A DNA stretch of 64,000 bases, from positions 118,829 through 182,828 of the forward strand of contig NZ_LIUQ01000001.1 in the NCBI RefSeq assembly GCF_001276715.1. Direction: 5' to 3'. This document shows, one piece after another, positions 1 through 64,000 of this stretch (the first letter of the stretch is position 1; every line of letters starts with the position of its first letter). The stretch is from Planktothricoides sp. SR001 (GTDB lineage Bacteria; Cyanobacteriota; Cyanobacteriia; Cyanobacteriales; Laspinemataceae). Both the position numbers and the translations under genes were made by a program. Below the pieces are notes generated by a model. That model ran no database searches, had not been told where the DNA came from, and was given only the letters and a program-made list of their open reading frames with translations.

Positions 1-707
1 AAAGCATAATCATCATATCCTTTAAATAACAATTCCATTGGGTCAATTGTTCTATCCGATTGACTCAATTCTTCCAGTAGCCGGTTGCGGGCAAAATTTA
101 ATTCTTTTCTAAAAATTGCGGTGCCAGTTCTTTCGGCACTGGCAATAAAAGGATTTGGGAAAAAATCCCCAAAAAGAATCTCTTTCACTGCATCACTGAT
201 AATTTGCTTAATAATCTCGGTGGGAAACTTAATTGGCTCTTTTTTCAGCAGCAAAGCGATCGTCAAATCTGGGCTATCGGCATTTTTTACCAGGGAAAAT
301 AGATCCAAATTGGCTGAACCAATTGATTCTTGGTATTGCCGTTGTAAATAGTTGGGTCGATCGGTCAGATAGACTTGAAATTCCGTATTTTTAAACCGAG
401 TTTCGGGAGCGGCAAAAATTTTCGGCAACAAAGCCGTATATTGCTGACAACCTTTAGCCAGAATGTCCGCAATTTCTTGGCTATATTGGGCAATATCTAG
501 GTGAATCACGCCATCTTTGAGTAATTGCTGAATTGTGGCATCTTTGATATCAATCGATATTACTTGCTTCCAATAGAACAAAAAGCCAAATAGAGCATAA
601 TTCGCATAGGTTTTACCCGTATTATTGCCGCCACAAATAATCGTGAAATTTCCCAGGGAAAATTCTGCTTGTTTTAAAATACCGAGGTTTTTGATTTTTA
701 TCTGCAT
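1..707 (-). CDS. AAA family ATPase, N-terminal part, runs off the left edge
   Basis: An open minus-strand frame begins with ATG at 707 and stays open to base 1, so only about the first 235 residues are visible. The start reads MQIKIKNLGILKQAEF and is followed at residues 25-33 by CGGNNTGKT, a Walker A (P-loop) motif placed as in RecF/SMC-like and AAA_15-type ATPases, where the loop sits close to the N-terminus. This is typical of overcoming-lysogenization or abortive-infection type ATPases and of stand-alone AAA ATPases. The Walker B and signature motifs would lie outside the window, so the subfamily cannot be decided. The next gene on this strand starts 346 bases away, separated by a purine-rich repeat. 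Confidence 0.75.
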   Translation of the reverse strand, partial: MQIKIKNLGILKQAEFSLGNFTIICGGNNTGKTYANYALFGFLFYWKQVISIDIKDATIQQLLKDGVIHLDIAQYSQEIADILAKGCQQYTALLPKIFAAPETRFKNTEFQVYLTDRPNYLQRQYQESIGSANLDLFSLVKNADSPDLTIALLLKKEPIKFPTEIIKQIISDAVKEILFGDFFPNPFIASAERTGTAIFRKELNFARNRLLEELSQSDRTIDPMELLFKGYDDYA

Positions 708-820
708 ACAAGACCTGAAACCGTCAGAGAAAAACCGGCTTTCTTAGTTAACTGTTGATATTTTCCCATCAATCTTATACCATTTACAACAATTCATCCA
801 ACAGCCCCTAAGATTCTTCG

Positions 821-962
821 GGTGGGCAAAAACTGCATAGAAAAGAGGAGAGAGGAAATAGAGGAGAGAAAAAAGAAGAGAGAAAAAAGAATTTTCATGG
901 TTCACCTCTTTCCTCTTTCCTCTCTCCTATGAACCTTCCATAAGTGTGGAGTTTTGCCCACC
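821..962. repeat. Inverted repeat with purine/pyrimidine-rich arms
   Basis: GGTGGGCAAAA (821-831) and TTTTGCCCACC (952-962) form the outer arms. Inside, an AG-rich run (about 841-890) faces a CT-rich run (about 903-929), so the transcript could fold into one long hairpin. The inner sequence AATTTTCATGGTTCACCTCTT (about 891-911) returns as an exact reverse complement near 17557-17577, which shows a dispersed repeat family. No coding region was seen between 708 and 1052. Confidence 0.7.
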
Positions 963-1052
963 CTACAATATAAATACTTTCTAGCGATCGCCCACTTAAT
1001 ATATATCCGCTGCCAACTTTCCAGCGCTCGCATGAATGACTAATTGATTCAA

Positions 1053-1865
1053 TTACTTATTCGTTTGCAAATCTAAAAAAGGCATCCCACTGGTAGACAT
1101 AGGTAGTTGACCATTCCATTTTTCCAGGGCTTCTTTCTGAAGCAATTGGGGAGTAATTGAATCACTCAAAACCTTATTTGATTGAGCATTAATTTTGGCA
1201 ATTTCCAGTTCCGTTTGCGCTTGTTTTAAGCGATTTTCTGCTTCCGCTGCTTTTTGGGCTGCGGTTAGGGTGGCATTAATGGAATTTTGTACTTGCTGAT
1301 CCACTCGCAGGGCATTGACAAAGGTAATTAACTGCACCTGAATTCCTTTTGCTTCTAAGCGCTGATTGAGGATATTTTTCACTTCAGTTAAAAGTCCTTC
1401 TTTGCCCGCGCCAAAAATATCCGTTACTTTCATTTTACTGGCGACTAAATTAATCGCATCCCGCACTTGCGCTCTAATAATCGTCGATGTAATATCATCA
1501 GCATTCTGGCGATATTCTTGGAAAATTTGCGGGACTTTTTCCCGTTTAAAAACGAAAGAAATCGCCACATCCGCATTCACTACTGCCCCTTCAATGCTAT
1601 TAAAAGTAATCGATTCATCGGTGCTACTGCCTTCATTAATATCTTTTGTCCAAACATAGTTTTGTACAAAGACCGGAAAGGTATATATTTCTTCCGTCCA
1701 AGGATTATACATCACCCGACCTGTTTCTAGGGTATAGTCTTGAACCCCGCGATCGCCCCCAAAATTATTAATTCTAATCCCCACATATCCGGGTTTAATG
1801 GTAGTACAGGAGGTCAACCCCCAACCGACTACACTTAATAAAAGAAGTTGAGTAATTTTCTTCAT
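1053..1865 (-). CDS. SPFH/band-7 domain lipoprotein (prohibitin-like)
   Basis: The 270-residue protein begins with a lipoprotein signal (MKKITQLLLLSVVGWGLTSC, lipobox LTSC), then TTIKPGYVGIRI, a typical band-7 opening. Residues about 30-190 show the SPFH fold pattern, including a conserved RAQVRDAINLVASK stretch. Residues about 190-240 form an Ala/Glu/Gln-rich coiled coil like the flotillin/prohibitin C-terminal helix. Members of this superfamily oligomerise on membranes and scaffold proteases or lipid domains; the exact role here is unknown. Lipid anchoring instead of a transmembrane helix is a feature of this subgroup. It lies 11 bases downstream of a small membrane protein gene, so the two are probably cotranscribed. 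Confidence 0.85.
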   Translation of the reverse strand: MKKITQLLLLSVVGWGLTSCTTIKPGYVGIRINNFGGDRGVQDYTLETGRVMYNPWTEEIYTFPVFVQNYVWTKDINEGSSTDESITFNSIEGAVVNADVAISFVFKREKVPQIFQEYRQNADDITSTIIRAQVRDAINLVASKMKVTDIFGAGKEGLLTEVKNILNQRLEAKGIQVQLITFVNALRVDQQVQNSINATLTAAQKAAEAENRLKQAQTELEIAKINAQSNKVLSDSITPQLLQKEALEKWNGQLPMSTSGMPFLDLQTNK

Positions 1866-1876
1866 AGCTAACTCTC

Positions 1877-2089
1877 CTATTTTTCATTTTTATTAAAAAA
1901 CTTGCGTAAATCAGGAAACCAAAAAAAGAGGCTGCCAATCCCCACAGCGATCGCTGATACAATGAGTAAAAATCCCCAAGTCACATCTGCATCACTGGGT
2001 TCTGATACCAGTCTAAACCCTTTGGTCAAGATACTGGAGATAATAAATGCTTCAATGGCAATTCCCAAAAATTTAAGAGCGAGTTCCAT
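1877..2089 (-). CDS. Small two-helix membrane protein upstream of band-7 gene
   Basis: A 70-residue protein with two predicted membrane helices (about residues 5-22 and 38-58) and a basic C-terminus (FFNKNEK). No family was recognised. It ends 11 bases before the band-7 lipoprotein gene in the same direction, which suggests an operon and perhaps a membrane partner for the band-7 oligomer. There is no strong Shine-Dalgarno sequence, as is common in cyanobacteria. Confidence 0.6.
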   Translation of the reverse strand: MELALKFLGIAIEAFIISSILTKGFRLVSEPSDADVTWGFLLIVSAIAVGIGSLFFWFPDLRKFFNKNEK

Positions 2090-2522
2090 GTTAGTTCCAT
2101 GTTAAATTTTGGCCTAAATTACGATCCAGATCAGAACCAGAATATTGTGAATCAATTTCCTGGGTTAGATTTCGTAACTTCTATTTTAGTAATGATCCTA
2201 GTAATACAGAAACATTTTATTTATTATAGCTTCTCAGCTTTGCGGTTGCGTGCATCCCTCGCCAATTGTTAAAAAATGTAACAGTTTACCACCATAAAAT
2301 TTTAATTTTGTTTAATTGGGGTTAAAATATTTTGCATCATCTCTTGTTCAGAATAATTGTTTGTTGTTTGTTATTTGTTGTTTGTCGTTTGTTGACCACC
2401 AACCACCAACAAGGAGCAAATAAACACCAAAAAATAACCACCAAACACCAACCAATAAATAAACAATAATAAACAACCAATAAATAAACAATAACAAATA
2501 AACAATAATTTTTCAACTAATT
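2090..2522. other. Intergenic stretch, AT-rich with TTGTTTG and CAATAAA type repeats
   Basis: No coding frame is supported. Bases 2355-2395 carry degenerate copies of the TTTGTTG heptamer family, and 2395-2515 carry complementary AACCAACAATAAA-type units. The whole segment could fold back on itself. It acts as spacer between divergent transcription units. Confidence 0.5.
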
Positions 2523-3236
2523 GTGAACGATTTAGATTTTTTCCTCATAATTATCTATTTAACCTGCATTTCTTATGTATTATTGCAGATGATTTCTGCC
2601 TTATTTATTGAACAGGTAGAAATAACTTTTGACAAGCAAGATTTACAAAACCAACTAGAATTACAACTATTAAAAGAGGTGATTAGCATTGAATTTAAAA
2701 TGAAACCCAGATATGACCGGAGTGCTTTGCCTTCAAATGTAGACATCATTATTAAGAACATTTCCCAGCATCAATGGATTTATTTAGAGTGGGATTATAG
2801 TTGTTTGATTTCCGTAGATGGGGAATCCAAACGCTTGGTGCGCGTGCCTCCTGGTTCTACATTTGACCTATTACCCCCGCAAATGTTTACGGTTTTGTCA
2901 CCGGGAACTAGGTTTAAAGAAAAATTATCCAGCGAAGCGGCATTAACCAGAGATCCGGAAACGGGAACCCTGAAACTTGATGGCGCTTTGATTAATCTGG
3001 CAAGGCTGAATAAAGATAAGCGAAGACGCAAAAGATTTATGCGCCTCAGTATATTACTAAAAGAACCGGCAAAGTTTTATATTCGCTTGTTACTGCGAAT
3101 TGAAGATAAGTCTCAAGGAAATTCAAAAATTGCTTTTTATACTATCAATAATCTGTTTGTGGTGAAAAAAGTCCATTGGGTGCAACAACTTCCTTGGAAT
3201 GTTCCCCGACCAAAACCTGAAGACCTAAAGCTGTAA
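2523..3236 (+). CDS. Conserved hypothetical membrane-anchored protein
   Basis: Start is GTG at 2523 (TTGTGAACGAT), giving 237 residues. A hydrophobic helix at residues 5-27 anchors the protein. The rest is soluble with a basic patch around KDKRRRKRF (residues about 160-170). No known domain was recognised. Similar-looking single-anchor proteins occur in other cyanobacteria, but that is recollection and not a search result. It is a stand-alone gene: AT repeats precede it and a palindromic element follows the stop. Confidence 0.65.
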   Translation: MNDLDFFLIIIYLTCISYVLLQMISALFIEQVEITFDKQDLQNQLELQLLKEVISIEFKMKPRYDRSALPSNVDIIIKNISQHQWIYLEWDYSCLISVDGESKRLVRVPPGSTFDLLPPQMFTVLSPGTRFKEKLSSEAALTRDPETGTLKLDGALINLARLNKDKRRRKRFMRLSILLKEPAKFYIRLLLRIEDKSQGNSKIAFYTINNLFVVKKVHWVQQLPWNVPRPKPEDLKL

Positions 3237-3247
3237 TTTCCCCCCGG

Positions 3248-3355
3248 CTACGAAAGAACAAAGACACAAAGAAAAACCAACAACCTTTGTGTCCTTTGTG
3301 TCTTTGTGGTTTTATATTTTTTATTTTACCACAAAGGCACAAAGGTCACAAAGAG
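3248..3355. repeat. Palindromic CACAAAG element, outlying copies
   Basis: Half-units read ACAAAGACACAAAG, then CCTTTGTGTCCTTTGTGTC, then a TTTTATATTTTTTATTTTA linker and CCACAAAGGCACAAAGG. This is the same element that forms arrays in the 27-36 kb island, here directly after the stop of the preceding gene. An AAACCCGGTTTC palindrome follows at about 3400-3412. Confidence 0.85.
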
Positions 3356-3420
3356 ATAAAAGCCCATTTTTGGGGAAAATATCCCAGAGGTTAATTAAGA
3401 AACCCGGTTTCTGCTGTACT

Positions 3421-3822
3421 CTATCCCATTAAAATGACTGTATCAATTACATGAATAACCCCGTTAGTTGCCTCAATATCTGCCGCCAAAACTGTGGCAT
3501 TTTTGACTTCAAAAATATCCCCACAGCGAATCGGAATCGGCGAACCTTCCAAAGATGTTAACGTTGACAGATTTTTTAACTCATTTGTGGTATAATTACC
3601 TGCTACTACATGATATTTTAAAATCCGCTGAAGCTGAGGAATATTCTGGACTAATGTATCCACTGTTCCCGGCAATAATTTGGCAAAGGCGTCATCATTC
3701 GGGGCAAAAACCGTGAATGGTCCTGGTTGTTGTAATGCCTCAACTAAGCCTGCTACTTTGACAGCAGTCACCAAGGTGGTAAAGGCATCATTACTGACAG
3801 CGATTTCGACAATATTAGGCAT
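3421..3822 (-). CDS. cupS: CupS, fasciclin-domain subunit of the low-CO2 NDH-1MS complex
   Basis: The 133-residue product is a single fasciclin (FAS1) domain: [10 protein letters not shown] near residue 40, then a [10 protein letters not shown] motif and [12 protein letters not shown] at the end. In cyanobacteria a FAS1 protein encoded after ndhF3-ndhD3-cupA is CupS, a small subunit of the inducible high-affinity CO2-uptake NDH-1 complex. It lies downstream of exactly these genes here. The start [11 protein letters not shown] at 3822 was chosen because the frame further upstream runs only through a heptanucleotide repeat encoding KQQTTNN units and is unlikely to be real protein. The gap to cupA is unusually long (about 307 bases) and full of repeats. 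Confidence 0.88.
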
Positions 3823-3829
3823 AATGTTA

Positions 3830-3934
3830 TTTGTTGTTTGTTGTTTGTTGTTTGTTGTTTGTTGTTTGTTGTTTGTTGTTTGTTGTTTGTTGTTTGTTGT
3901 TTGTTGTTTGTTGTTTGTTGTTTGTTGTTTGTTG
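3830..3934. repeat. Heptanucleotide tandem repeat (STRR), 15 exact TTTGTTG units
   Basis: Fifteen perfect copies of TTTGTTG, 105 bases, end 8 bases upstream of the cupS start. It belongs to the short tandemly repeated repetitive sequences known in cyanobacteria. The unit contains no stop codon in any frame on either strand, so spurious frames with a 7-residue period run through it. Confidence 0.97.
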
Positions 3935-3935
3935 G

Positions 3936-3965
3936 GGCCGCCATCGGCCGCCATCGGCCGCCATC
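3936..3965. repeat. Three tandem copies of GGCCGCCATC
   Basis: Three exact 10-base units follow the heptamer array. GCCATCGGC-type motifs also occur near 50588-50608. From about 4010 to 4070 an imperfect palindrome of the GTAGGGGCG...CGCCCGTAC type follows, then CACTATT and ACCCTAC short tandem units up to the cupA stop. Confidence 0.9.
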
Positions 3966-4129
3966 GGTGTGGGGGGGGGAAAGTGAAAAGTTAAAAGTGA
4001 AAAGTCGTAGGGGCGTCCTTGCGAAGCATAATCCGTCAGGCTATATGGCCATTCGCCCGTACAAAAAAAATATCACTATTCACTATTCACTATTCACTCT
4101 TCCCTACACCCTACACCCTACACCCTCTC

Positions 4130-5428
4130 TTACCGATAGTCCTGCCGCTGAATGTCGGTTAACCGGGCTTCGGGACGGAGAAAACGATCCATTTGGCCTT
4201 CAAAGAATTGACGATTTTTTAATAAGTGTTCCGGGTTGGGGTCGTCTAAGGGATAGAGTAAAGCCGTCCGTAAGGCTTGAATTACGGCGGAGGTGACGTT
4301 GTACATCGATCGCTGAAAAGTAATCCCTAATTGAATCAACACATCATCTTCCCCCCGGCAATATTTCTGGTAATATTCTACTAGATATGGGGGCAAAAAA
4401 TGCAGCATATCTTGCATTAATAATGTGGGGGGAATTCCCGCCGTACCCACTGGGAAAACATCGGCATAAAGGATGCCATAGTGAAAGTCTTTTTGCTCTG
4501 CTGGGACTTGTTTGGCTTGGGCGTTATATGATTTTGTGCCTCGGAACGGTGCGGTGCGATAAAATACTGCTTCAACGTAGGGTAATGCGGCTTCATAAAG
4601 CCACATAAAGCCTTTGGATTTGGGGATGATTTCATAGCATTCCCCACCAATATACACATGATGATAGATGGGTCGTCCGGCAGCGATAAAGATGCCATTT
4701 ACTAGAAAGTTCATGGCGTCCGGGACGGTTTTAAAGTCCCCGGCATCATAGCGATCGCTCATTTCAAAGAAGACCGGGGCCATGACTTCCCAGAATAATC
4801 CGAGGTTGGCATAGTAGGACAGTTCCCGGACTTTTTCATAGAACATTTCCGGGAATAGTTTATATAAACCCAGCATCAAGGGATTGCCTTTAAAGTAAGC
4901 TTTGATGGCCCGATCGCAGTTAGCGATATATTCCTCACTTTCCAGGTAATCATAAAATTGACCGCCCATTCCTTGATGCCACAACATTGCCCGCATACAG
5001 GCTTCGGCAAACTCCATATTAACGCGATCGTGCCACAGGTGATGGAACAATTTCGGGAGTTTTTTCTTTAACTCTCCTTTGTCCATAAACTCCAACAATT
5101 CCGGGTGGGCAGTTGCTTTGCCTTTTTGCCAAACGCGATAATCTGCGGTATCCCCGGCATAGTGGTTAGGCAGGTCTAAATATTCCTGGGGCAAGAAATA
5201 TTTAAAGAAGGGTAAAGGATCGAGAAAAACTCGTTCGGCAATATAAAGTAAATCGCGCCAATAAAAGTCCATCGGCACGGCATAAGCTTTGTAAATGCCG
5301 ATAATTTGCATTAAGTTTTCTGGTGTATCTGGTAACATCGAACCGCCCGCTTCCAGGCGATGAATAACATCAGCATATTTGTGAGTAGAAGGCGGTATTT
5401 TTGTATTGTGAGTCAAAGTTGCAGACAT
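4130..5428 (-). CDS. cupA: CO2 hydration protein CupA (ChpY)
   Basis: The 432-residue protein matches the cyanobacterial CO2 hydration family (ChpX/ChpY) over its length, with the recognisable stretches YAVPMDFYWRDLLYIAERVF, HDRVNMEFAEACMRAMLWHQ and VFPVGTAGIPPTLLMQDM. CupA binds the NdhD3/NdhF3 membrane arm and is thought to convert CO2 to bicarbonate, driven by cyclic electron flow. Neighbours ndhD3 and ndhF3 upstream and cupS downstream identify it as CupA and not the constitutive CupB. The gap to ndhD3 is 179 bases and holds a GGTTGGTGGTTATT tandem and an AAACCCGGTTTC palindrome. Length is normal for the family. Confidence 0.92.
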   Translation of the reverse strand: MSATLTHNTKIPPSTHKYADVIHRLEAGGSMLPDTPENLMQIIGIYKAYAVPMDFYWRDLLYIAERVFLDPLPFFKYFLPQEYLDLPNHYAGDTADYRVWQKGKATAHPELLEFMDKGELKKKLPKLFHHLWHDRVNMEFAEACMRAMLWHQGMGGQFYDYLESEEYIANCDRAIKAYFKGNPLMLGLYKLFPEMFYEKVRELSYYANLGLFWEVMAPVFFEMSDRYDAGDFKTVPDAMNFLVNGIFIAAGRPIYHHVYIGGECYEIIPKSKGFMWLYEAALPYVEAVFYRTAPFRGTKSYNAQAKQVPAEQKDFHYGILYADVFPVGTAGIPPTLLMQDMLHFLPPYLVEYYQKYCRGEDDVLIQLGITFQRSMYNVTSAVIQALRTALLYPLDDPNPEHLLKNRQFFEGQMDRFLRPEARLTDIQRQDYR

Positions 5429-5486
5429 ATTTTGTTATTAGTTGGTGGTTATTGGTTGGTGGTTATTGGTTGGTGGTTATTGGTTT

Positions 5487-5554
5487 TGTGAAACCCGGTT
5501 TCTTTTTGGTATTTCGCAGATAAATTTTAATATTCACAGAAGAAACCGGGTTTT
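5487..5554. repeat. AAACCCGGTTTCT / AGAAACCGGGTTT inverted repeat
   Basis: GAAACCCGGTTTCTT and AAGAAACCGGGTTTTT flank about 40 bases and can form a stem-loop between ndhD3 and cupA. The same palindrome recurs at about 3400, 9490-9556, 17296, 37106, 41668 and 41722, a common dispersed repeat of this genome. It could also serve as an intercistronic RNA hairpin. Confidence 0.85.
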
Positions 5555-5607
5555 TTTGATGCTTCGGAGTGTCACCGCTACCTCTACTACCTCTGCTACC
5601 TCTATCC

Positions 5608-7185
5608 CTATTTTAGGGGTATATGCCGAATCATTTCCTTGACAAAGGGGAGATTATCAATCCCCTTGGGGACGACTGCGGGATTATATGCATCAAATTG
5701 CCCTCCGCGATTGCTGATCTTTGGGTAATGTAATTGAGCAACCATCGTGGTGCTGGTGGGTTCCATCCAACGCAATAGTCCGTTCGGTTGGATGCCTAAA
5801 AATAGAATGATTGCCGTGAGCACTAAGGCTGGCCATTGATCTTTGACGGTGACGCGAGCATAATAAGCGCGACTATTGTCCAATTTGCCGAAGCAAGTGC
5901 GGTTAATCAAAATGACAAAATAGACGGCGGTTAACCCAGAGGAGATGATACAAATCAGGGTGGGAATGGGGAAGGTGGCAAAACTACCTTGAAAGACGAC
6001 AAATTCAGCGGCAAATCCTACCAGTCCAGGAATTCCGGCGCTGGCCATGCCCGCGAGAATTAGCAACGCACTGGTCAGGGGCAAGCCGCGAATGGGGTTC
6101 ATTAACCCGTTGAGAATGTCTAAGTCACGGGTGCCAGTGGTTTGTTCGACGATGCCGACGAGGTAGAACAGCAGGGCTAAGATTAAGCCGTGGGCAACCA
6201 TTTGCGCGATCGCCCCTAAGACACTCAGTTCGGTTCCCGCAGCCGAGGCTACGAGAATATAACCCATGTGACCGATGGAGCTATAAGCCACCATGCGCTT
6301 AATATCCCGTTGGGCGATCGCGCTCATAGCTCCATAAATTACGCTGACGGTGCCAATGATGGCCAAACCGGGGGCGACGGTTTGCCATGCTACCGGGAAC
6401 AGTTGCAAACCAAAGCGCAACAGGCCATAAGTTCCCAACTTGGCGAATATACCACCGAGCAAAATCGTGGTACTGGGAGAGGCTTCCACATAAGTGTCTG
6501 GCATCCAAGTATGCAGGGGAACCAGGGGGGTTTTAATGGCAAAGCCAATTAGTAAGGGGGTTAATAGCAACAGTTGGGTAACTAAATCCAGTCCTGAAAA
6601 TGCTTGCAATTGCAGTTGGCCAAATTCAAAGCTGAACGATTCACTGGTGAAGGCGATACCCAAGAAGGAGAAAATCACCAGCAAACCGGAAACAGCGGTA
6701 TAGAGTAAAAACTTCGTAGAAGCGTAGCCGCGCTTTTCCCCACCCCAGATAGCAATCAGTAGATAGAACGGAATTAGTTCTAACTCGTAAAAGATGATGA
6801 AGAGTAGCAGGTTTTGGGACATCAGCGCTCCGGCAATTCCCGCGTTAATTAACAGTATTAGGCTGTTATGAAGGCGAGGACGATTTAGCTGTGGTCGATT
6901 GGTGTATAGGGCAACTACGGTCAGGAGACTATTTAGGGTCAGCAGGGGCAGGGATAGACCATCGACTCCCAGGCTGTAGTTGAGACCCAAGGGTTGAACC
7001 CAGGAATGGAATTCACTAAATTGGACAGCGCCTAGGTTCAAGTTCAACTCACTGAGCAAGTAAACTGCCCAGCCCAGACTGGCAAGGCTGAAAGCTGTGG
7101 CGATTTCTCGACTGGCTTGGGGTTTTGGGTACAGGGCGATCGCGATCGCCCCCAGCAGAGGCACCAGAAGTAATGGGGTTAACAT
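5608..7185 (-). CDS. ndhD3: NADPH dehydrogenase (NDH-1) subunit NdhD3
   Basis: A 525-residue polytopic membrane protein of the antiporter-like NdhD/NuoM family. Characteristic stretches are FYELELIPFYLLIAIWGG (with the conserved Glu), FAIKTPLVPLHTWMPD and AIAQRDIKRMVAYSSIGHMG, where charged residues line the proton channel. As part of the NDH-1MS complex in the thylakoid membrane it couples ferredoxin-driven electron flow to proton pumping for CO2 uptake. It follows ndhF3 by 24 bases and precedes cupA and cupS, the gene order of the low-CO2 inducible operon, which is why the paralogue is called D3 and not D4. Confidence 0.93.
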   Translation of the reverse strand: MLTPLLLVPLLGAIAIALYPKPQASREIATAFSLASLGWAVYLLSELNLNLGAVQFSEFHSWVQPLGLNYSLGVDGLSLPLLTLNSLLTVVALYTNRPQLNRPRLHNSLILLINAGIAGALMSQNLLLFIIFYELELIPFYLLIAIWGGEKRGYASTKFLLYTAVSGLLVIFSFLGIAFTSESFSFEFGQLQLQAFSGLDLVTQLLLLTPLLIGFAIKTPLVPLHTWMPDTYVEASPSTTILLGGIFAKLGTYGLLRFGLQLFPVAWQTVAPGLAIIGTVSVIYGAMSAIAQRDIKRMVAYSSIGHMGYILVASAAGTELSVLGAIAQMVAHGLILALLFYLVGIVEQTTGTRDLDILNGLMNPIRGLPLTSALLILAGMASAGIPGLVGFAAEFVVFQGSFATFPIPTLICIISSGLTAVYFVILINRTCFGKLDNSRAYYARVTVKDQWPALVLTAIILFLGIQPNGLLRWMEPTSTTMVAQLHYPKISNRGGQFDAYNPAVVPKGIDNLPFVKEMIRHIPLK

Positions 7186-7209
7186 AGTTTCTCTATTTGG
7201 TTGGGGAAT

Positions 7210-9093
7210 TTAAAACAGGGACAAATGCAAATTAGACAGCAGAGGATAGGACAGCAGTAAGCCAAATAGAATGGTGCCAAGCAATATCGACAAGGCATAA
7301 AATTGCACTTGTCCGCTGGTGTTGTATTTCAAGCTTTCGCCGCTGGCAATGGTGAACAGTCCGACTAAGTTCACCGCTCCATCAACTAAGACGCGATCGC
7401 ACCAATCAATCGCCTTAGCCACAAATCCCACTACGAAAATCACCGTTACTTTATATAGTTGGGCGGTGTATAAGTCGTAGGCAAAGAAATCTTGCACCCC
7501 TGGGTAAGGCAAGCGAATGGGCTTCGGTATGAGATCGCCCACATAGAGGTATAAACCAACTCCGGCACCAGTTATGGTTGAGCCGATTAATAATAAGGTG
7601 GTGGGTTCTATGATTAAAGCCAAATCTGGTAATAGTCCCAAGACTGCTAACAGTTGCGGCAAATGCAGAGCAATACCCAGTAACACGGTCATGGGCAACA
7701 CCAACGCCCATAAACCTTCTGGCGATCGCTTCGTCCAGTCGGTTGCTGAACCCGTAAACATATGACCAAATACCCGCGCCAAACTGCAAGCGGTTAAGCC
7801 GTTCACCAATAACAAGACGGTTAATAATACCGGGGGCAAGCTGTTGGCAATGGTTGCCAGACCCCAGAAGCAACCCAGGGGCGGCACTGCTACCAGAGAC
7901 AAAGCTCCCACGACAAAGCAAATTGCCGAAACTGGTCGCCGCGACCACAGGCCACCGAATTGGGTAATATCTTGGGAGACATTGTTAAGAATAATGCCGC
8001 CAACACTCATCAGCATTAGAGCCATAGCCACCGCATAAGTCAAGAGTAAGACTAGGGCGGCTTCAGCTTCTCCCGTACCCACAGCAATGAACACGACGCC
8101 CAAATAGCTACTGGTGGCGTAGGAGAATATTCGCTTAATATCAATTTGGGCTAAGGCGATCGCCGCACAACTTACCGCTGTAAACGCGCCGACAAAAATT
8201 TCCGCACTTACCACCACCGGAGACAGATCGAGAATAGGCTGCATTTTTATCAACACCCACGCCCCAGTGGAAACCACCACCGAATTCCGCAACACAGTCG
8301 CAGGCATTGGGCCTTCCATCGCTTCATCCAGCCAAAGCTGCAAAGGGAATTGAGCGCATTTCCCCAACGGGCCTGCGAGTAAGGCAAAACCGAGGAGGGT
8401 GGCAACGGTGGGGTCTAATTTGGCGGTACTTGCCCAGGCAGCCAATTCATCGTAGTTCCAAGTGCCTGCCAGGGGATAGAGGGCTACCACACCCATCAGC
8501 AATACTAAGTCACCAACCCGCTTAGTCAGGAAGCCGTCCCGGGCGCCTGTCACCACTAGGGATTGGTTAAACCAGAAACCAATCAATAAATAGGTTCCCA
8601 AGGTGAGAATTTCCAGCATCACATAGCTGAAAAATAGGGAGTTGGTCAGCATTAGGGCAGCCATCCCCGCCTCAAAACCAGCAAGCAAGGCATAGAACCG
8701 CGCCCAACCCCAATCCATTTCTAGATAGGCGATCGCATAAATTTGGGTTAACAAGTTTAAACCCAAAATTACAACTAACGCCCCCACGGTGGTGGCGGTG
8801 ACTGTCACGTCGAAAGTAATATTCAGAGAAGCGGCGTGCAGCCAGTTAATCGAGAATTTTCTGGGGGCTGACCAAACCTCCCCCAAAGCCAAAAAACTGT
8901 GGCCTACGGCTATTGCAGTCATTAGTAAGTTAATATAGCCAGCCGGTCGTGGGCCTGACCGACGAATCAGACCGGGCGACCAAGGCAAAGTCAGCACCGC
9001 GCCGAGTACGGCGTAGATCGGGACTAACCAAATCGTTTGACTAAAGGTATTCATTGGGCAATGGGTCATCGCTATGGGTGAAACGTTGGCCAT
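7210..9093 (-). CDS. ndhF3: NADPH dehydrogenase (NDH-1) subunit NdhF3
   Basis: A 627-residue NdhF/NuoL-type antiporter subunit with about 15 membrane helices. Conserved stretches include FFSYVMLEILTLGTYLLIGF, GPLGKCAQFPLQLWLDEAMEGP and ALAQIDIKRIFSYATSSYLG. It lacks the long C-terminal extension of respiratory NdhF1. It is first in the ndhF3-ndhD3-cupA-cupS unit. The first Met is at 9093; a second Met (MNTFSQTIWLVP, 13 residues later) is an equally good start. In other cyanobacteria this operon is repressed by the LysR-type regulator NdhR/CcmR; a matching operator was not firmly identified in the upstream region. Confidence 0.93.
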   Translation of the reverse strand: MANVSPIAMTHCPMNTFSQTIWLVPIYAVLGAVLTLPWSPGLIRRSGPRPAGYINLLMTAIAVGHSFLALGEVWSAPRKFSINWLHAASLNITFDVTVTATTVGALVVILGLNLLTQIYAIAYLEMDWGWARFYALLAGFEAGMAALMLTNSLFFSYVMLEILTLGTYLLIGFWFNQSLVVTGARDGFLTKRVGDLVLLMGVVALYPLAGTWNYDELAAWASTAKLDPTVATLLGFALLAGPLGKCAQFPLQLWLDEAMEGPMPATVLRNSVVVSTGAWVLIKMQPILDLSPVVVSAEIFVGAFTAVSCAAIALAQIDIKRIFSYATSSYLGVVFIAVGTGEAEAALVLLLTYAVAMALMLMSVGGIILNNVSQDITQFGGLWSRRPVSAICFVVGALSLVAVPPLGCFWGLATIANSLPPVLLTVLLLVNGLTACSLARVFGHMFTGSATDWTKRSPEGLWALVLPMTVLLGIALHLPQLLAVLGLLPDLALIIEPTTLLLIGSTITGAGVGLYLYVGDLIPKPIRLPYPGVQDFFAYDLYTAQLYKVTVIFVVGFVAKAIDWCDRVLVDGAVNLVGLFTIASGESLKYNTSGQVQFYALSILLGTILFGLLLSYPLLSNLHLSLF

Positions 9094-9616
9094 AGTCCAG
9101 CAACATTAGTAAAACTTAATCTAAAACATGAGATTTACTTATGTTTTTTCTATGTTGCATTGTTAAAAGTCTATGACTAGAGGCAGATTATAAAGTTTTA
9201 TGAAGCAAAAGACAATAAGTATTTACTAATACGAATGTTTAATTGCGGTAATATTTTTTGAATTATCCTCGATTGCTCCCCGATCGCCTTTAGTCTATTT
9301 CTGTTATATGGAGTAATTTACAGCTTTTTTTCAGAGGCATAGAGATATATAAACAATTTTATTGAATTATCATAAGAAAATCTAATTGTTTCTATTTGTC
9401 TCCATAAATAAGAGCGCATTTCTGATTTTGCGGGTGTCTCTGTACCATCTTGACTTTTCCTATCATAGAGATTAGCGATTTAGTCGGTCAAAAACTCGGT
9501 TTCTGACTCAAATTTTTATCGGTTGCCTAAAACTCCGTTGAGAAACCGGGTTTTTGTTTCTATTCACCTATTTTATGCGATCGCCCCCCGTCCCCCGACG
9601 AAAGCGGGGGCAGGTT
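9094..9616. other. Upstream region of ndhF3, no gene
   Basis: No coding frame is supported. The first 150 bases should contain the ndhF3 promoter. They are AT-rich with short dyads such as CATGAGATTTACTTATG at about 9128-9144, which could be part of a LysR-type operator (weak inference). Bases 9485-9560 hold AAACTCGGTTTC and GAAACCGGGTTTTT, a pair of the dispersed palindrome family. Confidence 0.5.
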
Positions 9617-10233
9617 CTAACCCCAAACCCGACGCAAATTAAACACAAAACCGGGGAATACTTCCTCACCGGATAACTCAGCCGGATTTGACAATATCTC
9701 TACTTCTAAACCCACTCGATAAACTTCCACAATTCTATTTTGCGGATCGATTAACCAACCCAGTCTAGCCCCATTCTCCATATACTCTTGCATTTTCTCT
9801 TGTAGCGACTTCAGAGTATCAGAAGCAGAACGCAATTACACCACAAAATCCGGGCAAATATTCGGAAATGCACCTCTTTGTTCATCCGTCAGTGCATCCC
9901 AACGTTCTTGACTAATCCATCCAACAAGCATCGGGAGAACGATTTGCCCCATTGGGTAAAATAAATCCCGTATTAAAACTCAAATGCTTCTCCCTGTTGA
10001 TAATCTTCATACCGGCGATGCAGTTGTCCGATGATGCTGAAATTACCTTTTCCAGTTTCCCAACCTGTTAGTGGATTCACAATTAACTCTGCTTTTGCGG
10101 TTCTCTCCAGTCGTAATTCTCGATTGCTGGCTGCTAGGGCTGTAAATTGTTCCTGGGTGACATAAAGTTTTAGGGTTCTGGGTAACTCAAGTAACAGCGT
10201 TTCGGTTTCCGGTTTTGTAAGTGTATGTACCAT
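9617..10233 (-). pseudogene. Uma2 family (DUF820) nuclease-fold protein, decayed
   Basis: The pieces read as one Uma2 protein. Residues 1-86 (from 10233) include LRLERTAKAELIVNPLTG and end GEAFEF. One extra T near 9973 shifts the frame into NTGFILPNGANRSPDACW. A second shift near 9915 leads to QERWDALTDEQRGAFP and CPDFVV, then an in-frame TAA at 9836-9838 interrupts before LRSASDTLKSLQEKMQEYM and the usual end PGFVFNLRRVWG. Uma2 proteins have a PD-(D/E)XK nuclease fold and are hugely expanded in cyanobacteria with unknown function. Three independent lesions make this a pseudogene, not a sequencing slip. Confidence 0.9.
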
Positions 10234-10437
10234 TTTGACCTCTCCTATTATAGAGATTGGCTCATTAGATAGATTTTAGCCGATCATCTTCCTAGCCTAA
10301 CACACCCTACGGTAATAGAGGGTTTTTTTGGGGTTATTGGTGCGTTACGGCGCGGTATTTCACATTAATTTAAAGTCTAAAAACATCTAATTTTTGCGCC
10401 GAACACACCCTAATTTTGATCATAATTAATCACTTAA

Positions 10438-11313
10438 TTATTTTAAAGTTTGTGCTCTGTAGAACGTTTCTAGGCTATGGCGATCGCCCACAAAGCGCCA
10501 ATGCCAAGGTTCATAACTAATTCCTTGGGGGTTATTTTCTGGAAACGATAACTCAAAACTATAGTAAGGGGCATTTTCTTCTAGCCACTTAAATGCCGGA
10601 GTATTTTCAAAACTCTTGCTTAAATCCGTAGCCGGAACATTCCCATCCCCAATATCTACCGCATAGCCCGTGTGGTGTTCGCTATACCCTGGAGGGGCGC
10701 TAACTTCCGCCCGTTTTGTCGCCCCTTGACCCCGTTCGGCTTTCATCCTAAAAAACAAATAATCTTGGTCTTCTAAGGTTCTAAATGCGGAAATCGCTAC
10801 TAATTCAACCCCATCTAAACGGGCCGCTTCCTGCATTTTTAGAAATGCCTCGGCTGCCGCTTGGCGCATTTTCAGCCTACCATCGGAAGTAATTGGGCTG
10901 AGTTCTGACTCGGGGGCTTCTTCGTATGGCAAATGCCCGAGTATGTTTTCCGTCTGTTGAGGGGCAGAAGCATTCACGTCTGCTGCGGGAGAAGCTGCGG
11001 TGGCCACCGCTGAAGTTGAATTGGACGTTGAATTGGTAGTTGAATTGGCAGTTGAATTGGCGGTCGCTTCCTGAGAGTTCTGTTGCCCAGGCCAAACATA
11101 CCAAACTCCGGCACTGGTGGCGATCGCGCCTATCGCACCTATGGCACCTAAGACAATCAATCCCCCAATCGCCCAAAGCGCTTTGGGTCGAGACTCAGAT
11201 GCTATAACCAACGGTTTTTTTCCTGGCTCCCGAACCGCTTGGGGAATATCCTCACCGGCGATCGCCGAGTAAGAGGTTAATTCTGATTTTTTAGACAGAC
11301 TGGGGTTATCCAA
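10438..11313 (-). CDS. D-alanyl-D-alanine carboxypeptidase, VanY/M15 family, membrane-anchored
   Basis: I chose TTG at 11313 because AGGAG lies 8 bases upstream; an ATG at 11421 would add 36 unlikely residues. From the TTG the product has 291 residues. One membrane helix (VLGAIGAIGAIATSAGVWYV) is followed by a low-complexity Asn-Ser-Thr linker from a short tandem repeat, then the M15 peptidase domain. The zinc motifs are SEHHTGYAVDIGD (His and Asp ligands) and EPWHWRF (catalytic Glu and third His). The enzyme trims the terminal D-Ala from peptidoglycan stem peptides in the periplasm. The gene stands 104 bases after a phosphoribosyltransferase gene. Confidence 0.88.
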   Translation of the reverse strand: MDNPSLSKKSELTSYSAIAGEDIPQAVREPGKKPLVIASESRPKALWAIGGLIVLGAIGAIGAIATSAGVWYVWPGQQNSQEATANSTANSTTNSTSNSTSAVATAASPAADVNASAPQQTENILGHLPYEEAPESELSPITSDGRLKMRQAAAEAFLKMQEAARLDGVELVAISAFRTLEDQDYLFFRMKAERGQGATKRAEVSAPPGYSEHHTGYAVDIGDGNVPATDLSKSFENTPAFKWLEENAPYYSFELSFPENNPQGISYEPWHWRFVGDRHSLETFYRAQTLK

Positions 11314-11417
11314 AACACAAACTCCTGCACAAAGACGATCCACGCTTATCGTTAGACAGATTTTAACTTGATTCCGCAATCGATTGCTTCTACCAGAATA
11401 ATTATCCTCAATTATCC

Positions 11418-11951
11418 TCAAAATATGCTGGTATTCCTGGTGTTGTTAACCATTGCCGCGAGTTCTCCTGGGTCGATTGTCTCATATCGTTCAAACGGCT
11501 GATGAATCCAGGGATTATCTGGCAGATAATCCACAAAATAATCGGGATGGAACCGCGAACCAGCTTTGTACCACAGTACCGCAGTCCGAATTTCCTGGAT
11601 TTCCTGTCCATAATGACGATTTAACCAGGCGATCGCTTCTTGGATCGACCCCCCAGAGTCTACTAAGTCATCTACCAACAGCAGCCGACTCCCCAAACTC
11701 TGGCTGGTCATGGTTATGTGGGAGGCGATCGCCACTTTTCCCTGGTCTTGACCCATCACCCCACCATAAGAAGAGACTGCTAGAATTGCCAGAGGTTGCC
11801 GGTAAATTCGCGATAACACATCGCCAATCCGTAACCCACCCCGCGCTAAACAAACAATTTGATTAAATTGCCAGCCATCAATATAAATTTGGGCAGCTAA
11901 CTGCTCAATTGTTTGATGATACTCTGGCCAAGAAACATATAAATCAGTCAT
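11418..11951 (-). CDS. Phosphoribosyltransferase (purine PRT-like)
   Basis: A 177-residue type I phosphoribosyltransferase. The PRPP-binding loop is LLLVDDLVDSGGS (residues about 90-103) and the pyrophosphate loop region is CLARGGLRIGDVLSR (about 33-48). The shape fits hypoxanthine/xanthine PRTs or related salvage and regulatory proteins; the base specificity cannot be read from the sequence. The divergent GPH transporter gene starts 39 bases beyond its start codon, so the two share a short promoter region. Confidence 0.85.
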   Translation of the reverse strand: MTDLYVSWPEYHQTIEQLAAQIYIDGWQFNQIVCLARGGLRIGDVLSRIYRQPLAILAVSSYGGVMGQDQGKVAIASHITMTSQSLGSRLLLVDDLVDSGGSIQEAIAWLNRHYGQEIQEIRTAVLWYKAGSRFHPDYFVDYLPDNPWIHQPFERYETIDPGELAAMVNNTRNTSIF

Positions 11952-11990
11952 AACCCTAGAAATTAATTATTAGCAATTATCATCAAAACC

Positions 11991-13415
11991 ATGAATGATT
12001 CTCCCTCCAATCCCTCACAGGCTCAGGTATCGATCGCCCCGCCGATGAATTTTTCCACCAAATTGGCTTTTGGGGCGGGGGATCTCGGTGCGGCCATCAC
12101 TGCCAACATCTTAGTATTCTTCTTAATGATATTTTTTACCAATGTGGCCGGTCTGCCTGCGGGGTTGGCCGGAAGTATTTTAATGATTGGCAAAATTTCT
12201 GATGCCATCAACGACCCGATTGTCGGGGTATTAAGCGATCGCACCAAGTCCCGTTGGGGTAGACGCTATCCCTGGATGATTTTTGGGGCTATACCCTTTG
12301 GCATTCTATTCTTTTGCCAATGGATTGTCCCACCCTTGGGTCAATGGGGGTTATTTGCTTACTATGTAGCGATCGGGGTCTTATTTAACCTGGGCTATAC
12401 CGCCATCAACTTGCCCTACACGGCCTTAACCCCAGAACTGACCCAGGACTACAACGAACGCACCAGTTTAAATAGTTTTCGCTTCGCGTTTTCCATCGGT
12501 GGCAGTATTGGCTCCCTAATATTAGCCCAAGTAATTTTTGGCACCGTTGAAGACCCCCAGCAACGTTATTTGATTCTCAGCGGTATCTGTGCCTTGATTT
12601 CGGTTTTACCGATTTACTGGTGCTTTTTTGGCACTCGTCACCGCTTGACCATGATGACCCAAAGGCAACCAGAAATGGAAGAGCCGGTATCGTTGCCCAT
12701 AGCCGAACAGTTAAAAATTGTCTGGAGTAATCGCCCGTTTCTCCTAGTCATTGGCATCTATCTCTGTTCCTGGTTAGCGGTGCAAATGACCGCCTCCATA
12801 CTTCCCTATTTCGTGGTCAACTGTATGCAACTCGAAGAGAAAAAATTTCCCCAAGTGGCTATTATGGTGCAAGGAACCGCTCTGTTGATGTTATTTGTTT
12901 GGAGCAAAGTCAGCGATCGCTACGGCAAAAAAGCCGTCTATTTTATGGGAGTTAGTTTGTGGATCGTTGCCCAAGGGGGACTATTTTTTCTGCAACCAGA
13001 CCAAATTCCTCTCATGTATTTCCTCGCAGTCCTAGCCGGGTGTGGTGTCTCCACCGCTTATCTAATTCCCTGGTCAATGGTGCCCGATACTATCGACCTC
13101 GACGAACTGAAAACAGGGCAACGTCGTGAGGGCATTTTCTACGCTTTCATGGTGTTGCTGCAAAAAATCGGTCTAGCGGTGGGTTTATTTTTGGTCGGCA
13201 TTTCCTTAGAGTCGGCGGGGTTTATCGAACGAGTTGCCGGACAACCTTTGCCCGAACAACCCCTATCTGCACTCATGGCCATTCGAGTGGCGATCGGGCC
13301 TTTGCCTACCTTGGTTCTCTTAGGGGGCTTAGTTTTTGCCTACTTTTATCCCATTACCCGCGAAATCCACGCCAGTATTTTACTGCAACTCGCCGAACGG
13401 CGGCGTCAGCAATAA
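11991..13415 (+). CDS. MFS transporter of the GPH (MelB-like sugar:cation symporter) type
   Basis: A 474-residue protein with about 12 membrane helices. MIGKISDAINDPIVGVLSDRT and SRWGRRYPWMIFGAIPFG are diagnostic for the glycoside-pentoside-hexuronide:cation symporter family, where the Asp residues of helix II bind the coupling cation. The second half has VWSKVSDRYGKKAVYFMG, the matching inter-domain loop. The substrate is unknown. It is transcribed alone and followed by a strong AT-rich hairpin. Confidence 0.88.
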   Translation: MNDSPSNPSQAQVSIAPPMNFSTKLAFGAGDLGAAITANILVFFLMIFFTNVAGLPAGLAGSILMIGKISDAINDPIVGVLSDRTKSRWGRRYPWMIFGAIPFGILFFCQWIVPPLGQWGLFAYYVAIGVLFNLGYTAINLPYTALTPELTQDYNERTSLNSFRFAFSIGGSIGSLILAQVIFGTVEDPQQRYLILSGICALISVLPIYWCFFGTRHRLTMMTQRQPEMEEPVSLPIAEQLKIVWSNRPFLLVIGIYLCSWLAVQMTASILPYFVVNCMQLEEKKFPQVAIMVQGTALLMLFVWSKVSDRYGKKAVYFMGVSLWIVAQGGLFFLQPDQIPLMYFLAVLAGCGVSTAYLIPWSMVPDTIDLDELKTGQRREGIFYAFMVLLQKIGLAVGLFLVGISLESAGFIERVAGQPLPEQPLSALMAIRVAIGPLPTLVLLGGLVFAYFYPITREIHASILLQLAERRRQQ

Positions 13416-13421
13416 TAAATA

Positions 13422-13458
13422 ATAAATAATAAATAATTATCAATTATTTATTATTTAT
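13422..13458 (+). terminator. AT-rich hairpin after the GPH transporter gene
   Basis: A perfect 17-base stem (ATAAATAATAAATAATT / AATTATTTATTATTTAT) with a 3-base loop begins 7 bases after the stop codon. It lacks G/C pairs, so it may protect the mRNA end more than terminate transcription. Confidence 0.5.
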
Positions 13459-14080
13459 GAGCGTTTCTTGACCAAGCCTGAATTTCCTCTTGGCAAAATG
13501 TTATGCTCAATGGGGTTATGCTTAATGAGCAGTAGAGGGCGCGATCGCCTGGAAAAGCGGTGATTAAAATCGGAGAAAAACTCAAAGCAGTAGATAAGCG
13601 CATTTACTGCTAAAATTGCAATAAACCGCTCACGGTTCCAAGTTCAAAAAATTTTTTGAACCCCCAGCACTCTTGGTAGCGATCGTCAGGATTGGCGAAA
13701 TCGCGGCAGCAAGCTAAAATTGACGCTAAAATTGACATTTGTCCTTGTCAATAACTGGCTAATGCGTCTCTCTGATGGGCGGCGTGAAACGGGTAAACAA
13801 GTCTTCAAGCCCTTGAACTGTATCACCGTTAAAGATCAAGAGCGATGCTTTTAGAGAGCGAAAGTTCAAGGTCACGTCCCGATCGCCAGTAAGTTATTAA
13901 CCAAGACATCGCTTTTCCCCTGAATCAATCCATCAGATCCCCCAAGGGCTGGGAATTTGGTATCCAGTGGGCAACCATCCAGATCAGTGACTCCTAGTGA
14001 CTCCTAATGATTATCCTAAATAATTAATAAAATTAATAATTAGGAATTAATTAGGAATATTTTGGCGCTGACAATCAAAT
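13459..14080. other. 600-base intergenic region without a recognised gene
   Basis: No open frame with coding character was seen on either strand. The palindrome AGTTCAAAAAATTTTTTGAAC (about 13639-13659) and a GGCGATCGC-rich context are the only obvious structures. A small RNA is possible but not supported by a recognisable motif. Confidence 0.4.
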
Positions 14081-14146
14081 CAAAATAATAAAGCCTTTGG
14101 GAACTGCCCATCGACCTAAAAATCGTATCCCCAAAGCTTTATTTTG
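14081..14146 (+). promoter_or_regulatory. Inverted repeat in the leader of the small basic protein gene
   Basis: CAAAATAATAAAGCCTTTGGG (14081-14101) pairs with CCCCAAAGCTTTATTTTG (14129-14146), giving a long stem that ends 20 bases before the GTG start. It could be a leader hairpin controlling translation, or a dyad operator. Which one is inference. Confidence 0.5.
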
Positions 14147-14165
14147 TCCTATAAATGAGGTTATT

Positions 14166-14360
14166 GTGGCTAAACGTCGTAATCTAAAAAAAGAAAAAGC
14201 AGAACGCAACAAAGCATACGCCCGTAAGTTTCGGAAGCGCACCACAGGTCGTCGAGGCAAAAGATATGGTGGCTATAACCAGTCTTATGGCAAGTCTAAC
14301 AATAATGAAGACAATAATGATGATGAAACCATGCAAAAAATGGGCGCTGCCCAGGATTAA
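14166..14360 (+). CDS. Small, very basic conserved cyanobacterial protein
   Basis: Start is GTG at 14166, with GAGG five bases upstream; the ATG at 14097 would place a leader hairpin inside the gene. The 64-residue product opens VAKRRNLKKEKAERNKAYARKFRKR, is extremely basic for the first 35 residues and then becomes Asn/Asp-rich and acidic at the C-terminus. The bipolar charge suggests nucleic acid or ribosome binding (inference). No named family was recognised. Confidence 0.7.
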   Translation: MAKRRNLKKEKAERNKAYARKFRKRTTGRRGKRYGGYNQSYGKSNNNEDNNDDETMQKMGAAQD

Positions 14361-14440
14361 TTTTGACTGGTTTCTATCGGGCGATTCGCTCTCAGGATCC
14401 GCCTGGGGGAATCACATAATTTATCTATCATTATAAAGTC

Positions 14441-14481
14441 TAGGCAGTAGAAAACCCCATGTGGGGCTAATCTACTGCCTA
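14441..14481 (+). terminator. Hairpin terminator
   Basis: TAGGCAGTAGA (14441-14451) pairs with TCTACTGCCTA (14471-14481), with an inner CCCC/GGGG stem around ATGT. It lies about 80 bases after the small basic protein gene. A short AAATTGTTTT tract follows. Confidence 0.6.
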
Positions 14482-14582
14482 AATTGTTTTCACTTGCAGG
14501 CGATCGCCCCAACCAGCACTCACCGTGGGGCGATCGGTTCCATCAAAGATACTTCAAGAAAGTAGATAATTTTTTTCTCCCT

Positions 14583-14906
14583 TCAAATCGGGCGCTTAAA
14601 AAAACACAAGATAGAATTATCACTACTTTCGACATCACAGTTAATCATTTCCCAGCCATTTTTGCCGCTTTCGATCACTGTTTTCCAGTCTTCTTCAAGA
14701 GATGTAGTTCTGAGTCTAATTCTCCAATAATCCCATCTTTGAACCCGGGGATTTTGCGCCATAACTTCTTCTTGCCCGGGCAGAGTTGCTAAAGTCGGTT
14801 TCGCCGAAACTAAACTGCTAAAACCTAAAATTACCAACGCAATATTTAGGACAATTAAATTCAGTAAAATAAACTTACGCCAATCAAACATCTTCATTTT
14901 CTCCAT
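14583..14906 (-). CDS. Secreted or anchored hypothetical protein with DUF4177-like domain
   Basis: The 107-residue protein has a hydrophobic N-terminal helix (LNLIVLNIALVILGFSSLVSA, residues about 14-36) that is a signal peptide or anchor. The remaining part, WDYWRIRLRTTSLEEDWKTVIESGKNGWEMINCDV, has the W-x-Y...GWEM pattern of small DUF4177-type domains. A related pattern is in the protein encoded at 18959-19840. Function is unknown. A start at MKMFDWRKF, three residues in, is also possible. Confidence 0.6.
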   Translation of the reverse strand: MEKMKMFDWRKFILLNLIVLNIALVILGFSSLVSAKPTLATLPGQEEVMAQNPRVQRWDYWRIRLRTTSLEEDWKTVIESGKNGWEMINCDVESSDNSILCFFKRPI

Positions 14907-14925
14907 TGCTCGTTGAATATTCTGG

Positions 14926-14977
14926 GATTCTAGAAATAGATTCTAGGAATAGATTCTAGGAATAGATTCTAGGAATA
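14926..14977. repeat. Four tandem copies of a 13-base unit
   Basis: GATTCTAGAAATA followed by three exact GATTCTAGGAATA units, just upstream of the DUF4177-like gene, so it sits in its promoter region. The rest of the stretch up to 15263 has no gene. Confidence 0.9.
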
Positions 14978-15219
14978 TTTTTGTCTAAAGAGTCACTGGT
15001 CAAAATTTGATCGGATCATTTCCCCTGAAAACAAGGTGATTCCTTCCGAGAGCGGGAACAGCCTATAGCCTTTACCGCCCAAACCATTCCACTTTCAGAC
15101 CACAGCCCCATGTATTGCTGTTTTACTAACAGAGGAAAAGCGAGAATGTCCTCGTTCACTAAGCGGAAACTAAATCAACATCCTCGTAGGTGTTCAGCCA
15201 AGGCTGGTCAGCGTTGACT

Positions 15220-15237
15220 GGTCAGCTTTAGCTGACC
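15220..15237 (-). terminator. Hairpin after the MCP-like gene
   Basis: GGTCAGC TTTA GCTGACC forms a perfect 7-base stem about 27 bases downstream of the stop of the minus-strand receptor gene. Additional CTGGTCAGC copies at 15203-15212 give alternative pairings. No clear T-tract, so termination is uncertain. Confidence 0.4.
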
Positions 15238-15263
15238 GGCACCATGACATCCTGTTAATTATT

Positions 15264-16958
15264 CTAGAATGCTTTATCTCGATCCGCTAACCGAAGCATC
15301 TCTGCTTGCAATTGTTCTACAGATTGATGCAAATTCTCCAGAGAATCATTAGTTTTATCTAGAGTCTTCCTCAGATAATTTGAGGCATTTTCGGAAGCAT
15401 AACTCAGTTCTTTCAAGGATTCTTGAATTTTATAAGCTCCGTCTCTTTGCATTTTAATTGTCCGATCAATTGTTTGAGTAATTGCCGTCAATTTATTAAC
15501 TTCTTCTATTGTCAAATGATTCAACTTATTCATTTCTTTAACCCCACTGTTGACAGCCGCTTGCATTCCCTGAATCATGGGATTAATCTCCTGAGTAATG
15601 GCTGATGTTTGCTCCGCTAACTTGATAATTTCATTAGCAATCACCGTAAATCCTGTCCCTTCTTTGCCCACCTTTGTGGCTTCAATAGATGCATTAAGCG
15701 ACAGCATTTTGGTTTGGGTGGCAATATAGTTGATTTGGTTAATAATCTGAGGTAAATGCGTGGTTTCTTGGGCGATATTGCCCAACTTAGAGGAAAGGGA
15801 ATCGCCAGAATTTTTTATCCTAGTAAAAGCTTGCTCTATTTCGCCTACTATTGAGAATAACTGTTCTGAAACTGCCGATATTTCTTGAGTTGTCTGGACA
15901 GCCTCTTGGGTGGCTGTGACTTGTTGAATTACCATGCTTTCTAGTTGTTCTCCCGATTCCTGAAGTGGTCGAGTTAACCGAGTTGAATCTAGAACTTGAT
16001 CCGCGAGAGAATTAAGAAATTCCCAACTGCGCTGTAAGTCGATTGACAAAGAGCGATTTTGGTTGCGATAACTATTAATATAGTCAGAGGATAAGCCAAT
16101 CAAAGGTACAAGATAGGCAAAAATCTTGAGAAAGTGAGCGATGTTAAACCCATTGTCAAATAAGGCGCTAGAGCCAAAAGCCATATAAAGCTGAGTCGCT
16201 ATGTTAGGAATGACACTAATCACGATAGAATGGGTAAAAACATTCGGATTTTGCTGGTAAAACTTGGGATAAATGACCAATCCGGCAAAAGCAAATATTA
16301 GCATGGGAATAACATCCCAAGGCCGAGAGATTATCTGATTAGGAAAGATAGTTTCGGGCAGATTATGGTTGCTGGCATAGAAATTAATAATACCATAAGC
16401 AATGATGCCAAAAATGCAGCTAAATATAGAGATAAATATCAAAGTTTTTCGCTGGTTTTTTCGATCTGTGTCCGGTGAATAAACGATTAAAATACTGACG
16501 CCAAAAACCATAATCAGAGCATGGAATAAACGGCAGATTACCCATGTAAAAGGAATCAGATTCGGATTATCAATCGCCAAATCTAGGAGTCGATTTGCCA
16601 TCAGAGTATGAAAAGCATCCATTAGTCCAGCAAAAAATAATGCTAACCCTAAAATTGGCGAGATAGGTTTGCCGGTTGCGGTGTAATTTAGTAAGCTTAA
16701 AAAGACAATTACAATGGCAGCACAACAAGCAGTCCATTCTAATAAAGTATGTACAAAGCTACCGGCTAAAGTGAGATGCAGCGCATCGGTTAACTTTTCT
16801 GAGTCCCAGTCAAGGATTTCGGTGACTTCTAGGGGAGTTCCTGGCGTAGAAAAATCTAGTCCCAATTGATTTAATAAAAACGGTAAGATACACAGGATGA
16901 TGATACCGAAAATTATACTTTTAGGAACATTTGGCCGAGAAATAGATGGATTGTGCAT
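15264..16958 (-). CDS. Methyl-accepting chemotaxis-like receptor with polytopic membrane sensor
   Basis: The N-terminal 290 residues hold about 8 membrane helices with a DAFHTLMANRLL stretch, resembling the integral membrane sensor modules of some cyanobacterial kinases. Residues about 310-560 are coiled coil with the MCP signalling tip around INYIATQTKMLSLNASIEATKVG and EGTGFTVIANEIIKLAEQT, close to the canonical sequence that binds CheA and CheW. No chemotaxis kinase, CheW or pilus genes are nearby, so it is an orphan receptor that presumably feeds a distant cluster (phototaxis or pilus motility in related organisms). The C-terminal CheR/CheB pentapeptide is absent. Confidence 0.85.
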   Translation of the reverse strand: MHNPSISRPNVPKSIIFGIIILCILPFLLNQLGLDFSTPGTPLEVTEILDWDSEKLTDALHLTLAGSFVHTLLEWTACCAAIVIVFLSLLNYTATGKPISPILGLALFFAGLMDAFHTLMANRLLDLAIDNPNLIPFTWVICRLFHALIMVFGVSILIVYSPDTDRKNQRKTLIFISIFSCIFGIIAYGIINFYASNHNLPETIFPNQIISRPWDVIPMLIFAFAGLVIYPKFYQQNPNVFTHSIVISVIPNIATQLYMAFGSSALFDNGFNIAHFLKIFAYLVPLIGLSSDYINSYRNQNRSLSIDLQRSWEFLNSLADQVLDSTRLTRPLQESGEQLESMVIQQVTATQEAVQTTQEISAVSEQLFSIVGEIEQAFTRIKNSGDSLSSKLGNIAQETTHLPQIINQINYIATQTKMLSLNASIEATKVGKEGTGFTVIANEIIKLAEQTSAITQEINPMIQGMQAAVNSGVKEMNKLNHLTIEEVNKLTAITQTIDRTIKMQRDGAYKIQESLKELSYASENASNYLRKTLDKTNDSLENLHQSVEQLQAEMLRLADRDKAF

Positions 16959-17645
16959 CAGTGGTCTATCTAATACGCTAATCTAGCTAATTGATTTTTT
17001 CTGTTATTAAAATTGATGGCGATCGCTGATGAGTTATTCATTTAGGAATTGCCTATTAACCTTATATTAGGGCAACCACCGCCACGAAAGATGGGCAACC
17101 ACCACCAAGGGAAAAAGAGCAACCACGGGGGGATTGCCCCTACAAAACCCTAAATATTAAGTAAGTGATGTTATTATTGATCTCCGAAAATCAATAACTA
17201 ATAACCGATCGCCGAGCCAAGAAACAGAGTTTATGAGTAAACCCCCGTCTTCACGGGGGCAGGCTTAGGCATCAAAGCCAAATCTCAATTAAAAAACCGG
17301 GTTTCTGTAACTATCAACCGTCAACGGTCAATAGTTGAATATTCGAGTAATTTAACTCAGTCGCGATCGCTTGACCATTTTCTTTAACATGGACGACCTG
17401 ACCCTTGGGATGTTTCAAATCGGTTGTTTCACAACTATTGCGCTGACGGTGTGCCACCACGTCTTAATGGGGAGCCGCCAATCGAGCCGCCAATCGAGCC
17501 GTCAATCAGGCGGGGGAGGATACTAATGAAAGAGGATGCATAGGATGCTAATGAAAGAGGTGAACCATGAAAATTCTCTCTCCTCTCTTTTCTCTCCTAA
17601 AGCCCCTCATCCCCGCCCCGGATGCCCCCTGCCCCGGAAACTTCT
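16959..17645. other. Repeat-rich intergenic region
   Basis: No gene is supported. It contains degenerate GGGCAACCACC units (17080-17150), CCCCGT...ACGGGGGC (about 17241-17262), an AAACCGGGTTTCT copy (17296-17309), and GAGCCGCCAATC tandem units (17470-17500). Bases 17557-17600 carry the same GTGAACCATGAAAATT plus CTCTCCTCT sequence that occurs reverse-complemented at about 891-929. Confidence 0.6.
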
Positions 17646-18677
17646 CTATTCGTTGAGGACTTGTAGGCGAATGGTGCGATCGCTACCTTCGTCCATTGGC
17701 ACCTCGATCGTGTTCCGGGCAAGTTTATCCAAGCAAGTGAGTAACGCCCGTAAGTTTGGGGTGCTCGCCCCGGTATCGACATAGAGGCGATCGGTTAAAT
17801 TCGCTAACCTGCGCCAGGTGGTGTAGAGCTTGGTGACAGACTGTTCTAAGATAGCGGCTTGCTTGACCATATCAGCGGCGGTGTTTAAACAGCCTAAGCG
17901 TAAAGCCTCTTCTAAAGCCATTTCAATATCTAACGACTGTTCGTTAATCGTTTGAACCTGTGCCGCTGCTTCTATATATTTGGCTAGGTTGCGAGCATCA
18001 GAGGTTAGTTGCTTGACCGTATCTACGTCGGGATTTTCTGCCGCCTCAGCGCGAATTGATTTTTGATGGGCTTCTGGCAACTTTTCCATTTCTTTGACCA
18101 AGGGCGCCAGATAACGGGTGGGTAAAGACCCGGATGTGGCTTTTTCTTTGAGTTCCTCTGGCAAGAGATCGCTGGTCATGGCAGTCCATTCGTCCGACAG
18201 TTGTCGCACTTCTTTGCGGGTGATGCGATCGCTATTCCGAGCCGCTTGAGCAATGGTTTCTTGAACTTCTGGGGCGGACTTGGCCGTTTCTACAAAAGCT
18301 CGTTTGCTGAATTTATTGATGTTCTCTGGGTCAAGGTGTCCCTGACTTAGTAGAGTATCGGCACTGTTCGCCAGTTCTATCAAGGCATAAGCTTGACTTT
18401 TACTAATTTCTCGGTCTTTGAGCCAGTTGAGAAAACCGGCGCCGCGTCCTTCTCCCCCTTTTTTTTCCCGATCGCGCACTGCTCGTAGAATCCTTCCCCG
18501 CCAGATATCGGTTTGCAAATCAAAGCGATCGCAAACTTTCCAGGCATTTTCCACCTGATCGGTAAAATCAAAATCGGAGATTTGTTCATCTTCTGGATCT
18601 GGCAATTGAAAATTCAGATCCGGCAGTTCCGCCAGGGTCGCGACCAGTTCTGCCGCAGATGTAGGGACTTCAGCCAT
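17646..18677 (-). CDS. Conserved hypothetical protein, helical, cytoplasmic
   Basis: The 343-residue protein has no signal peptide or membrane segment. It is predicted almost wholly alpha-helical and acidic. Residues about 55-95 read GRILRAVRDREKKGG...FLNWLKDREISKSQAYALIELA, which looks like a helix-turn-helix of the kind found in plasmid-partition or DUF3102-type proteins, where a sisKSQAYaLi motif is common. That would hint at DNA binding, but the match is weak. No neighbour is close enough to form an operon. Confidence 0.55.
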   Translation of the reverse strand: MAEVPTSAAELVATLAELPDLNFQLPDPEDEQISDFDFTDQVENAWKVCDRFDLQTDIWRGRILRAVRDREKKGGEGRGAGFLNWLKDREISKSQAYALIELANSADTLLSQGHLDPENINKFSKRAFVETAKSAPEVQETIAQAARNSDRITRKEVRQLSDEWTAMTSDLLPEELKEKATSGSLPTRYLAPLVKEMEKLPEAHQKSIRAEAAENPDVDTVKQLTSDARNLAKYIEAAAQVQTINEQSLDIEMALEEALRLGCLNTAADMVKQAAILEQSVTKLYTTWRRLANLTDRLYVDTGASTPNLRALLTCLDKLARNTIEVPMDEGSDRTIRLQVLNE

Positions 18678-18910
18678 TGATGCTCTTCAAGAAAACAACC
18701 AACCATCAACCATAGCATCATTTGGCGAAATCCTTCATCAATTAATCATTAAAACTTTATAATTAAAAATCACAGATACTCTGGCCCGCCCTCACAAACT
18801 AACAATAATCTAGCAAATCTGGCCTAGATCAGTTATTTATTTTTATTTTTATAACAATAAAAATAAATACCCAAATAAATCACTTTATATATCCGCATAT
18901 ATCGGCAATT

Positions 18911-18958
18911 TTAGCATCAATTAGCATCAAGCATCAATTAGCATCAATTAGTATCAAA
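18911..18958. repeat. Tandem ATTAGCATCAA units
   Basis: Four to five imperfect copies of TTAGCATCAA immediately follow the stop of the next minus-strand gene. The rest of the gap 18678-18910 is AT-rich and has no gene. Confidence 0.75.
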
Positions 18959-19840
18959 TTAAGGAATTTGTGGCGGAGCAAAATCTGGATTAATCAACTC
19001 TACAGGGGCTTGGGTTTGAGAATTTTGTTTCGGGGCTTCTTGTGTAGTCTGAGACACCAAAATATAACCTAAATAAGCCGGTAAAACCATCACCGTCATC
19101 GCCGCGATCGCCCCCACAAAATGAGTCCATTGATTAGAAGGGCCATAATAACACCGATAAGGGTCAAAAGAAAGCTGACTCCCATCAAATTGTTCGCGCA
19201 TGGCCACAGAACGCTTAAACCTTACTCGGCGATCATCCAGCTTTTCTAACAAAATCCAGCCCGCTTGGGCTTCTTCTTCACATAACTTAACAAACTCATT
19301 AGCATTGCCAAATAAATCATAATGAGCGCGAACAATTTTATATTCCCACTCAGTGGTGGAAGCATCGGTAAAATACATTGGCTTTTCTCTGATTTCAGCA
19401 TAATCAAAACCATTTACAACCGGCGGACACTGGCTCAGGATATCTGGTTCAAGATTAGCTAAATTTGTCGGCTCATAAATCACAGCAGTTTGCTCCTGCG
19501 GGAGGTCAGCTTTCTGGGGTTGAGTTTTTATAGCCGCCATATTTTTCCGGTTAGGTAAAGGCGTAGCTGGAGGGACAGGTTTAGGGGGGACGGTGGAACC
19601 TGGATGCGGAACGGCAGAACTGGCTAAACCATTCAAAGTCTGAGGCGATCGCCCCACCGTCCCCCCGGAAAAAGATTCTCCAGTCAACCGATCTTTAAAT
19701 TCATGGTTACTCAAAATTTCCTCCTCCTCTTCCTCCTCAGTGGTGACAACCGTTTGCTGCCAACGCAGCCATGCACTGACCAGCACGCCATCTATGCCTA
19801 ACGTACCCACAAATAGGCTCCAGATCAAAACTTCAAGCAT
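18959..19840 (-). CDS. Membrane protein with Pro-rich linker and DUF4177-like domain
   Basis: The 293-residue protein has a hydrophobic N-terminal segment (LIWSLFVGTLGIDGVLVSAWL), an EEEEEEE run, a Pro/Thr-rich linker (about residues 60-110), then WEYKIVRAHYDLF...LCEEEAQAGWILLEKLDDRRVRFKR (about 165-215), a DUF4177-like pattern. A second membrane helix lies near residues 240-262. Function is unknown. It is 42 bases downstream of ribD in the same direction and may share its transcript. Confidence 0.65.
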   Translation of the reverse strand: MLEVLIWSLFVGTLGIDGVLVSAWLRWQQTVVTTEEEEEEEILSNHEFKDRLTGESFSGGTVGRSPQTLNGLASSAVPHPGSTVPPKPVPPATPLPNRKNMAAIKTQPQKADLPQEQTAVIYEPTNLANLEPDILSQCPPVVNGFDYAEIREKPMYFTDASTTEWEYKIVRAHYDLFGNANEFVKLCEEEAQAGWILLEKLDDRRVRFKRSVAMREQFDGSQLSFDPYRCYYGPSNQWTHFVGAIAAMTVMVLPAYLGYILVSQTTQEAPKQNSQTQAPVELINPDFAPPQIP

Positions 19841-19882
19841 AAGTAAATCTTCCCCAGAAGCACCAGAATACTGGTAAAGCCT

Positions 19883-21061
19883 TTACGGTTTTGCCGATTG
19901 ATTTTCCGGTAAATATCCTTCCATCAGACAATCAGAGCCAACCGTGCGCCATTGTACTCGCTCTAACATCAATGCCTGACTCATCGATGTTAAACCTAAA
20001 TTGCCCACCGGAGAAGGCGCACTCTCTCCACCAATAATTTTCGGCGCAATAAAGGCCAGAACTTTTTGCACCGCACCAGAGGCGATCGCCGGAGCCGCCA
20101 AAGTCCCGCCGCATTCCCACAACACCGAGAGCAACTCTCGCTGATATAGAGATTCCATCACCTTTCCTGGAGTCAAAGTGTCAAACTCTACCAGTTCAAC
20201 CCCTTTATTCAGCAACAATTTTTGTAGCTCAGGATTACTGCCCACTTCTGTAAACACCAAAGTTGGCGCCTCAGAAACATCCCACAAATGAGCTTCTGCG
20301 GGCAACTTCAAGCTCCGACTCATTACCACTCGTAATGGATTATGAGTTCCGGCATGATGACTGGTCAGAAATGGATTATCTTGGCAAACCGTATTCGTCC
20401 CCACAATCACCGCATCACAAGCGGCTCGAACCCTATGCACCTCATGGCGAGCCGCATCTTGAGTCACCCAATTGCTATCCCCAGTAATTGTGGCAATTTT
20501 GCCATCCAGGGTCATAGCATATTTTAAAATCCCAAAAGGCCGATGGTGAGTAATGCGGTAAATAAAAGCTTCATTCAACTTACGGCAAGCTTCCTCTTCC
20601 ACTCCCACCACCACTTCAATCCCCGCCGATCGCAACCGGGCAATTCCCCCACCAGACACCAGGGGATTCGGATCCACCATACCCACCACTACCCTAGCCA
20701 CCCCCGCTTGCACCACAGTCTCCGAACAAGGAGGCGTGCGTCCGTAGTGATTGCACGGCTCTAAACTGACATAAATCGTCGCACCTTTCGCCTCTTCCCC
20801 GGCTTCCCGCAAAGCAAACACCTCCGCATGGGGCTGACCAGCACCCGGATGAAAGCCCGTGCCCACAATTTGACCATCTTTGACCACCACTGCACCCACC
20901 AGGGGATTAGGGGCAGTCTTTCCCAGGGCAAGGCGTGCCAGTTCCAGGCATTTTTGCATCATCGCCCGGTCAAACTCGCAGACCCGATCGCTGATATTAT
21001 TGACATTGGTATCATCGTTGTTCTGTGAATATCCCCCAGTCACCGCTACCTCCCGATCCAA
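19883..21061 (-). CDS. ribD: Bifunctional riboflavin biosynthesis deaminase/reductase RibD
   Basis: A 392-residue protein with two domains. The N-terminal deaminase has the zinc site PHAEVFAL and SLEPCNHYGRTPPC (His, Cys, Cys, with Glu as proton shuttle). The C-terminal reductase begins RPFGILKYAMTLDGKIAT and includes GDSNWVT and ECGGTLA. It catalyses the two steps that convert the GTP-derived pyrimidine to 5-amino-6-ribitylaminouracil 5-phosphate. A start at AMMQKCLELARL, about 33 residues in, would be closer to other family members. A divergent MscS gene begins 173 bases beyond the start. Confidence 0.93.
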   Translation of the reverse strand: MDREVAVTGGYSQNNDDTNVNNISDRVCEFDRAMMQKCLELARLALGKTAPNPLVGAVVVKDGQIVGTGFHPGAGQPHAEVFALREAGEEAKGATIYVSLEPCNHYGRTPPCSETVVQAGVARVVVGMVDPNPLVSGGGIARLRSAGIEVVVGVEEEACRKLNEAFIYRITHHRPFGILKYAMTLDGKIATITGDSNWVTQDAARHEVHRVRAACDAVIVGTNTVCQDNPFLTSHHAGTHNPLRVVMSRSLKLPAEAHLWDVSEAPTLVFTEVGSNPELQKLLLNKGVELVEFDTLTPGKVMESLYQRELLSVLWECGGTLAAPAIASGAVQKVLAFIAPKIIGGESAPSPVGNLGLTSMSQALMLERVQWRTVGSDCLMEGYLPENQSAKP

Positions 21062-21234
21062 AATTAAGTGTTAACAGAAAAACTTGCCATCAGTTTACCG
21101 AATCATCACCCTCTATGCTAATAAGAACGCACCACTAAGTTTCTGATAGATTTCTAACTTTCGTGATAATCTTCTGACAATGAAGTTTTGTGAAGTTCAT
21201 CAGGATTGTATGAGACTTTTTACCTCAAATCAAT

Positions 21235-23223
21235 ATGTATCAGCGACAAAAGCAAACCCTAAATCGATTGATGAACCAAAATCAGACCATGTATCACCAT
21301 AATAAAATGGCCAGAAAGCATCCCCGGAAAAAGCCGCCAAGAAAAACCCTGATGGCGATCGCGATCGCTTGTACCCTCAGCTTCAACCCATCAGCCATTT
21401 CTGCGGCCTGGTCACAAACCGAACCGACCCGTCCAAACACCACATCTACCTCAGAACCACTAACAAAAGCTCAAACCAACCCTCAACCAGCCTTAGTAAC
21501 TCCAACCAACTCGTCAGATCAACCAAAAGCATCTAGCCCAGCAACTTCGTCAACACCTCCCCTGTTTAAACCAGTCACCAAATCCACCGCCAGAACAAGC
21601 TGGCAAATCATTTTGCCGCCTCTATTATCTGCTAATCAAAATCAAAAAATTACTCCTGCCCCGGTCAGACTGGATGGCAGAATCATATTTTCCATCGCTC
21701 CCTTAACCAACAATCGGACAGAAATTATTGAACATCATCTAAAAACCGTGCTTCAAAGCAATTTTGAGCCAAACACGCTTAAAGTTTACTATGAAACGGT
21801 TAATGGTCTGCCAGTTATTTACGTTTCTTGGCAAAATCAACCCCAACCCATTTATATTTTAACCGTTACCAATCTCGATGCGGAAATTCAGGGCATTGAC
21901 TTAGAAACCTTAGCCTACCAATGGATTCAAGAAATTCAACAAGCCTTAAAAAACGCTGAGTTAGAACGTCAACCCGAAGCACTTAAAAAACAAGCCATGT
22001 CCGCTGCGGTAGTAATTTTTATCATAATATTGTCTAATTTGACTCTGGTTTCTATGCAGCAAAAACTGCAAAAAGACCATAAAAAAATTGAAAGTAAAAT
22101 TACTCCAGAAACCGCAGATAAAGAAACTGAAACCAAGACCAACATCTCGGAATCATCGGAAAATTATTTAGATTCTTTAGAAAATTTTTCAGAATCTTCT
22201 GAAGCAGTAAACCCTCTATTGCAACAACGGATTACCCTACTGCAAAAACGAAATTTTAACGAAATCCAACAAGGGCTGGTGCCTTTGGGTCAAGGGGGAG
22301 TTTTGGGAGTTGGCACTTATGTTGTTTTAGGCATATTTCCTTATAGCCGCTGGTTACAACCTATAATTATTTCCCTTTTGCCAATTCCTTTACAGCTAAT
22401 ATTTACAGGTCTTTCCACTTATTTGGCGATTCGGATCGGTCGAATGGCAATCGATCGCTTCTTTGCTGCTTTAGAAAACAGAAAATTTAAATCGATTGAC
22501 AATTCTGAACGCCTCGCTTTAAGATTTTCTACGTTTTCCAGAGTGCTTAAAAATCTCAGTAGTGGCCTATTAATTACTGTAGGGATTTTCGTCGGTTTAT
22601 CCGTGATTGGGATTAATATTGGCCCGTTGCTGGCTGGAGCCGGAATTTTAGGTTTAGCTATTTCTTTGGGTTCACAAAATGTGATTAAAGATACGATAAA
22701 TGGGTTTTTTGTTTTATTAGAAGACCAATATGCCGTTGGCGATGTGATTGCCGTGGGTGATGTCGGTGGACTGGTGGAGAACATGAATCTACGCATCACT
22801 CAACTGAGAAACGGAGAAGGTCGCTTAATTACAATTCCCAACAGTTCTATTACCATTGTCCAAAATCTTTCCAAAGAATGGGCTAGAGTCGATCTGACTT
22901 TGGATGTGTCTTATCAGACAAATATCGATCAAGCTTTTGCGGTAATTCAAGAAGTGGTTGATGAGATTTACAACGAACCTGAATGGCGCGAGAAAATTAT
23001 TGCCCCTCCAGAACTTTTAGGCATTGACCGTATGGATCATGCGGGGTTGATGATTCGGGTTTGGATAAAGGTAAAGCCTTTACAACATTTGATTGTGGGA
23101 CGAGAATGCCGTCGTCGATTAAAAACCCGATTAGATCAATCCGGTATTTCTATTGGCATCCCGCAGCAAACTTTATTTGTGAATAATGCTTTAGAATTGT
23201 TATCTTTGAAGGACAATAATTAG
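21235..23223 (+). CDS. Mechanosensitive ion channel, MscS family, with periplasmic N-terminal domain
   Basis: The 662-residue protein starts with a basic stretch and a signal-like helix (LMAIAIACTLSFNPSAISAAWSQ, residues about 40-62). The true start may be MARKHPRKK at 21307. A Thr/Pro-rich segment and a soluble domain precede several membrane helices, the last being the pore helix with GPLLAGAGILGLAISLGSQNVIKDTINGFF (Gly/Ala-rich TM3). The beta domain LEDQYAVGDVIAVGDVGGLVENMNLR follows, then an alpha/beta C-terminal domain. It releases solutes on hypoosmotic shock. Single transcription unit. Confidence 0.9.
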   Translation: MYQRQKQTLNRLMNQNQTMYHHNKMARKHPRKKPPRKTLMAIAIACTLSFNPSAISAAWSQTEPTRPNTTSTSEPLTKAQTNPQPALVTPTNSSDQPKASSPATSSTPPLFKPVTKSTARTSWQIILPPLLSANQNQKITPAPVRLDGRIIFSIAPLTNNRTEIIEHHLKTVLQSNFEPNTLKVYYETVNGLPVIYVSWQNQPQPIYILTVTNLDAEIQGIDLETLAYQWIQEIQQALKNAELERQPEALKKQAMSAAVVIFIIILSNLTLVSMQQKLQKDHKKIESKITPETADKETETKTNISESSENYLDSLENFSESSEAVNPLLQQRITLLQKRNFNEIQQGLVPLGQGGVLGVGTYVVLGIFPYSRWLQPIIISLLPIPLQLIFTGLSTYLAIRIGRMAIDRFFAALENRKFKSIDNSERLALRFSTFSRVLKNLSSGLLITVGIFVGLSVIGINIGPLLAGAGILGLAISLGSQNVIKDTINGFFVLLEDQYAVGDVIAVGDVGGLVENMNLRITQLRNGEGRLITIPNSSITIVQNLSKEWARVDLTLDVSYQTNIDQAFAVIQEVVDEIYNEPEWREKIIAPPELLGIDRMDHAGLMIRVWIKVKPLQHLIVGRECRRRLKTRLDQSGISIGIPQQTLFVNNALELLSLKDNN

Positions 23224-23557
23224 CTGTTGGTTGTTGGTTGCCCTTCGACCCTTCGCATCTCGACCCTTCGCATCCCGACCGGCTCAGGGTTCAGGGCTCA
23301 GGACTCAGAACTCAGGACATCGCTTCGCGGAAGTTGAGTCCTGAGCGAAGTCAAAGGGAGCGGGGTCGAAGGGTCGAAACTCAGGGCAAGGTGGTTGTTG
23401 GTTGTCACCTGTTTTACGAAAACATCAGAAATTATCGCTGTTGCAAGACCATTATTCCGCCAGTAATTCCCATAGAAACAAAGACAAATTGACGAACTCC
23501 TCTGTGTTTCTCTGTGCCTCTGTGGTTTAAATTACTTATTTTTTCCCTCAAATCTAT
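23224..23557. repeat. Nested repeats between MscS and the defence island
   Basis: GTTGGTTGTTGGTTG at 23224-23240 and GGTTGTTGGTTGTC near 23391-23405 enclose an inverted array of CCCTTCGACCCTTCG and CGAAGGGTCGAA units with short CTCAGGACTCAGAACTCAGG tandems. A degenerate half-unit of the CACAAAG palindrome (CTCTGTGTTTCTCTGTGCCTCTGTGG) lies at 23499-23526, right at the island boundary. No gene is seen. Confidence 0.75.
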
Positions 23558-26500
23558 TTACTCTGACTCAAAAGATTGATGTTTAAATTTCAAAGTTAGG
23601 CAATTTTCTGTCACCGTTCTGACAATATTATCTGGTGCTCCTTCGGGGATATCCGCTGAAATTTCTAAGGTGATTTTTACTTCTGCCCCGGTTAAAGCTG
23701 TCAAATGTTGGATGATTTCATTAGCGATCGCACCTACATCTCGATTAATCCGCATCGGGTCGATTTCCACACTGCCATGAAATCGGCGGGGGGGTTGCTT
23801 TTCTGGCAACTTTATGCTATCATTATTAGCGTCGGTTTTTCCGCTAGTTTCTGATGTTTGATATGCCCCACCTTTTTCGGCAAACTTTGAAATACTGGGA
23901 CTATTAGATGCTTTTGCCGCTTGTGCCGCATCGATTTGTCTTTGGGCAACTTCCGGTTTCACAATCAGGCTATTTGGGCTAATACTAGGATTAATTCCTG
24001 TGCCAAATTGTAACCCGATATATTCGCCTTTGACCTCATCAAAACCTGTGGCAAAGGCAAAATGATCCGCCCAATTAATCGAGTTTACCCCATTTTGAAT
24101 ACATTCTAAAAGAACCGATCGATCCTTTAAGCGGGGTAAATATAAATAGCGGGTCAAATAGTCCCACAAGCTGCTTAGGTCAAGGCGATCGCGCCATAAT
24201 ATCTCATCTAACACTTCAAGCCGCAAAAGATTAGGGCCATAGGTCGTGAGTAAATTACTTTCATATTCGGCTTTTTTACTAGCAGTTTCCACCAGATAAC
24301 CTTGCACTTGCAAGCGGGTTTCTTTCCATTCAATCGGGGAGATAATAGAAGAGAGAGGAGAGAGACTATTTTCCGCTTTACTATCTTCTCCTTCCGCTTT
24401 ACTTTCCCCTCTTTCCTCTCCTCTCTTTCCTCTCTCCTCTTTTCTCTCCCCTCTTTCCTCTCTTCTCAACTCTTGCGTCGGCACCAGCAACCATTGATAA
24501 GTATCCAGCAGAATCACTCCTACATCTTTATCTGATTGCTCTTTTTTATTCATCGCCTGCTTTTCTTGGAAAGCATCTAGGTTTAAAATCTTCTTATCCT
24601 CAACGATCGCCTCCCAAGCCAGATATTGCGCCACATTCCGGGCTAAATTCTCAATTTTATTGCTATCGGCAGCTAAAAATAGCAGCGTATTCTTATAAAA
24701 CCGGGGGCTATTTCCTTTATGGTGTAAAGCGTCTTCCGCCCATTTTTGCCCCTTACTTTCTGGATTATTCCGACTATGGGGATATTGCGGCCCCAAAATC
24801 ACCAACCGCACCCCCAAATTGGCATCGTCCGCAATATCAGCGGTAGATTCTGGGGCTATTAATACCGCACTAAATTCACCTTTGGACTTATCTTTTTTCA
24901 GCCGTCTGACGATTTCTGCCTCAACCTTATAGCGTTCGTTTTCTTCTAATAATTGATTGGTCCGTTCGATCGCCGTTCGGTTCACATTCGGTTGTGTCGA
25001 AACCCAATAGCGATTACCATCTAAATAGATATAGGTCGCTTGGTCGCTTAACCGCCGCAACGCATCCCCAAACGCTGCCGGATTTTCTCCCGGTTGTACG
25101 CAACCTAACTTAATCCGACGGTCTTCTAAGCCGCGATTTGCCGCCCGCAACGTGGGGGCTGACCCCATATAAATTGTCCGCGTTACTCGACGACAAGCAG
25201 AATATCGGCCAAAGTTGGGATTTTGGCGATCGAGAGTTAAGGGCAAGGAATTTGGCCCATCTACATCTTTCTCAATTACCGGAATCCAGTTATCTTCTAA
25301 ATAGCGACTAAGTTGCGACTGCACTTGGACATCATCGATCGCTACATGGGCTGGCATAATCATTAAACTTTGATCATTGCGTTCCCACAGAGAATGAATC
25401 ACTTTCGCCATTAAACACAACACCCCGCGAGTCCGTTGGAACTTATCCAAACTCGACCAGTCCGAATAGAGGCGATCGAACAGTTCGGGATGAATAGGAT
25501 AAGCGGCTTTCATTCGCTGCTGATAATCCGGTTCCTTACATTCCGAGGGAAACTCCTGACTTTGGTTGCGGTACATTTCGGCAAAAGCCCGAACCACCAC
25601 ATCCCGTTTGGCAAATAAATTCGGGTCTGTATTGGTTTGAAATAGCCGCCGTCGGACAATCTCAAAACTCTCCTCACCCGTCGCGGGACGCCAAGGGGAC
25701 TCCACCCGCCCGATCGCATTCTTCAACCGTTCCAGGGCTTCCTTCCCCCGTTCTCCTCCCGTCTCAATATCATTGCTGCGAGTTTGACCCGTATGAGGGT
25801 CGGAAATATCAGAAGCGGGAATACTCACCACCAACAAAGTGCGATCGGCATTCTTCGCCGACTCACTCAAAGTTTGGGCAAAAGTAAATTGCGTCTCAAA
25901 ACTGCCCCCGGCAATATCACTCTGGTCATGCAACTGCCTCGCATAAGCCACCCACTCATCAATCAAAATCAAACAAGGGGCGAACCGATTAAACAGAACC
26001 TTCAACGCATCCCCAGGATTAGTCGAAGTTTCATCCGCCTTGCGAACCAACTCATAACCCTCCGCCCCACCCAACTGCCAAGCCAACTCACCCCAAAGCG
26101 TATTAATCACCGGGCGACTTTGACCCTCATGTTCTGGCTTATAACCAACAATCCCACTCGGCTGTAACTTATTCCCCACCAACACCGCCACATTCACATC
26201 TTGGGGCGGTTCCTGAAAACCCAAATCCTGAAAAATCGACTCCATCCCCGGCAAATCGGCAATTTTCAAAGCATTAGCCAAATGATAAAGGGCTAACATC
26301 GCGTGAGTTTTCCCACCGCCGAAATTCGTCTGCAAAGAAATCACCGGATCTCCACCCTGACCACTCAACCGCCGTAGGGCATTCGCCAAAAGTTGCTTTA
26401 ACCCTTCCGTCAAATAAGTCCGACCATAAAACTCCGTCGGGTCGCGATACTCATTACTCCCCTCATCCAAATACACCTGCCACAAATCTGCCGCAAACTC

Positions 26501-27073
26501 CGCCTGCTGGAACCGACCGGAAGCCACATCACGATGGGGCGTCACCACCTCACGCCAAGGACTCAAACCCCCTTGGGGCTGCCCCTCCGTCGGAATCACT
26601 GCTGCCCGTCGAGACCGATAACGGGCTTGTTCCTCAAACTGGACTCGCAACAACTCCTGCTTATGCCGTTCCACCTCCGCCACCGCTTGGGGGGCAGAAA
26701 CCGCCGACAACAACCGGGCAACACTATCCAAAGCCCGATAAGCATCATCACTAGAAAAAGTAGTCGTATGGGCCCACTCATTCCGAGTATCCCGTAACTC
26801 GCTAACAATACTCCGTTCGCTGCGCCCCAAAACACTCTTAAAAACATTACTCCACTGTTCCCACATCACAATCAACAAAGCGGAAACATCCTGACGCAAA
26901 ACCTCCTGAATATCCTGCTTTCGCCCCAAATAATTATCCGGTAAACAAGCGGCAGCCGCTGACAACCAACGACTGCCATAATGACTTCTCATCTCACGTT
27001 CCAAAAACGGATAAACACCTTCCTGGAGTAAAGCCAAAGCCTTAGTCACTCGGTCATAATTAGTAATAGCCAT
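23558..27073 (-). CDS. DUF499 family ATPase with N-terminal Swt1-type HEPN domain
   Basis: A 1171-residue protein. Residues about 1-125 form a HEPN-like helical domain with RNEWAH (R97-x4-H102), the RNase active-site pattern of HEPN domains. The ATPase has Walker A NFGGGKTH (about 250-257) and Walker B CLILIDEW (about 367-374), as in COG1483/DUF499 proteins that accompany DUF1156 methylases and SNF2 helicases in predicted defence systems. A Glu/Arg/Lys-rich linker (about residues 868-911) is encoded by a purine-rich low-complexity insertion (24342-24470) that keeps the frame. The C-terminal part (IDPMRINRDVGAIANEIIQHL onward) is the usual conserved tail. Last gene of the island, separated from the rest by three toxin-antitoxin pairs. 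Confidence 0.9.
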   Translation of the reverse strand: MAITNYDRVTKALALLQEGVYPFLEREMRSHYGSRWLSAAAACLPDNYLGRKQDIQEVLRQDVSALLIVMWEQWSNVFKSVLGRSERSIVSELRDTRNEWAHTTTFSSDDAYRALDSVARLLSAVSAPQAVAEVERHKQELLRVQFEEQARYRSRRAAVIPTEGQPQGGLSPWREVVTPHRDVASGRFQQAEFAADLWQVYLDEGSNEYRDPTEFYGRTYLTEGLKQLLANALRRLSGQGGDPVISLQTNFGGGKTHAMLALYHLANALKIADLPGMESIFQDLGFQEPPQDVNVAVLVGNKLQPSGIVGYKPEHEGQSRPVINTLWGELAWQLGGAEGYELVRKADETSTNPGDALKVLFNRFAPCLILIDEWVAYARQLHDQSDIAGGSFETQFTFAQTLSESAKNADRTLLVVSIPASDISDPHTGQTRSNDIETGGERGKEALERLKNAIGRVESPWRPATGEESFEIVRRRLFQTNTDPNLFAKRDVVVRAFAEMYRNQSQEFPSECKEPDYQQRMKAAYPIHPELFDRLYSDWSSLDKFQRTRGVLCLMAKVIHSLWERNDQSLMIMPAHVAIDDVQVQSQLSRYLEDNWIPVIEKDVDGPNSLPLTLDRQNPNFGRYSACRRVTRTIYMGSAPTLRAANRGLEDRRIKLGCVQPGENPAAFGDALRRLSDQATYIYLDGNRYWVSTQPNVNRTAIERTNQLLEENERYKVEAEIVRRLKKDKSKGEFSAVLIAPESTADIADDANLGVRLVILGPQYPHSRNNPESKGQKWAEDALHHKGNSPRFYKNTLLFLAADSNKIENLARNVAQYLAWEAIVEDKKILNLDAFQEKQAMNKKEQSDKDVGVILLDTYQWLLVPTQELRREERGERKEERGKRGEERGESKAEGEDSKAENSLSPLSSIISPIEWKETRLQVQGYLVETASKKAEYESNLLTTYGPNLLRLEVLDEILWRDRLDLSSLWDYLTRYLYLPRLKDRSVLLECIQNGVNSINWADHFAFATGFDEVKGEYIGLQFGTGINPSISPNSLIVKPEVAQRQIDAAQAAKASNSPSISKFAEKGGAYQTSETSGKTDANNDSIKLPEKQPPRRFHGSVEIDPMRINRDVGAIANEIIQHLTALTGAEVKITLEISADIPEGAPDNIVRTVTENCLTLKFKHQSFESE

Positions 27074-27098
27074 AATCTTAAATTAAATTGAGTTTGAC

Positions 27099-27238
27099 TT
27101 CTTCGTGTTCTTCGTGTCTCTGTGGTGGAAGTTTAAACCACGAAGGCACAAAGGACACAAAGGGTTTTTTCTTCGTGTTCTTTGTGTCTTTGTGGTTTTA
27201 TATTTATTTTACCACAAAGGCACAAAGGACACAAAGGT
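27099..27238. repeat. Palindromic CACAAAG element array 1 (two palindromes)
   Basis: Half-units alternate: TTCGTGTTCTTCGTGTC..., CCACGAAGGCACAAAGG..., CTTCGTGTTCTTTGTG..., CCACAAAGGCACAAAGG.... Two linkers occur, GGAAGTTTAAA and TTTTATATTTATTTTA. The array fills the gap between the DUF499 gene start and the end of the first PIN toxin gene. Confidence 0.95.
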
Positions 27239-27244
27239 TAAAAG

Positions 27245-27661
27245 TTAATCAGGACGACGAATCAAGCCCATTTGCGAAAAATGGCGGTCGAAAGTAAATG
27301 CTTCAGTAATTCCAGATTCTTTCATCACTACATAAGAGGTACAGTCGGTAAAAGACCATTGCTTATCTCTATTGAATTGCTCGAATATTTGCCAAGTTTT
27401 TCGGTTAATTTCTGGGGAAATCCAGACAATTTGTAATAGGTTATGAGCAATGAGTATATCCAGCTTGGCTTTAAATTTTACCGTTGGGTCGTACCCAACA
27501 TTCATCAGCAACAAAGTATAAAGCTCATCTAAAATATAATTGCTAGTCACGAGAATAATTCCCTTAACTTGACGATTAAATTCTACCGCTTTGATATGAT
27601 TATCATCATTTTTGTCAGCTAGGGCAGCAAAAGCACTTGTATCTACAAATATTTTTTTCAT
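27245..27661 (-). CDS. PIN-domain toxin (VapC-type), pair 1
   Basis: The 138-residue protein is a PIN domain: KKIFVDTSAFAAL with the first catalytic Asp, LDELYTLL with the Glu, and WSFTDCTSYVVM plus AFTFDRHF carrying the further acidic residues. PIN toxins of this kind are Mg-dependent RNases cutting tRNA or rRNA. The antitoxin gene lies 8 bases upstream. The stop is 7 bases outside the flanking palindromic array. All active-site acids are present, so the toxin looks intact. Confidence 0.9.
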   Translation of the reverse strand: MKKIFVDTSAFAALADKNDDNHIKAVEFNRQVKGIILVTSNYILDELYTLLLMNVGYDPTVKFKAKLDILIAHNLLQIVWISPEINRKTWQIFEQFNRDKQWSFTDCTSYVVMKESGITEAFTFDRHFSQMGLIRRPD

Positions 27662-27669
27662 TAATTTTT

Positions 27670-27897
27670 TTATTGCTCCTGAGAATAGAGATATTTATCA
27701 TGGTAGATAGAAGTATTTTCTAACCGCCCTGCCACGGCATCATCCCCTAGCGATCGCCAAACTTCCCAGGCATCTTCATTAATAGAGTTTGTGTCAGATT
27801 CTACCATGCGATTAAGTTGGTCGATCAGCATTTTTCGTTCGGCTTGGGGTAATGCCTGAATCACTTGAATAATCGAATCAACTAACTGAGTATTCAT
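27670..27897 (-). CDS. Antitoxin of PIN pair 1
   Basis: A 75-residue acidic protein (MNTQLVDSIIQVIQALPQ at the start, then KMLIDQLNRM) with helical N-terminus and a C-terminal tail SLGDDAVAGRLENTSIYHD. Position directly ahead of a PIN toxin gene identifies it as the antitoxin; the LPQAERKMLID pattern is common in cyanobacterial PIN antitoxins of unnamed type. The array starts 32 bases upstream of its ATG, so its promoter lies in or near the repeat. Confidence 0.78.
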   Translation of the reverse strand: MNTQLVDSIIQVIQALPQAERKMLIDQLNRMVESDTNSINEDAWEVWRSLGDDAVAGRLENTSIYHDKYLYSQEQ

Positions 27898-27928
27898 ATT
27901 TTATCCTTTAGTAATTTATTTAATTTAT

Positions 27929-28220
27929 TCGTGTTCTTTGTGTCTTTGTGGTTTTATATTTATTTTACCACGAAGGCACAAAGGACACAAAGGGTTTTTT
28001 GTTCGTGTTCTTTGTGTCTTTGTGGTGGAAGTTTGAACCACGAAGACACAAAGGACACAAAGGGGTTTTTTCTTCGTGTTCTTTGTGTCTTTGTGGTTTT
28101 ATATTTATTTTACCACGAAGGCACAAAGGTCACAAAGGGTTTTTTCTTCGTGTTCTTTGTGTCTTTGTGGTTTTATATTTATTTTACCACGAAGGCACAA
28201 AGGTCACAAAGGATATGGCG
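27929..28220. repeat. Palindromic CACAAAG element array 2 (four palindromes)
   Basis: Eight half-units alternate in orientation over about 290 bases, with linkers TTTTATATTTATTTTA (three) and GGAAGTTTGAA (one) on one side and GTTTTTTC-like linkers on the other. The last half-unit overlaps the end of the second PIN toxin gene and supplies its stop codon. Frames read through this array (repeating LCLCGF and HEGTKDTKG) are artefacts. Confidence 0.96.
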
Positions 28221-28620
28221 TCCAAAAATCCAGATTTTTGAAAGTGCCAAAATCCCGAAAGTTATATGTCCAAACTGGGCTATGGTAGCGCAATGCTATA
28301 AATACAACTGTGGCATCTTCTAAAGAACCTTGCCATTGAGGTAATTGAGTCACCATTGCTTGTATTTGTTCAAAGTCATTTTGATCTAAGGCTACTGGGT
28401 GTAAACTTTCTTGCATAACTTTGAGGGTATTTTGAGCGATCGCTGGATAAGTCCGCTGTAGTAACCATTTGTAAACCTCAAAAATAATGGGAATGGGGGT
28501 GAGTAGAATTGTTTTTTGTTTAGCCAATTGTTGAAATCCATTAACACATTGTTCGTGGTAAGTATCTTTGGCATAAAATAGACCAATCAGAGGGCCAGCA
28601 TCCAACACAAGCTGTTTCAA
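28204..28620 (-). CDS. PIN-domain toxin (VapC-type), pair 2
   Basis: A 138-residue PIN domain: KQLVLDAGPLIGLF with the first Asp, IIFEVYKWLL with the Glu, and LEDATVVFIAL plus VWTYNFRDFG with the downstream Asp residues. It probably acts as an RNase restrained by the antitoxin, whose gene overlaps by 4 bases (ATGA). The last residues (Pro-Leu) and the TGA stop come from the adjacent palindromic element, so the native C-terminus may have been replaced. Confidence 0.9.
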   Translation of the reverse strand: MKQLVLDAGPLIGLFYAKDTYHEQCVNGFQQLAKQKTILLTPIPIIFEVYKWLLQRTYPAIAQNTLKVMQESLHPVALDQNDFEQIQAMVTQLPQWQGSLEDATVVFIALRYHSPVWTYNFRDFGTFKNLDFWTPYPL

Positions 28621-28832
28621 TTTTCAAAGTCCTCCGCATGGTCTGCTGCCCCCCGTGGGGCTTCGGTGACAATGCCCGCAAGTTCTAAAAGTTTTGAACT
28701 ATCTTTTGGAGTTAGCTTAATTTGTAAAGCTTCATCAATTAATCGGGCTAAACTATCTTGGGGATTTGCTTCGAGATAAGCATTCAATTGTTCAGCTAAT
28801 TTATCTGGTAATTCTATGGTAATTTGAGTCAT
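28617..28832 (-). CDS. Ribbon-helix-helix-like antitoxin of PIN pair 2
   Basis: A 71-residue protein beginning TQITIELPDKLAEQLNAYL, a pattern fitting an RHH/CopG-type DNA-binding strand-helix-helix, followed by an acidic C-terminal tail (GAADHAEDFEN) suited to binding the toxin. It overlaps the toxin gene by 4 bases, the usual translational coupling. The repeat array starts 24 bases upstream. Confidence 0.82.
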   Translation of the reverse strand: MTQITIELPDKLAEQLNAYLEANPQDSLARLIDEALQIKLTPKDSSKLLELAGIVTEAPRGAADHAEDFEN

Positions 28833-28855
28833 ATTTTTTTACCTATTAGGAATTT

Positions 28856-29067
28856 CTTCGTGTTCTTTGTGTCTTTGTGGTTTTATATTTATTTTACCAC
28901 GAAGGCACAAAGGACACAAAGGGTTTTTTCTTCGTGTTCTTTGTGTCTTTGTGGTTTTATATTTATTTTACCACGAAGACACAAAGGACACAAAGGGTTT
29001 TTTCTTCGTGTTCTTTGTGTCTTTGTGGTTTTATATTTTATCACCACGAAGGCACAAAGGTCACGGA
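28856..29067. repeat. Palindromic CACAAAG element array 3 (three palindromes)
   Basis: Six half-units with TTTTATATTTATTTTA linkers and GGGTTTTTTC joints. The last half-unit is variant (CACAAAGGTCACGGAGG) and contains the stop codon of the third PIN toxin gene. Confidence 0.96.
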
Positions 29068-29459
29068 GGAGTAAGTAATTGGAGATTAGGAATGTCTAGA
29101 AAATCTTTTACATTATGGGTGACAAGGGGTAAGTTATGACGCAAAGCAGTAGCGGCAATCCAAGCATCTTGAGGCGAAATTGGCCGTCCAATACTTTGTC
29201 GATCGCCCCGAACTTTTGCCCATTGCCGACAAAGAGGTAGATCCGTTGGAATCACCAAGTAATTTAATAGATATTCCTCTAATTGTGCGAGACGCCGATC
29301 GCCCCAATGATGCAGAATTGCCCATTGAAATAGTTCGGCAACTGTCATAAATGAAAGGGCTAACTGATGACCGGGCAAAAGCGGTAGATAAGGGTCAGCG
29401 TAATTACTACCCTTGAAAATAAAAGAAGTAATATCAGTATCGATTAGTATCACACCCAT
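29061..29459 (-). CDS. PIN-domain toxin (VapC-type), pair 3
   Basis: A 132-residue PIN domain closer to the FitB/VapC type: VILIDTDITSFIF with Asp pair, MTVAELFQW with Glu, and ISPQDAWIAATAL plus LVTHNVKDF with the remaining acids. The antitoxin gene is separated by one base. The last two prolines and the TGA stop fall in the flanking repeat. Confidence 0.9.
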   Translation of the reverse strand: MGVILIDTDITSFIFKGSNYADPYLPLLPGHQLALSFMTVAELFQWAILHHWGDRRLAQLEEYLLNYLVIPTDLPLCRQWAKVRGDRQSIGRPISPQDAWIAATALRHNLPLVTHNVKDFLDIPNLQLLTPP

Positions 29460-29460
29460 T

Positions 29461-29754
29461 TTAACTTAAATCACTGCTTAATGTTCCTTGACGTTGTTCT
29501 CTCATAAAAGTTAAAAAATCATCAATAGACTCTTCTTCTGGCCAAAAATATGCCCGGAGTTCTTGGGGCTGATTTACTGTTATTGGTTTTTGAGATTCTA
29601 TTAACTCATGCAAAGCAACTCCTTGCCAAAAGCGATCGCTAAGTTTTTCGAGATTGGGTTGTTGGCTTTCCAGCAACATTTGCAAAATTTGTTGCCGTTC
29701 TTGGGGAGATAACTTTTCAATAGCCGCGATCGCGGCTTCAATTTCTGGACTCAT
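29461..29754 (-). CDS. Antitoxin of PIN pair 3
   Basis: The 97-residue protein starts at MSPEIEAAIAAIEKLSPQ; a longer frame upstream only reads through the palindromic repeat. The N-terminal helix pair (residues 2-32) and a W-P-E-E-E acidic segment near the C-terminus fit an antitoxin. Its stop and the toxin ATG are one base apart. The family is not named with confidence. Confidence 0.8.
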   Translation of the reverse strand: MSPEIEAAIAAIEKLSPQERQQILQMLLESQQPNLEKLSDRFWQGVALHELIESQKPITVNQPQELRAYFWPEEESIDDFLTFMREQRQGTLSSDLS

Positions 29755-29786
29755 AATAGATGTATTTATTTTACGAATAGGACTTT

Positions 29787-30077
29787 CTTCGTGTTCTTTG
29801 TGTCTTTGTGGTTTTATATTTATTTTACCACGAAGGCACAAAGGACACAAAGGGTTTTTTATTCGTGTTCTTTGTGTCTTTGTGGTTTTATATTTATTTT
29901 ACCACGAAGGCACAAAGGACACAAAGGGGGTTTTTTATTCGTGTTCTTTGTGTCTTTGTGGTTTTATATTTATTTTACCACGAAGGCACAAAGGACACAA
30001 AGGGTTTTTCCTTCGTGTTCTTTGTGTCTTTGTGGTTTTATATTTATTTTACCACGAAGGCACAAAGGTCACAAAGG
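29787..30077. repeat. Palindromic CACAAAG element array 4 (four palindromes)
   Basis: Eight half-units with nearly identical TTTTATATTTATTTTA linkers; the joints differ slightly (GTTTTTTATT, GGGTTTTTTATT, GTTTTTCC). The methylase stop codon TAA abuts the last unit at 30078-30080. Confidence 0.96.
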
Positions 30078-32966
30078 TTACAATAAACCAAGTTGTTCGG
30101 GGGAAGATTTCTGGTGATGGGATAAGCGCTGGATTTCCGGCCAAGCGATGACTAAACTATTATAGGCTAGGGCTTCGTTTGTCCAGCCTTTTCTGTCGCA
30201 TAGGTTATAGAGGCGATAGGCTAAGTCGCGGGCAATTTCTGCTTTATCTCCGAGTTGGGATAAGAGTTCGGCGGTGGCTATTTCTCCCTGTTTATCTAAG
30301 GTGTGAATTAGCTGTTGGGTGATTTCCCAGTCCGGCATTCGTCCATCAGTTTTTGGGTTCCAATCCGGTTCTAATTCCTGGCGTTGTAAGAGGCGGACTT
30401 TACCCGCTTTGGCTTCGAGAATACCGGCGGCAACTAAGCCTTGAATGCTGGTATTTTTGGCTTTGGAAAGAGTTTCCGCATCCCCATATAGTCCTTCATT
30501 AAATTGATTTTGTTCAAACCAAGTTAATGCCCAGCGAGTGTCCGCGTCAAATTCCCCTTCTTGTTCGGTGAGGAATTGATCGAGGAGTTGGTTGATTAGT
30601 TGCAGGGCGGTTCGGACTGGCAAGGCAGTGCCGTCATTTTCTAGAATAGCGGCATATTTAGAATAGATGGCCATGCCAGGGCCAATACTCGCTTGGGCGA
30701 GGTCAACCGGGGCAATGTTGCCTTGTTGTAAGGTTTTTAGGGCTTTGGGGAGTTCTCGCTGCATTTCACTGAGGAATTGGCGGCGGGAAATTTTCGGGGC
30801 ATTCTTTGGTCGGGGGCGACAGACTAGGACAATTGAAGAAGCCAGGGCATTTGAACCTTGTCCTCTCATACGGTTACTTAATTCGGTTCTTAATGGCCAT
30901 GTTCCGTTAATGCTAAAATTAGCCTGCATTAACCCTTCGAGAATTGTTTCCCAACCCGTTGAAGCCACATTATCATCATCGTCTGTTTCTGTTTGTTTCA
31001 GCGCATAATAAACTGTGAACGGATAATCTTGATGATTGATTTGATTGACTCGATTGAAAACCTTAATTAAGCTATTCTCAAAAAATTGTTTGGCTTTGGC
31101 TTGGCTACCATGCCGAAATTTATCCGCCACCATCTCTTGAGACTTTGGTACTAATAAAGTGCTGCAAATATTAGGATAAATTGAACCCAGAGATTCCCGC
31201 AGCCAAGTATAGAAAAAATCCGATAAGTCAGCATAAGGCACCGCATCATAATATGGTGGATCTGTAGAGATTAATTTGGGAATTTCGTCGTTTTTATGGC
31301 AGGCTGTGGCGTCGTGTTGGCTGACTATTCCAAAAATGAAACCAGTAGAATTTTCAATAACTTTTATAATCCAATCAATTGCCCCGCTAAAATTTCCTGT
31401 TGAATCACTCATAGGATTAGCTTCTGCAAAATCCCAAGTCATAGGAATTGCTTGTCTTGCAAAAGTGTTGCGAACTTTCATATATCCTATATCCCAACCG
31501 CAAACAGTAGAACATCTATCAGCTAATCTATCAATTCCAAAAGCCAAATAAACTGCTACAGCCTCCCCATAAGCCCTTGCCCCAGTACCGCCGTCGCTTA
31601 ACGGCACATTATCATCCGGTAAACCGGCAGAAATCGCATCTTGAATCGCCCGATCTTTCGCCTCACTCACCAAATCACTAAACGTTGTCAGGGCAACTAA
31701 TTGACGATTTGTAAAAATATCTCCATATTTTGTCAGTCCATAAATAGGGGGAGAAAACCATCGAGGATTATCACAAATTTCCTCTTCCGGTTTCCATGTT
31801 GGTTTAGCGGAAAAAGCAACCTTTTCCTGTTCCGCAGTGGGCGACAAATAAATCCGACCCTTATCTCCCTCAGCAACTATAGCCATCAACTGCTGACCCA
31901 TGCGTCCAGCCATTCCCTCAGCCTTAATATATTTATCAGTTGTAGGTTGTTTACAAGATAAACACTTAAAATTTGCGCCTCGTCCTGTTTTGGGAGAATC
32001 CGGCGCCTTTCCTTCCCCGGTCTTCACCGTAAACCGAACCTTCGTGTCCTTCGTGTCTTTGTGGTTCTCAACCTCCACCCAAGCCTCTTTACCCTTCTTC
32101 GTCGAAAGTTCAAAACTCCTCACCAAAGGCATTTCACACCCACAAGCGGGGTTGGGACATCTCACCGTCCGGGCCCACAACCAAGCAATTACCGTTAATT
32201 TTTTTTCTTCTTCACCACAAAGACACAAAGAACACGAAGGATATAAATCCCCAATCTTTTCTAACGCCTTTTCCCGCATCCAACCACCATAAAATCGCAC
32301 ATCAGCCGCTAAACCCTGTGCCCCTTTCCAAGACTCTAAGTTACTCCGCTTCCGATCTTCCCCATTCACCGGCGGCAAATTCTTAAATTTCGGCGGAATT
32401 TCAATTAATGCTTTATTGATCAATACCGCTACCGGGTTTAAATCACTGGCATGGGACTCTAGCCCTAACCGTTGGGCTTCCAAGGGAATAGACCCACCCC
32501 CGGCAAACGGGTCATAAGCTGGTGGCGCATATTTGGCAATATATTCTCGGACAGCCTCCGGTTTCGCGGGCGGTTCCTCTCCCCGTTCCCACGCCAAACA
32601 CCGGGCTATTTCTGCTTGGGCTTGATGAATAATCTTCTCGTCTTTAATATCATCCCAAGATACTAGCCCGCGTACTGTCTCTTTTTTGTTCCCTTTCTTA
32701 TCAGTCTCTATTTCAATTCGCCCTAAAATATCAAATAGTCTCTCCCGTTCTTTGTTCTGTTCTTCTTCTGTAGGGAATTTATCAGGCCAACTGCTGGGGT
32801 CATCCACAAGAGAAGCCCATAACACGGCCCGACAAGCCGCTAAAGGTCGCCGTGCCCACCATAAATGTAACGTTGAGGGGTGGCCATGACGGATGGACTT
32901 TTCCCGGGCTGATTCCACGTTGATGGCTTCCAGGGGGAGGGATACTTCGATGAGTTTTTTACGCAT
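30078..32966 (-). CDS. DUF1156 adenine-specific DNA methylase with Zn ribbon
   Basis: I start at MRKKLIEVSLPLEAIN (32966), because residues further upstream are encoded by a repeat half-unit. The 962-residue protein opens with the DUF1156 block (ESAREKSIRHGHPSTLHLWW, about residues 19-38). SAM motif I is DPFAGGGSIPLEA (about 152-164), the catalytic motif IV is DPPYYDAVPYADL (about 567-579), and CPNPACGC plus CLSC (about 270 and 333) form the Zn ribbon of COG1743. It should methylate adenine in DNA, marking self in a restriction-like system. Two repeat half-units lie in frame around the Zn ribbon (32040-32072 and 32214-32242) and add CSLCLCG and NHKDTKDTK. Key motifs are intact. Confidence 0.92.
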   Translation of the reverse strand: MRKKLIEVSLPLEAINVESAREKSIRHGHPSTLHLWWARRPLAACRAVLWASLVDDPSSWPDKFPTEEEQNKERERLFDILGRIEIETDKKGNKKETVRGLVSWDDIKDEKIIHQAQAEIARCLAWERGEEPPAKPEAVREYIAKYAPPAYDPFAGGGSIPLEAQRLGLESHASDLNPVAVLINKALIEIPPKFKNLPPVNGEDRKRSNLESWKGAQGLAADVRFYGGWMREKALEKIGDLYPSCSLCLCGEEEKKLTVIAWLWARTVRCPNPACGCEMPLVRSFELSTKKGKEAWVEVENHKDTKDTKVRFTVKTGEGKAPDSPKTGRGANFKCLSCKQPTTDKYIKAEGMAGRMGQQLMAIVAEGDKGRIYLSPTAEQEKVAFSAKPTWKPEEEICDNPRWFSPPIYGLTKYGDIFTNRQLVALTTFSDLVSEAKDRAIQDAISAGLPDDNVPLSDGGTGARAYGEAVAVYLAFGIDRLADRCSTVCGWDIGYMKVRNTFARQAIPMTWDFAEANPMSDSTGNFSGAIDWIIKVIENSTGFIFGIVSQHDATACHKNDEIPKLISTDPPYYDAVPYADLSDFFYTWLRESLGSIYPNICSTLLVPKSQEMVADKFRHGSQAKAKQFFENSLIKVFNRVNQINHQDYPFTVYYALKQTETDDDDNVASTGWETILEGLMQANFSINGTWPLRTELSNRMRGQGSNALASSIVLVCRPRPKNAPKISRRQFLSEMQRELPKALKTLQQGNIAPVDLAQASIGPGMAIYSKYAAILENDGTALPVRTALQLINQLLDQFLTEQEGEFDADTRWALTWFEQNQFNEGLYGDAETLSKAKNTSIQGLVAAGILEAKAGKVRLLQRQELEPDWNPKTDGRMPDWEITQQLIHTLDKQGEIATAELLSQLGDKAEIARDLAYRLYNLCDRKGWTNEALAYNSLVIAWPEIQRLSHHQKSSPEQLGLL
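32040..32242. repeat. Two in-frame CACAAAG half-units inside the methylase gene
   Basis: Half-units CTTCGTGTCCTTCGTGTC... (32040-32066) and CCACAAAGACACAAAGAACACG... (32215-32240) face each other across about 145 bases of coding sequence that encodes the first Zn-ribbon knuckle. Both keep the reading frame. Confidence 0.9.
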
Positions 32967-32972
32967 GATGAG

Positions 32973-33001
32973 ATAACCACAAAGACACAAAGGACACGAA
33001 G
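32973..33001. repeat. CACAAAG half-unit forming the methylase leader
   Basis: CCACAAAGACACAAAGGACACGAAG lies between the stop of the GxxExxY gene (33005) and the methylase ATG (32966). It is a lone half-unit, so the leader has no complete palindrome. Confidence 0.9.
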
Positions 33002-33004
33002 AAG

Positions 33005-33388
33005 TTAACCGTTAAGTAGGCGTTTGATGCCGTTTCTGAGAACAGGGACGTTGAAATTAATCAGTAAACCTAGCCAACGTTGCTTTAATCTAAGATAAGT
33101 GAGTAGTTGGGCGGTATGGATAGGTTGTAAACTTTCTACGGTTTTAATTTCAATAATGACTAAGTTCTCTACAAATAAGTCTAAACGATAACCGCAATCC
33201 AGTCGTATTCCTTTATAAGTCACTGGCTGGAAAACCTCGCGTTCTACATATACCCCTCGCTGTTTTAGTTCATACTCTAAACAGTCTCGATACGCGGACT
33301 CTAGTAACCCAGGACCTAATTCTCGATGGACTTCAATGGCTGCCCCAATAATTATATTCGATAATTCATTAGCCCTTTCTCTACTCAT
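33005..33388 (-). CDS. GxxExxY protein (PD-(D/E)XK nuclease-like)
   Basis: Start is [11 protein letters not shown] at 33388; the frame upstream lies in a repeat. The 127-residue protein has the family signature [20 protein letters not shown] followed by [19 protein letters not shown], where D...E-x-K form a nuclease-like core, and ends [16 protein letters not shown]. GxxExxY proteins are widespread; their function is unproven, though the fold belongs to the PD-(D/E)XK superfamily. Its position between the methylase and helicase genes, bracketed by repeats, makes a role as the nuclease of the system possible, but it could also be a passenger. Confidence 0.88.
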
Positions 33389-33389
33389 C

Positions 33390-33537
33390 CTTCGTGTCCT
33401 TTGTGTCTTTGTGGTTTTATATTTTATCACCACGAAGGCACAAAGTTCACAAAGGGGGATTTCCTTCGTGTCCTTTGTGTCTTTGTGGTTTTATATCTAT
33501 TTTATTTTACCACAAAGGCACAAAGTTCACAAAGGGT
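33390..33537. repeat. Palindromic CACAAAG element array 5 (two palindromes)
   Basis: Four half-units between the GxxExxY start codon (one base away) and the helicase end. The helicase stop codon TGA (33527-33529) is inside the last half-unit. Confidence 0.95.
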
Positions 33538-35770
33538 TTTTTCCTCGGTTCCATAAGTCTGCCCAGTTATAGTTTACGCTATTAACCCCAAAGTCCGGTT
33601 CTTTTTGAAATGGTTGGCAAATATAGCGGATTTCTGGATCGGTTTCTGGGGATATTTTTACTAGGGCTAGGATATATTGTTCCGGTTGGTTTAAGGCGGT
33701 GATGATTTCGTTTTTGGTGATGGTGACATTGGTGGCCCCGGCTATTCTGCCTTTGACTTCGATGAATGTTAGTCTGCTAGTTTGGGGATTTAAGGATTCG
33801 ATGTCATAGCCCCGGTTTTCCCCGCTAATGTCTTGGGGTTGATGGTCTAGTTTTTGTTCGGCGTTAATTACTGCGTTTATGGCGGCTATTTCTATTTGTT
33901 TTTTGTCTAGGCTATTGCTGATATTTTCTCTTTCAAGAAGTTGGTTTAATCGTCCCTGGGAAATTACTAATGCCCCCCCGACTACTACCGGCGGGCTGGC
34001 GATGATTTGCTTTTCTTGTTCTAATTCTATTAGGCGTTTTTCCAGTCTGGCGGCTAATTCATCAGCCCGTTGCTGGGCTTTAGCCGAGTTTATTTTAGCG
34101 TTAACTTTTCCCGCTTGTTCCTGTTGCTTGAGTTCCGCTGCCCGCCAGTCCCAATAGTTGATTTCTTTGGTCAGCCGGTCTTTGACGGCATAAGTTATTT
34201 TATCCAGCAATTCTTTTTTATGTTGATATACTTCCTGGCGATGTTGGTTGACTAAGTATTGAATGGCATAGTTTTTGGCTTTGGTTTCAATGGTTTGGGA
34301 TGTATTTTCACCACAAAGACACAAAGGACACAAAGGAATTTCTTGTGGGGTGATGGGTCGATAGTCTAAGTAAGGGGCATATCCGGCGTTTCTGCCTTCG
34401 TGTTCTTTGTGTCTTTGTGGTTCATTTTCCCCTGCTAAGGGAATTTCTACATATTGCATCCGTTTGGAGATGATTTGTCCCCGTCCGTCTTTGATGGAAT
34501 GTTCGAGATAAATTAAGGCGAAAGTTTCTGATTCTGGGTTGTTTTCATCGATTAAAATAGTTCCTTGGCGGAGGAGTTGGCGGTGTCTTTCTAGGATTAG
34601 GTCTAGGGTGGCGTCTAATAGTGGGTGTCCGGGGCAGATGAATTCCGCGAGGGGTTTGCCCGGAATGCTGATGAGTGATTTGTCAAAGCAAATGCGTTCG
34701 TAGGACCGCAAGATGGGATTTTTTCGCCCAATTAGGCGATCGCGGTTGCGGATAGTAGCGGGGACATGGGTGATTTCATAGCGTTTTGGTTCCCGTTGGC
34801 GAATAGTTCCCCCCAGGTGTTGAAAGGCTTCTAAGAAGAAGGTGGCGATAAAATAAGGTTGGAGTTTGCGGGCTTCGGCCCGTTCCATGTTCTGCCGAAT
34901 GCGTTGGACTTTGCTGGCATCCATTGAGTCTCGGGCTAAGGCCCGTTCTTCTAATAAGTCTTGGAGGCGGTTCTGATCTAGGCGATCGCTGAGTACCTGA
35001 TTGAGTTTGGCTTTCACGTCGGGGCGATCGCCATAGCGAATAGCCTCAATTAACAATTCCCGCAACTCCTGACCGGCGATCGCCTTACCGAGGACATCAA
35101 AGACTTTTCCCCCTAGGGCTTTTTGTTCTATTTCTAACTTTTTCAATAGAGAAAGATAAACATCACCTTCGCGAGTTTCCCCTGCGACCAAATTCCATAA
35201 ATGACAAACCTCGGTTTGCCCAATGCGGTGAATTCGCCCAAACCGCTGTTCTAACCGATTGGGGTTCCAGGGCAAATCATAATTCACCATCAAATGTGCC
35301 CGCTGTAAATTAATCCCTTCCCCCGCAGCGTCCGTAGCAATTAACACCTCAACCCTAACATCCTGCTTAAAAGCTTCCTCAGCTTTCTTCCGTTCTTCGC
35401 GACCCATTCCCCCATGAATTGTCACCACCGCTTCGGGACGACCGAGTAAAGTAGTAATCCGATGATAAAGATAATTTAAAGTATCCCGGTGTTCGGTAAA
35501 AATCACCAACTTTTTAGCATAACCACAAAGACACAAAGACCACAAAGGGTGTTCTTCTTTGTGTTCTTCGTGTCTTTGTGGTGAGAAAATCATCGAAATC
35601 ACCCGCGATAATTCCTCCCATTTGCGATCGCGACCACTCCTTCTAACCCGGAGGGCTAAATTTTCTAATTCTTTGAGGCGATCGATTTCCGCTTGTAATT
35701 CAGCGATCGTTCTTGCGGCAGTAGCTTGGTCTACTAATTCTTCTTCTGCGGCTTCTTGTTCTGCGGAAGA
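33527..35770 (-). CDS. SNF2-type helicase, C-terminal part (second RecA lobe plus DUF3883-like domain), after an in-frame stop
   Basis: The frame is open from 35770, directly after an in-frame TGA at 35771-35773, and continues the upstream helicase gene without a shift. The first Met is at 35602. Before it the frame reads EQEAAEEELVDQATAARTIAELQ, clearly native coil sequence. Helicase lobe 2 follows: KLVIFTEHRDTL, VTIHGGMGREERKK, DAAGEGINLQ and RFGRIHRIGQTEV (arginine finger). The C-terminus, GYDIESLN...LTFIEVKGRI, is a DUF3883-like nuclease-related domain. In-frame repeat insertions lie at about 35521-35582 and 34310-34424. The last three residues NPL and the stop come from a repeat. Without readthrough this part would need its own start and lack ATPase lobe 1. 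Confidence 0.85.
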   Translation of the reverse strand, partial: SSAEQEAAEEELVDQATAARTIAELQAEIDRLKELENLALRVRRSGRDRKWEELSRVISMIFSPQRHEEHKEEHPLWSLCLCGYAKKLVIFTEHRDTLNYLYHRITTLLGRPEAVVTIHGGMGREERKKAEEAFKQDVRVEVLIATDAAGEGINLQRAHLMVNYDLPWNPNRLEQRFGRIHRIGQTEVCHLWNLVAGETREGDVYLSLLKKLEIEQKALGGKVFDVLGKAIAGQELRELLIEAIRYGDRPDVKAKLNQVLSDRLDQNRLQDLLEERALARDSMDASKVQRIRQNMERAEARKLQPYFIATFFLEAFQHLGGTIRQREPKRYEITHVPATIRNRDRLIGRKNPILRSYERICFDKSLISIPGKPLAEFICPGHPLLDATLDLILERHRQLLRQGTILIDENNPESETFALIYLEHSIKDGRGQIISKRMQYVEIPLAGENEPQRHKEHEGRNAGYAPYLDYRPITPQEIPLCPLCLCGENTSQTIETKAKNYAIQYLVNQHRQEVYQHKKELLDKITYAVKDRLTKEINYWDWRAAELKQQEQAGKVNAKINSAKAQQRADELAARLEKRLIELEQEKQIIASPPVVVGGALVISQGRLNQLLERENISNSLDKKQIEIAAINAVINAEQKLDHQPQDISGENRGYDIESLNPQTSRLTFIEVKGRIAGATNVTITKNEIITALNQPEQYILALVKISPETDPEIRYICQPFQKEPDFGVNSVNYNWADLWNRGKNPL
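34310..34424. repeat. In-frame CACAAAG half-units inside the helicase gene (site 2)
   Basis: CCACAAAGACACAAAGGACAC... (34310-34337) and CCTTCGTGTTCTTTGTGTC... (34398-34423) flank about 60 bases encoding RNAGYAPYLDYRPITPQE. The frame is kept; the repeats encode EPQRHKEHEG and CPLCLCGE-type residues. Confidence 0.9.
35521..35582. repeat. In-frame palindromic CACAAAG element inside the helicase gene (site 1)
   Basis: A whole palindrome, CCACAAAGACACAAAGACC... then GTGTTC then TTCTTTGTGTTCTTCGTG...GTGG, is inserted between the inter-lobe coil and the KLVIFTEH motif. It adds about 21 codons (PQRHEEHKEEHPLWSLCLCG) without breaking the frame. It defines the mobile unit as CCAC...GTGG with the short loop. 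Confidence 0.92.
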
Positions 35771-37051
35771 TCAGTCTTCTAAGTATTCTTCCCAATCTTC
35801 AGGAACATCAATTTCTTCTCCCCGTTTTAGCAATTCTTCTTCGCGGAGTCGGGTTTGTAAGCGTTCTTTCCGTCGGGAGATAGACTGATAAATCGCTTCC
35901 GGGGAAGAAGCGAGGCGTCGTTGCAGAATAGTCAAGGCAAAACCTACGGTCCCTCGGCGTTTTTTGGCTAAATTATCTGCCCGGTTAAATTCTTCTCGTA
36001 CATAGTCGGTGACTTGTTTATAAAGATGGGCTTCTAAGTCAGATAAATTATATTGAACTGTATGGGCTAACCGTTCGGGAAATAGGGGTTTGGCGTCAAA
36101 TTTCAATAAGTCTTCTTTAACTAAACGTCGCATTAAGTCGGAGGTATCGCAAGCATGAACCCCATCCCGAAATTTGCCTTCAAAGCGATCGCCGTCTAAG
36201 AGGGCTAAAAATAGCTGAAAGTCTTCTTCTTTGCCATTGTGGGGAGTAGCGGTCATTAGGAGAAAGTGACGGGTCAGGGTAGAAAGAAGTTTGCCCAATT
36301 TATAGCGTTTAGTTTCCCGAATATCGCCGCCAAAAAAGGAAGCGGACATTTTATGGGCTTCATCGACTACGACTAAATCCCAGTCGGTTTGTTTCAGCTT
36401 TATCTGCAAATCTTGGCTGCGACTGAGTTGGTCTAAACGGGCGATCGCCAGGGGAATTTCCGCCAAAGGATTACCAGTCCGCGAGGTTTCAATTTTCTCT
36501 TTAGTTAAAATCTCAAAAGGCAGATGAAATTTCTGGTCTAACTCATCTTGCCATTGGACGGCCAAACTGCCCGGACAAACAATTAAACACCGCTGTAAAT
36601 CCCCGCGAATTAATAACTCGCGAATAAATAAACCGGCCATAATAGTTTTCCCTGCCCCTGGGTCATCGGCTAACAAAAACCGCAAGGGCTGTCGGTTCAA
36701 CATTTCCCCATAGACAGCGATAATTTGGTGGGGCAATGGTTCCACCAAAGAGGTATGAACTGCCAATAAAGGGTCGAAAAGATGGCCTAAATTAATCCGG
36801 TGGGCTTCAGAAACTAGGCGAAATAATGCCCCATCCCCATCAAAACTCCAAGGTTGCCCTGCGGTGACAATTTCTAAATCCGCTTCACTATCTCTAAATA
36901 ATAATTGTGTATGGGGTTGTCCCTGGATATCTTTGTAGGTTAACTCTACTACATCATTCCCATGCCATTCGGCATTAATCACCGTGACATTTTGATTGGG
37001 GATAATGCCTTTGATGATGGTTTTTGGGGTGAGGTCTTCAAGTTTTGCCAT
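35771..37051 (-). CDS. SNF2-type helicase, N-terminal part (DEAH ATPase lobe), ends at a premature stop
   Basis: The 426-residue piece carries lobe 1 of a SNF2/HepA-type (COG0553) helicase: Walker A DDPGAGKT (about 129-136), DEAH box VVVDEAHKM (about 227-235) and motif III TATPHNG. It stops at TGA (35771-35773) in the acidic inter-lobe linker EDWEEYLED, and the same frame goes on for another 747 codons with clear helicase sequence. A single base change would explain it. Together the pieces have the length and order of the helicase partner of DUF1156/DUF499 systems. It is the first gene of the island. The gene is probably inactive unless the stop is read through or is a sequencing error. Confidence 0.9.
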
Positions 37052-37262
37052 TGATTTTGTTTCACCACAGAAGTCGGACAGGGAGAGGGAAAAGCAAAAT
37101 AGGAATAAACCCGGTTTCTGGCCTCTATATATATGTCGGCACAGTTTCCCACTTTACCATTTTTTTTATTTTAGCGAGTATTTTGGGATTTGTCAATAGT
37201 TTTTGGGTAAAAAATTGGGTTTTTTTTACCACAAAGGCACAAAGGACACAAAGAATATTGAT
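37052..37262. other. Upstream region of the helicase gene
   Basis: About 200 bases with an AAACCCGGTTTCTGG copy (37105-37119), a TATATATATG run and T-tracts. A lone CACAAAG half-unit, CCACAAAGGCACAAAGGACAC..., lies at 37230-37254 and marks the outer edge of the repeat family. The island promoter should be here but was not pinned down. Confidence 0.6.
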
Positions 37263-37597
37263 TCAGTCGATGTGCTTTTTCCACCAGCTATATAAAGGGT
37301 GGTTTTTGTTGGGGATGTATTTACTTTTTACTCTAATTAATTCAATGGCTAAACGTAACTGCTTTAAATCTGGGTTAAGTTCTTTAGCTCAATATTTGAC
37401 TAATTCTAATGTGGAGATGATTTGAATCTGAGGCGCTTTTCTTTTGGTAAACGAGATGGCTTTTTTGTCGTCAGTCGCGATCGCTCTTGATCAAGGCTAA
37501 GAGTTTTGGGCAAATCTAGGGATAAGTTCTTCGCGGGATAATTGCAGCAGCAGCGGGGTAAACTCTTCTGGAGTTAGCGCTAACAAAGGGTCGATGG
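37263..37597 (-). pseudogene. Remnants of one or two small genes, possibly a decayed toxin-antitoxin pair
   Basis: From about 37491 a frame reads AIATDDKKAISFTKRKAPQ, then IISTLELVKY, an in-frame TGA, AKELNPDLKQLRLAIELI and finally HPLYSWWKKHID before its stop at 37263-37265. TDDKKAI resembles the late acidic motif of PIN-like toxins. Upstream, 37597 to about 37513 reads STIDPLLALTPEEFTPLLLQLSREELIP, which has the look of an antitoxin fragment. Frame changes and the internal stop show decay. The TA assignment is a guess from motif style. Confidence 0.5.
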
Positions 37598-37723
37598 TAG
37601 ACAAAAGTATAACTATGAGCTTGATCCGTAGAATGGGCAAAACCTTGCCCACCCTACTACTCACTACTCACTGGAGCACAATCGGTGAGACAATTAAAAT
37701 AGAACATTTGCGAATCAATTACT

Positions 37724-38264
37724 ATGTCTCATCAACTACAAGAAATCGTCGCAATTCTCGGTCATATTGCAAAAGGTTGAAGATCAACAAGCCCTGCTGA
37801 AAAAATATGTGGCAGGGTTGAAACGACAGGTAGACAGTCTGACGGAACGCTGTCAAAATCTGCCAGAAGCGCAACAACTCAATCTTCTGATACCATTTCT
37901 AATTAAATATGCAAATATGCCATCATTTGGGGCGCAAGCACTGTGCCCCAAATGATAAATCGCCAGATGCTTGTAGGGGCGCTTCGGCTTGCGCCCAAAT
38001 TAACCTCGAAATCGTAGCAATAATTTTTAAAATTGGTATGACTTAAGTGGTCAACCTTTAACGGGAATGAATTTTTGTGGCGCTAATTTATCCGGCGCTA
38101 ATTCGAGTCAAGCTAATTTGAGTTCAGCCAATTTGAGTGGGGCAAATTTGGAAAATGCTAACTTAGAAGGAGCGAATCTGAAAGAAGCTAATTTAACGGG
38201 GGCTAAGTTGAATGGTGCTAAGTTAAAAGGTGCCACCATGCCCGATGGCAGCACTAAGGAATAA
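37724..38264 (+). pseudogene. Pentapeptide-repeat protein split by a 150-bp inverted-repeat element
   Basis: ATG at 37724 gives MSHQLQEIVAILGHI, then a frame change near 37767 leads to LQKVEDQQALLKKYVAGLKRQ, a coiled-coil segment ending AQQLNLL. There the 150-bp element (37890-38039) interrupts. Beyond it the same frame reads DLSGQPLTGMNFCGANLSGAN and a run of A(N/K)L-x-x pentapeptides to TAA at 38264. Removing the element joins LL to DLSGQ in frame. The visible 65-residue C-terminal piece (ATG 38067) could still be made. Function of such coil-pentapeptide proteins is unknown. Confidence 0.75.
37890..38039. mobile_element. MITE-like element, 150 bp, ATACCA...TGGTAT ends
   Basis: The ends ATACCATTTCTAATTAAATATGC and GCAATAATTTTTAAAATTGGTAT are imperfect inverted repeats of about 23 bases. 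Inside lie a GGGGCGCAAG...TGCCCC dyad and a 25-base segment (37972-37996) that recurs twice at 38.4 kb. No transposase is encoded; it must have been moved in trans. No target duplication is evident. Confidence 0.75.
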
Positions 38265-38271
38265 TTTCTCG

Positions 38272-38309
38272 TTTTCTAGTTCCCAGGCTGTAGTCTGGGA
38301 ACTAGAAAA
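38272..38309. terminator. CTAGTTCCCAG hairpin, dispersed repeat acting as terminator
   Basis: TTTTCTAGTTCCCAG (38272-38286) and CTGGGAACTAGAAAA (38295-38309) form a perfect 15-base stem with an 8-base loop, 8 bases after the pentapeptide gene stop. Confidence 0.7.
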
Positions 38310-38374
38310 TGGTGAGCATTGCCCACCCAGCCCTGTCAAGGTGATAAATTTGATGACCAAAAATCGTTATTTCA

Positions 38375-38473
38375 TGTAGGGGCGCTTCGGCTTGCGCCCT
38401 CAATTTAGGACAGATTCCCAGGGGTCAAGGGCGACAACCAGGGGTCAAGGGCGCAAGCCGAAGCGCCCCTACA
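38375..38473. repeat. 25-base perfect inverted repeat around 49 bases
   Basis: A 25-mer starting TGTAGGGGCGCTTCGG (38375-38399) is repeated exactly in reverse at 38449-38473. The same 25-mer lies in the element inserted in the pentapeptide gene (37972-37996). The interior has two GGGGTCAAGGGCG units. The stretch 38310-38530 otherwise shows only CCCACCCTG-type repeats and no gene. Confidence 0.9.
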
Positions 38474-38530
38474 ACAACCACAGGGTTAGTATTGCCCACC
38501 CTGTCCCGGAGAGAATCGCCCATAAAATTT

Positions 38531-38608
38531 AGTGAAACAAATTACTGAAACAAATTACTGAAACAAATTACTGAAACAAATTACTGAAACAAATTACTGA
38601 AACAAATT
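38531..38608. repeat. Six tandem copies of a 13-base unit overlapping a gene end
   Basis: AGTGAAACAAATT followed by five exact ACTGAAACAAATT units. The last unit encodes, on the minus strand, the final Asn-Leu-Phe-Gln and the TAA stop of the DUF4168 gene. Confidence 0.95.
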
Positions 38609-39103
38609 CGGGGTTTGTAAACGCAGCAATTCCGCAGTAATTCGCTCTAGGATTCTCGTGTCCTGGGTTAATAAATTAGTAATCTGGTTAAATCGCTGAA
38701 TGGTTAAGCTATTGTTTTCTACAATTGCAATCGATTTTTGGCAGTAGTCGATCGCCGATTCGCGAATTTCTCTTGGCAGCCTATTCACACTATCTTGATC
38801 GCTGCAAATAATCTGGGGCATTTCTTCCCTACCTGTGAACCGCTGTTTAATCTGATTATAATATTCTTGCCGCAATGGTTCAATGGCCAAAAGCGATCGC
38901 GCATAATTCGTAATTTCCGCTGCGGACAAACTTGGAGCCGATTGTTGTGCCAAAGCCGCCGAATTAAAGTCTAAAATAGCCGCAGATTTGAGGGAAATAC
39001 TGGGAGTTAGACCAGTGAAACAACTCATGGTGGACAATATCGCCGCCAGGAGCGATCTAGATAACCATTTAGAAGTCAATGGGGAAAAGTTAGAAGTTAA
39101 CAT
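38594..39103 (-). CDS. Secreted DUF4168 family protein
   Basis: Start taken at MLTSNFSPLTSKWLSRS (39103), which gives a basic n-region and hydrophobic helix (LLAAILSTMSCFTGLTP) typical of a signal peptide; the earlier Met at 39145 adds hydrophobic filler. The 169-residue product has the DUF4168 pattern: SAAEITNYARSLLAIEP, IDYCQKSIAIVENNSLTIQRFNQIT and RILERITAELLRLQTP. The protein is predicted periplasmic and helical with unknown function. Its last four residues and stop derive from a 13-base tandem repeat. Confidence 0.8.
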   Translation of the reverse strand: MLTSNFSPLTSKWLSRSLLAAILSTMSCFTGLTPSISLKSAAILDFNSAALAQQSAPSLSAAEITNYARSLLAIEPLRQEYYNQIKQRFTGREEMPQIICSDQDSVNRLPREIRESAIDYCQKSIAIVENNSLTIQRFNQITNLLTQDTRILERITAELLRLQTPNLFQ

Positions 39104-39530
39104 AATCAAATTAAACCAACAAAACAGGGTATGTGAAAAGTACAACAGTCATTAACAAGGTCAAGCTTTAAGATTTCGTTCCCTGGTGTTATGATTGCTA
39201 TTTAGTGTGCTTATAGCGGTTATTGTGCGAATTACAGAGGTTTTCTGGATTCCCGCTGGCGCGGGAATGACAGTTTTTTTGTACTTCATAACTCTGAGAA
39301 TTGTTATATCCCAGAATTGGTTAAAAAAACCGCTGAACAGATAGACACTTAAGCATTCTAGTTATCTTGAGCAATGTTGTTGTCGTTACTTAGTTCAAAC
39401 ATCAGAAAATTCAATGGCCAGAATCAATGATCGGAATCAATGGTCTTTGACCGCTCTTATGGTGTTTGATTTATTTTAAAACCTGGAAGTTCCAATTAAC
39501 CCTAAACTTAATTAAATCTTATCAAATAAA
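39104..39530. other. Intergenic region with an AGCGGTTATT inverted-repeat element
   Basis: TATAGCGGTTATT (about 39212-39224) and GGTTAAAAAAACCGCTG (about 39319-39335) frame about 125 bases that include a GATTCCCGCTGGCGCGGGAATGA hairpin. The left part (AGCGGTTATT...GATTACAGAGGTTTT...TTTTTTTGTACTT) is closely repeated at 50160-50237. No gene is supported. Confidence 0.65.
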
Positions 39531-40517
39531 TCAAGGGCGACAGGCTTGGCAAAGTTCGATCGCTTTGGTTTGCAAAGTGGATAGTTCCTCAGCCCCACGT
39601 TTTAAGCTTACTTCTAGGTCTAGCAAAATGCTCAAGGTCTTTTGCAATTGTCCTTGGGTGATTGCTTTGACTTCCTGACGCAGGAAGTAAATCCGCTTGG
39701 GATTGCCAATTTCTGCTGCTTGGGCGATCGCCTTCTCATCTCGTTCCCCTGCGGAAATCATCACCTTCACCCATAACCAGGTTCTAAACTGACCTGTGAG
39801 AGTAGCGACGATTTTTAAAGCCGGTTCGTTGCGACCGATCAAGTCAGAGATCAATGTTAAAGCGCGAGAAGTATCTCCTTGGAGAATGGCGCTCGCCAAT
39901 TTTAAGCTATTGGCAGCGCTGGATGTGACCAATGTGCCGACAATTTCATCTTTGAGAGGGCGATCGCGCCTTTCTCCGGCATACAGTTGTAATTTCTCAA
40001 CTTCACTATAGAGCAATCGCGTCTCATTGCCGACGCTTTCGGCTAAAAGTTGCACGCTGGCATCGGTCAGCTTCAGCCCCATTTCTTGAGCCACTTTTAC
40101 CACAGCTTTCTCTAGCTGATCTTGTTGCCACGGGGGAATCGGCGAAAACTCTTGAATTTGAGCATATTTTTGTAATAATTTAGTAGATTTAATCCGGCCA
40201 TCCGGTTTACTCGGCGTAGTCAACAGTAACACCGTTGACTCGGGAATCGCCGTGACAGTGCGTTCCAACTCTGCTAACATATCCCCGGAACAATGGTGAC
40301 AAATGGTGGTATCGACCAACCAAACCAAACGACTGCCGCTGCCAAAAGGGGGGGTCATGGACTGATTCAAGCCTTGAATCACCCCATCGGGGGTATCTGG
40401 GGAAATTTTTTCATAGTTAAAAGCCGCCCAAGCAGGATCCAAGACGCGATCGCGCAAAGCGGCCACAGCTTTGCCCATCGCAAAATCATCCTCACCCCAA
40501 TACAAGTAAATTGGCAC
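39531..40517 (-). CDS. holA: DNA polymerase III subunit delta (HolA)
   Basis: The 328-residue protein matches bacterial HolA: MPIYLYWGEDDFAMGKAV at the start, an ATP-site-like but degenerate N-terminal domain, and the conserved C-terminal collar with EPALKIVATLTGQFRTWLWVK and RIYFLRQEVKAITQGQLQKTLSILLDLEVSLKRG. As part of the clamp loader it opens the beta clamp for loading on DNA. Monocistronic, divergent from the 2H phosphoesterase-like gene 135 bases away. Confidence 0.92.
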   Translation of the reverse strand: MPIYLYWGEDDFAMGKAVAALRDRVLDPAWAAFNYEKISPDTPDGVIQGLNQSMTPPFGSGSRLVWLVDTTICHHCSGDMLAELERTVTAIPESTVLLLTTPSKPDGRIKSTKLLQKYAQIQEFSPIPPWQQDQLEKAVVKVAQEMGLKLTDASVQLLAESVGNETRLLYSEVEKLQLYAGERRDRPLKDEIVGTLVTSSAANSLKLASAILQGDTSRALTLISDLIGRNEPALKIVATLTGQFRTWLWVKVMISAGERDEKAIAQAAEIGNPKRIYFLRQEVKAITQGQLQKTLSILLDLEVSLKRGAEELSTLQTKAIELCQACRP

Positions 40518-40630
40518 AAAGAAATACCTGTGTAAATAATGAGTACACTAGATAATGATGTAGTCTTTCCCGTAAAGTTACAAAACGTAAACTTGATGAG
40601 GTTGACTTCATCATGTTCACCTAACTCTAG

Positions 40631-40645
40631 TATAATAATTAGGAG
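40631..40645 (+). promoter_or_regulatory. TATAAT -10 box and AGGAG ribosome site for the DUF1868 gene
   Basis: TATAAT at 40631-40636, AGGAG at 40641-40645, then TTG at 40653. An exact -35 box at proper spacing was not seen. The arrangement decides the gene start. Confidence 0.6.
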
Positions 40646-40652
40646 TGATAAA

Positions 40653-41432
40653 TTGGACGATACATATCAGGTCTATCTCAATCGCGTAGTGCGACAGACC
40701 CTCCCCGAAAAATATCTGTCTGCCCTGCAACATATTCAAGAGTCTCCGAAGTTCAAGCCGGATGAAGCGGGAAACAGGAAACCTGTACCATTCCCCGGAT
40801 ATTCGGTAATTACTCCTCCGTGGAAAGATGACTTAAAGAATGCTGAATTTTATCAGCAGATCCATGAATGCCAAACGCAGTTATTGGCGCAAATTCCCGG
40901 AAATTGGCTGGTGGCATTGCCCCCAGATAGTTTTCATTTAACCCTAGCGGATTTAATCTGGGATGATACTTATCTTCAGGTGATTTGTACCCCGGATCTG
41001 GAAAGGCAACTACGCGATCGCATTGCTGACAGCTTTCAACAATCTAGTCACTTAACCAAAGGAGACCCGATTGCTTGGCAAGTGATAGGGATCATGGTAT
41101 CCAACCGCTCAATTGGCGTTTTATTAGTGCCGGTGGATGAGCATTCTTATAGTCAGACTGTGCAATTACGCCGTGCTATCTATCAAAATCAAGGACTAAT
41201 TGCCTTGGGAATTGAGCAACAATATCATTTTACGGCTCACATTACTGTCGCCTACTTTGGCAAAATTCCTGAAGATTTAGAGCGCGATCGCCTAAGTTCC
41301 ATTTTCACTGAATTAAACCATCAATTGATGGATAATCCGCAGAAATTATTAGTAGAACGAGCGGAATTGCGTAAATTTGAAAACATGACTGAGTATAGAC
41401 GCGAACAAGACTGGCCATTTTTTCAATTTTAA
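40653..41432 (+). CDS. DUF1868 protein, 2H phosphoesterase fold
   Basis: I chose TTG at 40653 because AGGAG stands 7 bases upstream and a TATAAT box at 40631-40636 lies just before it; the ATG at 40539 would be upstream of that promoter. The 259-residue product has two His motifs, FHLTLAD (about residue 85) and FTAHITVAYF (about 192), as in the 2H phosphoesterase superfamily that includes RNA ligases and cyclic phosphodiesterases. The family is DUF1868 by my recollection of its FPGYSVITPPW and Glu-rich C-terminal context. The substrate is unknown. Confidence 0.82.
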   Translation: MDDTYQVYLNRVVRQTLPEKYLSALQHIQESPKFKPDEAGNRKPVPFPGYSVITPPWKDDLKNAEFYQQIHECQTQLLAQIPGNWLVALPPDSFHLTLADLIWDDTYLQVICTPDLERQLRDRIADSFQQSSHLTKGDPIAWQVIGIMVSNRSIGVLLVPVDEHSYSQTVQLRRAIYQNQGLIALGIEQQYHFTAHITVAYFGKIPEDLERDRLSSIFTELNHQLMDNPQKLLVERAELRKFENMTEYRREQDWPFFQF

Positions 41433-41458
41433 GGAGTTGCTGTTCAAACATTATTATT

Positions 41459-41803
41459 AGCAATCATAGCAATCATAGCAATCATAGCAATGATCTAAAA
41501 AGCTACTTTTGCTCAACAAGTGGTGTTTGCTAAACTGTTTGATAAACTGTTTGCTAAACTATCTTTACATGATGGATATTATCGGTAAAACCATCATAGA
41601 CTACTGAAACAACAGTAATCATCACCCCAGGTTAAGTATCCGTTAACCCATTAATTCATCATCCTAAAAAACCGGGTTTCTTTTTTCGGTCAATGACTCA
41701 CTTTTTTGCTCTGCCGTCTAAAAAACCCGGTTTTTTAATGTGTTCGGTGGGGGGTGGGCTTTCGGGACTTTCGGGGCTTTCGGGGCTTTCGGGGCCGGCT
41801 TTT
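41459..41803. repeat. Three separate short tandem arrays between the DUF1868 gene and ndk
   Basis: Four AGCAATCAT units (41459-41494), three GTTTGCTAAACT units (41525-41560) and four CTTTCGGGG-like units (41759-41797). AAAACCGGGTTTC (41669) and AAAACCCGGTTTT (41722) face each other in between. No gene lies between 41433 and 41908. Confidence 0.88.
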
Positions 41804-41908
41804 ATCAAAATAATTAATTACCAATAAACAATCATTAATATTTAAAAGATTGCCTTTGTGAGATAATATTGTGTTTGGATAATTTGATACAAATCTAGGA
41901 CAGACATT

Positions 41909-42358
41909 TTGGAACGGACATTTATCGCAATTAAACCCGATGGCGTCCAACGGGGACTCGTTGGCGAAATTATTCGTCGCTTTGAATCCAAAGGCTTTAC
42001 TTTAGTCGGGTTGAAACTGATGCAAGTCAGCAAAGAATTAGCTGAACAACATTATGGGGTGCATCGGGAAAAACCATTTTTCCCTGGGTTAGTGCAATTT
42101 ATTACCTCTGGCCCTCTGGTGGCGATGGTTTGGGAAGGAAACGGGGTGGTAGCCTCAGCCCGGAAATTGATTGGGGCAACCAATCCTTTGTATAGCGAAC
42201 CGGGAACGATTCGGGGTGATTTTGGTGTGGATGTGGGACGGAACATTATCCACGGTTCTGATGCAGTAGAAACTGCTAAAACCGAAATTAAGCTTTGGTT
42301 TAAAGATGAAGAACTGGTGAATTGGACTCCAGCGAACACTCCTTGGTTGTATGAGTAA
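41909..42358 (+). CDS. ndk: Nucleoside diphosphate kinase
   Basis: Start is TTG at 41909, giving the family-typical [20 protein letters not shown] (Met from TTG). The 149-residue protein has the active-site His in [16 protein letters not shown] (about residue 115) and the [15 protein letters not shown] loop. It transfers the terminal phosphate from ATP to other nucleoside diphosphates via phosphohistidine. Single gene with a strong terminator after it. Confidence 0.97.
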
Positions 42359-42374
42359 GCTAAATTAAAACTAG

Positions 42375-42400
42375 GGGGCGTCCACGATGGTGGACGCCCC
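42375..42400. terminator. Terminator between ndk and the convergent terC gene
   Basis: GGGGCGTCCAC (42375-42385), loop GATG, GTGGACGCCCC (42390-42400), then GAAAAATT. A perfect 11-base stem placed between convergent genes, likely bidirectional. Confidence 0.85.
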
Positions 42401-42426
42401 GAAAAATTATCAGCCAGATGCATGAA

Positions 42427-43152
42427 TTACGGATTGGCGTCTGGTTTTTCTTGAATTTTTGGGCTGTGATCTTTTGTGCGTTCCGAGAATCCCCAGATAA
42501 AGATTAAAGCGATCGCCGAAACCATCAACCACTGGGGCGGTGCCCAGTCATGGTTGACTACTCTCAACAACAGCCGTAAGCCTACCAACCCAACGCTGAT
42601 ATAACCAGCATCCTCTAGGTGAGTAAATTCATCGAGCCAACGAATAAATAATCCGGCCAAAAACCGCAAGGCAATGATGCCAATGGCACCCCCAGCGAGA
42701 ATTAACCAAGTTTGGTCAGCTACCGCGATCGCCGTCGTCACACTATCGAGGGAGAAAGCCAAATCGGTCATGGCAATCAGGGGAATCACCTGCCACAAAG
42801 CGGTAAAGCTATGCTTATGGTGAGTGGTGCCATCTTCATCTTTTTCTTGTTCAGATGCAAAGTATTGCCACACCAACCACAACAAATACAATGCGCCAAT
42901 AAGTTCAAATTGCCAAAATTGAATCACCCAGGTGGCGGTTAAAATCAGCAACATCCGCAAGGCAAACGCGGCAATCAACCCAAAGTTAAGGGCTTGACGT
43001 TGTAACTTCGGATCGGTCAAGCCTTGGGCAATTGATGCCAGAGCGATCGCATTGTCCGCAGACAACACCGCTTCCAGTCCCACTAAAATTAGCAGGAGGA
43101 AAAATGTATCAATCCCAAAATTGGGCGAGAGGTCAATAAACTGCTCTACCAT
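42427..43152 (-). CDS. TerC family integral membrane protein
   Basis: The 241-residue protein has seven membrane helices and the two TerC signature segments with buried acids: LVGLEAVLSADNAIALASIA (residues about 23-43) and LIAMTDLAFSLDSVTTAIAVA (about 125-146). TerC/Alx proteins are linked to metal ion (especially Mn2+) export and to metalation of secreted proteins. The cytoplasmic loop QEKDEDGTTHHKHS is His/Asp-rich and could bind metal. The start region faces psaM across repeat DNA. Confidence 0.9.
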   Translation of the reverse strand: MVEQFIDLSPNFGIDTFFLLLILVGLEAVLSADNAIALASIAQGLTDPKLQRQALNFGLIAAFALRMLLILTATWVIQFWQFELIGALYLLWLVWQYFASEQEKDEDGTTHHKHSFTALWQVIPLIAMTDLAFSLDSVTTAIAVADQTWLILAGGAIGIIALRFLAGLFIRWLDEFTHLEDAGYISVGLVGLRLLLRVVNHDWAPPQWLMVSAIALIFIWGFSERTKDHSPKIQEKPDANP

Positions 43153-43495
43153 TAACTATCCTTCAGACCTGACAGGGTATCAATGAGCCGTGAGTCAATC
43201 TTCTATTATGGATCAATATCAGAAGATCGTCATCTTTGGATACCTGGCGATGTAAATAATTGTTAATTGTTAATTGTTAATTGTTAATTGTTGTTGGTTA
43301 TTCGCAATTCTAACAACAAATAACCAACAACAAATAACTAGCAACAAATAACCAACAACAAATAACCAACAACAAATAACCAACAACCAATCACGAATTT
43401 AATTTTTGTTGAGTCTTGTAACAAATTCTTCCAAAAGTTCACGAGATAGCGCAAATTAGTTTAAAAATAACTAGCCGTCAAAGGAGTTTTCTCGT
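43153..43495. other. Divergent upstream region of terC and psaM with STRR-like repeats
   Basis: Five to six TTAATTG/TTGTTAA heptamer copies at about 43258-43293 are followed by CAACAAATAAC tandem units (43312-43390), which together can form a hairpin. The psaM promoter must lie in 43395-43480. No gene is seen. Confidence 0.7.
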
Positions 43496-43588
43496 ATGCT
43501 ATCGGATACCCAAGTTTATGTAGCTCTCGTACTAGCCTTGATTCCTGGAATTTTGGCCTATCGCTTGGCTTTGGAATTGTATAAGTAA
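43496..43588 (+). CDS. psaM: Photosystem I reaction centre subunit XII (PsaM)
   Basis: A 30-residue protein reading MLSDTQVYVALVLALIPGIL and ending AYRLALELYK, the complete PsaM pattern (S-D-T-Q-V-x(2)-A-L...IPG...LALELY). It is a single-helix membrane subunit of photosystem I that supports trimer formation. AAGGAG stands 10 bases upstream of the ATG. A terminator-like hairpin follows. It is easily missed because of its size. Confidence 0.95.
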   Translation: MLSDTQVYVALVLALIPGILAYRLALELYK

Positions 43589-43677
43589 TCTCTGACATTG
43601 GATCAAGCCATCGGCAAGTAACCCTGAAAAGGCTTCTACTTTCCTACCCATGCAGGGTTGATCCGCGATGTGGAAGT

Positions 43678-43702
43678 GGGGGCGTCCTGGATGGATGTCC
43701 CC
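43678..43702 (+). terminator. Hairpin after psaM
   Basis: GGGGGCGTCC (43678-43687), loop TGGAT, GGATGTCCCC (43693-43702), then ATTTCATC. A weaker AACCCTG...CAGGGTT dyad lies just upstream (43619-43658). Confidence 0.65.
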
Positions 43703-43829
43703 ATTTCATCATAAATTTAAGCCGAATGCGGAAATGCTACGGAGTAAAGTAAATTGTGGCGAAAGTGATAATTAGTAAATAATTAGTAAATAGTTAGTAA
43801 ATTCAATCTCAACGCCTAATTTAAAGCTC

Positions 43830-44321
43830 ATGAACTCCATACAAGTCTCCCGAACTCATTTAAAATCAGCAACCAGGGATCGTAGTCGTCACAACGCCTC
43901 AGTCCGACGCCAACCTACCCCCAAGCGGAAACTCAGCGCTAATCCCAATCGAGCGATCGCCGTTGAAACCAGTGTGAAATTAGTGGTTAATCTGGCAATA
44001 TCTGTGGTGGCAATTTCTACCTTGGCGCAGTTGATTCCTTCTTGCAAAGAACAACAACAAAAGCTGCAAGAGATTACCCAAGAAGTCCAACGCACTGAAG
44101 CGCGTGTGCAGCGCTTACGCTCCGAGTTTAGTCACAACTTCGACCCACAGCAGACGCAAAAGATTATGCAGGAACAAACTGAACTGCAAGATCCACAGCA
44201 GTTGCAGATTGTTTGGCAAGATAATCATCCATCAACCAGAGAAGCACCCAAACGGCAGATTCCCAAAAAACCCGTGAATAGTCTGCCTAGCGATCCCAGG
44301 GCAACCGCTTTAGCGCCTTAA
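43830..44321 (+). CDS. Conserved cyanobacterial protein with one membrane helix and coiled coil
   Basis: The 163-residue protein has a basic N-terminus, one membrane helix (LVVNLAISVVAISTLAQLI, about residues 51-69), a coiled coil (SCKEQQQKLQEITQEVQRTEARVQ, about 71-96) and a Pro/Lys-rich tail. The topology resembles bitopic division proteins such as FtsL/FtsB, but no specific similarity was recognised, so this is only an analogy. Its stop codon overlaps that of the convergent TPR gene by 4 bases. Confidence 0.65.
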   Translation: MNSIQVSRTHLKSATRDRSRHNASVRRQPTPKRKLSANPNRAIAVETSVKLVVNLAISVVAISTLAQLIPSCKEQQQKLQEITQEVQRTEARVQRLRSEFSHNFDPQQTQKIMQEQTELQDPQQLQIVWQDNHPSTREAPKRQIPKKPVNSLPSDPRATALAP

Positions 44322-45076
44322 GCAGTCAGCGGGGCAATAATTGCTTTAAGCCAGGTGTTGACGAATTTGCCAATCCCCGAATTTAGCGACCCAAGGGCAT
44401 TTTTTTCTTGGTTGAGGTATCGGAGCGATCGCAGGTAGTCGGCGATCGCCCAATTCCAATCCCCGGCTAGGTGATGGGTCCGACCCCGTTGAGCATAAAT
44501 ATAGGCTTCTAGCTTGCCTTGGGCTAAGGCAATGTCAAAATTATCCAGGGCTTCCCGATACATTCCCAAATGACGGAATGTCACTCCTTGATTAATCAAA
44601 GCCCGAAGATGAAATGGGTTGAGGTCAAGGGCGCGATCGTAGTCCACAAGGGCATAAACCAACTCCCCTTGGTTGACATAGCAGTTAGCCCGATTATTGT
44701 AAGCAGCGGCTAAATTAGGATTCAGTTCTAAAGCGCGGTTGTAGTCAGCGATCGCCTCTTCAAGCTGACCACAGTGGAAATACATCAACCCACGATTGTT
44801 ATAGTCCATCGGAGTTCGCCCACTCAAACTAGAGTTAATCACTTGTGTCAGCAGAGAAATCGCTTGCGGGTAATTTCCCCGTTTGGCGTGATGCGCCGCT
44901 TCTTGGCGTAACATCTGCACCGTAAATTCTTTGGGTAATTTTTCACCAGATTCTTGCACTGCTTGATTCATGCTCGGACTTCTCCGGTGGGATGCCGTTG
45001 GTGGCAGCGGCATTCTCATTAAAGAAGAGCATTGGTTTTTCTGAGCTTGGCGATTGAGTTTATCAGGAGCTTTCAT
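44318..45076 (-). CDS. TPR repeat protein
   Basis: A 252-residue protein with about five tetratricopeptide repeats between residues 50 and 225, for example YNNRGLMYFHCGQLEEAIADYNRALELNP and AYNNRANCYVNQGELVYALVDYDRALDLNP-type units. TPRs make protein-protein contacts. A start at MNQAVQESGEKLP, 35 residues in, is a good alternative, as the extra N-terminal part looks unstructured. The gene is convergent with the coiled-coil protein gene. Its partner is not apparent. Confidence 0.8.
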   Translation of the reverse strand: MKAPDKLNRQAQKNQCSSLMRMPLPPTASHRRSPSMNQAVQESGEKLPKEFTVQMLRQEAAHHAKRGNYPQAISLLTQVINSSLSGRTPMDYNNRGLMYFHCGQLEEAIADYNRALELNPNLAAAYNNRANCYVNQGELVYALVDYDRALDLNPFHLRALINQGVTFRHLGMYREALDNFDIALAQGKLEAYIYAQRGRTHHLAGDWNWAIADYLRSLRYLNQEKNALGSLNSGIGKFVNTWLKAIIAPLTA

Positions 45077-45653
45077 AATTTTTTTTTGAATGATTTACTA
45101 GAATCAGCTTATAAACTTCCGTTGCGTGATGGAGTAGTGGTTGTGTCACTTTTATAACCGGATCATGCCCCTGATTCAAATCAGTACACAACAAAACACA
45201 TTAGGTAACAATTTGGATCATTAATGGATCATATTAAGGATGATATTTAATAGCCTATTTAGGCATTGATTTAGTAATCATAAGGCACTCGATTCGGGAC
45301 TCCACTCAAGAGGTTAGTTTTTTTTAGTATAAATAGATAATATCCTATTTTATACCTAGTTTAAATTAAGAAAATATTTATTTTTGATAAGTACATTGCC
45401 CTGATTTGGCGGCTTAAAAGCAAATAAAAACAGTTAGTAATGAGTGAGATCCGCTGTTTAGGGGTTTAGCCGGGAAAGAGGGATCCTTAAATTTCCTTAA
45501 GCCCACTGCATACCTGGTAATGCAAAATTGGTCATGGCTGGTAATGCAGAATACATAATTTCAGTATGCGATTGCTCATTGGGGGAATTTCCCCAGAAAA
45601 GGAAAACAAGGGACAAAATTCTCCCTCCCTTAAAAATTGTAAATTTTTCTTGA
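45077..45653. other. 577-base intergenic region without a gene
   Basis: AT-rich. Bases 45121-45193 look faintly like a decayed tRNA (acceptor-like ends, TTCAAAT loop) but do not fold properly. A TGGTAATGCA direct repeat occurs at about 45515 and 45540, and GGGGGAATTTCCCC at about 45580-45594 is a perfect small palindrome. It probably holds the TPR gene promoter and the regulator gene 3' end. Confidence 0.45.
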
Positions 45654-46373
45654 TTAAGCGTTGGTCGCCGTGGATAAACCAAAGCGATATCCCTTGCCAT
45701 AAACCGTATGAATTAATGAAGCTTCATCATTGGTTTCAATTTTGCGACGGAGTAATCGAATTTGGGCAGCTAATACATTACTGCTAGGTTTGGTGGTGCT
45801 GCCCCACAAATGTTGATGGATAGCTTCGTGGGTGAGTAATTGATTGGGGTTGGTCATTAAATATTCTAGTAGTTGGCTTTCTTTTTCTGAAAGCGCGATC
45901 GCCCGTTTTCCCCGATAAGCAATCTGATTGTCACAATCTAGTTCTAAATCTTCCACCCGCAACCGGCGAGGGTGACTTTCATTCGGAGGGGAAACAATGC
46001 TAGACTCTTGACTGGGCGATCGCCTGACTCGTGCCCGTACCCTCGCTAACAATTCCCGTAACTCAAACGGTTTGACCAAATAATCATCAGCCCCCGCATC
46101 CAGTCCTTGCACCCGGTCGTCCAAAGTATCTTTAGCGGTCAGAAATAATACCGGCGTCAAATCTCCATTGCGTCGCAGTTGCTGGCAAATTTCCAACCCA
46201 GACCGATGGGGCAACATCCAATCCAGAATCAACAAATCATAGCCCCCCGTTGACGCCAACTGCGTGCCCGTCGCCCCATCATAAGCCACATCCACCTGAT
46301 ATCCTTCCCGTGTCAGAACGCGACTCAGGGGGTCAATTAATTCCACTTCATCATCAACCAAAAGAATTCGCAT
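45654..46373 (-). CDS. OmpR/PhoB-family response regulator
   Basis: The 239-residue protein has a receiver domain (residues 1-120) with acidic pocket DDE near position 7-9, the phosphorylated Asp in LILDWMLPHRSG, Thr in LFLTAKD and Lys in DYLVKPFELRELL. The C-terminal winged helix (about 135-232) contains LSEKESQLLEYLM and GKGYRFGL. It resembles cyanobacterial RppA-like regulators. No histidine kinase gene is adjacent; the closest signalling piece is the PAS pseudogene 3 kb away. Confidence 0.9.
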   Translation of the reverse strand: MRILLVDDEVELIDPLSRVLTREGYQVDVAYDGATGTQLASTGGYDLLILDWMLPHRSGLEICQQLRRNGDLTPVLFLTAKDTLDDRVQGLDAGADDYLVKPFELRELLARVRARVRRSPSQESSIVSPPNESHPRRLRVEDLELDCDNQIAYRGKRAIALSEKESQLLEYLMTNPNQLLTHEAIHQHLWGSTTKPSSNVLAAQIRLLRRKIETNDEASLIHTVYGKGYRFGLSTATNA

Positions 46374-46546
46374 AGATTCAATCTCCTACATGGTTATATG
46401 TTATTTGTTGATCGTTATTTGTTGATCGTTATTCGTGATTCGCTATTTACGTCAAACAACCACCAACCAATAACCAACAACCAATAACCCCCCAACCCCC
46501 CTCAAAGGGGGGCAACAACCAACAACCACCAACCATCAATTAATTT
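46374..46546. repeat. TTATTTGTTGATCG and AACCAACAACC repeats upstream of hisG
   Basis: Two TTATTTGTTGATCG units (46400-46428) are followed by AACCACCAACCAATAACC-type units, into which a CCCCCCTCAAAGGGGGG hairpin (about 46494-46510) appears inserted. It is the shared upstream region of the divergent regulator and hisG genes. Confidence 0.75.
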
Positions 46547-47191
46547 ATGCTTACCGTTGCACTTCCTAAAGGTTCTCTGTTACGCGATAGCATTCGGATG
46601 CTCAAATCAGTGGGTTTAGATTTTAGTGCTTTTCTCGACTCCGGCAACCGGCAACTAATGATTACCGATCCCACCGGAACCGCGAAAGCTTTGCTAGTTC
46701 GTACCCATGATGTACCCGTCTATGTAGAATATGGCCAAGCCCAATTAGGAATTGTCGGCTATGATGTGCTGCGAGAGAAAAGCCCCAAAGTGGCGCATTT
46801 GATCGATTTGGGATTTGGCACTTGTCGTCTATCCGTCGCCGTGAAAGAATCCAGCCCTTATCGCCGGTCTTTAGAACTGCCAGCGAATAGTCGGGTGGCT
46901 TCTAAGTTTGTTCACTGTGCGCGGGAATATTTTCACCGTCTCGATTTGCCCGTGGAGATTATCCCTTTGTATGGTTCAGTGGAACTCGGCCCGATTACTG
47001 GAATGTCAGAGGCGATCGTGGATTTGGTGTCTACGGGGCGGACGTTACAAGAAAATGGATTAATTGAAATCGAGGTATTGTTTCAAAGTAGCGCCAGATT
47101 GATTGCCCATCCTCTGAGTTATCGGATTAATACTGGAGGGATGAATGATTTAGTTACCAAATTACGGGAGATGACCTTAGCAGCAGTATAA
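46547..47191 (+). CDS. hisG: ATP phosphoribosyltransferase, short form (HisG)
   Basis: The 214-residue protein is the short His[20 protein letters not shown] at the start, [16 protein letters not shown], and the PRPP loop [18 protein letters not shown]. It lacks the C-terminal regulatory domain, so it needs a HisZ partner encoded elsewhere to act. It makes the first step of histidine synthesis. An ABC exporter gene follows on the same strand after 203 bases. Confidence 0.96.
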
Positions 47192-47394
47192 TTTTATCCT
47201 ATTGTCAGCGGTCTGGGGTCAGCAGTTAGCAAGCTGCTGTTACCCGATCGCTGATAGAAGTTATCCCCAGAATTGATCGGCAGCATTTCTTAAATTCCAC
47301 CGGGCTTTTCCCGTTAGTGTATAATCCATTAAGTTTTGTTAAGCTACTAAGATAACCTAACTTATTGGGCAAAAAATTACCCTTAATCTAAGAA

Positions 47395-49248
47395 ATGACG
47401 ATTTATTCACCGCCAAAATCCAGTCAAACACATCAGCGCCAACGAGAAACGGACTGGCGTTTATTCTTGCGTTTGTTGCCTTATGCTCAACGCAGTGGGC
47501 GAATTCTGCTGATTTCGATGTTCTTATTAATTCCATTGTCCATAGCCGGTGCCATTCAGCCTGTGATCATCGGTCAGGCGATTTCATTGATTCAAAATGA
47601 ACCCAATACCTTTAGCTTTCTGAAAAATTTGAGCTTAAGCCAGGGGTTAAATTTATTAGCCTTGTTACTAGGGGCGACGATTTTTTTGCGGTTATCTTTG
47701 CAATTTGTGCAATTATATTTAGTCCAAGAAGTAGGCCAAAGAATTACGGCGGATATTAGAAATGATTTATTTGTTCATGTGACCTCTTTGGCGACCAGAT
47801 TTTTCGATCGAACTCCGGTGGGCAAACTGATTACTCGTTTAACCAGTGATGTGGAAGCTTTAGGAGAGGTTTTTTCTAACGGGGCGATCGGCATTGTCAC
47901 CGATTTATTTTCGATGGCCGTGATTATTATTATCATGTTTGCCCGACAATGGCAATTAGCCCTGATGTTGTTGATGATGTTGTTGCCGGTTACGGCTTTG
48001 GTGATTTATTTTCAACAGCAATACCGTAAAGCGAACTATATCGCCAGAGAAGAACTGTCTAATCTGAATGCGAAACTGCAAGAAAATATTATTGGCATTG
48101 GGGTTGTGCAGATATTTCGCCGAGAATTTTTTAATGCTGATTTGTTTAGAAAGAATAATCAAGAGTATATAGATGAGATGGATAAAACCATCTTTTATGA
48201 TGCCGCAGTATCGGCAACTTTGGAATGGATTGCCTTAGTCGCGATCGCCGGGGTTTTATGGCTCGGCAGTCTGTTAGTCATGGATAAAACTTTGGCTTTT
48301 GGTCAACTCTCAGAATTCATCCTATTTAGTCAGCGTCTATTTGAACCATTACGGCAGTTTGCGGATAAATTCACCGCCATTCAAGCGGGACTGACCTCCA
48401 TTGAACGAGTCACGGATATTTTCAATGAACCCATTGAAATTGGCGACCCAGAAATATCCGCCGGTCAACATCTATTAGCCAAAAATCAAGATAAAAATTC
48501 AGCGGATCAAGCACACCTGGGAGAAATTTGCTTTGAGAATGTTTGGTTTGGGTATAAGCCCGATGAATATGCGATCAAAAATATCAGCTTTACCATCAAA
48601 CCGGGGGAAAAAATTGCTTTAGTCGGGCCGACTGGTTCCGGGAAAAGTTCAATTATCCGACTATTATGTCGTCTCTATGAAATTAGCCAAGGTCGCATCC
48701 TGGTTGATGGCATTGATATTAGAGATTTAAAACAAGCTGAATTACGTCAGCACGTGGGGGTGATTCTTCAAGATGGCTTTATCTTTGCCGGGGATGTGAA
48801 AAGTAATATTACCCTGGGAGAAGAGTATGCGATCGAGGCGGTTCGTCAAGCGGCGGAAGATACTAATGTGGCTAGTTTTATTGAAAATTTGCCCCAGAGT
48901 TATGATACAGAACTTCGGGAACGAGGCACAAATCTTTCTGGCGGTCAAAAGCAGCTTTTAGCCTTTGCGCGTTCAGCTATTCGCAATCCGAAAATTCTGG
49001 TGTTAGATGAAGCTACCGCGAATTTAGATGTAAAGACGGAAGCGTTAATTCAAGAAGCCCTGGATAAGCTGTTAAAAAATCGCACGGCGATTATTATTGC
49101 TCACCGACTTTCCACGATTAAGAATGTGGATCGGATTTTGGTACTCAAGCGGGGTGAATTGGTGGAGTCAGGCACCCATGAAGAATTGATGAGTCTCGAT
49201 GGACTTTATGCCAGTTTGTACAATTTACAGTTTTTGGGATTAACTTAA
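47395..49248 (+). CDS. ABC exporter, fused membrane and ATPase domains
   Basis: A 617-residue half-transporter. Six membrane helices in residues about 25-340 include the exporter loop RFFDRTPVGKLITRLTSDVEALGEVF. The ATPase domain has Walker A VGPTGSGKSS (about 415-424), Q-loop ILQDGFIFAG, signature LSGGQKQ, Walker B KILVLDEATANLD and the switch His in IIIAHRLST. It would work as a homo- or heterodimer, exporting drugs, lipids or peptides; the substrate cannot be told. The gene starts 203 bases after hisG. Confidence 0.93.
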   Translation: MTIYSPPKSSQTHQRQRETDWRLFLRLLPYAQRSGRILLISMFLLIPLSIAGAIQPVIIGQAISLIQNEPNTFSFLKNLSLSQGLNLLALLLGATIFLRLSLQFVQLYLVQEVGQRITADIRNDLFVHVTSLATRFFDRTPVGKLITRLTSDVEALGEVFSNGAIGIVTDLFSMAVIIIIMFARQWQLALMLLMMLLPVTALVIYFQQQYRKANYIAREELSNLNAKLQENIIGIGVVQIFRREFFNADLFRKNNQEYIDEMDKTIFYDAAVSATLEWIALVAIAGVLWLGSLLVMDKTLAFGQLSEFILFSQRLFEPLRQFADKFTAIQAGLTSIERVTDIFNEPIEIGDPEISAGQHLLAKNQDKNSADQAHLGEICFENVWFGYKPDEYAIKNISFTIKPGEKIALVGPTGSGKSSIIRLLCRLYEISQGRILVDGIDIRDLKQAELRQHVGVILQDGFIFAGDVKSNITLGEEYAIEAVRQAAEDTNVASFIENLPQSYDTELRERGTNLSGGQKQLLAFARSAIRNPKILVLDEATANLDVKTEALIQEALDKLLKNRTAIIIAHRLSTIKNVDRILVLKRGELVESGTHEELMSLDGLYASLYNLQFLGLT

Positions 49249-49257
49249 TCATCTTAG

Positions 49258-49282
49258 TAGGGTGGGCAATTTGCCCACCCTA
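49258..49282. terminator. GGTGGGCAA hairpin after the ABC exporter gene
   Basis: TAGGGTGGGCAA (49258-49269) and TTGCCCACCCTA (49271-49282) make a perfect 12-base stem 10 bases after the exporter stop. It belongs to the dispersed GGTGGGCAA repeat family seen at 821-962 and 37.6-38.5 kb. Confidence 0.75.
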
Positions 49283-49292
49283 AGTCTATTAA

Positions 49293-49950
49293 TTAATTTT
49301 TGGTTAAAAAAGTCGCTTTCCAGGATAGCAATTTGTACGATCCATCACCAGTCAGATAGCGATTGACAAAGGAAATGGGCTTGCCAGCAAAGGCATTCTG
49401 TTCCGTGGAATTGAGCAATTTCTCTAATTTTTCTTGGGTGGTTAGGCGATCCCATGGATGAACTGCCTCAATAAATAAACCTCCAATTGAGTTTGGGGTA
49501 TTACTATATACCAATTGCCCCCATTTATCGATCGCCACCACAAAAATTGGGCAAATTTATTTTTCCAGGCGCGATGCTCTCAATTTTTGTTACCCAATGT
49601 TCTGTGAAACTACGGATTTTTTTTCCTCGGTAATGTCTCTGGCAAAAGCATAAATTAACTCGTTTTATTCGGGGAATAGATGCCAAGATAACCACCGATA
49701 ATATCCATTATTATGACCATAGCGAGTTTCTCAGGTGATTTTGGAGTTGATTTGATTTTCTTGCAACTTGGCTAAAATTGCCGATCGCTCATCTTTATGG
49801 ATTAAGTAACTCCAAGGTTGCCCGGCTAATTCTTTTTCCTTACAGCCCAAAATATTGTGCCAAGCTTGATTGATTGTTTGTAAACTTACGTCAGGATTAA
49901 TTACACAAAATAAATAGTTTATTTTTTCAATTTTTTTTATCTTAAGTTTT
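49293..49950 (-). pseudogene. PAS-domain signalling protein fragment with four in-frame stops
   Basis: One continuous minus-strand frame reads KIEKINYLFCVINPDVSLQT, LAGQPWSYLIHKDERSAIL, stop, ETRYGHNNGYYRWLSWHLFPE, stop, NELIYAFARDITEEKK, QNIG, stop, QKLRASRLEK, stop, ICPIFVVAIDKWGQLVYSN and so on to WKATFLTKN. Two PAS domains are recognisable (the H-x-D-D/E...G-x-Y-R-W-L pattern). Four stops without any frameshift in about 220 codons show a relic whose kinase or cyclase output has been lost. The final 82 residues are open but unlikely to be functional. Confidence 0.85.
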
Positions 49951-50159
49951 TTGGGAGGTAAAAGGGAGATTCTTGGGTGTTAAAATACTGTAAATCATCA
50001 ATTACTCTGAAAATTAGTTAATTTTTTGTAAAAATATATTCAGTTCACATCAATCGGTCTCTGGCAGCTATAATTCTGACAAATTCAGAGACTCATTCAT
50101 ATTTTTTATCAGGTAAACCAGCGATAAAAAAATATTTTCGTAACCCCTAATAATGTATA

Positions 50160-50328
50160 GCGTATAGCGGTTATTATCAGGATTACAGAGGTTTTATAGA
50201 TTCTAGCGGGCGCGGTTCGGGACAGGTTTTTTTGTACTTACAGGACTTAGGCATTATTTAATATCAATCAATCTAGGGTTGATAAAGCGAATCAACCCTA
50301 CAGATTTAGGGTTTATGCATAAGTCCTG
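50160..50328. mobile_element. Two abutting small repeat elements, one MITE-like (50241-50328)
   Basis: 50160-50240 repeats the AGCGGTTATT...GATTACAGAGGTTTT...TTTTTTTGTACTT sequence of 39.2 kb. Next to it, CAGGACTTAGGCAT (50241-50254) and ATGCATAAGTCCTG (50315-50328) are near-perfect terminal inverted repeats of an 88-base element with an inner AGGGTTGAT...AATCAACCCT dyad. No transposase gene. The region 49951-50666 has no coding sequence. Confidence 0.75.
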
Positions 50329-50546
50329 ACTTAATAACTCTGACAAGTGCTATATTTTCTATACGGAGATGGGAACACACCGGGTTTTTAGCTAAAAAAA
50401 TCCGGTTGTTTAACTGAATTCTATTATCTCTCTATTCTAGATTTTTTTTATATTATTGATAAGGAGTAAAATACGGATTTCTGTTGCGTATGGTAGATCC
50501 ATATTTTCCTCTAAGTAGGCTTGTGTAAATCTACAAACCACCTATT

Positions 50547-50655
50547 AGACAAGAAAGCTTTCATAACGTATCGATCCCCCCAACCGATGGCGGATCGACC
50601 GCCATCGGCTTTGCACGAATTTTGCCAGAATTGTCTGTTAGACAAGAAAGCTTTC
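50547..50655. repeat. 18-base direct repeats around a GATGGCGG palindrome
   Basis: TTAGACAAGAAAGCTTTC occurs at about 50547-50564 and again at 50638-50655. Between them CCGATGGCGGATCGACCGCC and ATCGG form a hairpin. The second copy ends 12 bases before the stop of the WD40 gene. Confidence 0.85.
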
Positions 50656-50666
50656 TGGTCTATTTT

Positions 50667-52352
50667 TTAGGCGCGTTGCCAAATTTTAATCGAGCCTTCT
50701 GCCATACCAGTGGCCAAAAATTTACCATCGGGGCTGATGGCTAAGGACATGACCGCCCCGGAATCCGCAGGCAAAGAGGAGAGTAACTGCAAGGTGTCTA
50801 GGTGCCAAATTTTGACGGTGCCATCAGCACTGGCACTGGCAAAGCTTTCGCCGTCAGGGGCGATCGCCAATGCGGTGACTTCCCCAGTATGAACTGTTAG
50901 GGTATTTTGCAGGGAGGCTACGGCCACGGAAGGGTGATCGCTCAATAACTCCGCTTCATTAAGCTGCCACAGTTGAATGCTGCCATCGCCATTGCCGGAA
51001 ATCAGGGTTCGACCATTGGGGGTAATAATGAGGGACTCCACCACATCCAAGCTGCTGGACAGAATCGCAATTTCTGAATTTGTGGCCAAATTCCAGAGGA
51101 TAATATTGCCGTCACTGCTGCCGGTGGCTAGGGTTTTGCCATTGGGGTGAAGTGCCAGAGAATACACCGCTGCGGAATAATCCGTCAGGGTTTTGATTAA
51201 TTGACCTTTGCGGACATCCCAAAGTTTAATCGTTTCGTCAAAACTACAACTGATTAGGGTATGGCTATCATGGGTAAATACAGCCGATCGCACCGATCCA
51301 GAATGACCAGTTAGGGTATCGATCAAATCGCCGCTGGGTAACTCCCAAAGTTTAATAGTTTTATCCCAACTGGTACTCGCCAGGGTTGTACCGTCAGGAC
51401 TGATCGCCACCGCAAAAACGCCGCGATCGTGATAATCCAGAGTTGCTTCTATTTGCCCGGTAACTAAATTCCACAGCTTAATTTTGCTGTCAAGACTGCC
51501 GCTGACTAATTGCGTGGAAGCGGGACTAATGGCGATCGACTTTACCCAGTCTAAATGACCGGACAAGGACTGAATATATTTCCAAGTTTGCGGCATGGGG
51601 GTTGTTTCGGGGCTAAGAAATTTGGGCAACACGGGAGAATTATTCTGTTGTCTGGTCTTCGAGGCTGTCTCGTTACTTTTTTGAGGTTGATCGGGCGGCG
51701 GAATATTAGAGTCAGGAGGCTTGTGTTCTCCAGTTTTGGCGGTCTGGGTTGCTGGGGCTGCCGAGGGGGTTGCTGGGGCTGCCGAGGGGGTTGCTGGGGC
51801 TGCTCGTGAACTATCAGAAGTCATGGGACTGGGTGATTTAATCATCCGTTCGGCGATCGCCTGCTCTAATCGCTCCACTCGCCCTACTAAACCATTAGAA
51901 TTTAAATAATTAATCACACGATTAATTGATTCGAGCAAATTAGCATATTGCTCTTTTAATTCTTCGATTTGTTTCTGAATCTGCGGATCATTTTGAACGC
52001 TCGGAGTAGAATTTTCTCCAGTCGCGGTTGCTTTTTGTCTACGAGCTTGATCGAGCAACTTTTGACCCAAAGAAGAGGGCATGGCGTTCGCTCCTGGAGA
52101 AGGCGATCGCTGCTCTAGGGACAACGAGAGTTCTTCTTTGACTTGTCGCTGGATTCGATTAATACTGATGCTATTGCGTCGGACTCCCACCTCAAAGCGA
52201 GAGCGATTAATCGTATTAAAAATTAGCGAAAAACATAAAGGAACCGTGGCATAAATTGCATTCCCAGAAAAAATGGCCACAATTGAGCCGATTACTGAAC
52301 CAATTAAAGAGACATATTCTGCACTTTCCAGCCAATTACGATTATTTAACAT
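50667..52352 (-). CDS. Membrane-anchored WD40 repeat protein
   Basis: Start taken at MLNNRNWLESAEYVSL (52352). The 561-residue protein has one or two N-terminal membrane helices (about 11-47), a helical segment, a Pro/Ala-rich linker with an APATPSA tandem (about 190-215), and seven WD40 repeats (about 265-560), for example LSGHLDWVKSIAISP, SGSLDSKIKLWNL and LATGSSDGNIILWNL. Seven blades would close one beta-propeller. It probably scaffolds a complex at a membrane; partners are unknown. A 25-base gap separates it from mgtE upstream. Confidence 0.85.
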   Translation of the reverse strand: MLNNRNWLESAEYVSLIGSVIGSIVAIFSGNAIYATVPLCFSLIFNTINRSRFEVGVRRNSISINRIQRQVKEELSLSLEQRSPSPGANAMPSSLGQKLLDQARRQKATATGENSTPSVQNDPQIQKQIEELKEQYANLLESINRVINYLNSNGLVGRVERLEQAIAERMIKSPSPMTSDSSRAAPATPSAAPATPSAAPATQTAKTGEHKPPDSNIPPPDQPQKSNETASKTRQQNNSPVLPKFLSPETTPMPQTWKYIQSLSGHLDWVKSIAISPASTQLVSGSLDSKIKLWNLVTGQIEATLDYHDRGVFAVAISPDGTTLASTSWDKTIKLWELPSGDLIDTLTGHSGSVRSAVFTHDSHTLISCSFDETIKLWDVRKGQLIKTLTDYSAAVYSLALHPNGKTLATGSSDGNIILWNLATNSEIAILSSSLDVVESLIITPNGRTLISGNGDGSIQLWQLNEAELLSDHPSVAVASLQNTLTVHTGEVTALAIAPDGESFASASADGTVKIWHLDTLQLLSSLPADSGAVMSLAISPDGKFLATGMAEGSIKIWQRA

Positions 52353-52397
52353 TGAGTATCTCCAAATTCTCACATATTTTGCAGAAACAGTGAGATT

Positions 52398-53819
52398 TTA
52401 TAATCCTAAAATGAGTCGTGCCAAATTAAAGTAAATTAAAACGCCTAATACATCAACCGCCGTGGTGATAAAAGGAGCCGACATCAAGGCAGGATCTAAA
52501 CCTACTGACCGAAACAAAAATGGCAAGGCCGAACCAGACACGGAAGCTAACACCGAAATGGCAATTAAGCTAGTTCCTACGGCGATCGCCACAGGCAAAT
52601 TATTTTGCAAGAAATAAGCCCAAACCGTTGTTATGCTGCCTAAAATTAAGCCCAACAAAGCACCGGCTAAAGCTTCTCGCCCAATCACCTGAAGCGGCCC
52701 CATCATTCTAATGGTATCGGTATTTAAACCCCGAATCACCACCGTAGAAGATTGAGCGCCTACATTGCCCCCGGTTCCGGTCAGCAAAGGAATAAACGCT
52801 GCCAGCACCACCACCTCTTGCAGGAGTTCTCTTTGGGAGTTAATAATGCTCCCGGTGACTGTATTGGTGAGGAGCAATACAAATAACCAGACTACGCGAC
52901 GACGGGCTACGGTGAGTAAATTGGTTTGAAAATAATTATCTCCGTCGGATTGCACCCCACCTAACGCATAAATATCTTCTGTGGTTTCCTGTTCCAGGAT
53001 ATCGATCACGTCGTCCACGGTGATTACTCCCACCAGACGTTGCTCGCTATCCACCACCGGCACTGCCAAAAAGTCATAACGCTGAATCATCCGGGCTACT
53101 TCCTCTTGATCGGTGTCCGTGTGAACAAAGACCATATCACGAGCCATGATTTCGCTGATATATTCTGCGGGGTCAGAGATAACCAAATCTCTGAGGGACA
53201 CGATGCCGGTTAACCGACGGGCGTTATCGGTGACATATAAATAATAAACAACCTCGGCCACGGGTGCGAATTTGCGGATGCGCTCTAGGGCTTGACCAAC
53301 GGTAAGCTGTTCTTTGATGGACAGATACTCTGGAGTCATGATCCGCCCTGCTCTCCCCGCTTCATAACCTAATAGCAGGGCAGTGACTTGCCATTCCGCT
53401 GGGGACAGTTGGGCTCGCAGACGCCGAACGACTTTGGCGGGTAACTCATCAAATAGACGAGCGCGGTCATCCGGGGACATATTTTCTACAATGTCGAGGA
53501 CTTCCTGGCGCCGGAAATCTTCGAGCAGATTTTGCTGCACGGTTGAGTCAAGATGTTCATAGACTTCCGTGGCTTCATTTTTGGATAGCAAGCGAAAGGC
53601 GATCGCCTGCATTGCTTCTGGTAATCCTTCGATCGCTTCCGCCACATCAGCGGGCTGTACTGGCACCAAAATCGCTTTAGCACCTTTGAGGTCATTGACA
53701 TCTAAAAGCGCCTTTAGCTGCGATCGCACTAAATCCCGTATTTCTCTCCGCGAAATGGTTGTCGGAAGGGGAGAGATTACATTGTTATTATCAGTCAAAG
53801 CTGGCCTCCCTGGTTCCAT
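52398..53819 (-). CDS. mgtE: Magnesium transporter MgtE
   Basis: The 473-residue protein has the MgtE N domain (about 30-150, ending EWQVTALLLGYE), two CBS domains (about 150-275, including IMTPEYLSIKEQLTVGQALE and YDFLAVPVVDSEQRLVGVITVDDVIDILEQE), the plug helix, and five membrane helices. The pore motif PLLTGTGGNVGAQSSTVVIRGL is the signature of the family. It imports Mg2+ and is gated by Mg2+ bound to the CBS and N domains. An alternative TTG start would remove the first 8 residues. It lies 45 bases upstream of the WD40 gene. Confidence 0.95.
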   Translation of the reverse strand: MEPGRPALTDNNNVISPLPTTISRREIRDLVRSQLKALLDVNDLKGAKAILVPVQPADVAEAIEGLPEAMQAIAFRLLSKNEATEVYEHLDSTVQQNLLEDFRRQEVLDIVENMSPDDRARLFDELPAKVVRRLRAQLSPAEWQVTALLLGYEAGRAGRIMTPEYLSIKEQLTVGQALERIRKFAPVAEVVYYLYVTDNARRLTGIVSLRDLVISDPAEYISEIMARDMVFVHTDTDQEEVARMIQRYDFLAVPVVDSEQRLVGVITVDDVIDILEQETTEDIYALGGVQSDGDNYFQTNLLTVARRRVVWLFVLLLTNTVTGSIINSQRELLQEVVVLAAFIPLLTGTGGNVGAQSSTVVIRGLNTDTIRMMGPLQVIGREALAGALLGLILGSITTVWAYFLQNNLPVAIAVGTSLIAISVLASVSGSALPFLFRSVGLDPALMSAPFITTAVDVLGVLIYFNLARLILGL

Positions 53820-54086
53820 TCCGATTAAATGGGGTGGTTAGTTTTATCTAGCAGATAATTTCTTTAGAATAGCAATGATGAGATATTTCTTAAATCCCTT
53901 GTCTGGGATTTTGATTGGGCAAGGGAGGAGTGATGGGTGAAAATTTTACCCGGTAATTTTCACCCCACTTCAGACAGATAACACAGAGGGTAATCTATCC
54001 TTGTATTTTCGGTCTGAAGTGGTGAATTAGCAACAGCAAAAACCCTTGAATTACCTCAGATATTACCGAAAAAATTAGGGTTTTTT

Positions 54087-55448
54087 CTAGGGTTTTTTCT
54101 GAAGCCAAACTTTCATGCCTTCAATTCTTAATCCTTGCCCCCTTGTCCCACAGTAATCACCGTTGAAACAGACTGAAGAATCACCAATATTCTGAATATG
54201 GGCGACATAATAGACATTATATTGATGGGCTTTTTCTCCAGTTAGTCGGATGGCAAAACCTTCCATGCGTTTTCCGCTGCCACGAGTCCCTAAAAATTGA
54301 CCTTGGGGCGTCCAAGGAGTATCCCCAATCCCTTCCAGGTGCCCCATGTATTCCAAACTTAAACCAGGAATGGGCGGTTCAATATTAATGGCAAACCCTT
54401 CGATCCGCAGTGCTTTGCCCCGGGTTCCGGCAAATTCATCGTGACCAAATAGGCGATCGCCCAACCGTTCTATGTAAACCAGGACTTTTAATCCTTGAGA
54501 CTCGCCGACAGTGGGTGGGCTAGGGTTCTTTTGCTCGGATAAAGGCATCGACCCAAAGACCAAAGGTTCTGCCACTTTTGCCGGTTGGCTTGTCCCCGGT
54601 TGCTTTGGCGGTTCTTCATAACTGGGCAAAATAATCACATCCGGGGAATTGATCTGTGTTATGGGTGGTTTTAACACGGACTCTTCCGGCTGAGGCGCAT
54701 TGCCCACGGTTCCCGCTTCGGAAAGAATCAGCACTTCGGGAAAGTTTTGCTTTGATGGCGCCGGGGGTGCAGGAGTGGCAGTGGTTGACTGATTCGCCAC
54801 CGTTGACACCGAGGGAATGGTCATGTCTATAGTTAATTTTCCTCGTGCCGCTGCCACTGTCAGGGATTTGCTGAATGCACGAGTCACGATTTCCACTAAA
54901 ATTCCCCAGCGATCGTCGCTTAAACCTGACGGTGGGTTAATTAAGGTTAGCAACCCAGCAAACGGATGATCTCCTGAGTTCAAAGTCTGTACGGGTTGCG
55001 GTAAAGCATCAGCGGGCGCTTGGGCAATTAGCCGCCGCAGTTCTCTGGCTTTGGCTTTGGCGTCTTCCAAGGGGGGAAACTTAGGATCGTCACTATGAGC
55101 GATCGCTAATACTTGGTCAAGAATTTTTAACGCCGTTTCCCGCTCGCCCACCGATGGCGCCCCTGAAGCCTCCAACGCTTCTAAGATATTCTCAATATCT
55201 TTCAGGGAGGTGATTTGCGGTGGCATCGGTGGTTTCGGCAAAGATTTAGCCAATTCCCTGGCTTGATCTCGCAAAGCCGCAAACTCTTGGCGATAGGCGC
55301 TTAACTGTTCTAATAGCAGTTCTGCCGGAGGGACTCCAGCATCTTTGAGTTCAATGGCAGCTTGAGCCATTCTTGCCCCTAATCCGGGCTTTCGTTCGGT
55401 TAGCTGTGTGAGTTTTTCGCGCAAGGCTTTATATTGTTGGTTCATCAA
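54087..55448 (-). CDS. Protein with three C-terminal ChW-type repeats
   Basis: The 453-residue protein has no signal peptide. Residues about 1-200 are helical and charged, 200-310 are Pro/Thr-rich. The last 140 residues hold three related units: LVYIERLGDRLFGHDEFAGTR with GKALRIEGFAI, YMGHLEGIGDTPWTPQGQF with GSGKRMEGFAI, and YVAHIQNIGDSSVCFNGDYCGTR with GLRIEGMKVWL. This GTRG-x-x-x-RIEG pattern is that of clostridial hydrophobic (ChW) repeats, mostly known from surface proteins of Clostridium and actinobacteria. The first Met pair (MMNQQYKAL) is the likely start. Function is unknown. Confidence 0.75.
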   Translation of the reverse strand: MMNQQYKALREKLTQLTERKPGLGARMAQAAIELKDAGVPPAELLLEQLSAYRQEFAALRDQARELAKSLPKPPMPPQITSLKDIENILEALEASGAPSVGERETALKILDQVLAIAHSDDPKFPPLEDAKAKARELRRLIAQAPADALPQPVQTLNSGDHPFAGLLTLINPPSGLSDDRWGILVEIVTRAFSKSLTVAAARGKLTIDMTIPSVSTVANQSTTATPAPPAPSKQNFPEVLILSEAGTVGNAPQPEESVLKPPITQINSPDVIILPSYEEPPKQPGTSQPAKVAEPLVFGSMPLSEQKNPSPPTVGESQGLKVLVYIERLGDRLFGHDEFAGTRGKALRIEGFAINIEPPIPGLSLEYMGHLEGIGDTPWTPQGQFLGTRGSGKRMEGFAIRLTGEKAHQYNVYYVAHIQNIGDSSVCFNGDYCGTRGQGLRIEGMKVWLQKKP

Positions 55449-55609
55449 TCATTTCTCGCAGACGTTCCCATCTTTAATTCTGCCTTGCTCGGTACACAGT
55501 TGAAACAGTTGAGGCAATTATAACCAATTACCAACCAGTACATAAGCAGCCCAAACCGCACCATCAAAGCCGCAGAAGAGCGATCGTCGTTTACTACGAA
55601 CCCCATCGG

Positions 55610-57049
55610 TTAATCTACTAATTTTTTAATTTCACCATAGGCACGATAAAATTGACCTCTATCCGATTCGCGAAGTTCGGCCACAAGATACCGCGCTCCT
55701 TCTTCGCGGATATTACGAGGAAACTGAACGTTCCAGTCAGGATTGTAACCGGAAGAAATGGCGCGAACTCGCAATTTTTCGCCCTCACGAATACAGCGAA
55801 CCACAACTCCTTCGGTTGCCTCGGAGATATGTTCAAGAGCAATAGTTTCAAGAGCATTGGAAACCGTCGTTCCCGGCTGTTTTGGCGCTTGCAGTTTCGC
55901 GGTTTGGGGTAAGTTTCCTTCTCGTGCCGATTGAATGGCGGTTTCACTAACATCAATACAGGCGAGATAGCCGCTAGTTGTCACCAGGTAGAGTCGCTGA
56001 TTTCGCCATTGCATTGATAGGGCAGAACCGCATCCCGTCGCCAGTTTCCACAGTCGTTTTCCGGAGCGATCAAAACAATAGATAGACGAACAGTTGTCTC
56101 CGGCAAAAATATAGTTGCCCTGGAAATCTGTCGCACAAGAATATACTGCTGCATCGCATTTACATTGGGCGCGATTCTCTCCTTGTTTGCTAAATTCGTA
56201 AACAAAATGTCTTGCCGTTCCCCCATAGACGCTTTCGGCTTCTTGCCAGCCAAATAATACGCTACCTTCGGTATTTTGATGCCATTGCACTCGTCCGGCT
56301 TCTAAGTCATAGCAAGTGACACCTTGGCTATGTCCGTGATAAACACCATTGCGATCGCAGCGCACCATCCAACCATATTTTCCTTGGGATAATCGCGTCC
56401 AGTGAAACTCATCTTCAGGATGGAACAATGCCACTTGTCCTTGTGCGTCGGAAACCGCTAACAACCCATCGTAAATATCCAGCCAGAAAATATCGACATT
56501 TTCCTCAATTTCATAAGCCAAACGGGGAATTTTGCCCGACAAATCGTAAACGTTCCCATCATCGCATCCAGCGTAAAACCAGACATCATCAGCGACGAGA
56601 CATTTCACCCCGTCCGGTAGTTGAAACTGATTGATCACCTGCCCTTGGAAATCGAGGGCAAAGACTCGTCCTTCTTGGTTTCCTACCCAACAGGCAAATT
56701 CACTAATAAAAATGCCGAAGGCTACTGCCCCTGAATCGAACTTCCATAATACGGGGGCAGAACGGGCGGTAGACTGGCTGCTGGTGGTTTCGCGCCGCGT
56801 GACGGAGCGTTTCTGGCGAACTCCCTTCACCGCACGTTCGTAGCCTTTGCTTAGTTTTTCTTTGATTTTCTTATCGGCAGCGGCTTTGGCTTTTTCTGGG
56901 GTGGGATAATCGCTAGTTTGGATGCGTCCCTGATCGCCGATCCGTCCGTAGCGAATAATGACTTGGGTTTCTTTGATTGTTATTTCATAAAACTTGTGCG
57001 AAACCCCTTGTTCTTCGGACAATTCCAGGTAAGTGATCTCTTCGGTCAT
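55610..57049 (-). CDS. WGR domain protein with C-terminal beta-propeller
   Basis: The 479-residue protein starts with a WGR domain (residues about 1-80: HKFYEITIKETQVIIRYGRIGDQGRIQ, then KAKAAADKKIKEKLSKGY), a module found in PARPs and in bacterial MolR-like proteins that can bind nucleic acid ends. Residues about 100-380 form a PQQ/WD-like propeller (VWFYAGCDDGNVYDLSG, YIFAGDNCSSIYCFDRSGKRLWKL). The C-terminal segment (VVRCIREGEKLRVRAIS...) is conserved-looking but unnamed. WGR plus propeller combinations occur in several cyanobacteria; the role is not known. Confidence 0.82.
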   Translation of the reverse strand: MTEEITYLELSEEQGVSHKFYEITIKETQVIIRYGRIGDQGRIQTSDYPTPEKAKAAADKKIKEKLSKGYERAVKGVRQKRSVTRRETTSSQSTARSAPVLWKFDSGAVAFGIFISEFACWVGNQEGRVFALDFQGQVINQFQLPDGVKCLVADDVWFYAGCDDGNVYDLSGKIPRLAYEIEENVDIFWLDIYDGLLAVSDAQGQVALFHPEDEFHWTRLSQGKYGWMVRCDRNGVYHGHSQGVTCYDLEAGRVQWHQNTEGSVLFGWQEAESVYGGTARHFVYEFSKQGENRAQCKCDAAVYSCATDFQGNYIFAGDNCSSIYCFDRSGKRLWKLATGCGSALSMQWRNQRLYLVTTSGYLACIDVSETAIQSAREGNLPQTAKLQAPKQPGTTVSNALETIALEHISEATEGVVVRCIREGEKLRVRAISSGYNPDWNVQFPRNIREEGARYLVAELRESDRGQFYRAYGEIKKLVD

Positions 57050-57483
57050 AATTTTTTTCTCCGGTAGTTAATCGGGCGATCGACACACTAAGGTCTAAAA
57101 TTCCAGGATACTCCGTTATTTATTCTCTCGTTACCCTCGTGACTTAGCAGACACCGGACGCATTAATGGATTGTGTTCGCACCTAGACCGTCTCTTGAGT
57201 CGCGCTGCCCTATCCAAACGGGGCACAAGTATTAGAGTAGTAACATTACTAAATCCCCTGCCCAGTAAGGTTTCAGGGCTCGGCAAAAATTCCCCTTGAG
57301 GAGGCGATCGCTTTTTCCCCAAAAAACCAAATTATCTGTTAAAAATCTTCAGAATTCGCCAATTTTTGAGAAACTAAGTCAGAACAATCCTGTCTGACAG
57401 CTTCTCTGCTTAGTGCTATGGTTCAAAGGCAGGGGAAGAGACCCCTGGAGGATTGTACAAATCATCATTGGTGAGGTGTGATT
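57050..57483. other. Divergent region between the WGR gene and the CAAD gene
   Basis: No gene is supported. A GCGATCGC-rich tract and CAGGGGAAGAGACCCCTGG (57430-57450, dyad GGGG...CCCC) precede the CAAD gene; GAGG at 57473-57476 is its ribosome site. Confidence 0.5.
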
Positions 57484-57924
57484 ATGGATCCTGAAATGAA
57501 GCCAACATCAGAAATGGCCGATGTGGAAACGATGGATATGGATGTGAATACGGACGACTCCGGTTCACTCAGTACCGTTGCCTCTAAAGAAGAATCGGGG
57601 CAACAATGGGACAATATCAAGAATACGGTGGTCGATATCTTATCTGAACTGCCGGATTATGTGGGTGGTTTTTTCAACCAATACCAGAAACCCATTGTCA
57701 CTGTGACCCTTTTGATCGCCGTTTTAGTCACCATTAAAGTGACCTTTGCGGTGGTGGATGCAGTGAACGAGATTCCCCTGTTGTCGCCAATTTTTGAGTT
57801 AGTTGGGATGGGCTACTCGATCTGGTTTATTTACCGTTATATGCTGCGGGCTTCTACTCGTCAGGAGTTGTGGCAAGAAATTAATGGGATTAAAAGCCAG
57901 TATCTCGGAGCAAAAGACGAGTAG
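57484..57924 (+). CDS. CAAD-domain thylakoid protein (CurT-like)
   Basis: Start ATG at 57484 (GAGG seven bases upstream) is preferred over GTG at 57478. The product has an acidic N-terminal tail, an amphipathic segment (LSELPDYVGGFFNQY), two membrane helices (IVTVTLLIAVLVTIKVTFAVV and LVGMGYSIWFIYRYML) and a short C-terminal amphipathic helix (RQELWQEINGIKSQYLG). This is the CAAD/CURT1 domain. The cyanobacterial homologue CurT bends thylakoid membranes and helps photosystem II biogenesis. A terminator follows. Whether this paralogue is CurT itself needs a tree. Confidence 0.85.
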   Translation: MDPEMKPTSEMADVETMDMDVNTDDSGSLSTVASKEESGQQWDNIKNTVVDILSELPDYVGGFFNQYQKPIVTVTLLIAVLVTIKVTFAVVDAVNEIPLLSPIFELVGMGYSIWFIYRYMLRASTRQELWQEINGIKSQYLGAKDE

Positions 57925-57965
57925 TCTTTGCCGAACTTGACTTAATTTCTGCCCCCAAATCAGTA

Positions 57966-57991
57966 AAGGGCGGATGATTAGATCCGCCCTT
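57966..57991. terminator. Terminator between the CAAD gene and aroA
   Basis: AAGGGCGGAT (57966-57975), loop GATTAG, ATCCGCCCTT (57982-57991), then GTTGAATTG. A perfect 10-base stem between convergent genes. Confidence 0.8.
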
Positions 57992-58027
57992 GTTGAATTG
58001 AAAGAAAACGGCGATCGCCCTTGTTGG

Positions 58028-59356
58028 TTATCCGCCGATCGCCTCTTGTAAGGTGCTGGTAAATTCCGGGTAAGAAATGGCAGCGGCTTCGGCCCGATGA
58101 ATGGTGGTGGTGTCTTTGGCGCATAAAGCCGCGATCGCCAAACTCATGGCCACCCGATGATCGTCGTGACTATCCACCTCGGTGCCAGTTAACGGGGTGC
58201 CGCCGGTAATTTCTAAGCCATCGGGCAATTCGGTGACGCGGGCACCCAGGCGGTTTAACTGGGTGGCCATCACTTGCAGGCGATCGCTTTCTTTCACCCG
58301 TAACTCCGCAGCATCGCGAATCACCGTTGTCCCCCGCGCAAAAATAGCGGCTACGGCCAAAATCGGAATTTCATCAATTAAACGGGGAATAATATCACCC
58401 GCGATCGTACAAGCTTTAAGCTGACTGTGGCGCACTCGTAAGTCCGCCACCGGCTCACCAGCCACCACTCGCTGATTAATCAATTCAATGTCTGCATCCA
58501 TCATCGCCAAGGCTTCCAGGATGCCGGTGCGCGTGGGATTTACGCCCACATTTTCCACGATTAATTCTGACCCAGGCGCGATCGCCGCCCCCACCAGCCA
58601 AAATGCTGCCGAACTGATATCCCCAGGAACGACCACCGGCTGACCCTGTAACTGTGCTTGACCTGTCACCGTGACACTATGGGTTTCCGGATCCACCTGA
58701 ATCTCCGCGCCAAACGCTTTGAGCATTCGTTCACTGTGATCCCGAGACAGGGCTGGTTCTGTCACCGTAGTTTGACCTTCGGCCATTAACCCAGCTAACA
58801 GGATGCAGGATTTAACTTGGGCTGAGGCAATGGGCGAATGATAATGAATCCCTTGGAGTCGCTGACCTTGGATTGCCAGAGGCGCCAAAGCATTACCCTG
58901 CCGTCCCCAAATTTGCGCCCCCATTTGTTGCAACGGCTTGACCACACGAGACATAGGGCGCGATCGCAACGAATGATCCCCCGTCATGGTAAAAAACTTA
59001 TCAGGATGGCTGGCAAGAATCCCCAACATTAAACGCATAGTTGTGCCAGAGTTGCCACAGTCTAAAATATCCGTGGGTTCTTGCAAATTCCCTAAGCCTA
59101 CCCCGCGTACCCGCACCAGTTGGGTATTCAGTTCAGAAATTTCCGCGCCGAGGCGGCGAAAACATTGGGCGGTACTGCGGGGATCTTCTCCCAGGAGAAG
59201 TCCTTCAATGGTGGTTTCTCCAGTGGCGATCGCTCCTAACATCAAAGCGCGATGAGAGATCGATTTATCTCCCGGCACTCTGATATTTCCGTGCAAGCAG
59301 CGATCGGCACTCGGTCGAATACTCAAATCTTTTTGATTGGCTGTGATGTCCGTCAT
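58028..59356 (-). CDS. aroA: 3-phosphoshikimate 1-carboxyvinyltransferase (EPSP synthase)
   Basis: Start taken at [19 protein letters not shown] (59356); the longer frame from 59407 adds 17 residues without support. The 442-residue enzyme shows [20 protein letters not shown] (shikimate and PEP sites), [17 protein letters not shown] and [21 protein letters not shown]. It joins shikimate 3-phosphate and phosphoenolpyruvate in the chorismate pathway. The active-site stretch has Gly-Asn-Ser-Gly-Thr-Thr and not the Ala-substituted form, as judged by eye, so the class cannot be fixed. Single gene. Confidence 0.96.
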
Positions 59357-59602
59357 AACGATAAAAAGCGGGATTGGGCTAAACTGATCAATAAGAGCCC
59401 TAGACATCGTACCACTGCAACTCCCCGGATCGCCTGACTAATTAATTGTTTATAAATTATGGTGATTTCCACAAATCACCCTGGGAAAATCAAAACTGAA
59501 ATCAAAACTAATTATGTCCAACTCTGAATAAATTAATCCCCAAATCCTGTTAACAACTTGATATTAAAGCTTCCCTCATCTCTGTCACCTAAAAACCAAA
59601 CC

Positions 59603-60103
59603 ATGAATTTTATGCTCACTCATCGTCGCAAACCTGTCTCCCTATCGCTGATTTCTACCGACCTGCCCGTTTGGTCTGCGGTAGACACTGCCGCCACCCT
59701 CTATCAAAAAGATCAAGATCGCTTTCATCTGCTCTTGACAGAACCGGCAATTTATGATAAAATATATAGCCTAAATTCTACCGAAGTGGCCACCCTCCCC
59801 GCTCCACCGAAATCTCGTCTCCTGTGGTTAGAATTTTCCCCTTATCGAGCGACGATGACCATGCAAGGCAACGGAGAATATAGTTACCGTCATCTTTGGG
59901 AACGAGGAATGTACGGGATTAGCCGCTACTGGATCCAAAATAAAACCGACGGGGCTACAGACCAGATGCGCTTGCGAAACTATACTCGCAGCCTGACCCT
60001 GACCGGACGCCCCATCCCGGACTATCTCCGTTTAGAATATGAACTCTGGTCAGGTAAAGTCCAGTTAGGTCGCTATATTCTTAACTTGGAAATTCATCAT
60101 TAA
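59603..60103 (+). CDS. Conserved hypothetical protein
   Basis: ATG at 59603 (MNFMLTHRRKPVSLSLISTD) is taken over the TTG at 59558. The 166-residue protein has no signal or membrane helix. Notable patterns are LLWLEFSPYRATMTMQGNGEYSYRHLWERGMYG and YLRLEYELWSGKVQLGRYILNL, rich in aromatic residues and probably beta-rich. No family was recognised. It is flanked by repeats and not in an operon. Confidence 0.6.
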   Translation: MNFMLTHRRKPVSLSLISTDLPVWSAVDTAATLYQKDQDRFHLLLTEPAIYDKIYSLNSTEVATLPAPPKSRLLWLEFSPYRATMTMQGNGEYSYRHLWERGMYGISRYWIQNKTDGATDQMRLRNYTRSLTLTGRPIPDYLRLEYELWSGKVQLGRYILNLEIHH

Positions 60104-60248
60104 CCGCCGCGATCGCCTATTTTTTCTGTTACTGGTTATTGGTTATTAGTTATTGGTTACTCGTTAGGTGATTCTCCTAAAGAGTAACCGCCCCCAGTCG
60201 ATGGCGGGTTCTCCCCGCGATCGCGGCATCTCCGCACCCCCGCATTCC

Positions 60249-60725
60249 CTACGGTGATGGCACCTTACAATAGCGATTGATTTGCTTAGAGAGTGACTCA
60301 GCTTCTTGGGAGGCTTGACTAATGGACAACCGAGCTTGAGTCACCTTGAGTCTTGCTTGTTTGACTTGCGGCAAGGTGACTTCTAGGGTCGATTTATTCA
60401 CTATGGCGATCGCCGCACTGGTCTGAGCAAAGGCATCGCCATAGATTTGATAAATCTGCACAAATTGGGAGCGAAACTCTTGCAGTTTTTCGTCTGTCAC
60501 CGCCAACTTTTCTAATTCTTGCCTAAGAAGCTTTAAACTATTCGCTTTTTGGGAAATCGCCTTGCCATCATTGAGAGCAACATTCGTCAACAGGTCGTTC
60601 CCTTGGTTGAGCATCGTCATCAGTGGACGACATTCGGCCAAAGGTCTGTGAGTACAACTGGACAAGACCACAGTCAGCAAAACGCTAACGGGAATAATTT
60701 TTTCAAGTGGGGCAAGAAGCGGCAT
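60249..60725 (-). CDS. Lipoprotein with helical domain, unknown function
   Basis: A 158-residue protein with a lipoprotein signal (VSVLLTVVLSSC, lipobox LSSC at about residues 21-24). The mature part is almost wholly helical (MTMLNQGNDLLTNVALNDG, LKLLRQELEKLAVTDEKLQEFRSQF), with two further Cys residues. It would be anchored in a membrane facing the periplasm. A conserved-looking but unnamed cyanobacterial protein. Confidence 0.65.
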   Translation of the reverse strand: MPLLAPLEKIIPVSVLLTVVLSSCTHRPLAECRPLMTMLNQGNDLLTNVALNDGKAISQKANSLKLLRQELEKLAVTDEKLQEFRSQFVQIYQIYGDAFAQTSAAIAIVNKSTLEVTLPQVKQARLKVTQARLSISQASQEAESLSKQINRYCKVPSP

Positions 60726-60784
60726 GGAAGATTTACCAAAAATTAAGAAGTAATTAATTTACCTAGTATTCTGATGGAATCTAT

Positions 60785-60820
60785 GAAGCCGAGGGACAGA
60801 ATAATCTGTCTCTCGGCTTC
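60785..60820 (+). terminator. Strong hairpin with T-tract on the plus strand
   Basis: GAAGCCGAGGGACAGA (60785-60800) pairs with TCTGTCTCTCGGCTTC (60805-60820), then TTTATTTTCTTT. A textbook intrinsic terminator for plus-strand transcription, yet no plus-strand gene lies nearby; it may block antisense transcription or end an unseen small RNA. Confidence 0.7.
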
Positions 60821-60847
60821 TTTATTTTCTTTAATGTTCGGTCAAGG

Positions 60848-61061
60848 TTACAGCGGTTTTTAGATTAATAAACCACAGCCGGCGGGGATAGAAATCCCCG
60901 CCTAATGTCGCGCAAGTCGGATAAATCCGACTAGGAAGTTTATATTAAAAGAATTTCAGTCGGTTTTAACCGCCTGTAGGGGTCAACGGCCGTTGACCCC
61001 TACAGGCGGGAATTCATTCCCCGGCGGTTAATGTGGTTTACTCAGTAGAAAACCGCTGTAA
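60848..61061. mobile_element. MITE-like element, 214 bp, with 13-base perfect terminal inverted repeats
   Basis: TTACAGCGGTTTT (60848-60860) and AAAACCGCTGTAA (61049-61061) are the ends. Inside are nested hairpins: GGCGGGGATAGAAATCCCCGCC, GTCGGATAAATCCGAC and a 34-base perfect palindrome around CAACGGCCGTTG (about 60974-61007). No coding capacity. The AGCGGTTTT ends resemble those at 39.2 and 50.16 kb. Confidence 0.8.
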
Positions 61062-61083
61062 GGGCTTATTGGCGATCGCATCA

Positions 61084-62166
61084 TTACCAATGCTGGTGAG
61101 CAACGGAATTACTCGAAGGCAAATAAACCATCGGGTTGACAGTGCCTTGTCCAGGCAGATGTAACTCGAAATGTAAATGAGGCCCGGTACTGTATCCGGT
61201 AGAACCCATAAATGCAATCAGTTCGCCTTGTTTCACCACCTGGCCAACCTCAACTCGATTCTCAGAATTATGAGCATAGAGGGTTATACTGCCATCGGGA
61301 TGTTCTATTTCCACCAAATTGCCATAGCCGCCACTATGCCATTCAGAGGTAATCACCACCCCATCGGCAGCGGCCACAATTGGTGTCCCAATGAGGCCGG
61401 CAATATCGATGCCATGATGCATTCTGCCCCATCGCCAACCATAGCCTGATGTCATAATTCCTTGGGCTGGCCAATTATAGCCATTAAAAACTGGGCGTTC
61501 TGGTTGCAATTCTGGCAAGTAAGCCGTAGCGGACGCAAGGGGGGGAATTGCTGGGGTATGAACGGAGTCAGGGAATAAGAGTGCTACCTCTAGGGCTGTG
61601 GTGGACGTACTCAAAGGGTAGTTGGAGTCGTAGTTGGGGTCTAGGTTTCTTTGGGGATGGGCGACTGATTCTTGACGGTTGCGATCGGAATAATTTCTGG
61701 TAGCAGTACGGGAACGATTTTCTTGTCCCACGGAAGCAGTTGGCGGCTTGCCTGTAGGGGTAGCGGTGCGAGGCGGTACATGGGGGCGGAATTGGTTCGA
61801 CCGATTCAGAAAATTCTTTGGGTCCAGACTATTTTCGGTTGGTTTGGTGCGAAAATCTGTCAACATCAGATTTGATGCTTCGGTGACAGGGGATAGGGGT
61901 TCGAGATCCTCTGTGGCTGTGATTGTAGAGGCGATCGCGGCTGATGGGAAGTCAAAGCCGGTTTGCCAAGCTAATTGCCCAGCTAAATTTACCGATGCAT
62001 CGTTGTTCCCTGCGACCATTGTGGGGATAAAAGCATCCGCAGACGGCTCGGCAAATTCGGTTACATCAGACTCAAAGTCTTCATCGGTGTTAACTTGAGC
62101 TTGCACCTGCTCCACAGCACCAAGGATGACCAAGAGAGTGGTAGTAGCTAAAATTCCTGATTTCAT
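61084..62166 (-). CDS. M23 family metallopeptidase (LytM-type), secreted
   Basis: Start at MKSGILATTTLLVILGAVEQ (62166), with GAGG seven bases upstream and a signal peptide ending AQA-like; the frame from 62259 lacks this. The 360-residue protein has a long Pro/Ser/Thr-rich, repeat-poor linker and a C-terminal M23 domain (about residues 235-350): MHHGIDIAGLIGTPIVAAADG with the zinc His and Asp, and GPHLHFELHL with the catalytic HxH. These are the residues of an active peptidoglycan endopeptidase. No LysM domain is seen. Likely works in the periplasm during cell growth or division. Confidence 0.9.
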   Translation of the reverse strand: MKSGILATTTLLVILGAVEQVQAQVNTDEDFESDVTEFAEPSADAFIPTMVAGNNDASVNLAGQLAWQTGFDFPSAAIASTITATEDLEPLSPVTEASNLMLTDFRTKPTENSLDPKNFLNRSNQFRPHVPPRTATPTGKPPTASVGQENRSRTATRNYSDRNRQESVAHPQRNLDPNYDSNYPLSTSTTALEVALLFPDSVHTPAIPPLASATAYLPELQPERPVFNGYNWPAQGIMTSGYGWRWGRMHHGIDIAGLIGTPIVAAADGVVITSEWHSGGYGNLVEIEHPDGSITLYAHNSENRVEVGQVVKQGELIAFMGSTGYSTGPHLHFELHLPGQGTVNPMVYLPSSNSVAHQHW

Positions 62167-62683
62167 GTTTTTTACCTCAGAGGTATCCTCAAGACAATCA
62201 ACTGTCTTGATTAATAAAGATTGAATTGGTTGGCGACTATCCTTCCAATCAAAATGCACTCAAACCCTGAATTTGAATCTGTGGGAGATCAAATGAATGA
62301 TTCAACCCACGGGAAATCGATGATAGTCGCAGCTTTTCGGTGATCTATCTTGGTTAATCAAAGTCTAATCCTGCTTGATTCGTTGTCATATACAAGAGAT
62401 CAGGCAGATTTACCAAAAAGATCGCCAGATTTTCAGTAGATTCCTCTGATTGCCAGCAACATAGAATGAAGTTGCTATCTTTAACAGCGATAAAAATCCG
62501 TATTTTTACGGAGTGGTTAATCGATGTAGCCCTTAGATTGGCAGTTTTCTAGTAAATTCCCTGATATTTTTTAAGCTAATATTCTACTATACGTTTAATT
62601 ATTCTCATCTTAAGCGATGAATATTCCTTTTGACAAGATATTTTTGTGAAGTTTTGACAAAGTTTGTTTAAAAGTATTGTAAA
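62167..62683. other. Upstream region of the M23 peptidase gene
   Basis: About 500 AT-rich bases without a supported gene. A TTGACA at 62654-62659 followed 17 bases on by TTGTAA is a weak promoter-like pair pointing rightwards. Confidence 0.35.
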
Positions 62684-62929
62684 TTACTGCCAGTAATTCC
62701 TGGGAGATTGACAAAACCGAAAAATTAGGTTAAGCCAGCGAGCTATTTTTGTCAAAAGGGACTCAGGGATCTGCGGTTCCACAAAAGCGGGTTGGCAACG
62801 CACCTTGATGTTGGATTTAAGTGGTAGCCAACAATCTTTTGATATTCTACCAGTTTGCTTATAGCATTGGCGATGAAGGCGACGACAAGTATTAAAAAGT
62901 TTGATGTAATTATGGGGATTTTCCAACAA
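62684..62929 (-). CDS. Possible small protein, weak support
   Basis: An open frame of 81 residues, basic and Cys-containing (HRQCYKQTGRISKDCW, ARWLNLIFRFCQSPRNYW). No recognisable domain, no ribosome site. It may be a relic or chance frame in a long intergenic region. Confidence 0.25.
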   Translation of the reverse strand: MLENPHNYIKLFNTCRRLHRQCYKQTGRISKDCWLPLKSNIKVRCQPAFVEPQIPESLLTKIARWLNLIFRFCQSPRNYWQ

Positions 62930-63015
62930 GACTGACTGGTGCGATCGCTTTTCCGGCGATTCCGGATTCTTGCTACCGTCTTACCTCTTGATCCCCATTA
63001 ATGACCCGGAAAAAG

Positions 63016-63037
63016 CCCACGGGTTAAAACCCGTGGG
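63016..63037 (-). terminator. Terminator of the alpha/beta hydrolase gene
   Basis: CCCACGGGTT AA AACCCGTGGG is a perfect 10-base stem 44 bases after the hydrolase stop. Read on the minus strand it is followed by CTTTTTCC, as expected for an intrinsic terminator. Confidence 0.75.
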
Positions 63038-63080
63038 GAAATAAATAAATCAAGTCTGCATGGATGAAGGGAATAATCAA

Positions 63081-64000
63081 TCAGGATCCGGTGTTGCTAC
63101 GTCTAATCCAATCTAAGATTTCTTGATTGATTTGTTCGGGATACTCATCATAAGCACAATGACCCGCTTGGGCAATTTCCACTAAGTTTAACTGGGGATT
63201 TAAGCTGAGATAGCGCCGAAACCCTTGGAGGGGAACAATTTGATCTTGTTGACCCCAAATTGCCAAAATTGGGATGGCTACTTTTGAGAGTAAATCTTGG
63301 AGTGATTTGCTGCCATAGTCCGGGTCATTGCGCGATCGCGCCAAGCGACAAAATACGTCTAAAGCGCCGCGATCTTGGGGGGGAGTGGCAAACAAATCCA
63401 CTAATTCTCGATCCACTAATTCGGGACGGCGATAAATTTTTTTCAGCACCGATCGCAGCACTGCCGGACGACGGATCAACCGAAATAACGGGGATAATAG
63501 CAAGGGATTTGCAAAGAGTTTTTCCAAATATCTCGCAAACGCGGGGGGTTGATTACTCTGGGTATCCGGGAGAGTCAGCAATACGAGATCCGAGGCCATT
63601 TCTGGATGATTGGCGACAGTATTTAAAGCCACAGATGCCCCCAAGGAATGCCCGATTGTCACCGCAGGCACTCCAATCATACAACGCCAGAAATCATAGA
63701 CTAACTCACTCCAAAGGCTGACATTATAATGAGCCGGTGCTTTTTGCGATGCGCCAAAACCCAGAAAATCCAGGGCATAGACACAATGGTGTTGACTCAA
63801 AGGTTGCAGGTTATAGCGCCATTGCCCCAAGGCGGAACCAAATCCATGTAACAATAAGAGGGGCTTGGCGGTCAGACTGGTTTCGCCATTGGTCTGAAGG
63901 GAATTTCCCGCCGTGGCATTTGCCGACGCTGGTCTGATATAGGTGTAGCGGATTTGCCAACCACGCCAAATCCAATTTCTTTGTGAACCCAGATGGGTGG
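63081..64000 (-). CDS. Alpha/beta hydrolase, start lies beyond the right edge
   Basis: The frame is open from the right edge to a stop at 63081, about 306 residues visible. Upstream of the commonly predicted TTG (63854) the frame reads RNWIWRGWQIRYTYIRPASA and LTAKPLLLLHGFGSALGQWR, so the native start is further right. The oxyanion region is LHGFG, the nucleophile elbow GHSLGAS, and the late motifs are PILAIWGQQDQIVPL (Asp) and AGHCAYDEYPEQINQ (His). The fold covers many esterases and dehalogenase-like enzymes; the substrate is unknown. Cyanobacterial homologues of this type are common. Confidence 0.88.
   Translation of the reverse strand, partial: THLGSQRNWIWRGWQIRYTYIRPASANATAGNSLQTNGETSLTAKPLLLLHGFGSALGQWRYNLQPLSQHHCVYALDFLGFGASQKAPAHYNVSLWSELVYDFWRCMIGVPAVTIGHSLGASVALNTVANHPEMASDLVLLTLPDTQSNQPPAFARYLEKLFANPLLLSPLFRLIRRPAVLRSVLKKIYRRPELVDRELVDLFATPPQDRGALDVFCRLARSRNDPDYGSKSLQDLLSKVAIPILAIWGQQDQIVPLQGFRRYLSLNPQLNLVEIAQAGHCAYDEYPEQINQEILDWIRRSNTGS

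Follow-up and report, generated by a model that had tools for sequence, protein, structure and literature searches.

A probable recent nonsense change in the helicase gene of a Planktothricoides sp. SR001 Hma (Type-1 BREX-related) locus that is otherwise complete

In the parts of the two papers on which we draw, Hma is named as a candidate defence system (PMC8565338) and described as a Type-1 DUF499-centred BREX-related system, for which a model is proposed that combines self-methylation with a scanning role of the DUF499 ATPase and an attacking role of the helicase-nuclease (PMC12839542). The same parts of the latter paper cite an experimental study as confirming a role of HmaA and suggest nearby nucleases as stand-ins (PMC12839542).

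The window analysed here, a stretch of 64,000 nucleotides, is part of contig C42. The draft genome comprises 165 contigs and 7.07 Mb, and its quality scores (99.46% complete, 0.01% contaminated) have little bearing on single bases. HmaA, HmaB and HmaC were the best profiles of its helicase, methyltransferase and DUF499 ATPase genes, so that the three core genes are present (Table 1), and PF06634, PF18731 and PF04465 scored above their cut-offs, marking a DUF1156 methyltransferase and a HEPN domain fused to DUF499. With the systems described in PMC8565338 and PMC12839542, as far as those accounts were drawn on, the locus shares a helicase with a C-terminal nuclease-like domain, a DUF1156 methyltransferase and a HEPN-fused DUF499 ATPase at full profile strength; it differs from them in that hmaA is cut by one TGA and in that hmaB is parted from hmaC by two PIN-domain genes, a similar-sized ORF without a Pfam match and repeat arrays, with small ORFs alongside. 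The initial annotation held the rest of the system to be intact, which is true of the reading frames of hmaB and hmaC: both are uninterrupted with full profile matches, and they align over residues 3-963 with L036 and over residues 1-1171 with L039, respectively. The HEPN domain of HmaC is still encoded. By homology this is an Hma locus, although as predicted from the sequence it lacks a full translatable set of three since hmaA carries the TGA. The closest named HmaA homologs, among the best 80 of 581 relatives, are cyanobacterial and belong to Leptolyngbyaceae and Roseofilum. The GxxExxY gene between hmaA and hmaB occurs in equal gene order in L030, L033, L041 and L045 and, by analogy with the stand-ins suggested in the part of PMC12839542 used here, its PD-(D/E)XK-family product could be a putative stand-in nuclease.

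Table 1. Features of the hma locus, in positions of the window
Feature	Positions	Strand	Remarks
hmaA, whole frame	37051-33527	-	1174 codons and final stop, plus one inner stop
hmaA, part before the stop, helicase lobe 1	35774-37051	-	426 aa; HmaA profile 1-422/1176; Pfam SNF2-rel_dom, ResIII, DEAD
hmaA, in-frame TGA	35771-35773	-	codon 427; variable inter-lobe linker
hmaA, part after the stop	33527-35770	-	747 open codons; lobe 2 (Helicase_C) and C-terminal NOV_C
Palindromic repeat inside hmaA, in frame, just before lobe 2	35522-35582		26-nt arms 35522-35547 and 35557-35582
Two repeat arms inside hmaA, in frame	34310-34422		residues about 880-920; flanking native conserved peptide
GxxExxY protein, PD-(D/E)XK family (PDDEXK_3), between hmaA and hmaB	33005-33433	-	Pfam
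hmaB, DUF1156 adenine methyltransferase, frame intact	30078-32966	-	HmaB profiles, 1234 and 1214 bits
Small palindromic repeats in frame inside hmaB	32043-32066, 32213-32240
hmaC, HEPN_Swt1 and DUF499 ATPase, frame intact	23558-27073	-	HmaC profile, 1040 bits

A single in-frame TGA had been proposed to split the helicase gene, and the letters bear this out: tca at 35771-35773 of the plus strand is TGA on the minus strand, within the codon run that had been given correctly (coding strand GAA GAA TAC TTA GAA GAC TGA TCT TCC GCA GAA CAA GAA GCC). Upstream of the TGA the frame has 460 open codons, 426 of them counted from the ATG at 37051, and downstream it has 747, as claimed, with Helicase_C matched in this second part. 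The absence of a frameshift was likewise confirmed, the protein with X at the stop aligning in a single tblastn piece, almost end to end, in 74 homologous loci. One PADLOC profile, HmaA, was matched by both sides of the TGA, the listed ORF after the stop covering positions 510-1171 of 1176. Three further stops of the window (19883, 7210 and 52398) also stand between same-frame stretches of at least 150 codons; the next listed ORF begins 24 to 42 bases downstream of each, and the pairs around them are separate genes by Pfam, except for 18959-19840, which has no Pfam match. That the hmaA TGA is a mere meeting of two genes is ruled out, both parts belonging to one HmaA profile and aligning in one piece.

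The site was compared across 86 homologous loci (L010-L015 and L029-L108), 80 of them from a scan of genome contigs and six from genomes of the same family or order. The scan retained the best 80 of 581 confirmed relatives, a sample in which closer-than-average relatives are over-represented; L016 (a duplicate of L038) and L017-L028 (partial or remote) stand outside the set. Residues 405-450 are spanned in one piece by 85 of the 86 loci, and all 85 carry a sense codon at the TGA site, while in the 86th, L037, the frame changes just upstream of it. Other lesions occur within the set: L061 has a stop at residue 563, L037 a stop at 346 together with its frame changes, L015 and L089 show frame changes, and L088 ends at residue 500 inside a 13-kb locus; six more matches that end at contig or locus ends were left out of this count. 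In a second sample, an intact HmaA from Roseofilum served as the query against 386 cyanobacterial genomes, yielding 39 with matches at an E of 1e-100 or better, and stops inside the match were found in two of these, the window (one TGA) and G360 (one TAA). The match reaches 50% identity or more in 24 genomes, and four of these carry a lesion: the genome of the window itself (G000), G360 (the TAA and frame changes; probably the same organism as L037), G103, where the match stops at residue 671 in a one-contig genome with no more pieces within 1.5 kb, and G198, with a frame change near residue 57 followed by the contig end. G030, whose match is cut by a contig end, was kept outside the lesion count, and the two samples overlap (G125/L034, G288/L031, G097/L095, G244/L043 and G360/L037). 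The lesions of G360, G103 and G198 likewise affect the helicase gene, at other sites and of other kinds than the TGA of the window. Broken hmaA is thus not rare in cyanobacteria, and a stop at the TGA site was seen in the window alone. The one other genome of the genus that was searched (G001) has no close hmaA, its best match being 41% over 130 aa, and viral contigs searched for the same sequence with another codon gave 0 matches. As separate observations, the hmaA copy of Laspinema palackyanum D2a (L038 / G010), with an open frame of 1504 codons, holds extra DNA at L038 8655-9580, and hmaA of L040 holds extra DNA at 8676-8920 and 9576-9751; in both copies the flanking matches are in equal frame.

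Relaxed evolution or decay after the stop was sought in branch ratios and in invariant columns, and none was seen. In separate trees of the two parts, the terminal branch of the window measures 0.159 before the stop and 0.218 after it, a ratio of 1.37; across 80 sequences (seven of 87 rows, L032, L050, L054, L075, L079, L083 and L088, having been dropped for coverage) the median after/before ratio is 1.84 (quartiles 1.43 and 2.53), and in ascending order the window comes 16th. Where 19 cyanobacterial relatives show no variation, the window departs from them at 4 of 201 columns before the stop and at 9 of 268 after it, within the range of the relatives' own leave-one-out departures (0 to 5.2% before, 0 to 6.0% after). 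Third-position G+C is 0.41 before the stop and 0.44 after. Normal branch ratios and invariant columns downstream imply one of three things: normal constraint on this part that lasted until recently, normal constraint that persists, or a stop that is not real.

In our view the TGA probably arose recently as a nonsense change in hmaA, the Hma locus being complete in other respects, and we infer the base to be real. Alternatively, the draft assembly could have one wrong base here, the gene being intact in the organism. A draft of 165 contigs leaves room for this, and a lone substitution-type lesion among 1174 codons, followed by no downstream decay, suits an error as well as a recent change; against an error, the window has no second TGA that parts two frames of 150 codons or more. 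We regard an error as unlikely, yet as a reading to be taken seriously. Either a recent loss-of-function change or a base error would be ordinary and would not surprise a specialist.

If the change is real, translation would end after residue 426, in a linker that follows the long helix after lobe 1 and varies in length and letters among relatives. An AlphaFold2 model with Trp at the stop was of moderate quality (mean pLDDT 69.9, pTM 0.46); residues 410-433, 492-510, 875-884 and 915-917, which correspond to the stop and the in-frame repeats, have a pLDDT below 50, as do some conserved helicase segments. The C-terminal region matched by NOV_C holds the motif GYDIES...FIEVKGR, and this domain probably corresponds to the C-terminal PD-(D/E)XK nuclease of the Hma helicase. 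SF2 helicases require both lobes. The truncated product would keep lobe 1 and neither lobe 2 nor NOV_C, and loss of the effector is expected because such a helicase needs both lobes; the attacking arm of the system would be lost, and with it presumably the defence. The methyltransferase and the HEPN-ATPase could still be made, leaving self DNA modified without restriction, a state expected to be tolerated. Under the Type-1 BREX-related model, as set out in the part of PMC12839542 used here, HmaA lost with HmaB kept would amount to restriction off and modification on. The suggestion in the initial annotation that a methylase left active without the restriction arm would be harmless to the host appears reasonable, by analogy, for a system resembling restriction-modification.

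Full-length or complementary product could in principle be made by other routes. Downstream of the stop, 56 codons pass without an ATG, GTG or TTG, and codon 57 is the GTG at 35602. A GGAGG lies 11 nt before it, so some downstream product is possible, which counts against the nonsense reading as stated above. HmaA could then consist of two polypeptides, one running through lobe 1 to the TGA and the other, with lobe 2 and the nuclease part, starting from GTG 35602 or ATG 35593; besides the GGAGG, the position of the break within the inter-lobe linker and the continuing constraint on the downstream part would suit such a division. The GGAGG, however, falls within the codons of the conserved KWEEL peptide and is explained by chance, residues 428-482 would fall in neither part, and 0 of the 85 spanning homologs have a stop at the site. 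The lost residues include the stretch between the stop and GTG 35602, in which 11 columns, from E431 to W478, are invariant in 32 aligned sequences. We judge a two-part HmaA highly improbable.

Reading through the UGA, by selenocysteine, a suppressor tRNA or a leaky stop, would give some full-length helicase, and the frame after the stop is indeed open and conserved. The genome speaks against it: among 48 tRNA loci none has a UCA anticodon and one is a tRNA-Trp with CCA, and a search for SelB gave a best match of 184 bits, below the cut-off of 242, in a 410-codon frame. The RNA fold around the TGA is no notable hairpin relative to shuffled sequences (z -0.17), and an Rfam scan of the window at gathering scores gave 0 matches. 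The residue aligned with the TGA is never cysteine in 19 relatives: nine have Ser, four Ala, three Leu, two Tyr and one Ile, and the column adjoins gaps. A selenoprotein was accordingly rejected, with SelB below the cut-off, no UCA tRNA, no hairpin after the UGA and no Cys in the homologs, and readthrough of any kind seems less probable even than two polypeptides.

The stop could also be one position of a reversible switch. A tandem repeat with a 15-bp unit in 1.9 copies adjoins it (35738-35766), and palindromic repeat arms occur elsewhere in hmaA. Since 15 bp are five codons, slippage keeps the frame and the TGA stays; the lesion is moreover a codon change and no frameshift. We found no frame-shifting repeat or invertible segment able to change the stop, invertible segments being judged from the listed repeat pairs near it, which give no exchange of the stop. 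A phase-off state is the least probable of the explanations considered here. The initial annotation had offered four readings, of which the recent nonsense change and the sequencing error stand as the two best and the readthrough site and the phase-off state find no support. Returning to the nonsense change, it presumably leaves the full protein no other route.

The repeats read in frame inside hmaA and hmaB are more curious than the TGA itself. The arms, about 26 nt long, occur many times across 27.1-37.3 kb of the window and also in other parts of the genome; between hmaB and hmaC (27109-30067), tandem arrays of these same palindromic arms surround the two PIN-domain genes and the similar-sized ORF. 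Arm matches in the genome number at least 92 on both strands, a count based on 40 of 124 first-look candidates that were scored. In 28 fetched genome stretches, picked by likeness to the hmaA copy and thus no census, and in the window, 54 clusters were counted, one of them twice (L177 overlaps the window). Of the 54, four fall within frames that are at least 180 codons long, with a margin of 30 codons, and each of these four is in hmaA or hmaB; in the 28 other stretches the arms are not inside long frames. When five repeat copies were translated in six frames, the stops that appeared sat where the copy meets the flanking bases.

The copy before lobe 2 was sought at the equal position in 19 aligned relatives and was not seen. 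Peptides resembling the pair at residues about 880-920 stand at the corresponding position of L031, L033, L036, L041 and L045, and a DNA motif test for the pair was positive in L033, L036 and L041. Some in-frame repeat positions are common to different cyanobacterial genera. In L041 and L045, repeat peptides (EPQRH... then ...LCLRGE) occupy hmaA residues about 405-425, in the linker that bears the TGA in the window; a repeat-insertion scar at the TGA was rejected, the window linker being without a remnant of the peptide that these two linkers carry. Other, unlike insert peptides were seen in the hmaA linkers of L030 and L034 and in the hmaB linkers of L034 and L040; hma linkers would thus seem to tolerate dispersed repeats of more than one kind. 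In the part of PMC3733652 used here, Rickettsia palindromic elements are short palindromes read in frame inside genes that are still open, as in hmaA and hmaB, a likeness of description. A narrow search of the literature on Hma and on repeats returned, in the portions of the texts it reached, no treatment of such repeats inside hma genes. Elsewhere in the window, at about 38530-38607, a head-to-tail run of a 13-nt unit (ACTGAAACAAATT) was seen by eye at the end of the ORF 38594-39145.

With these repeats in mind, HmaA might be made as two interacting halves or through low-level UGA readthrough, keeping a defence nuclease at low dose, and the inter-lobe linker, filled with repeats in two relatives, might be a place of cutting or tuning; we think this very unlikely.

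Should the TGA be a base error, it would be a caution on single bases in drafts. It is to be noted that both halves of hmaA match the HmaA profile strongly, and a caller accepting partial matches could count the locus as complete. If the stop is real, as is probable, the locus would be one more case in which a defence effector is lost while the methylase is kept, and it would help to establish how many of the predicted defence systems are actually dead.
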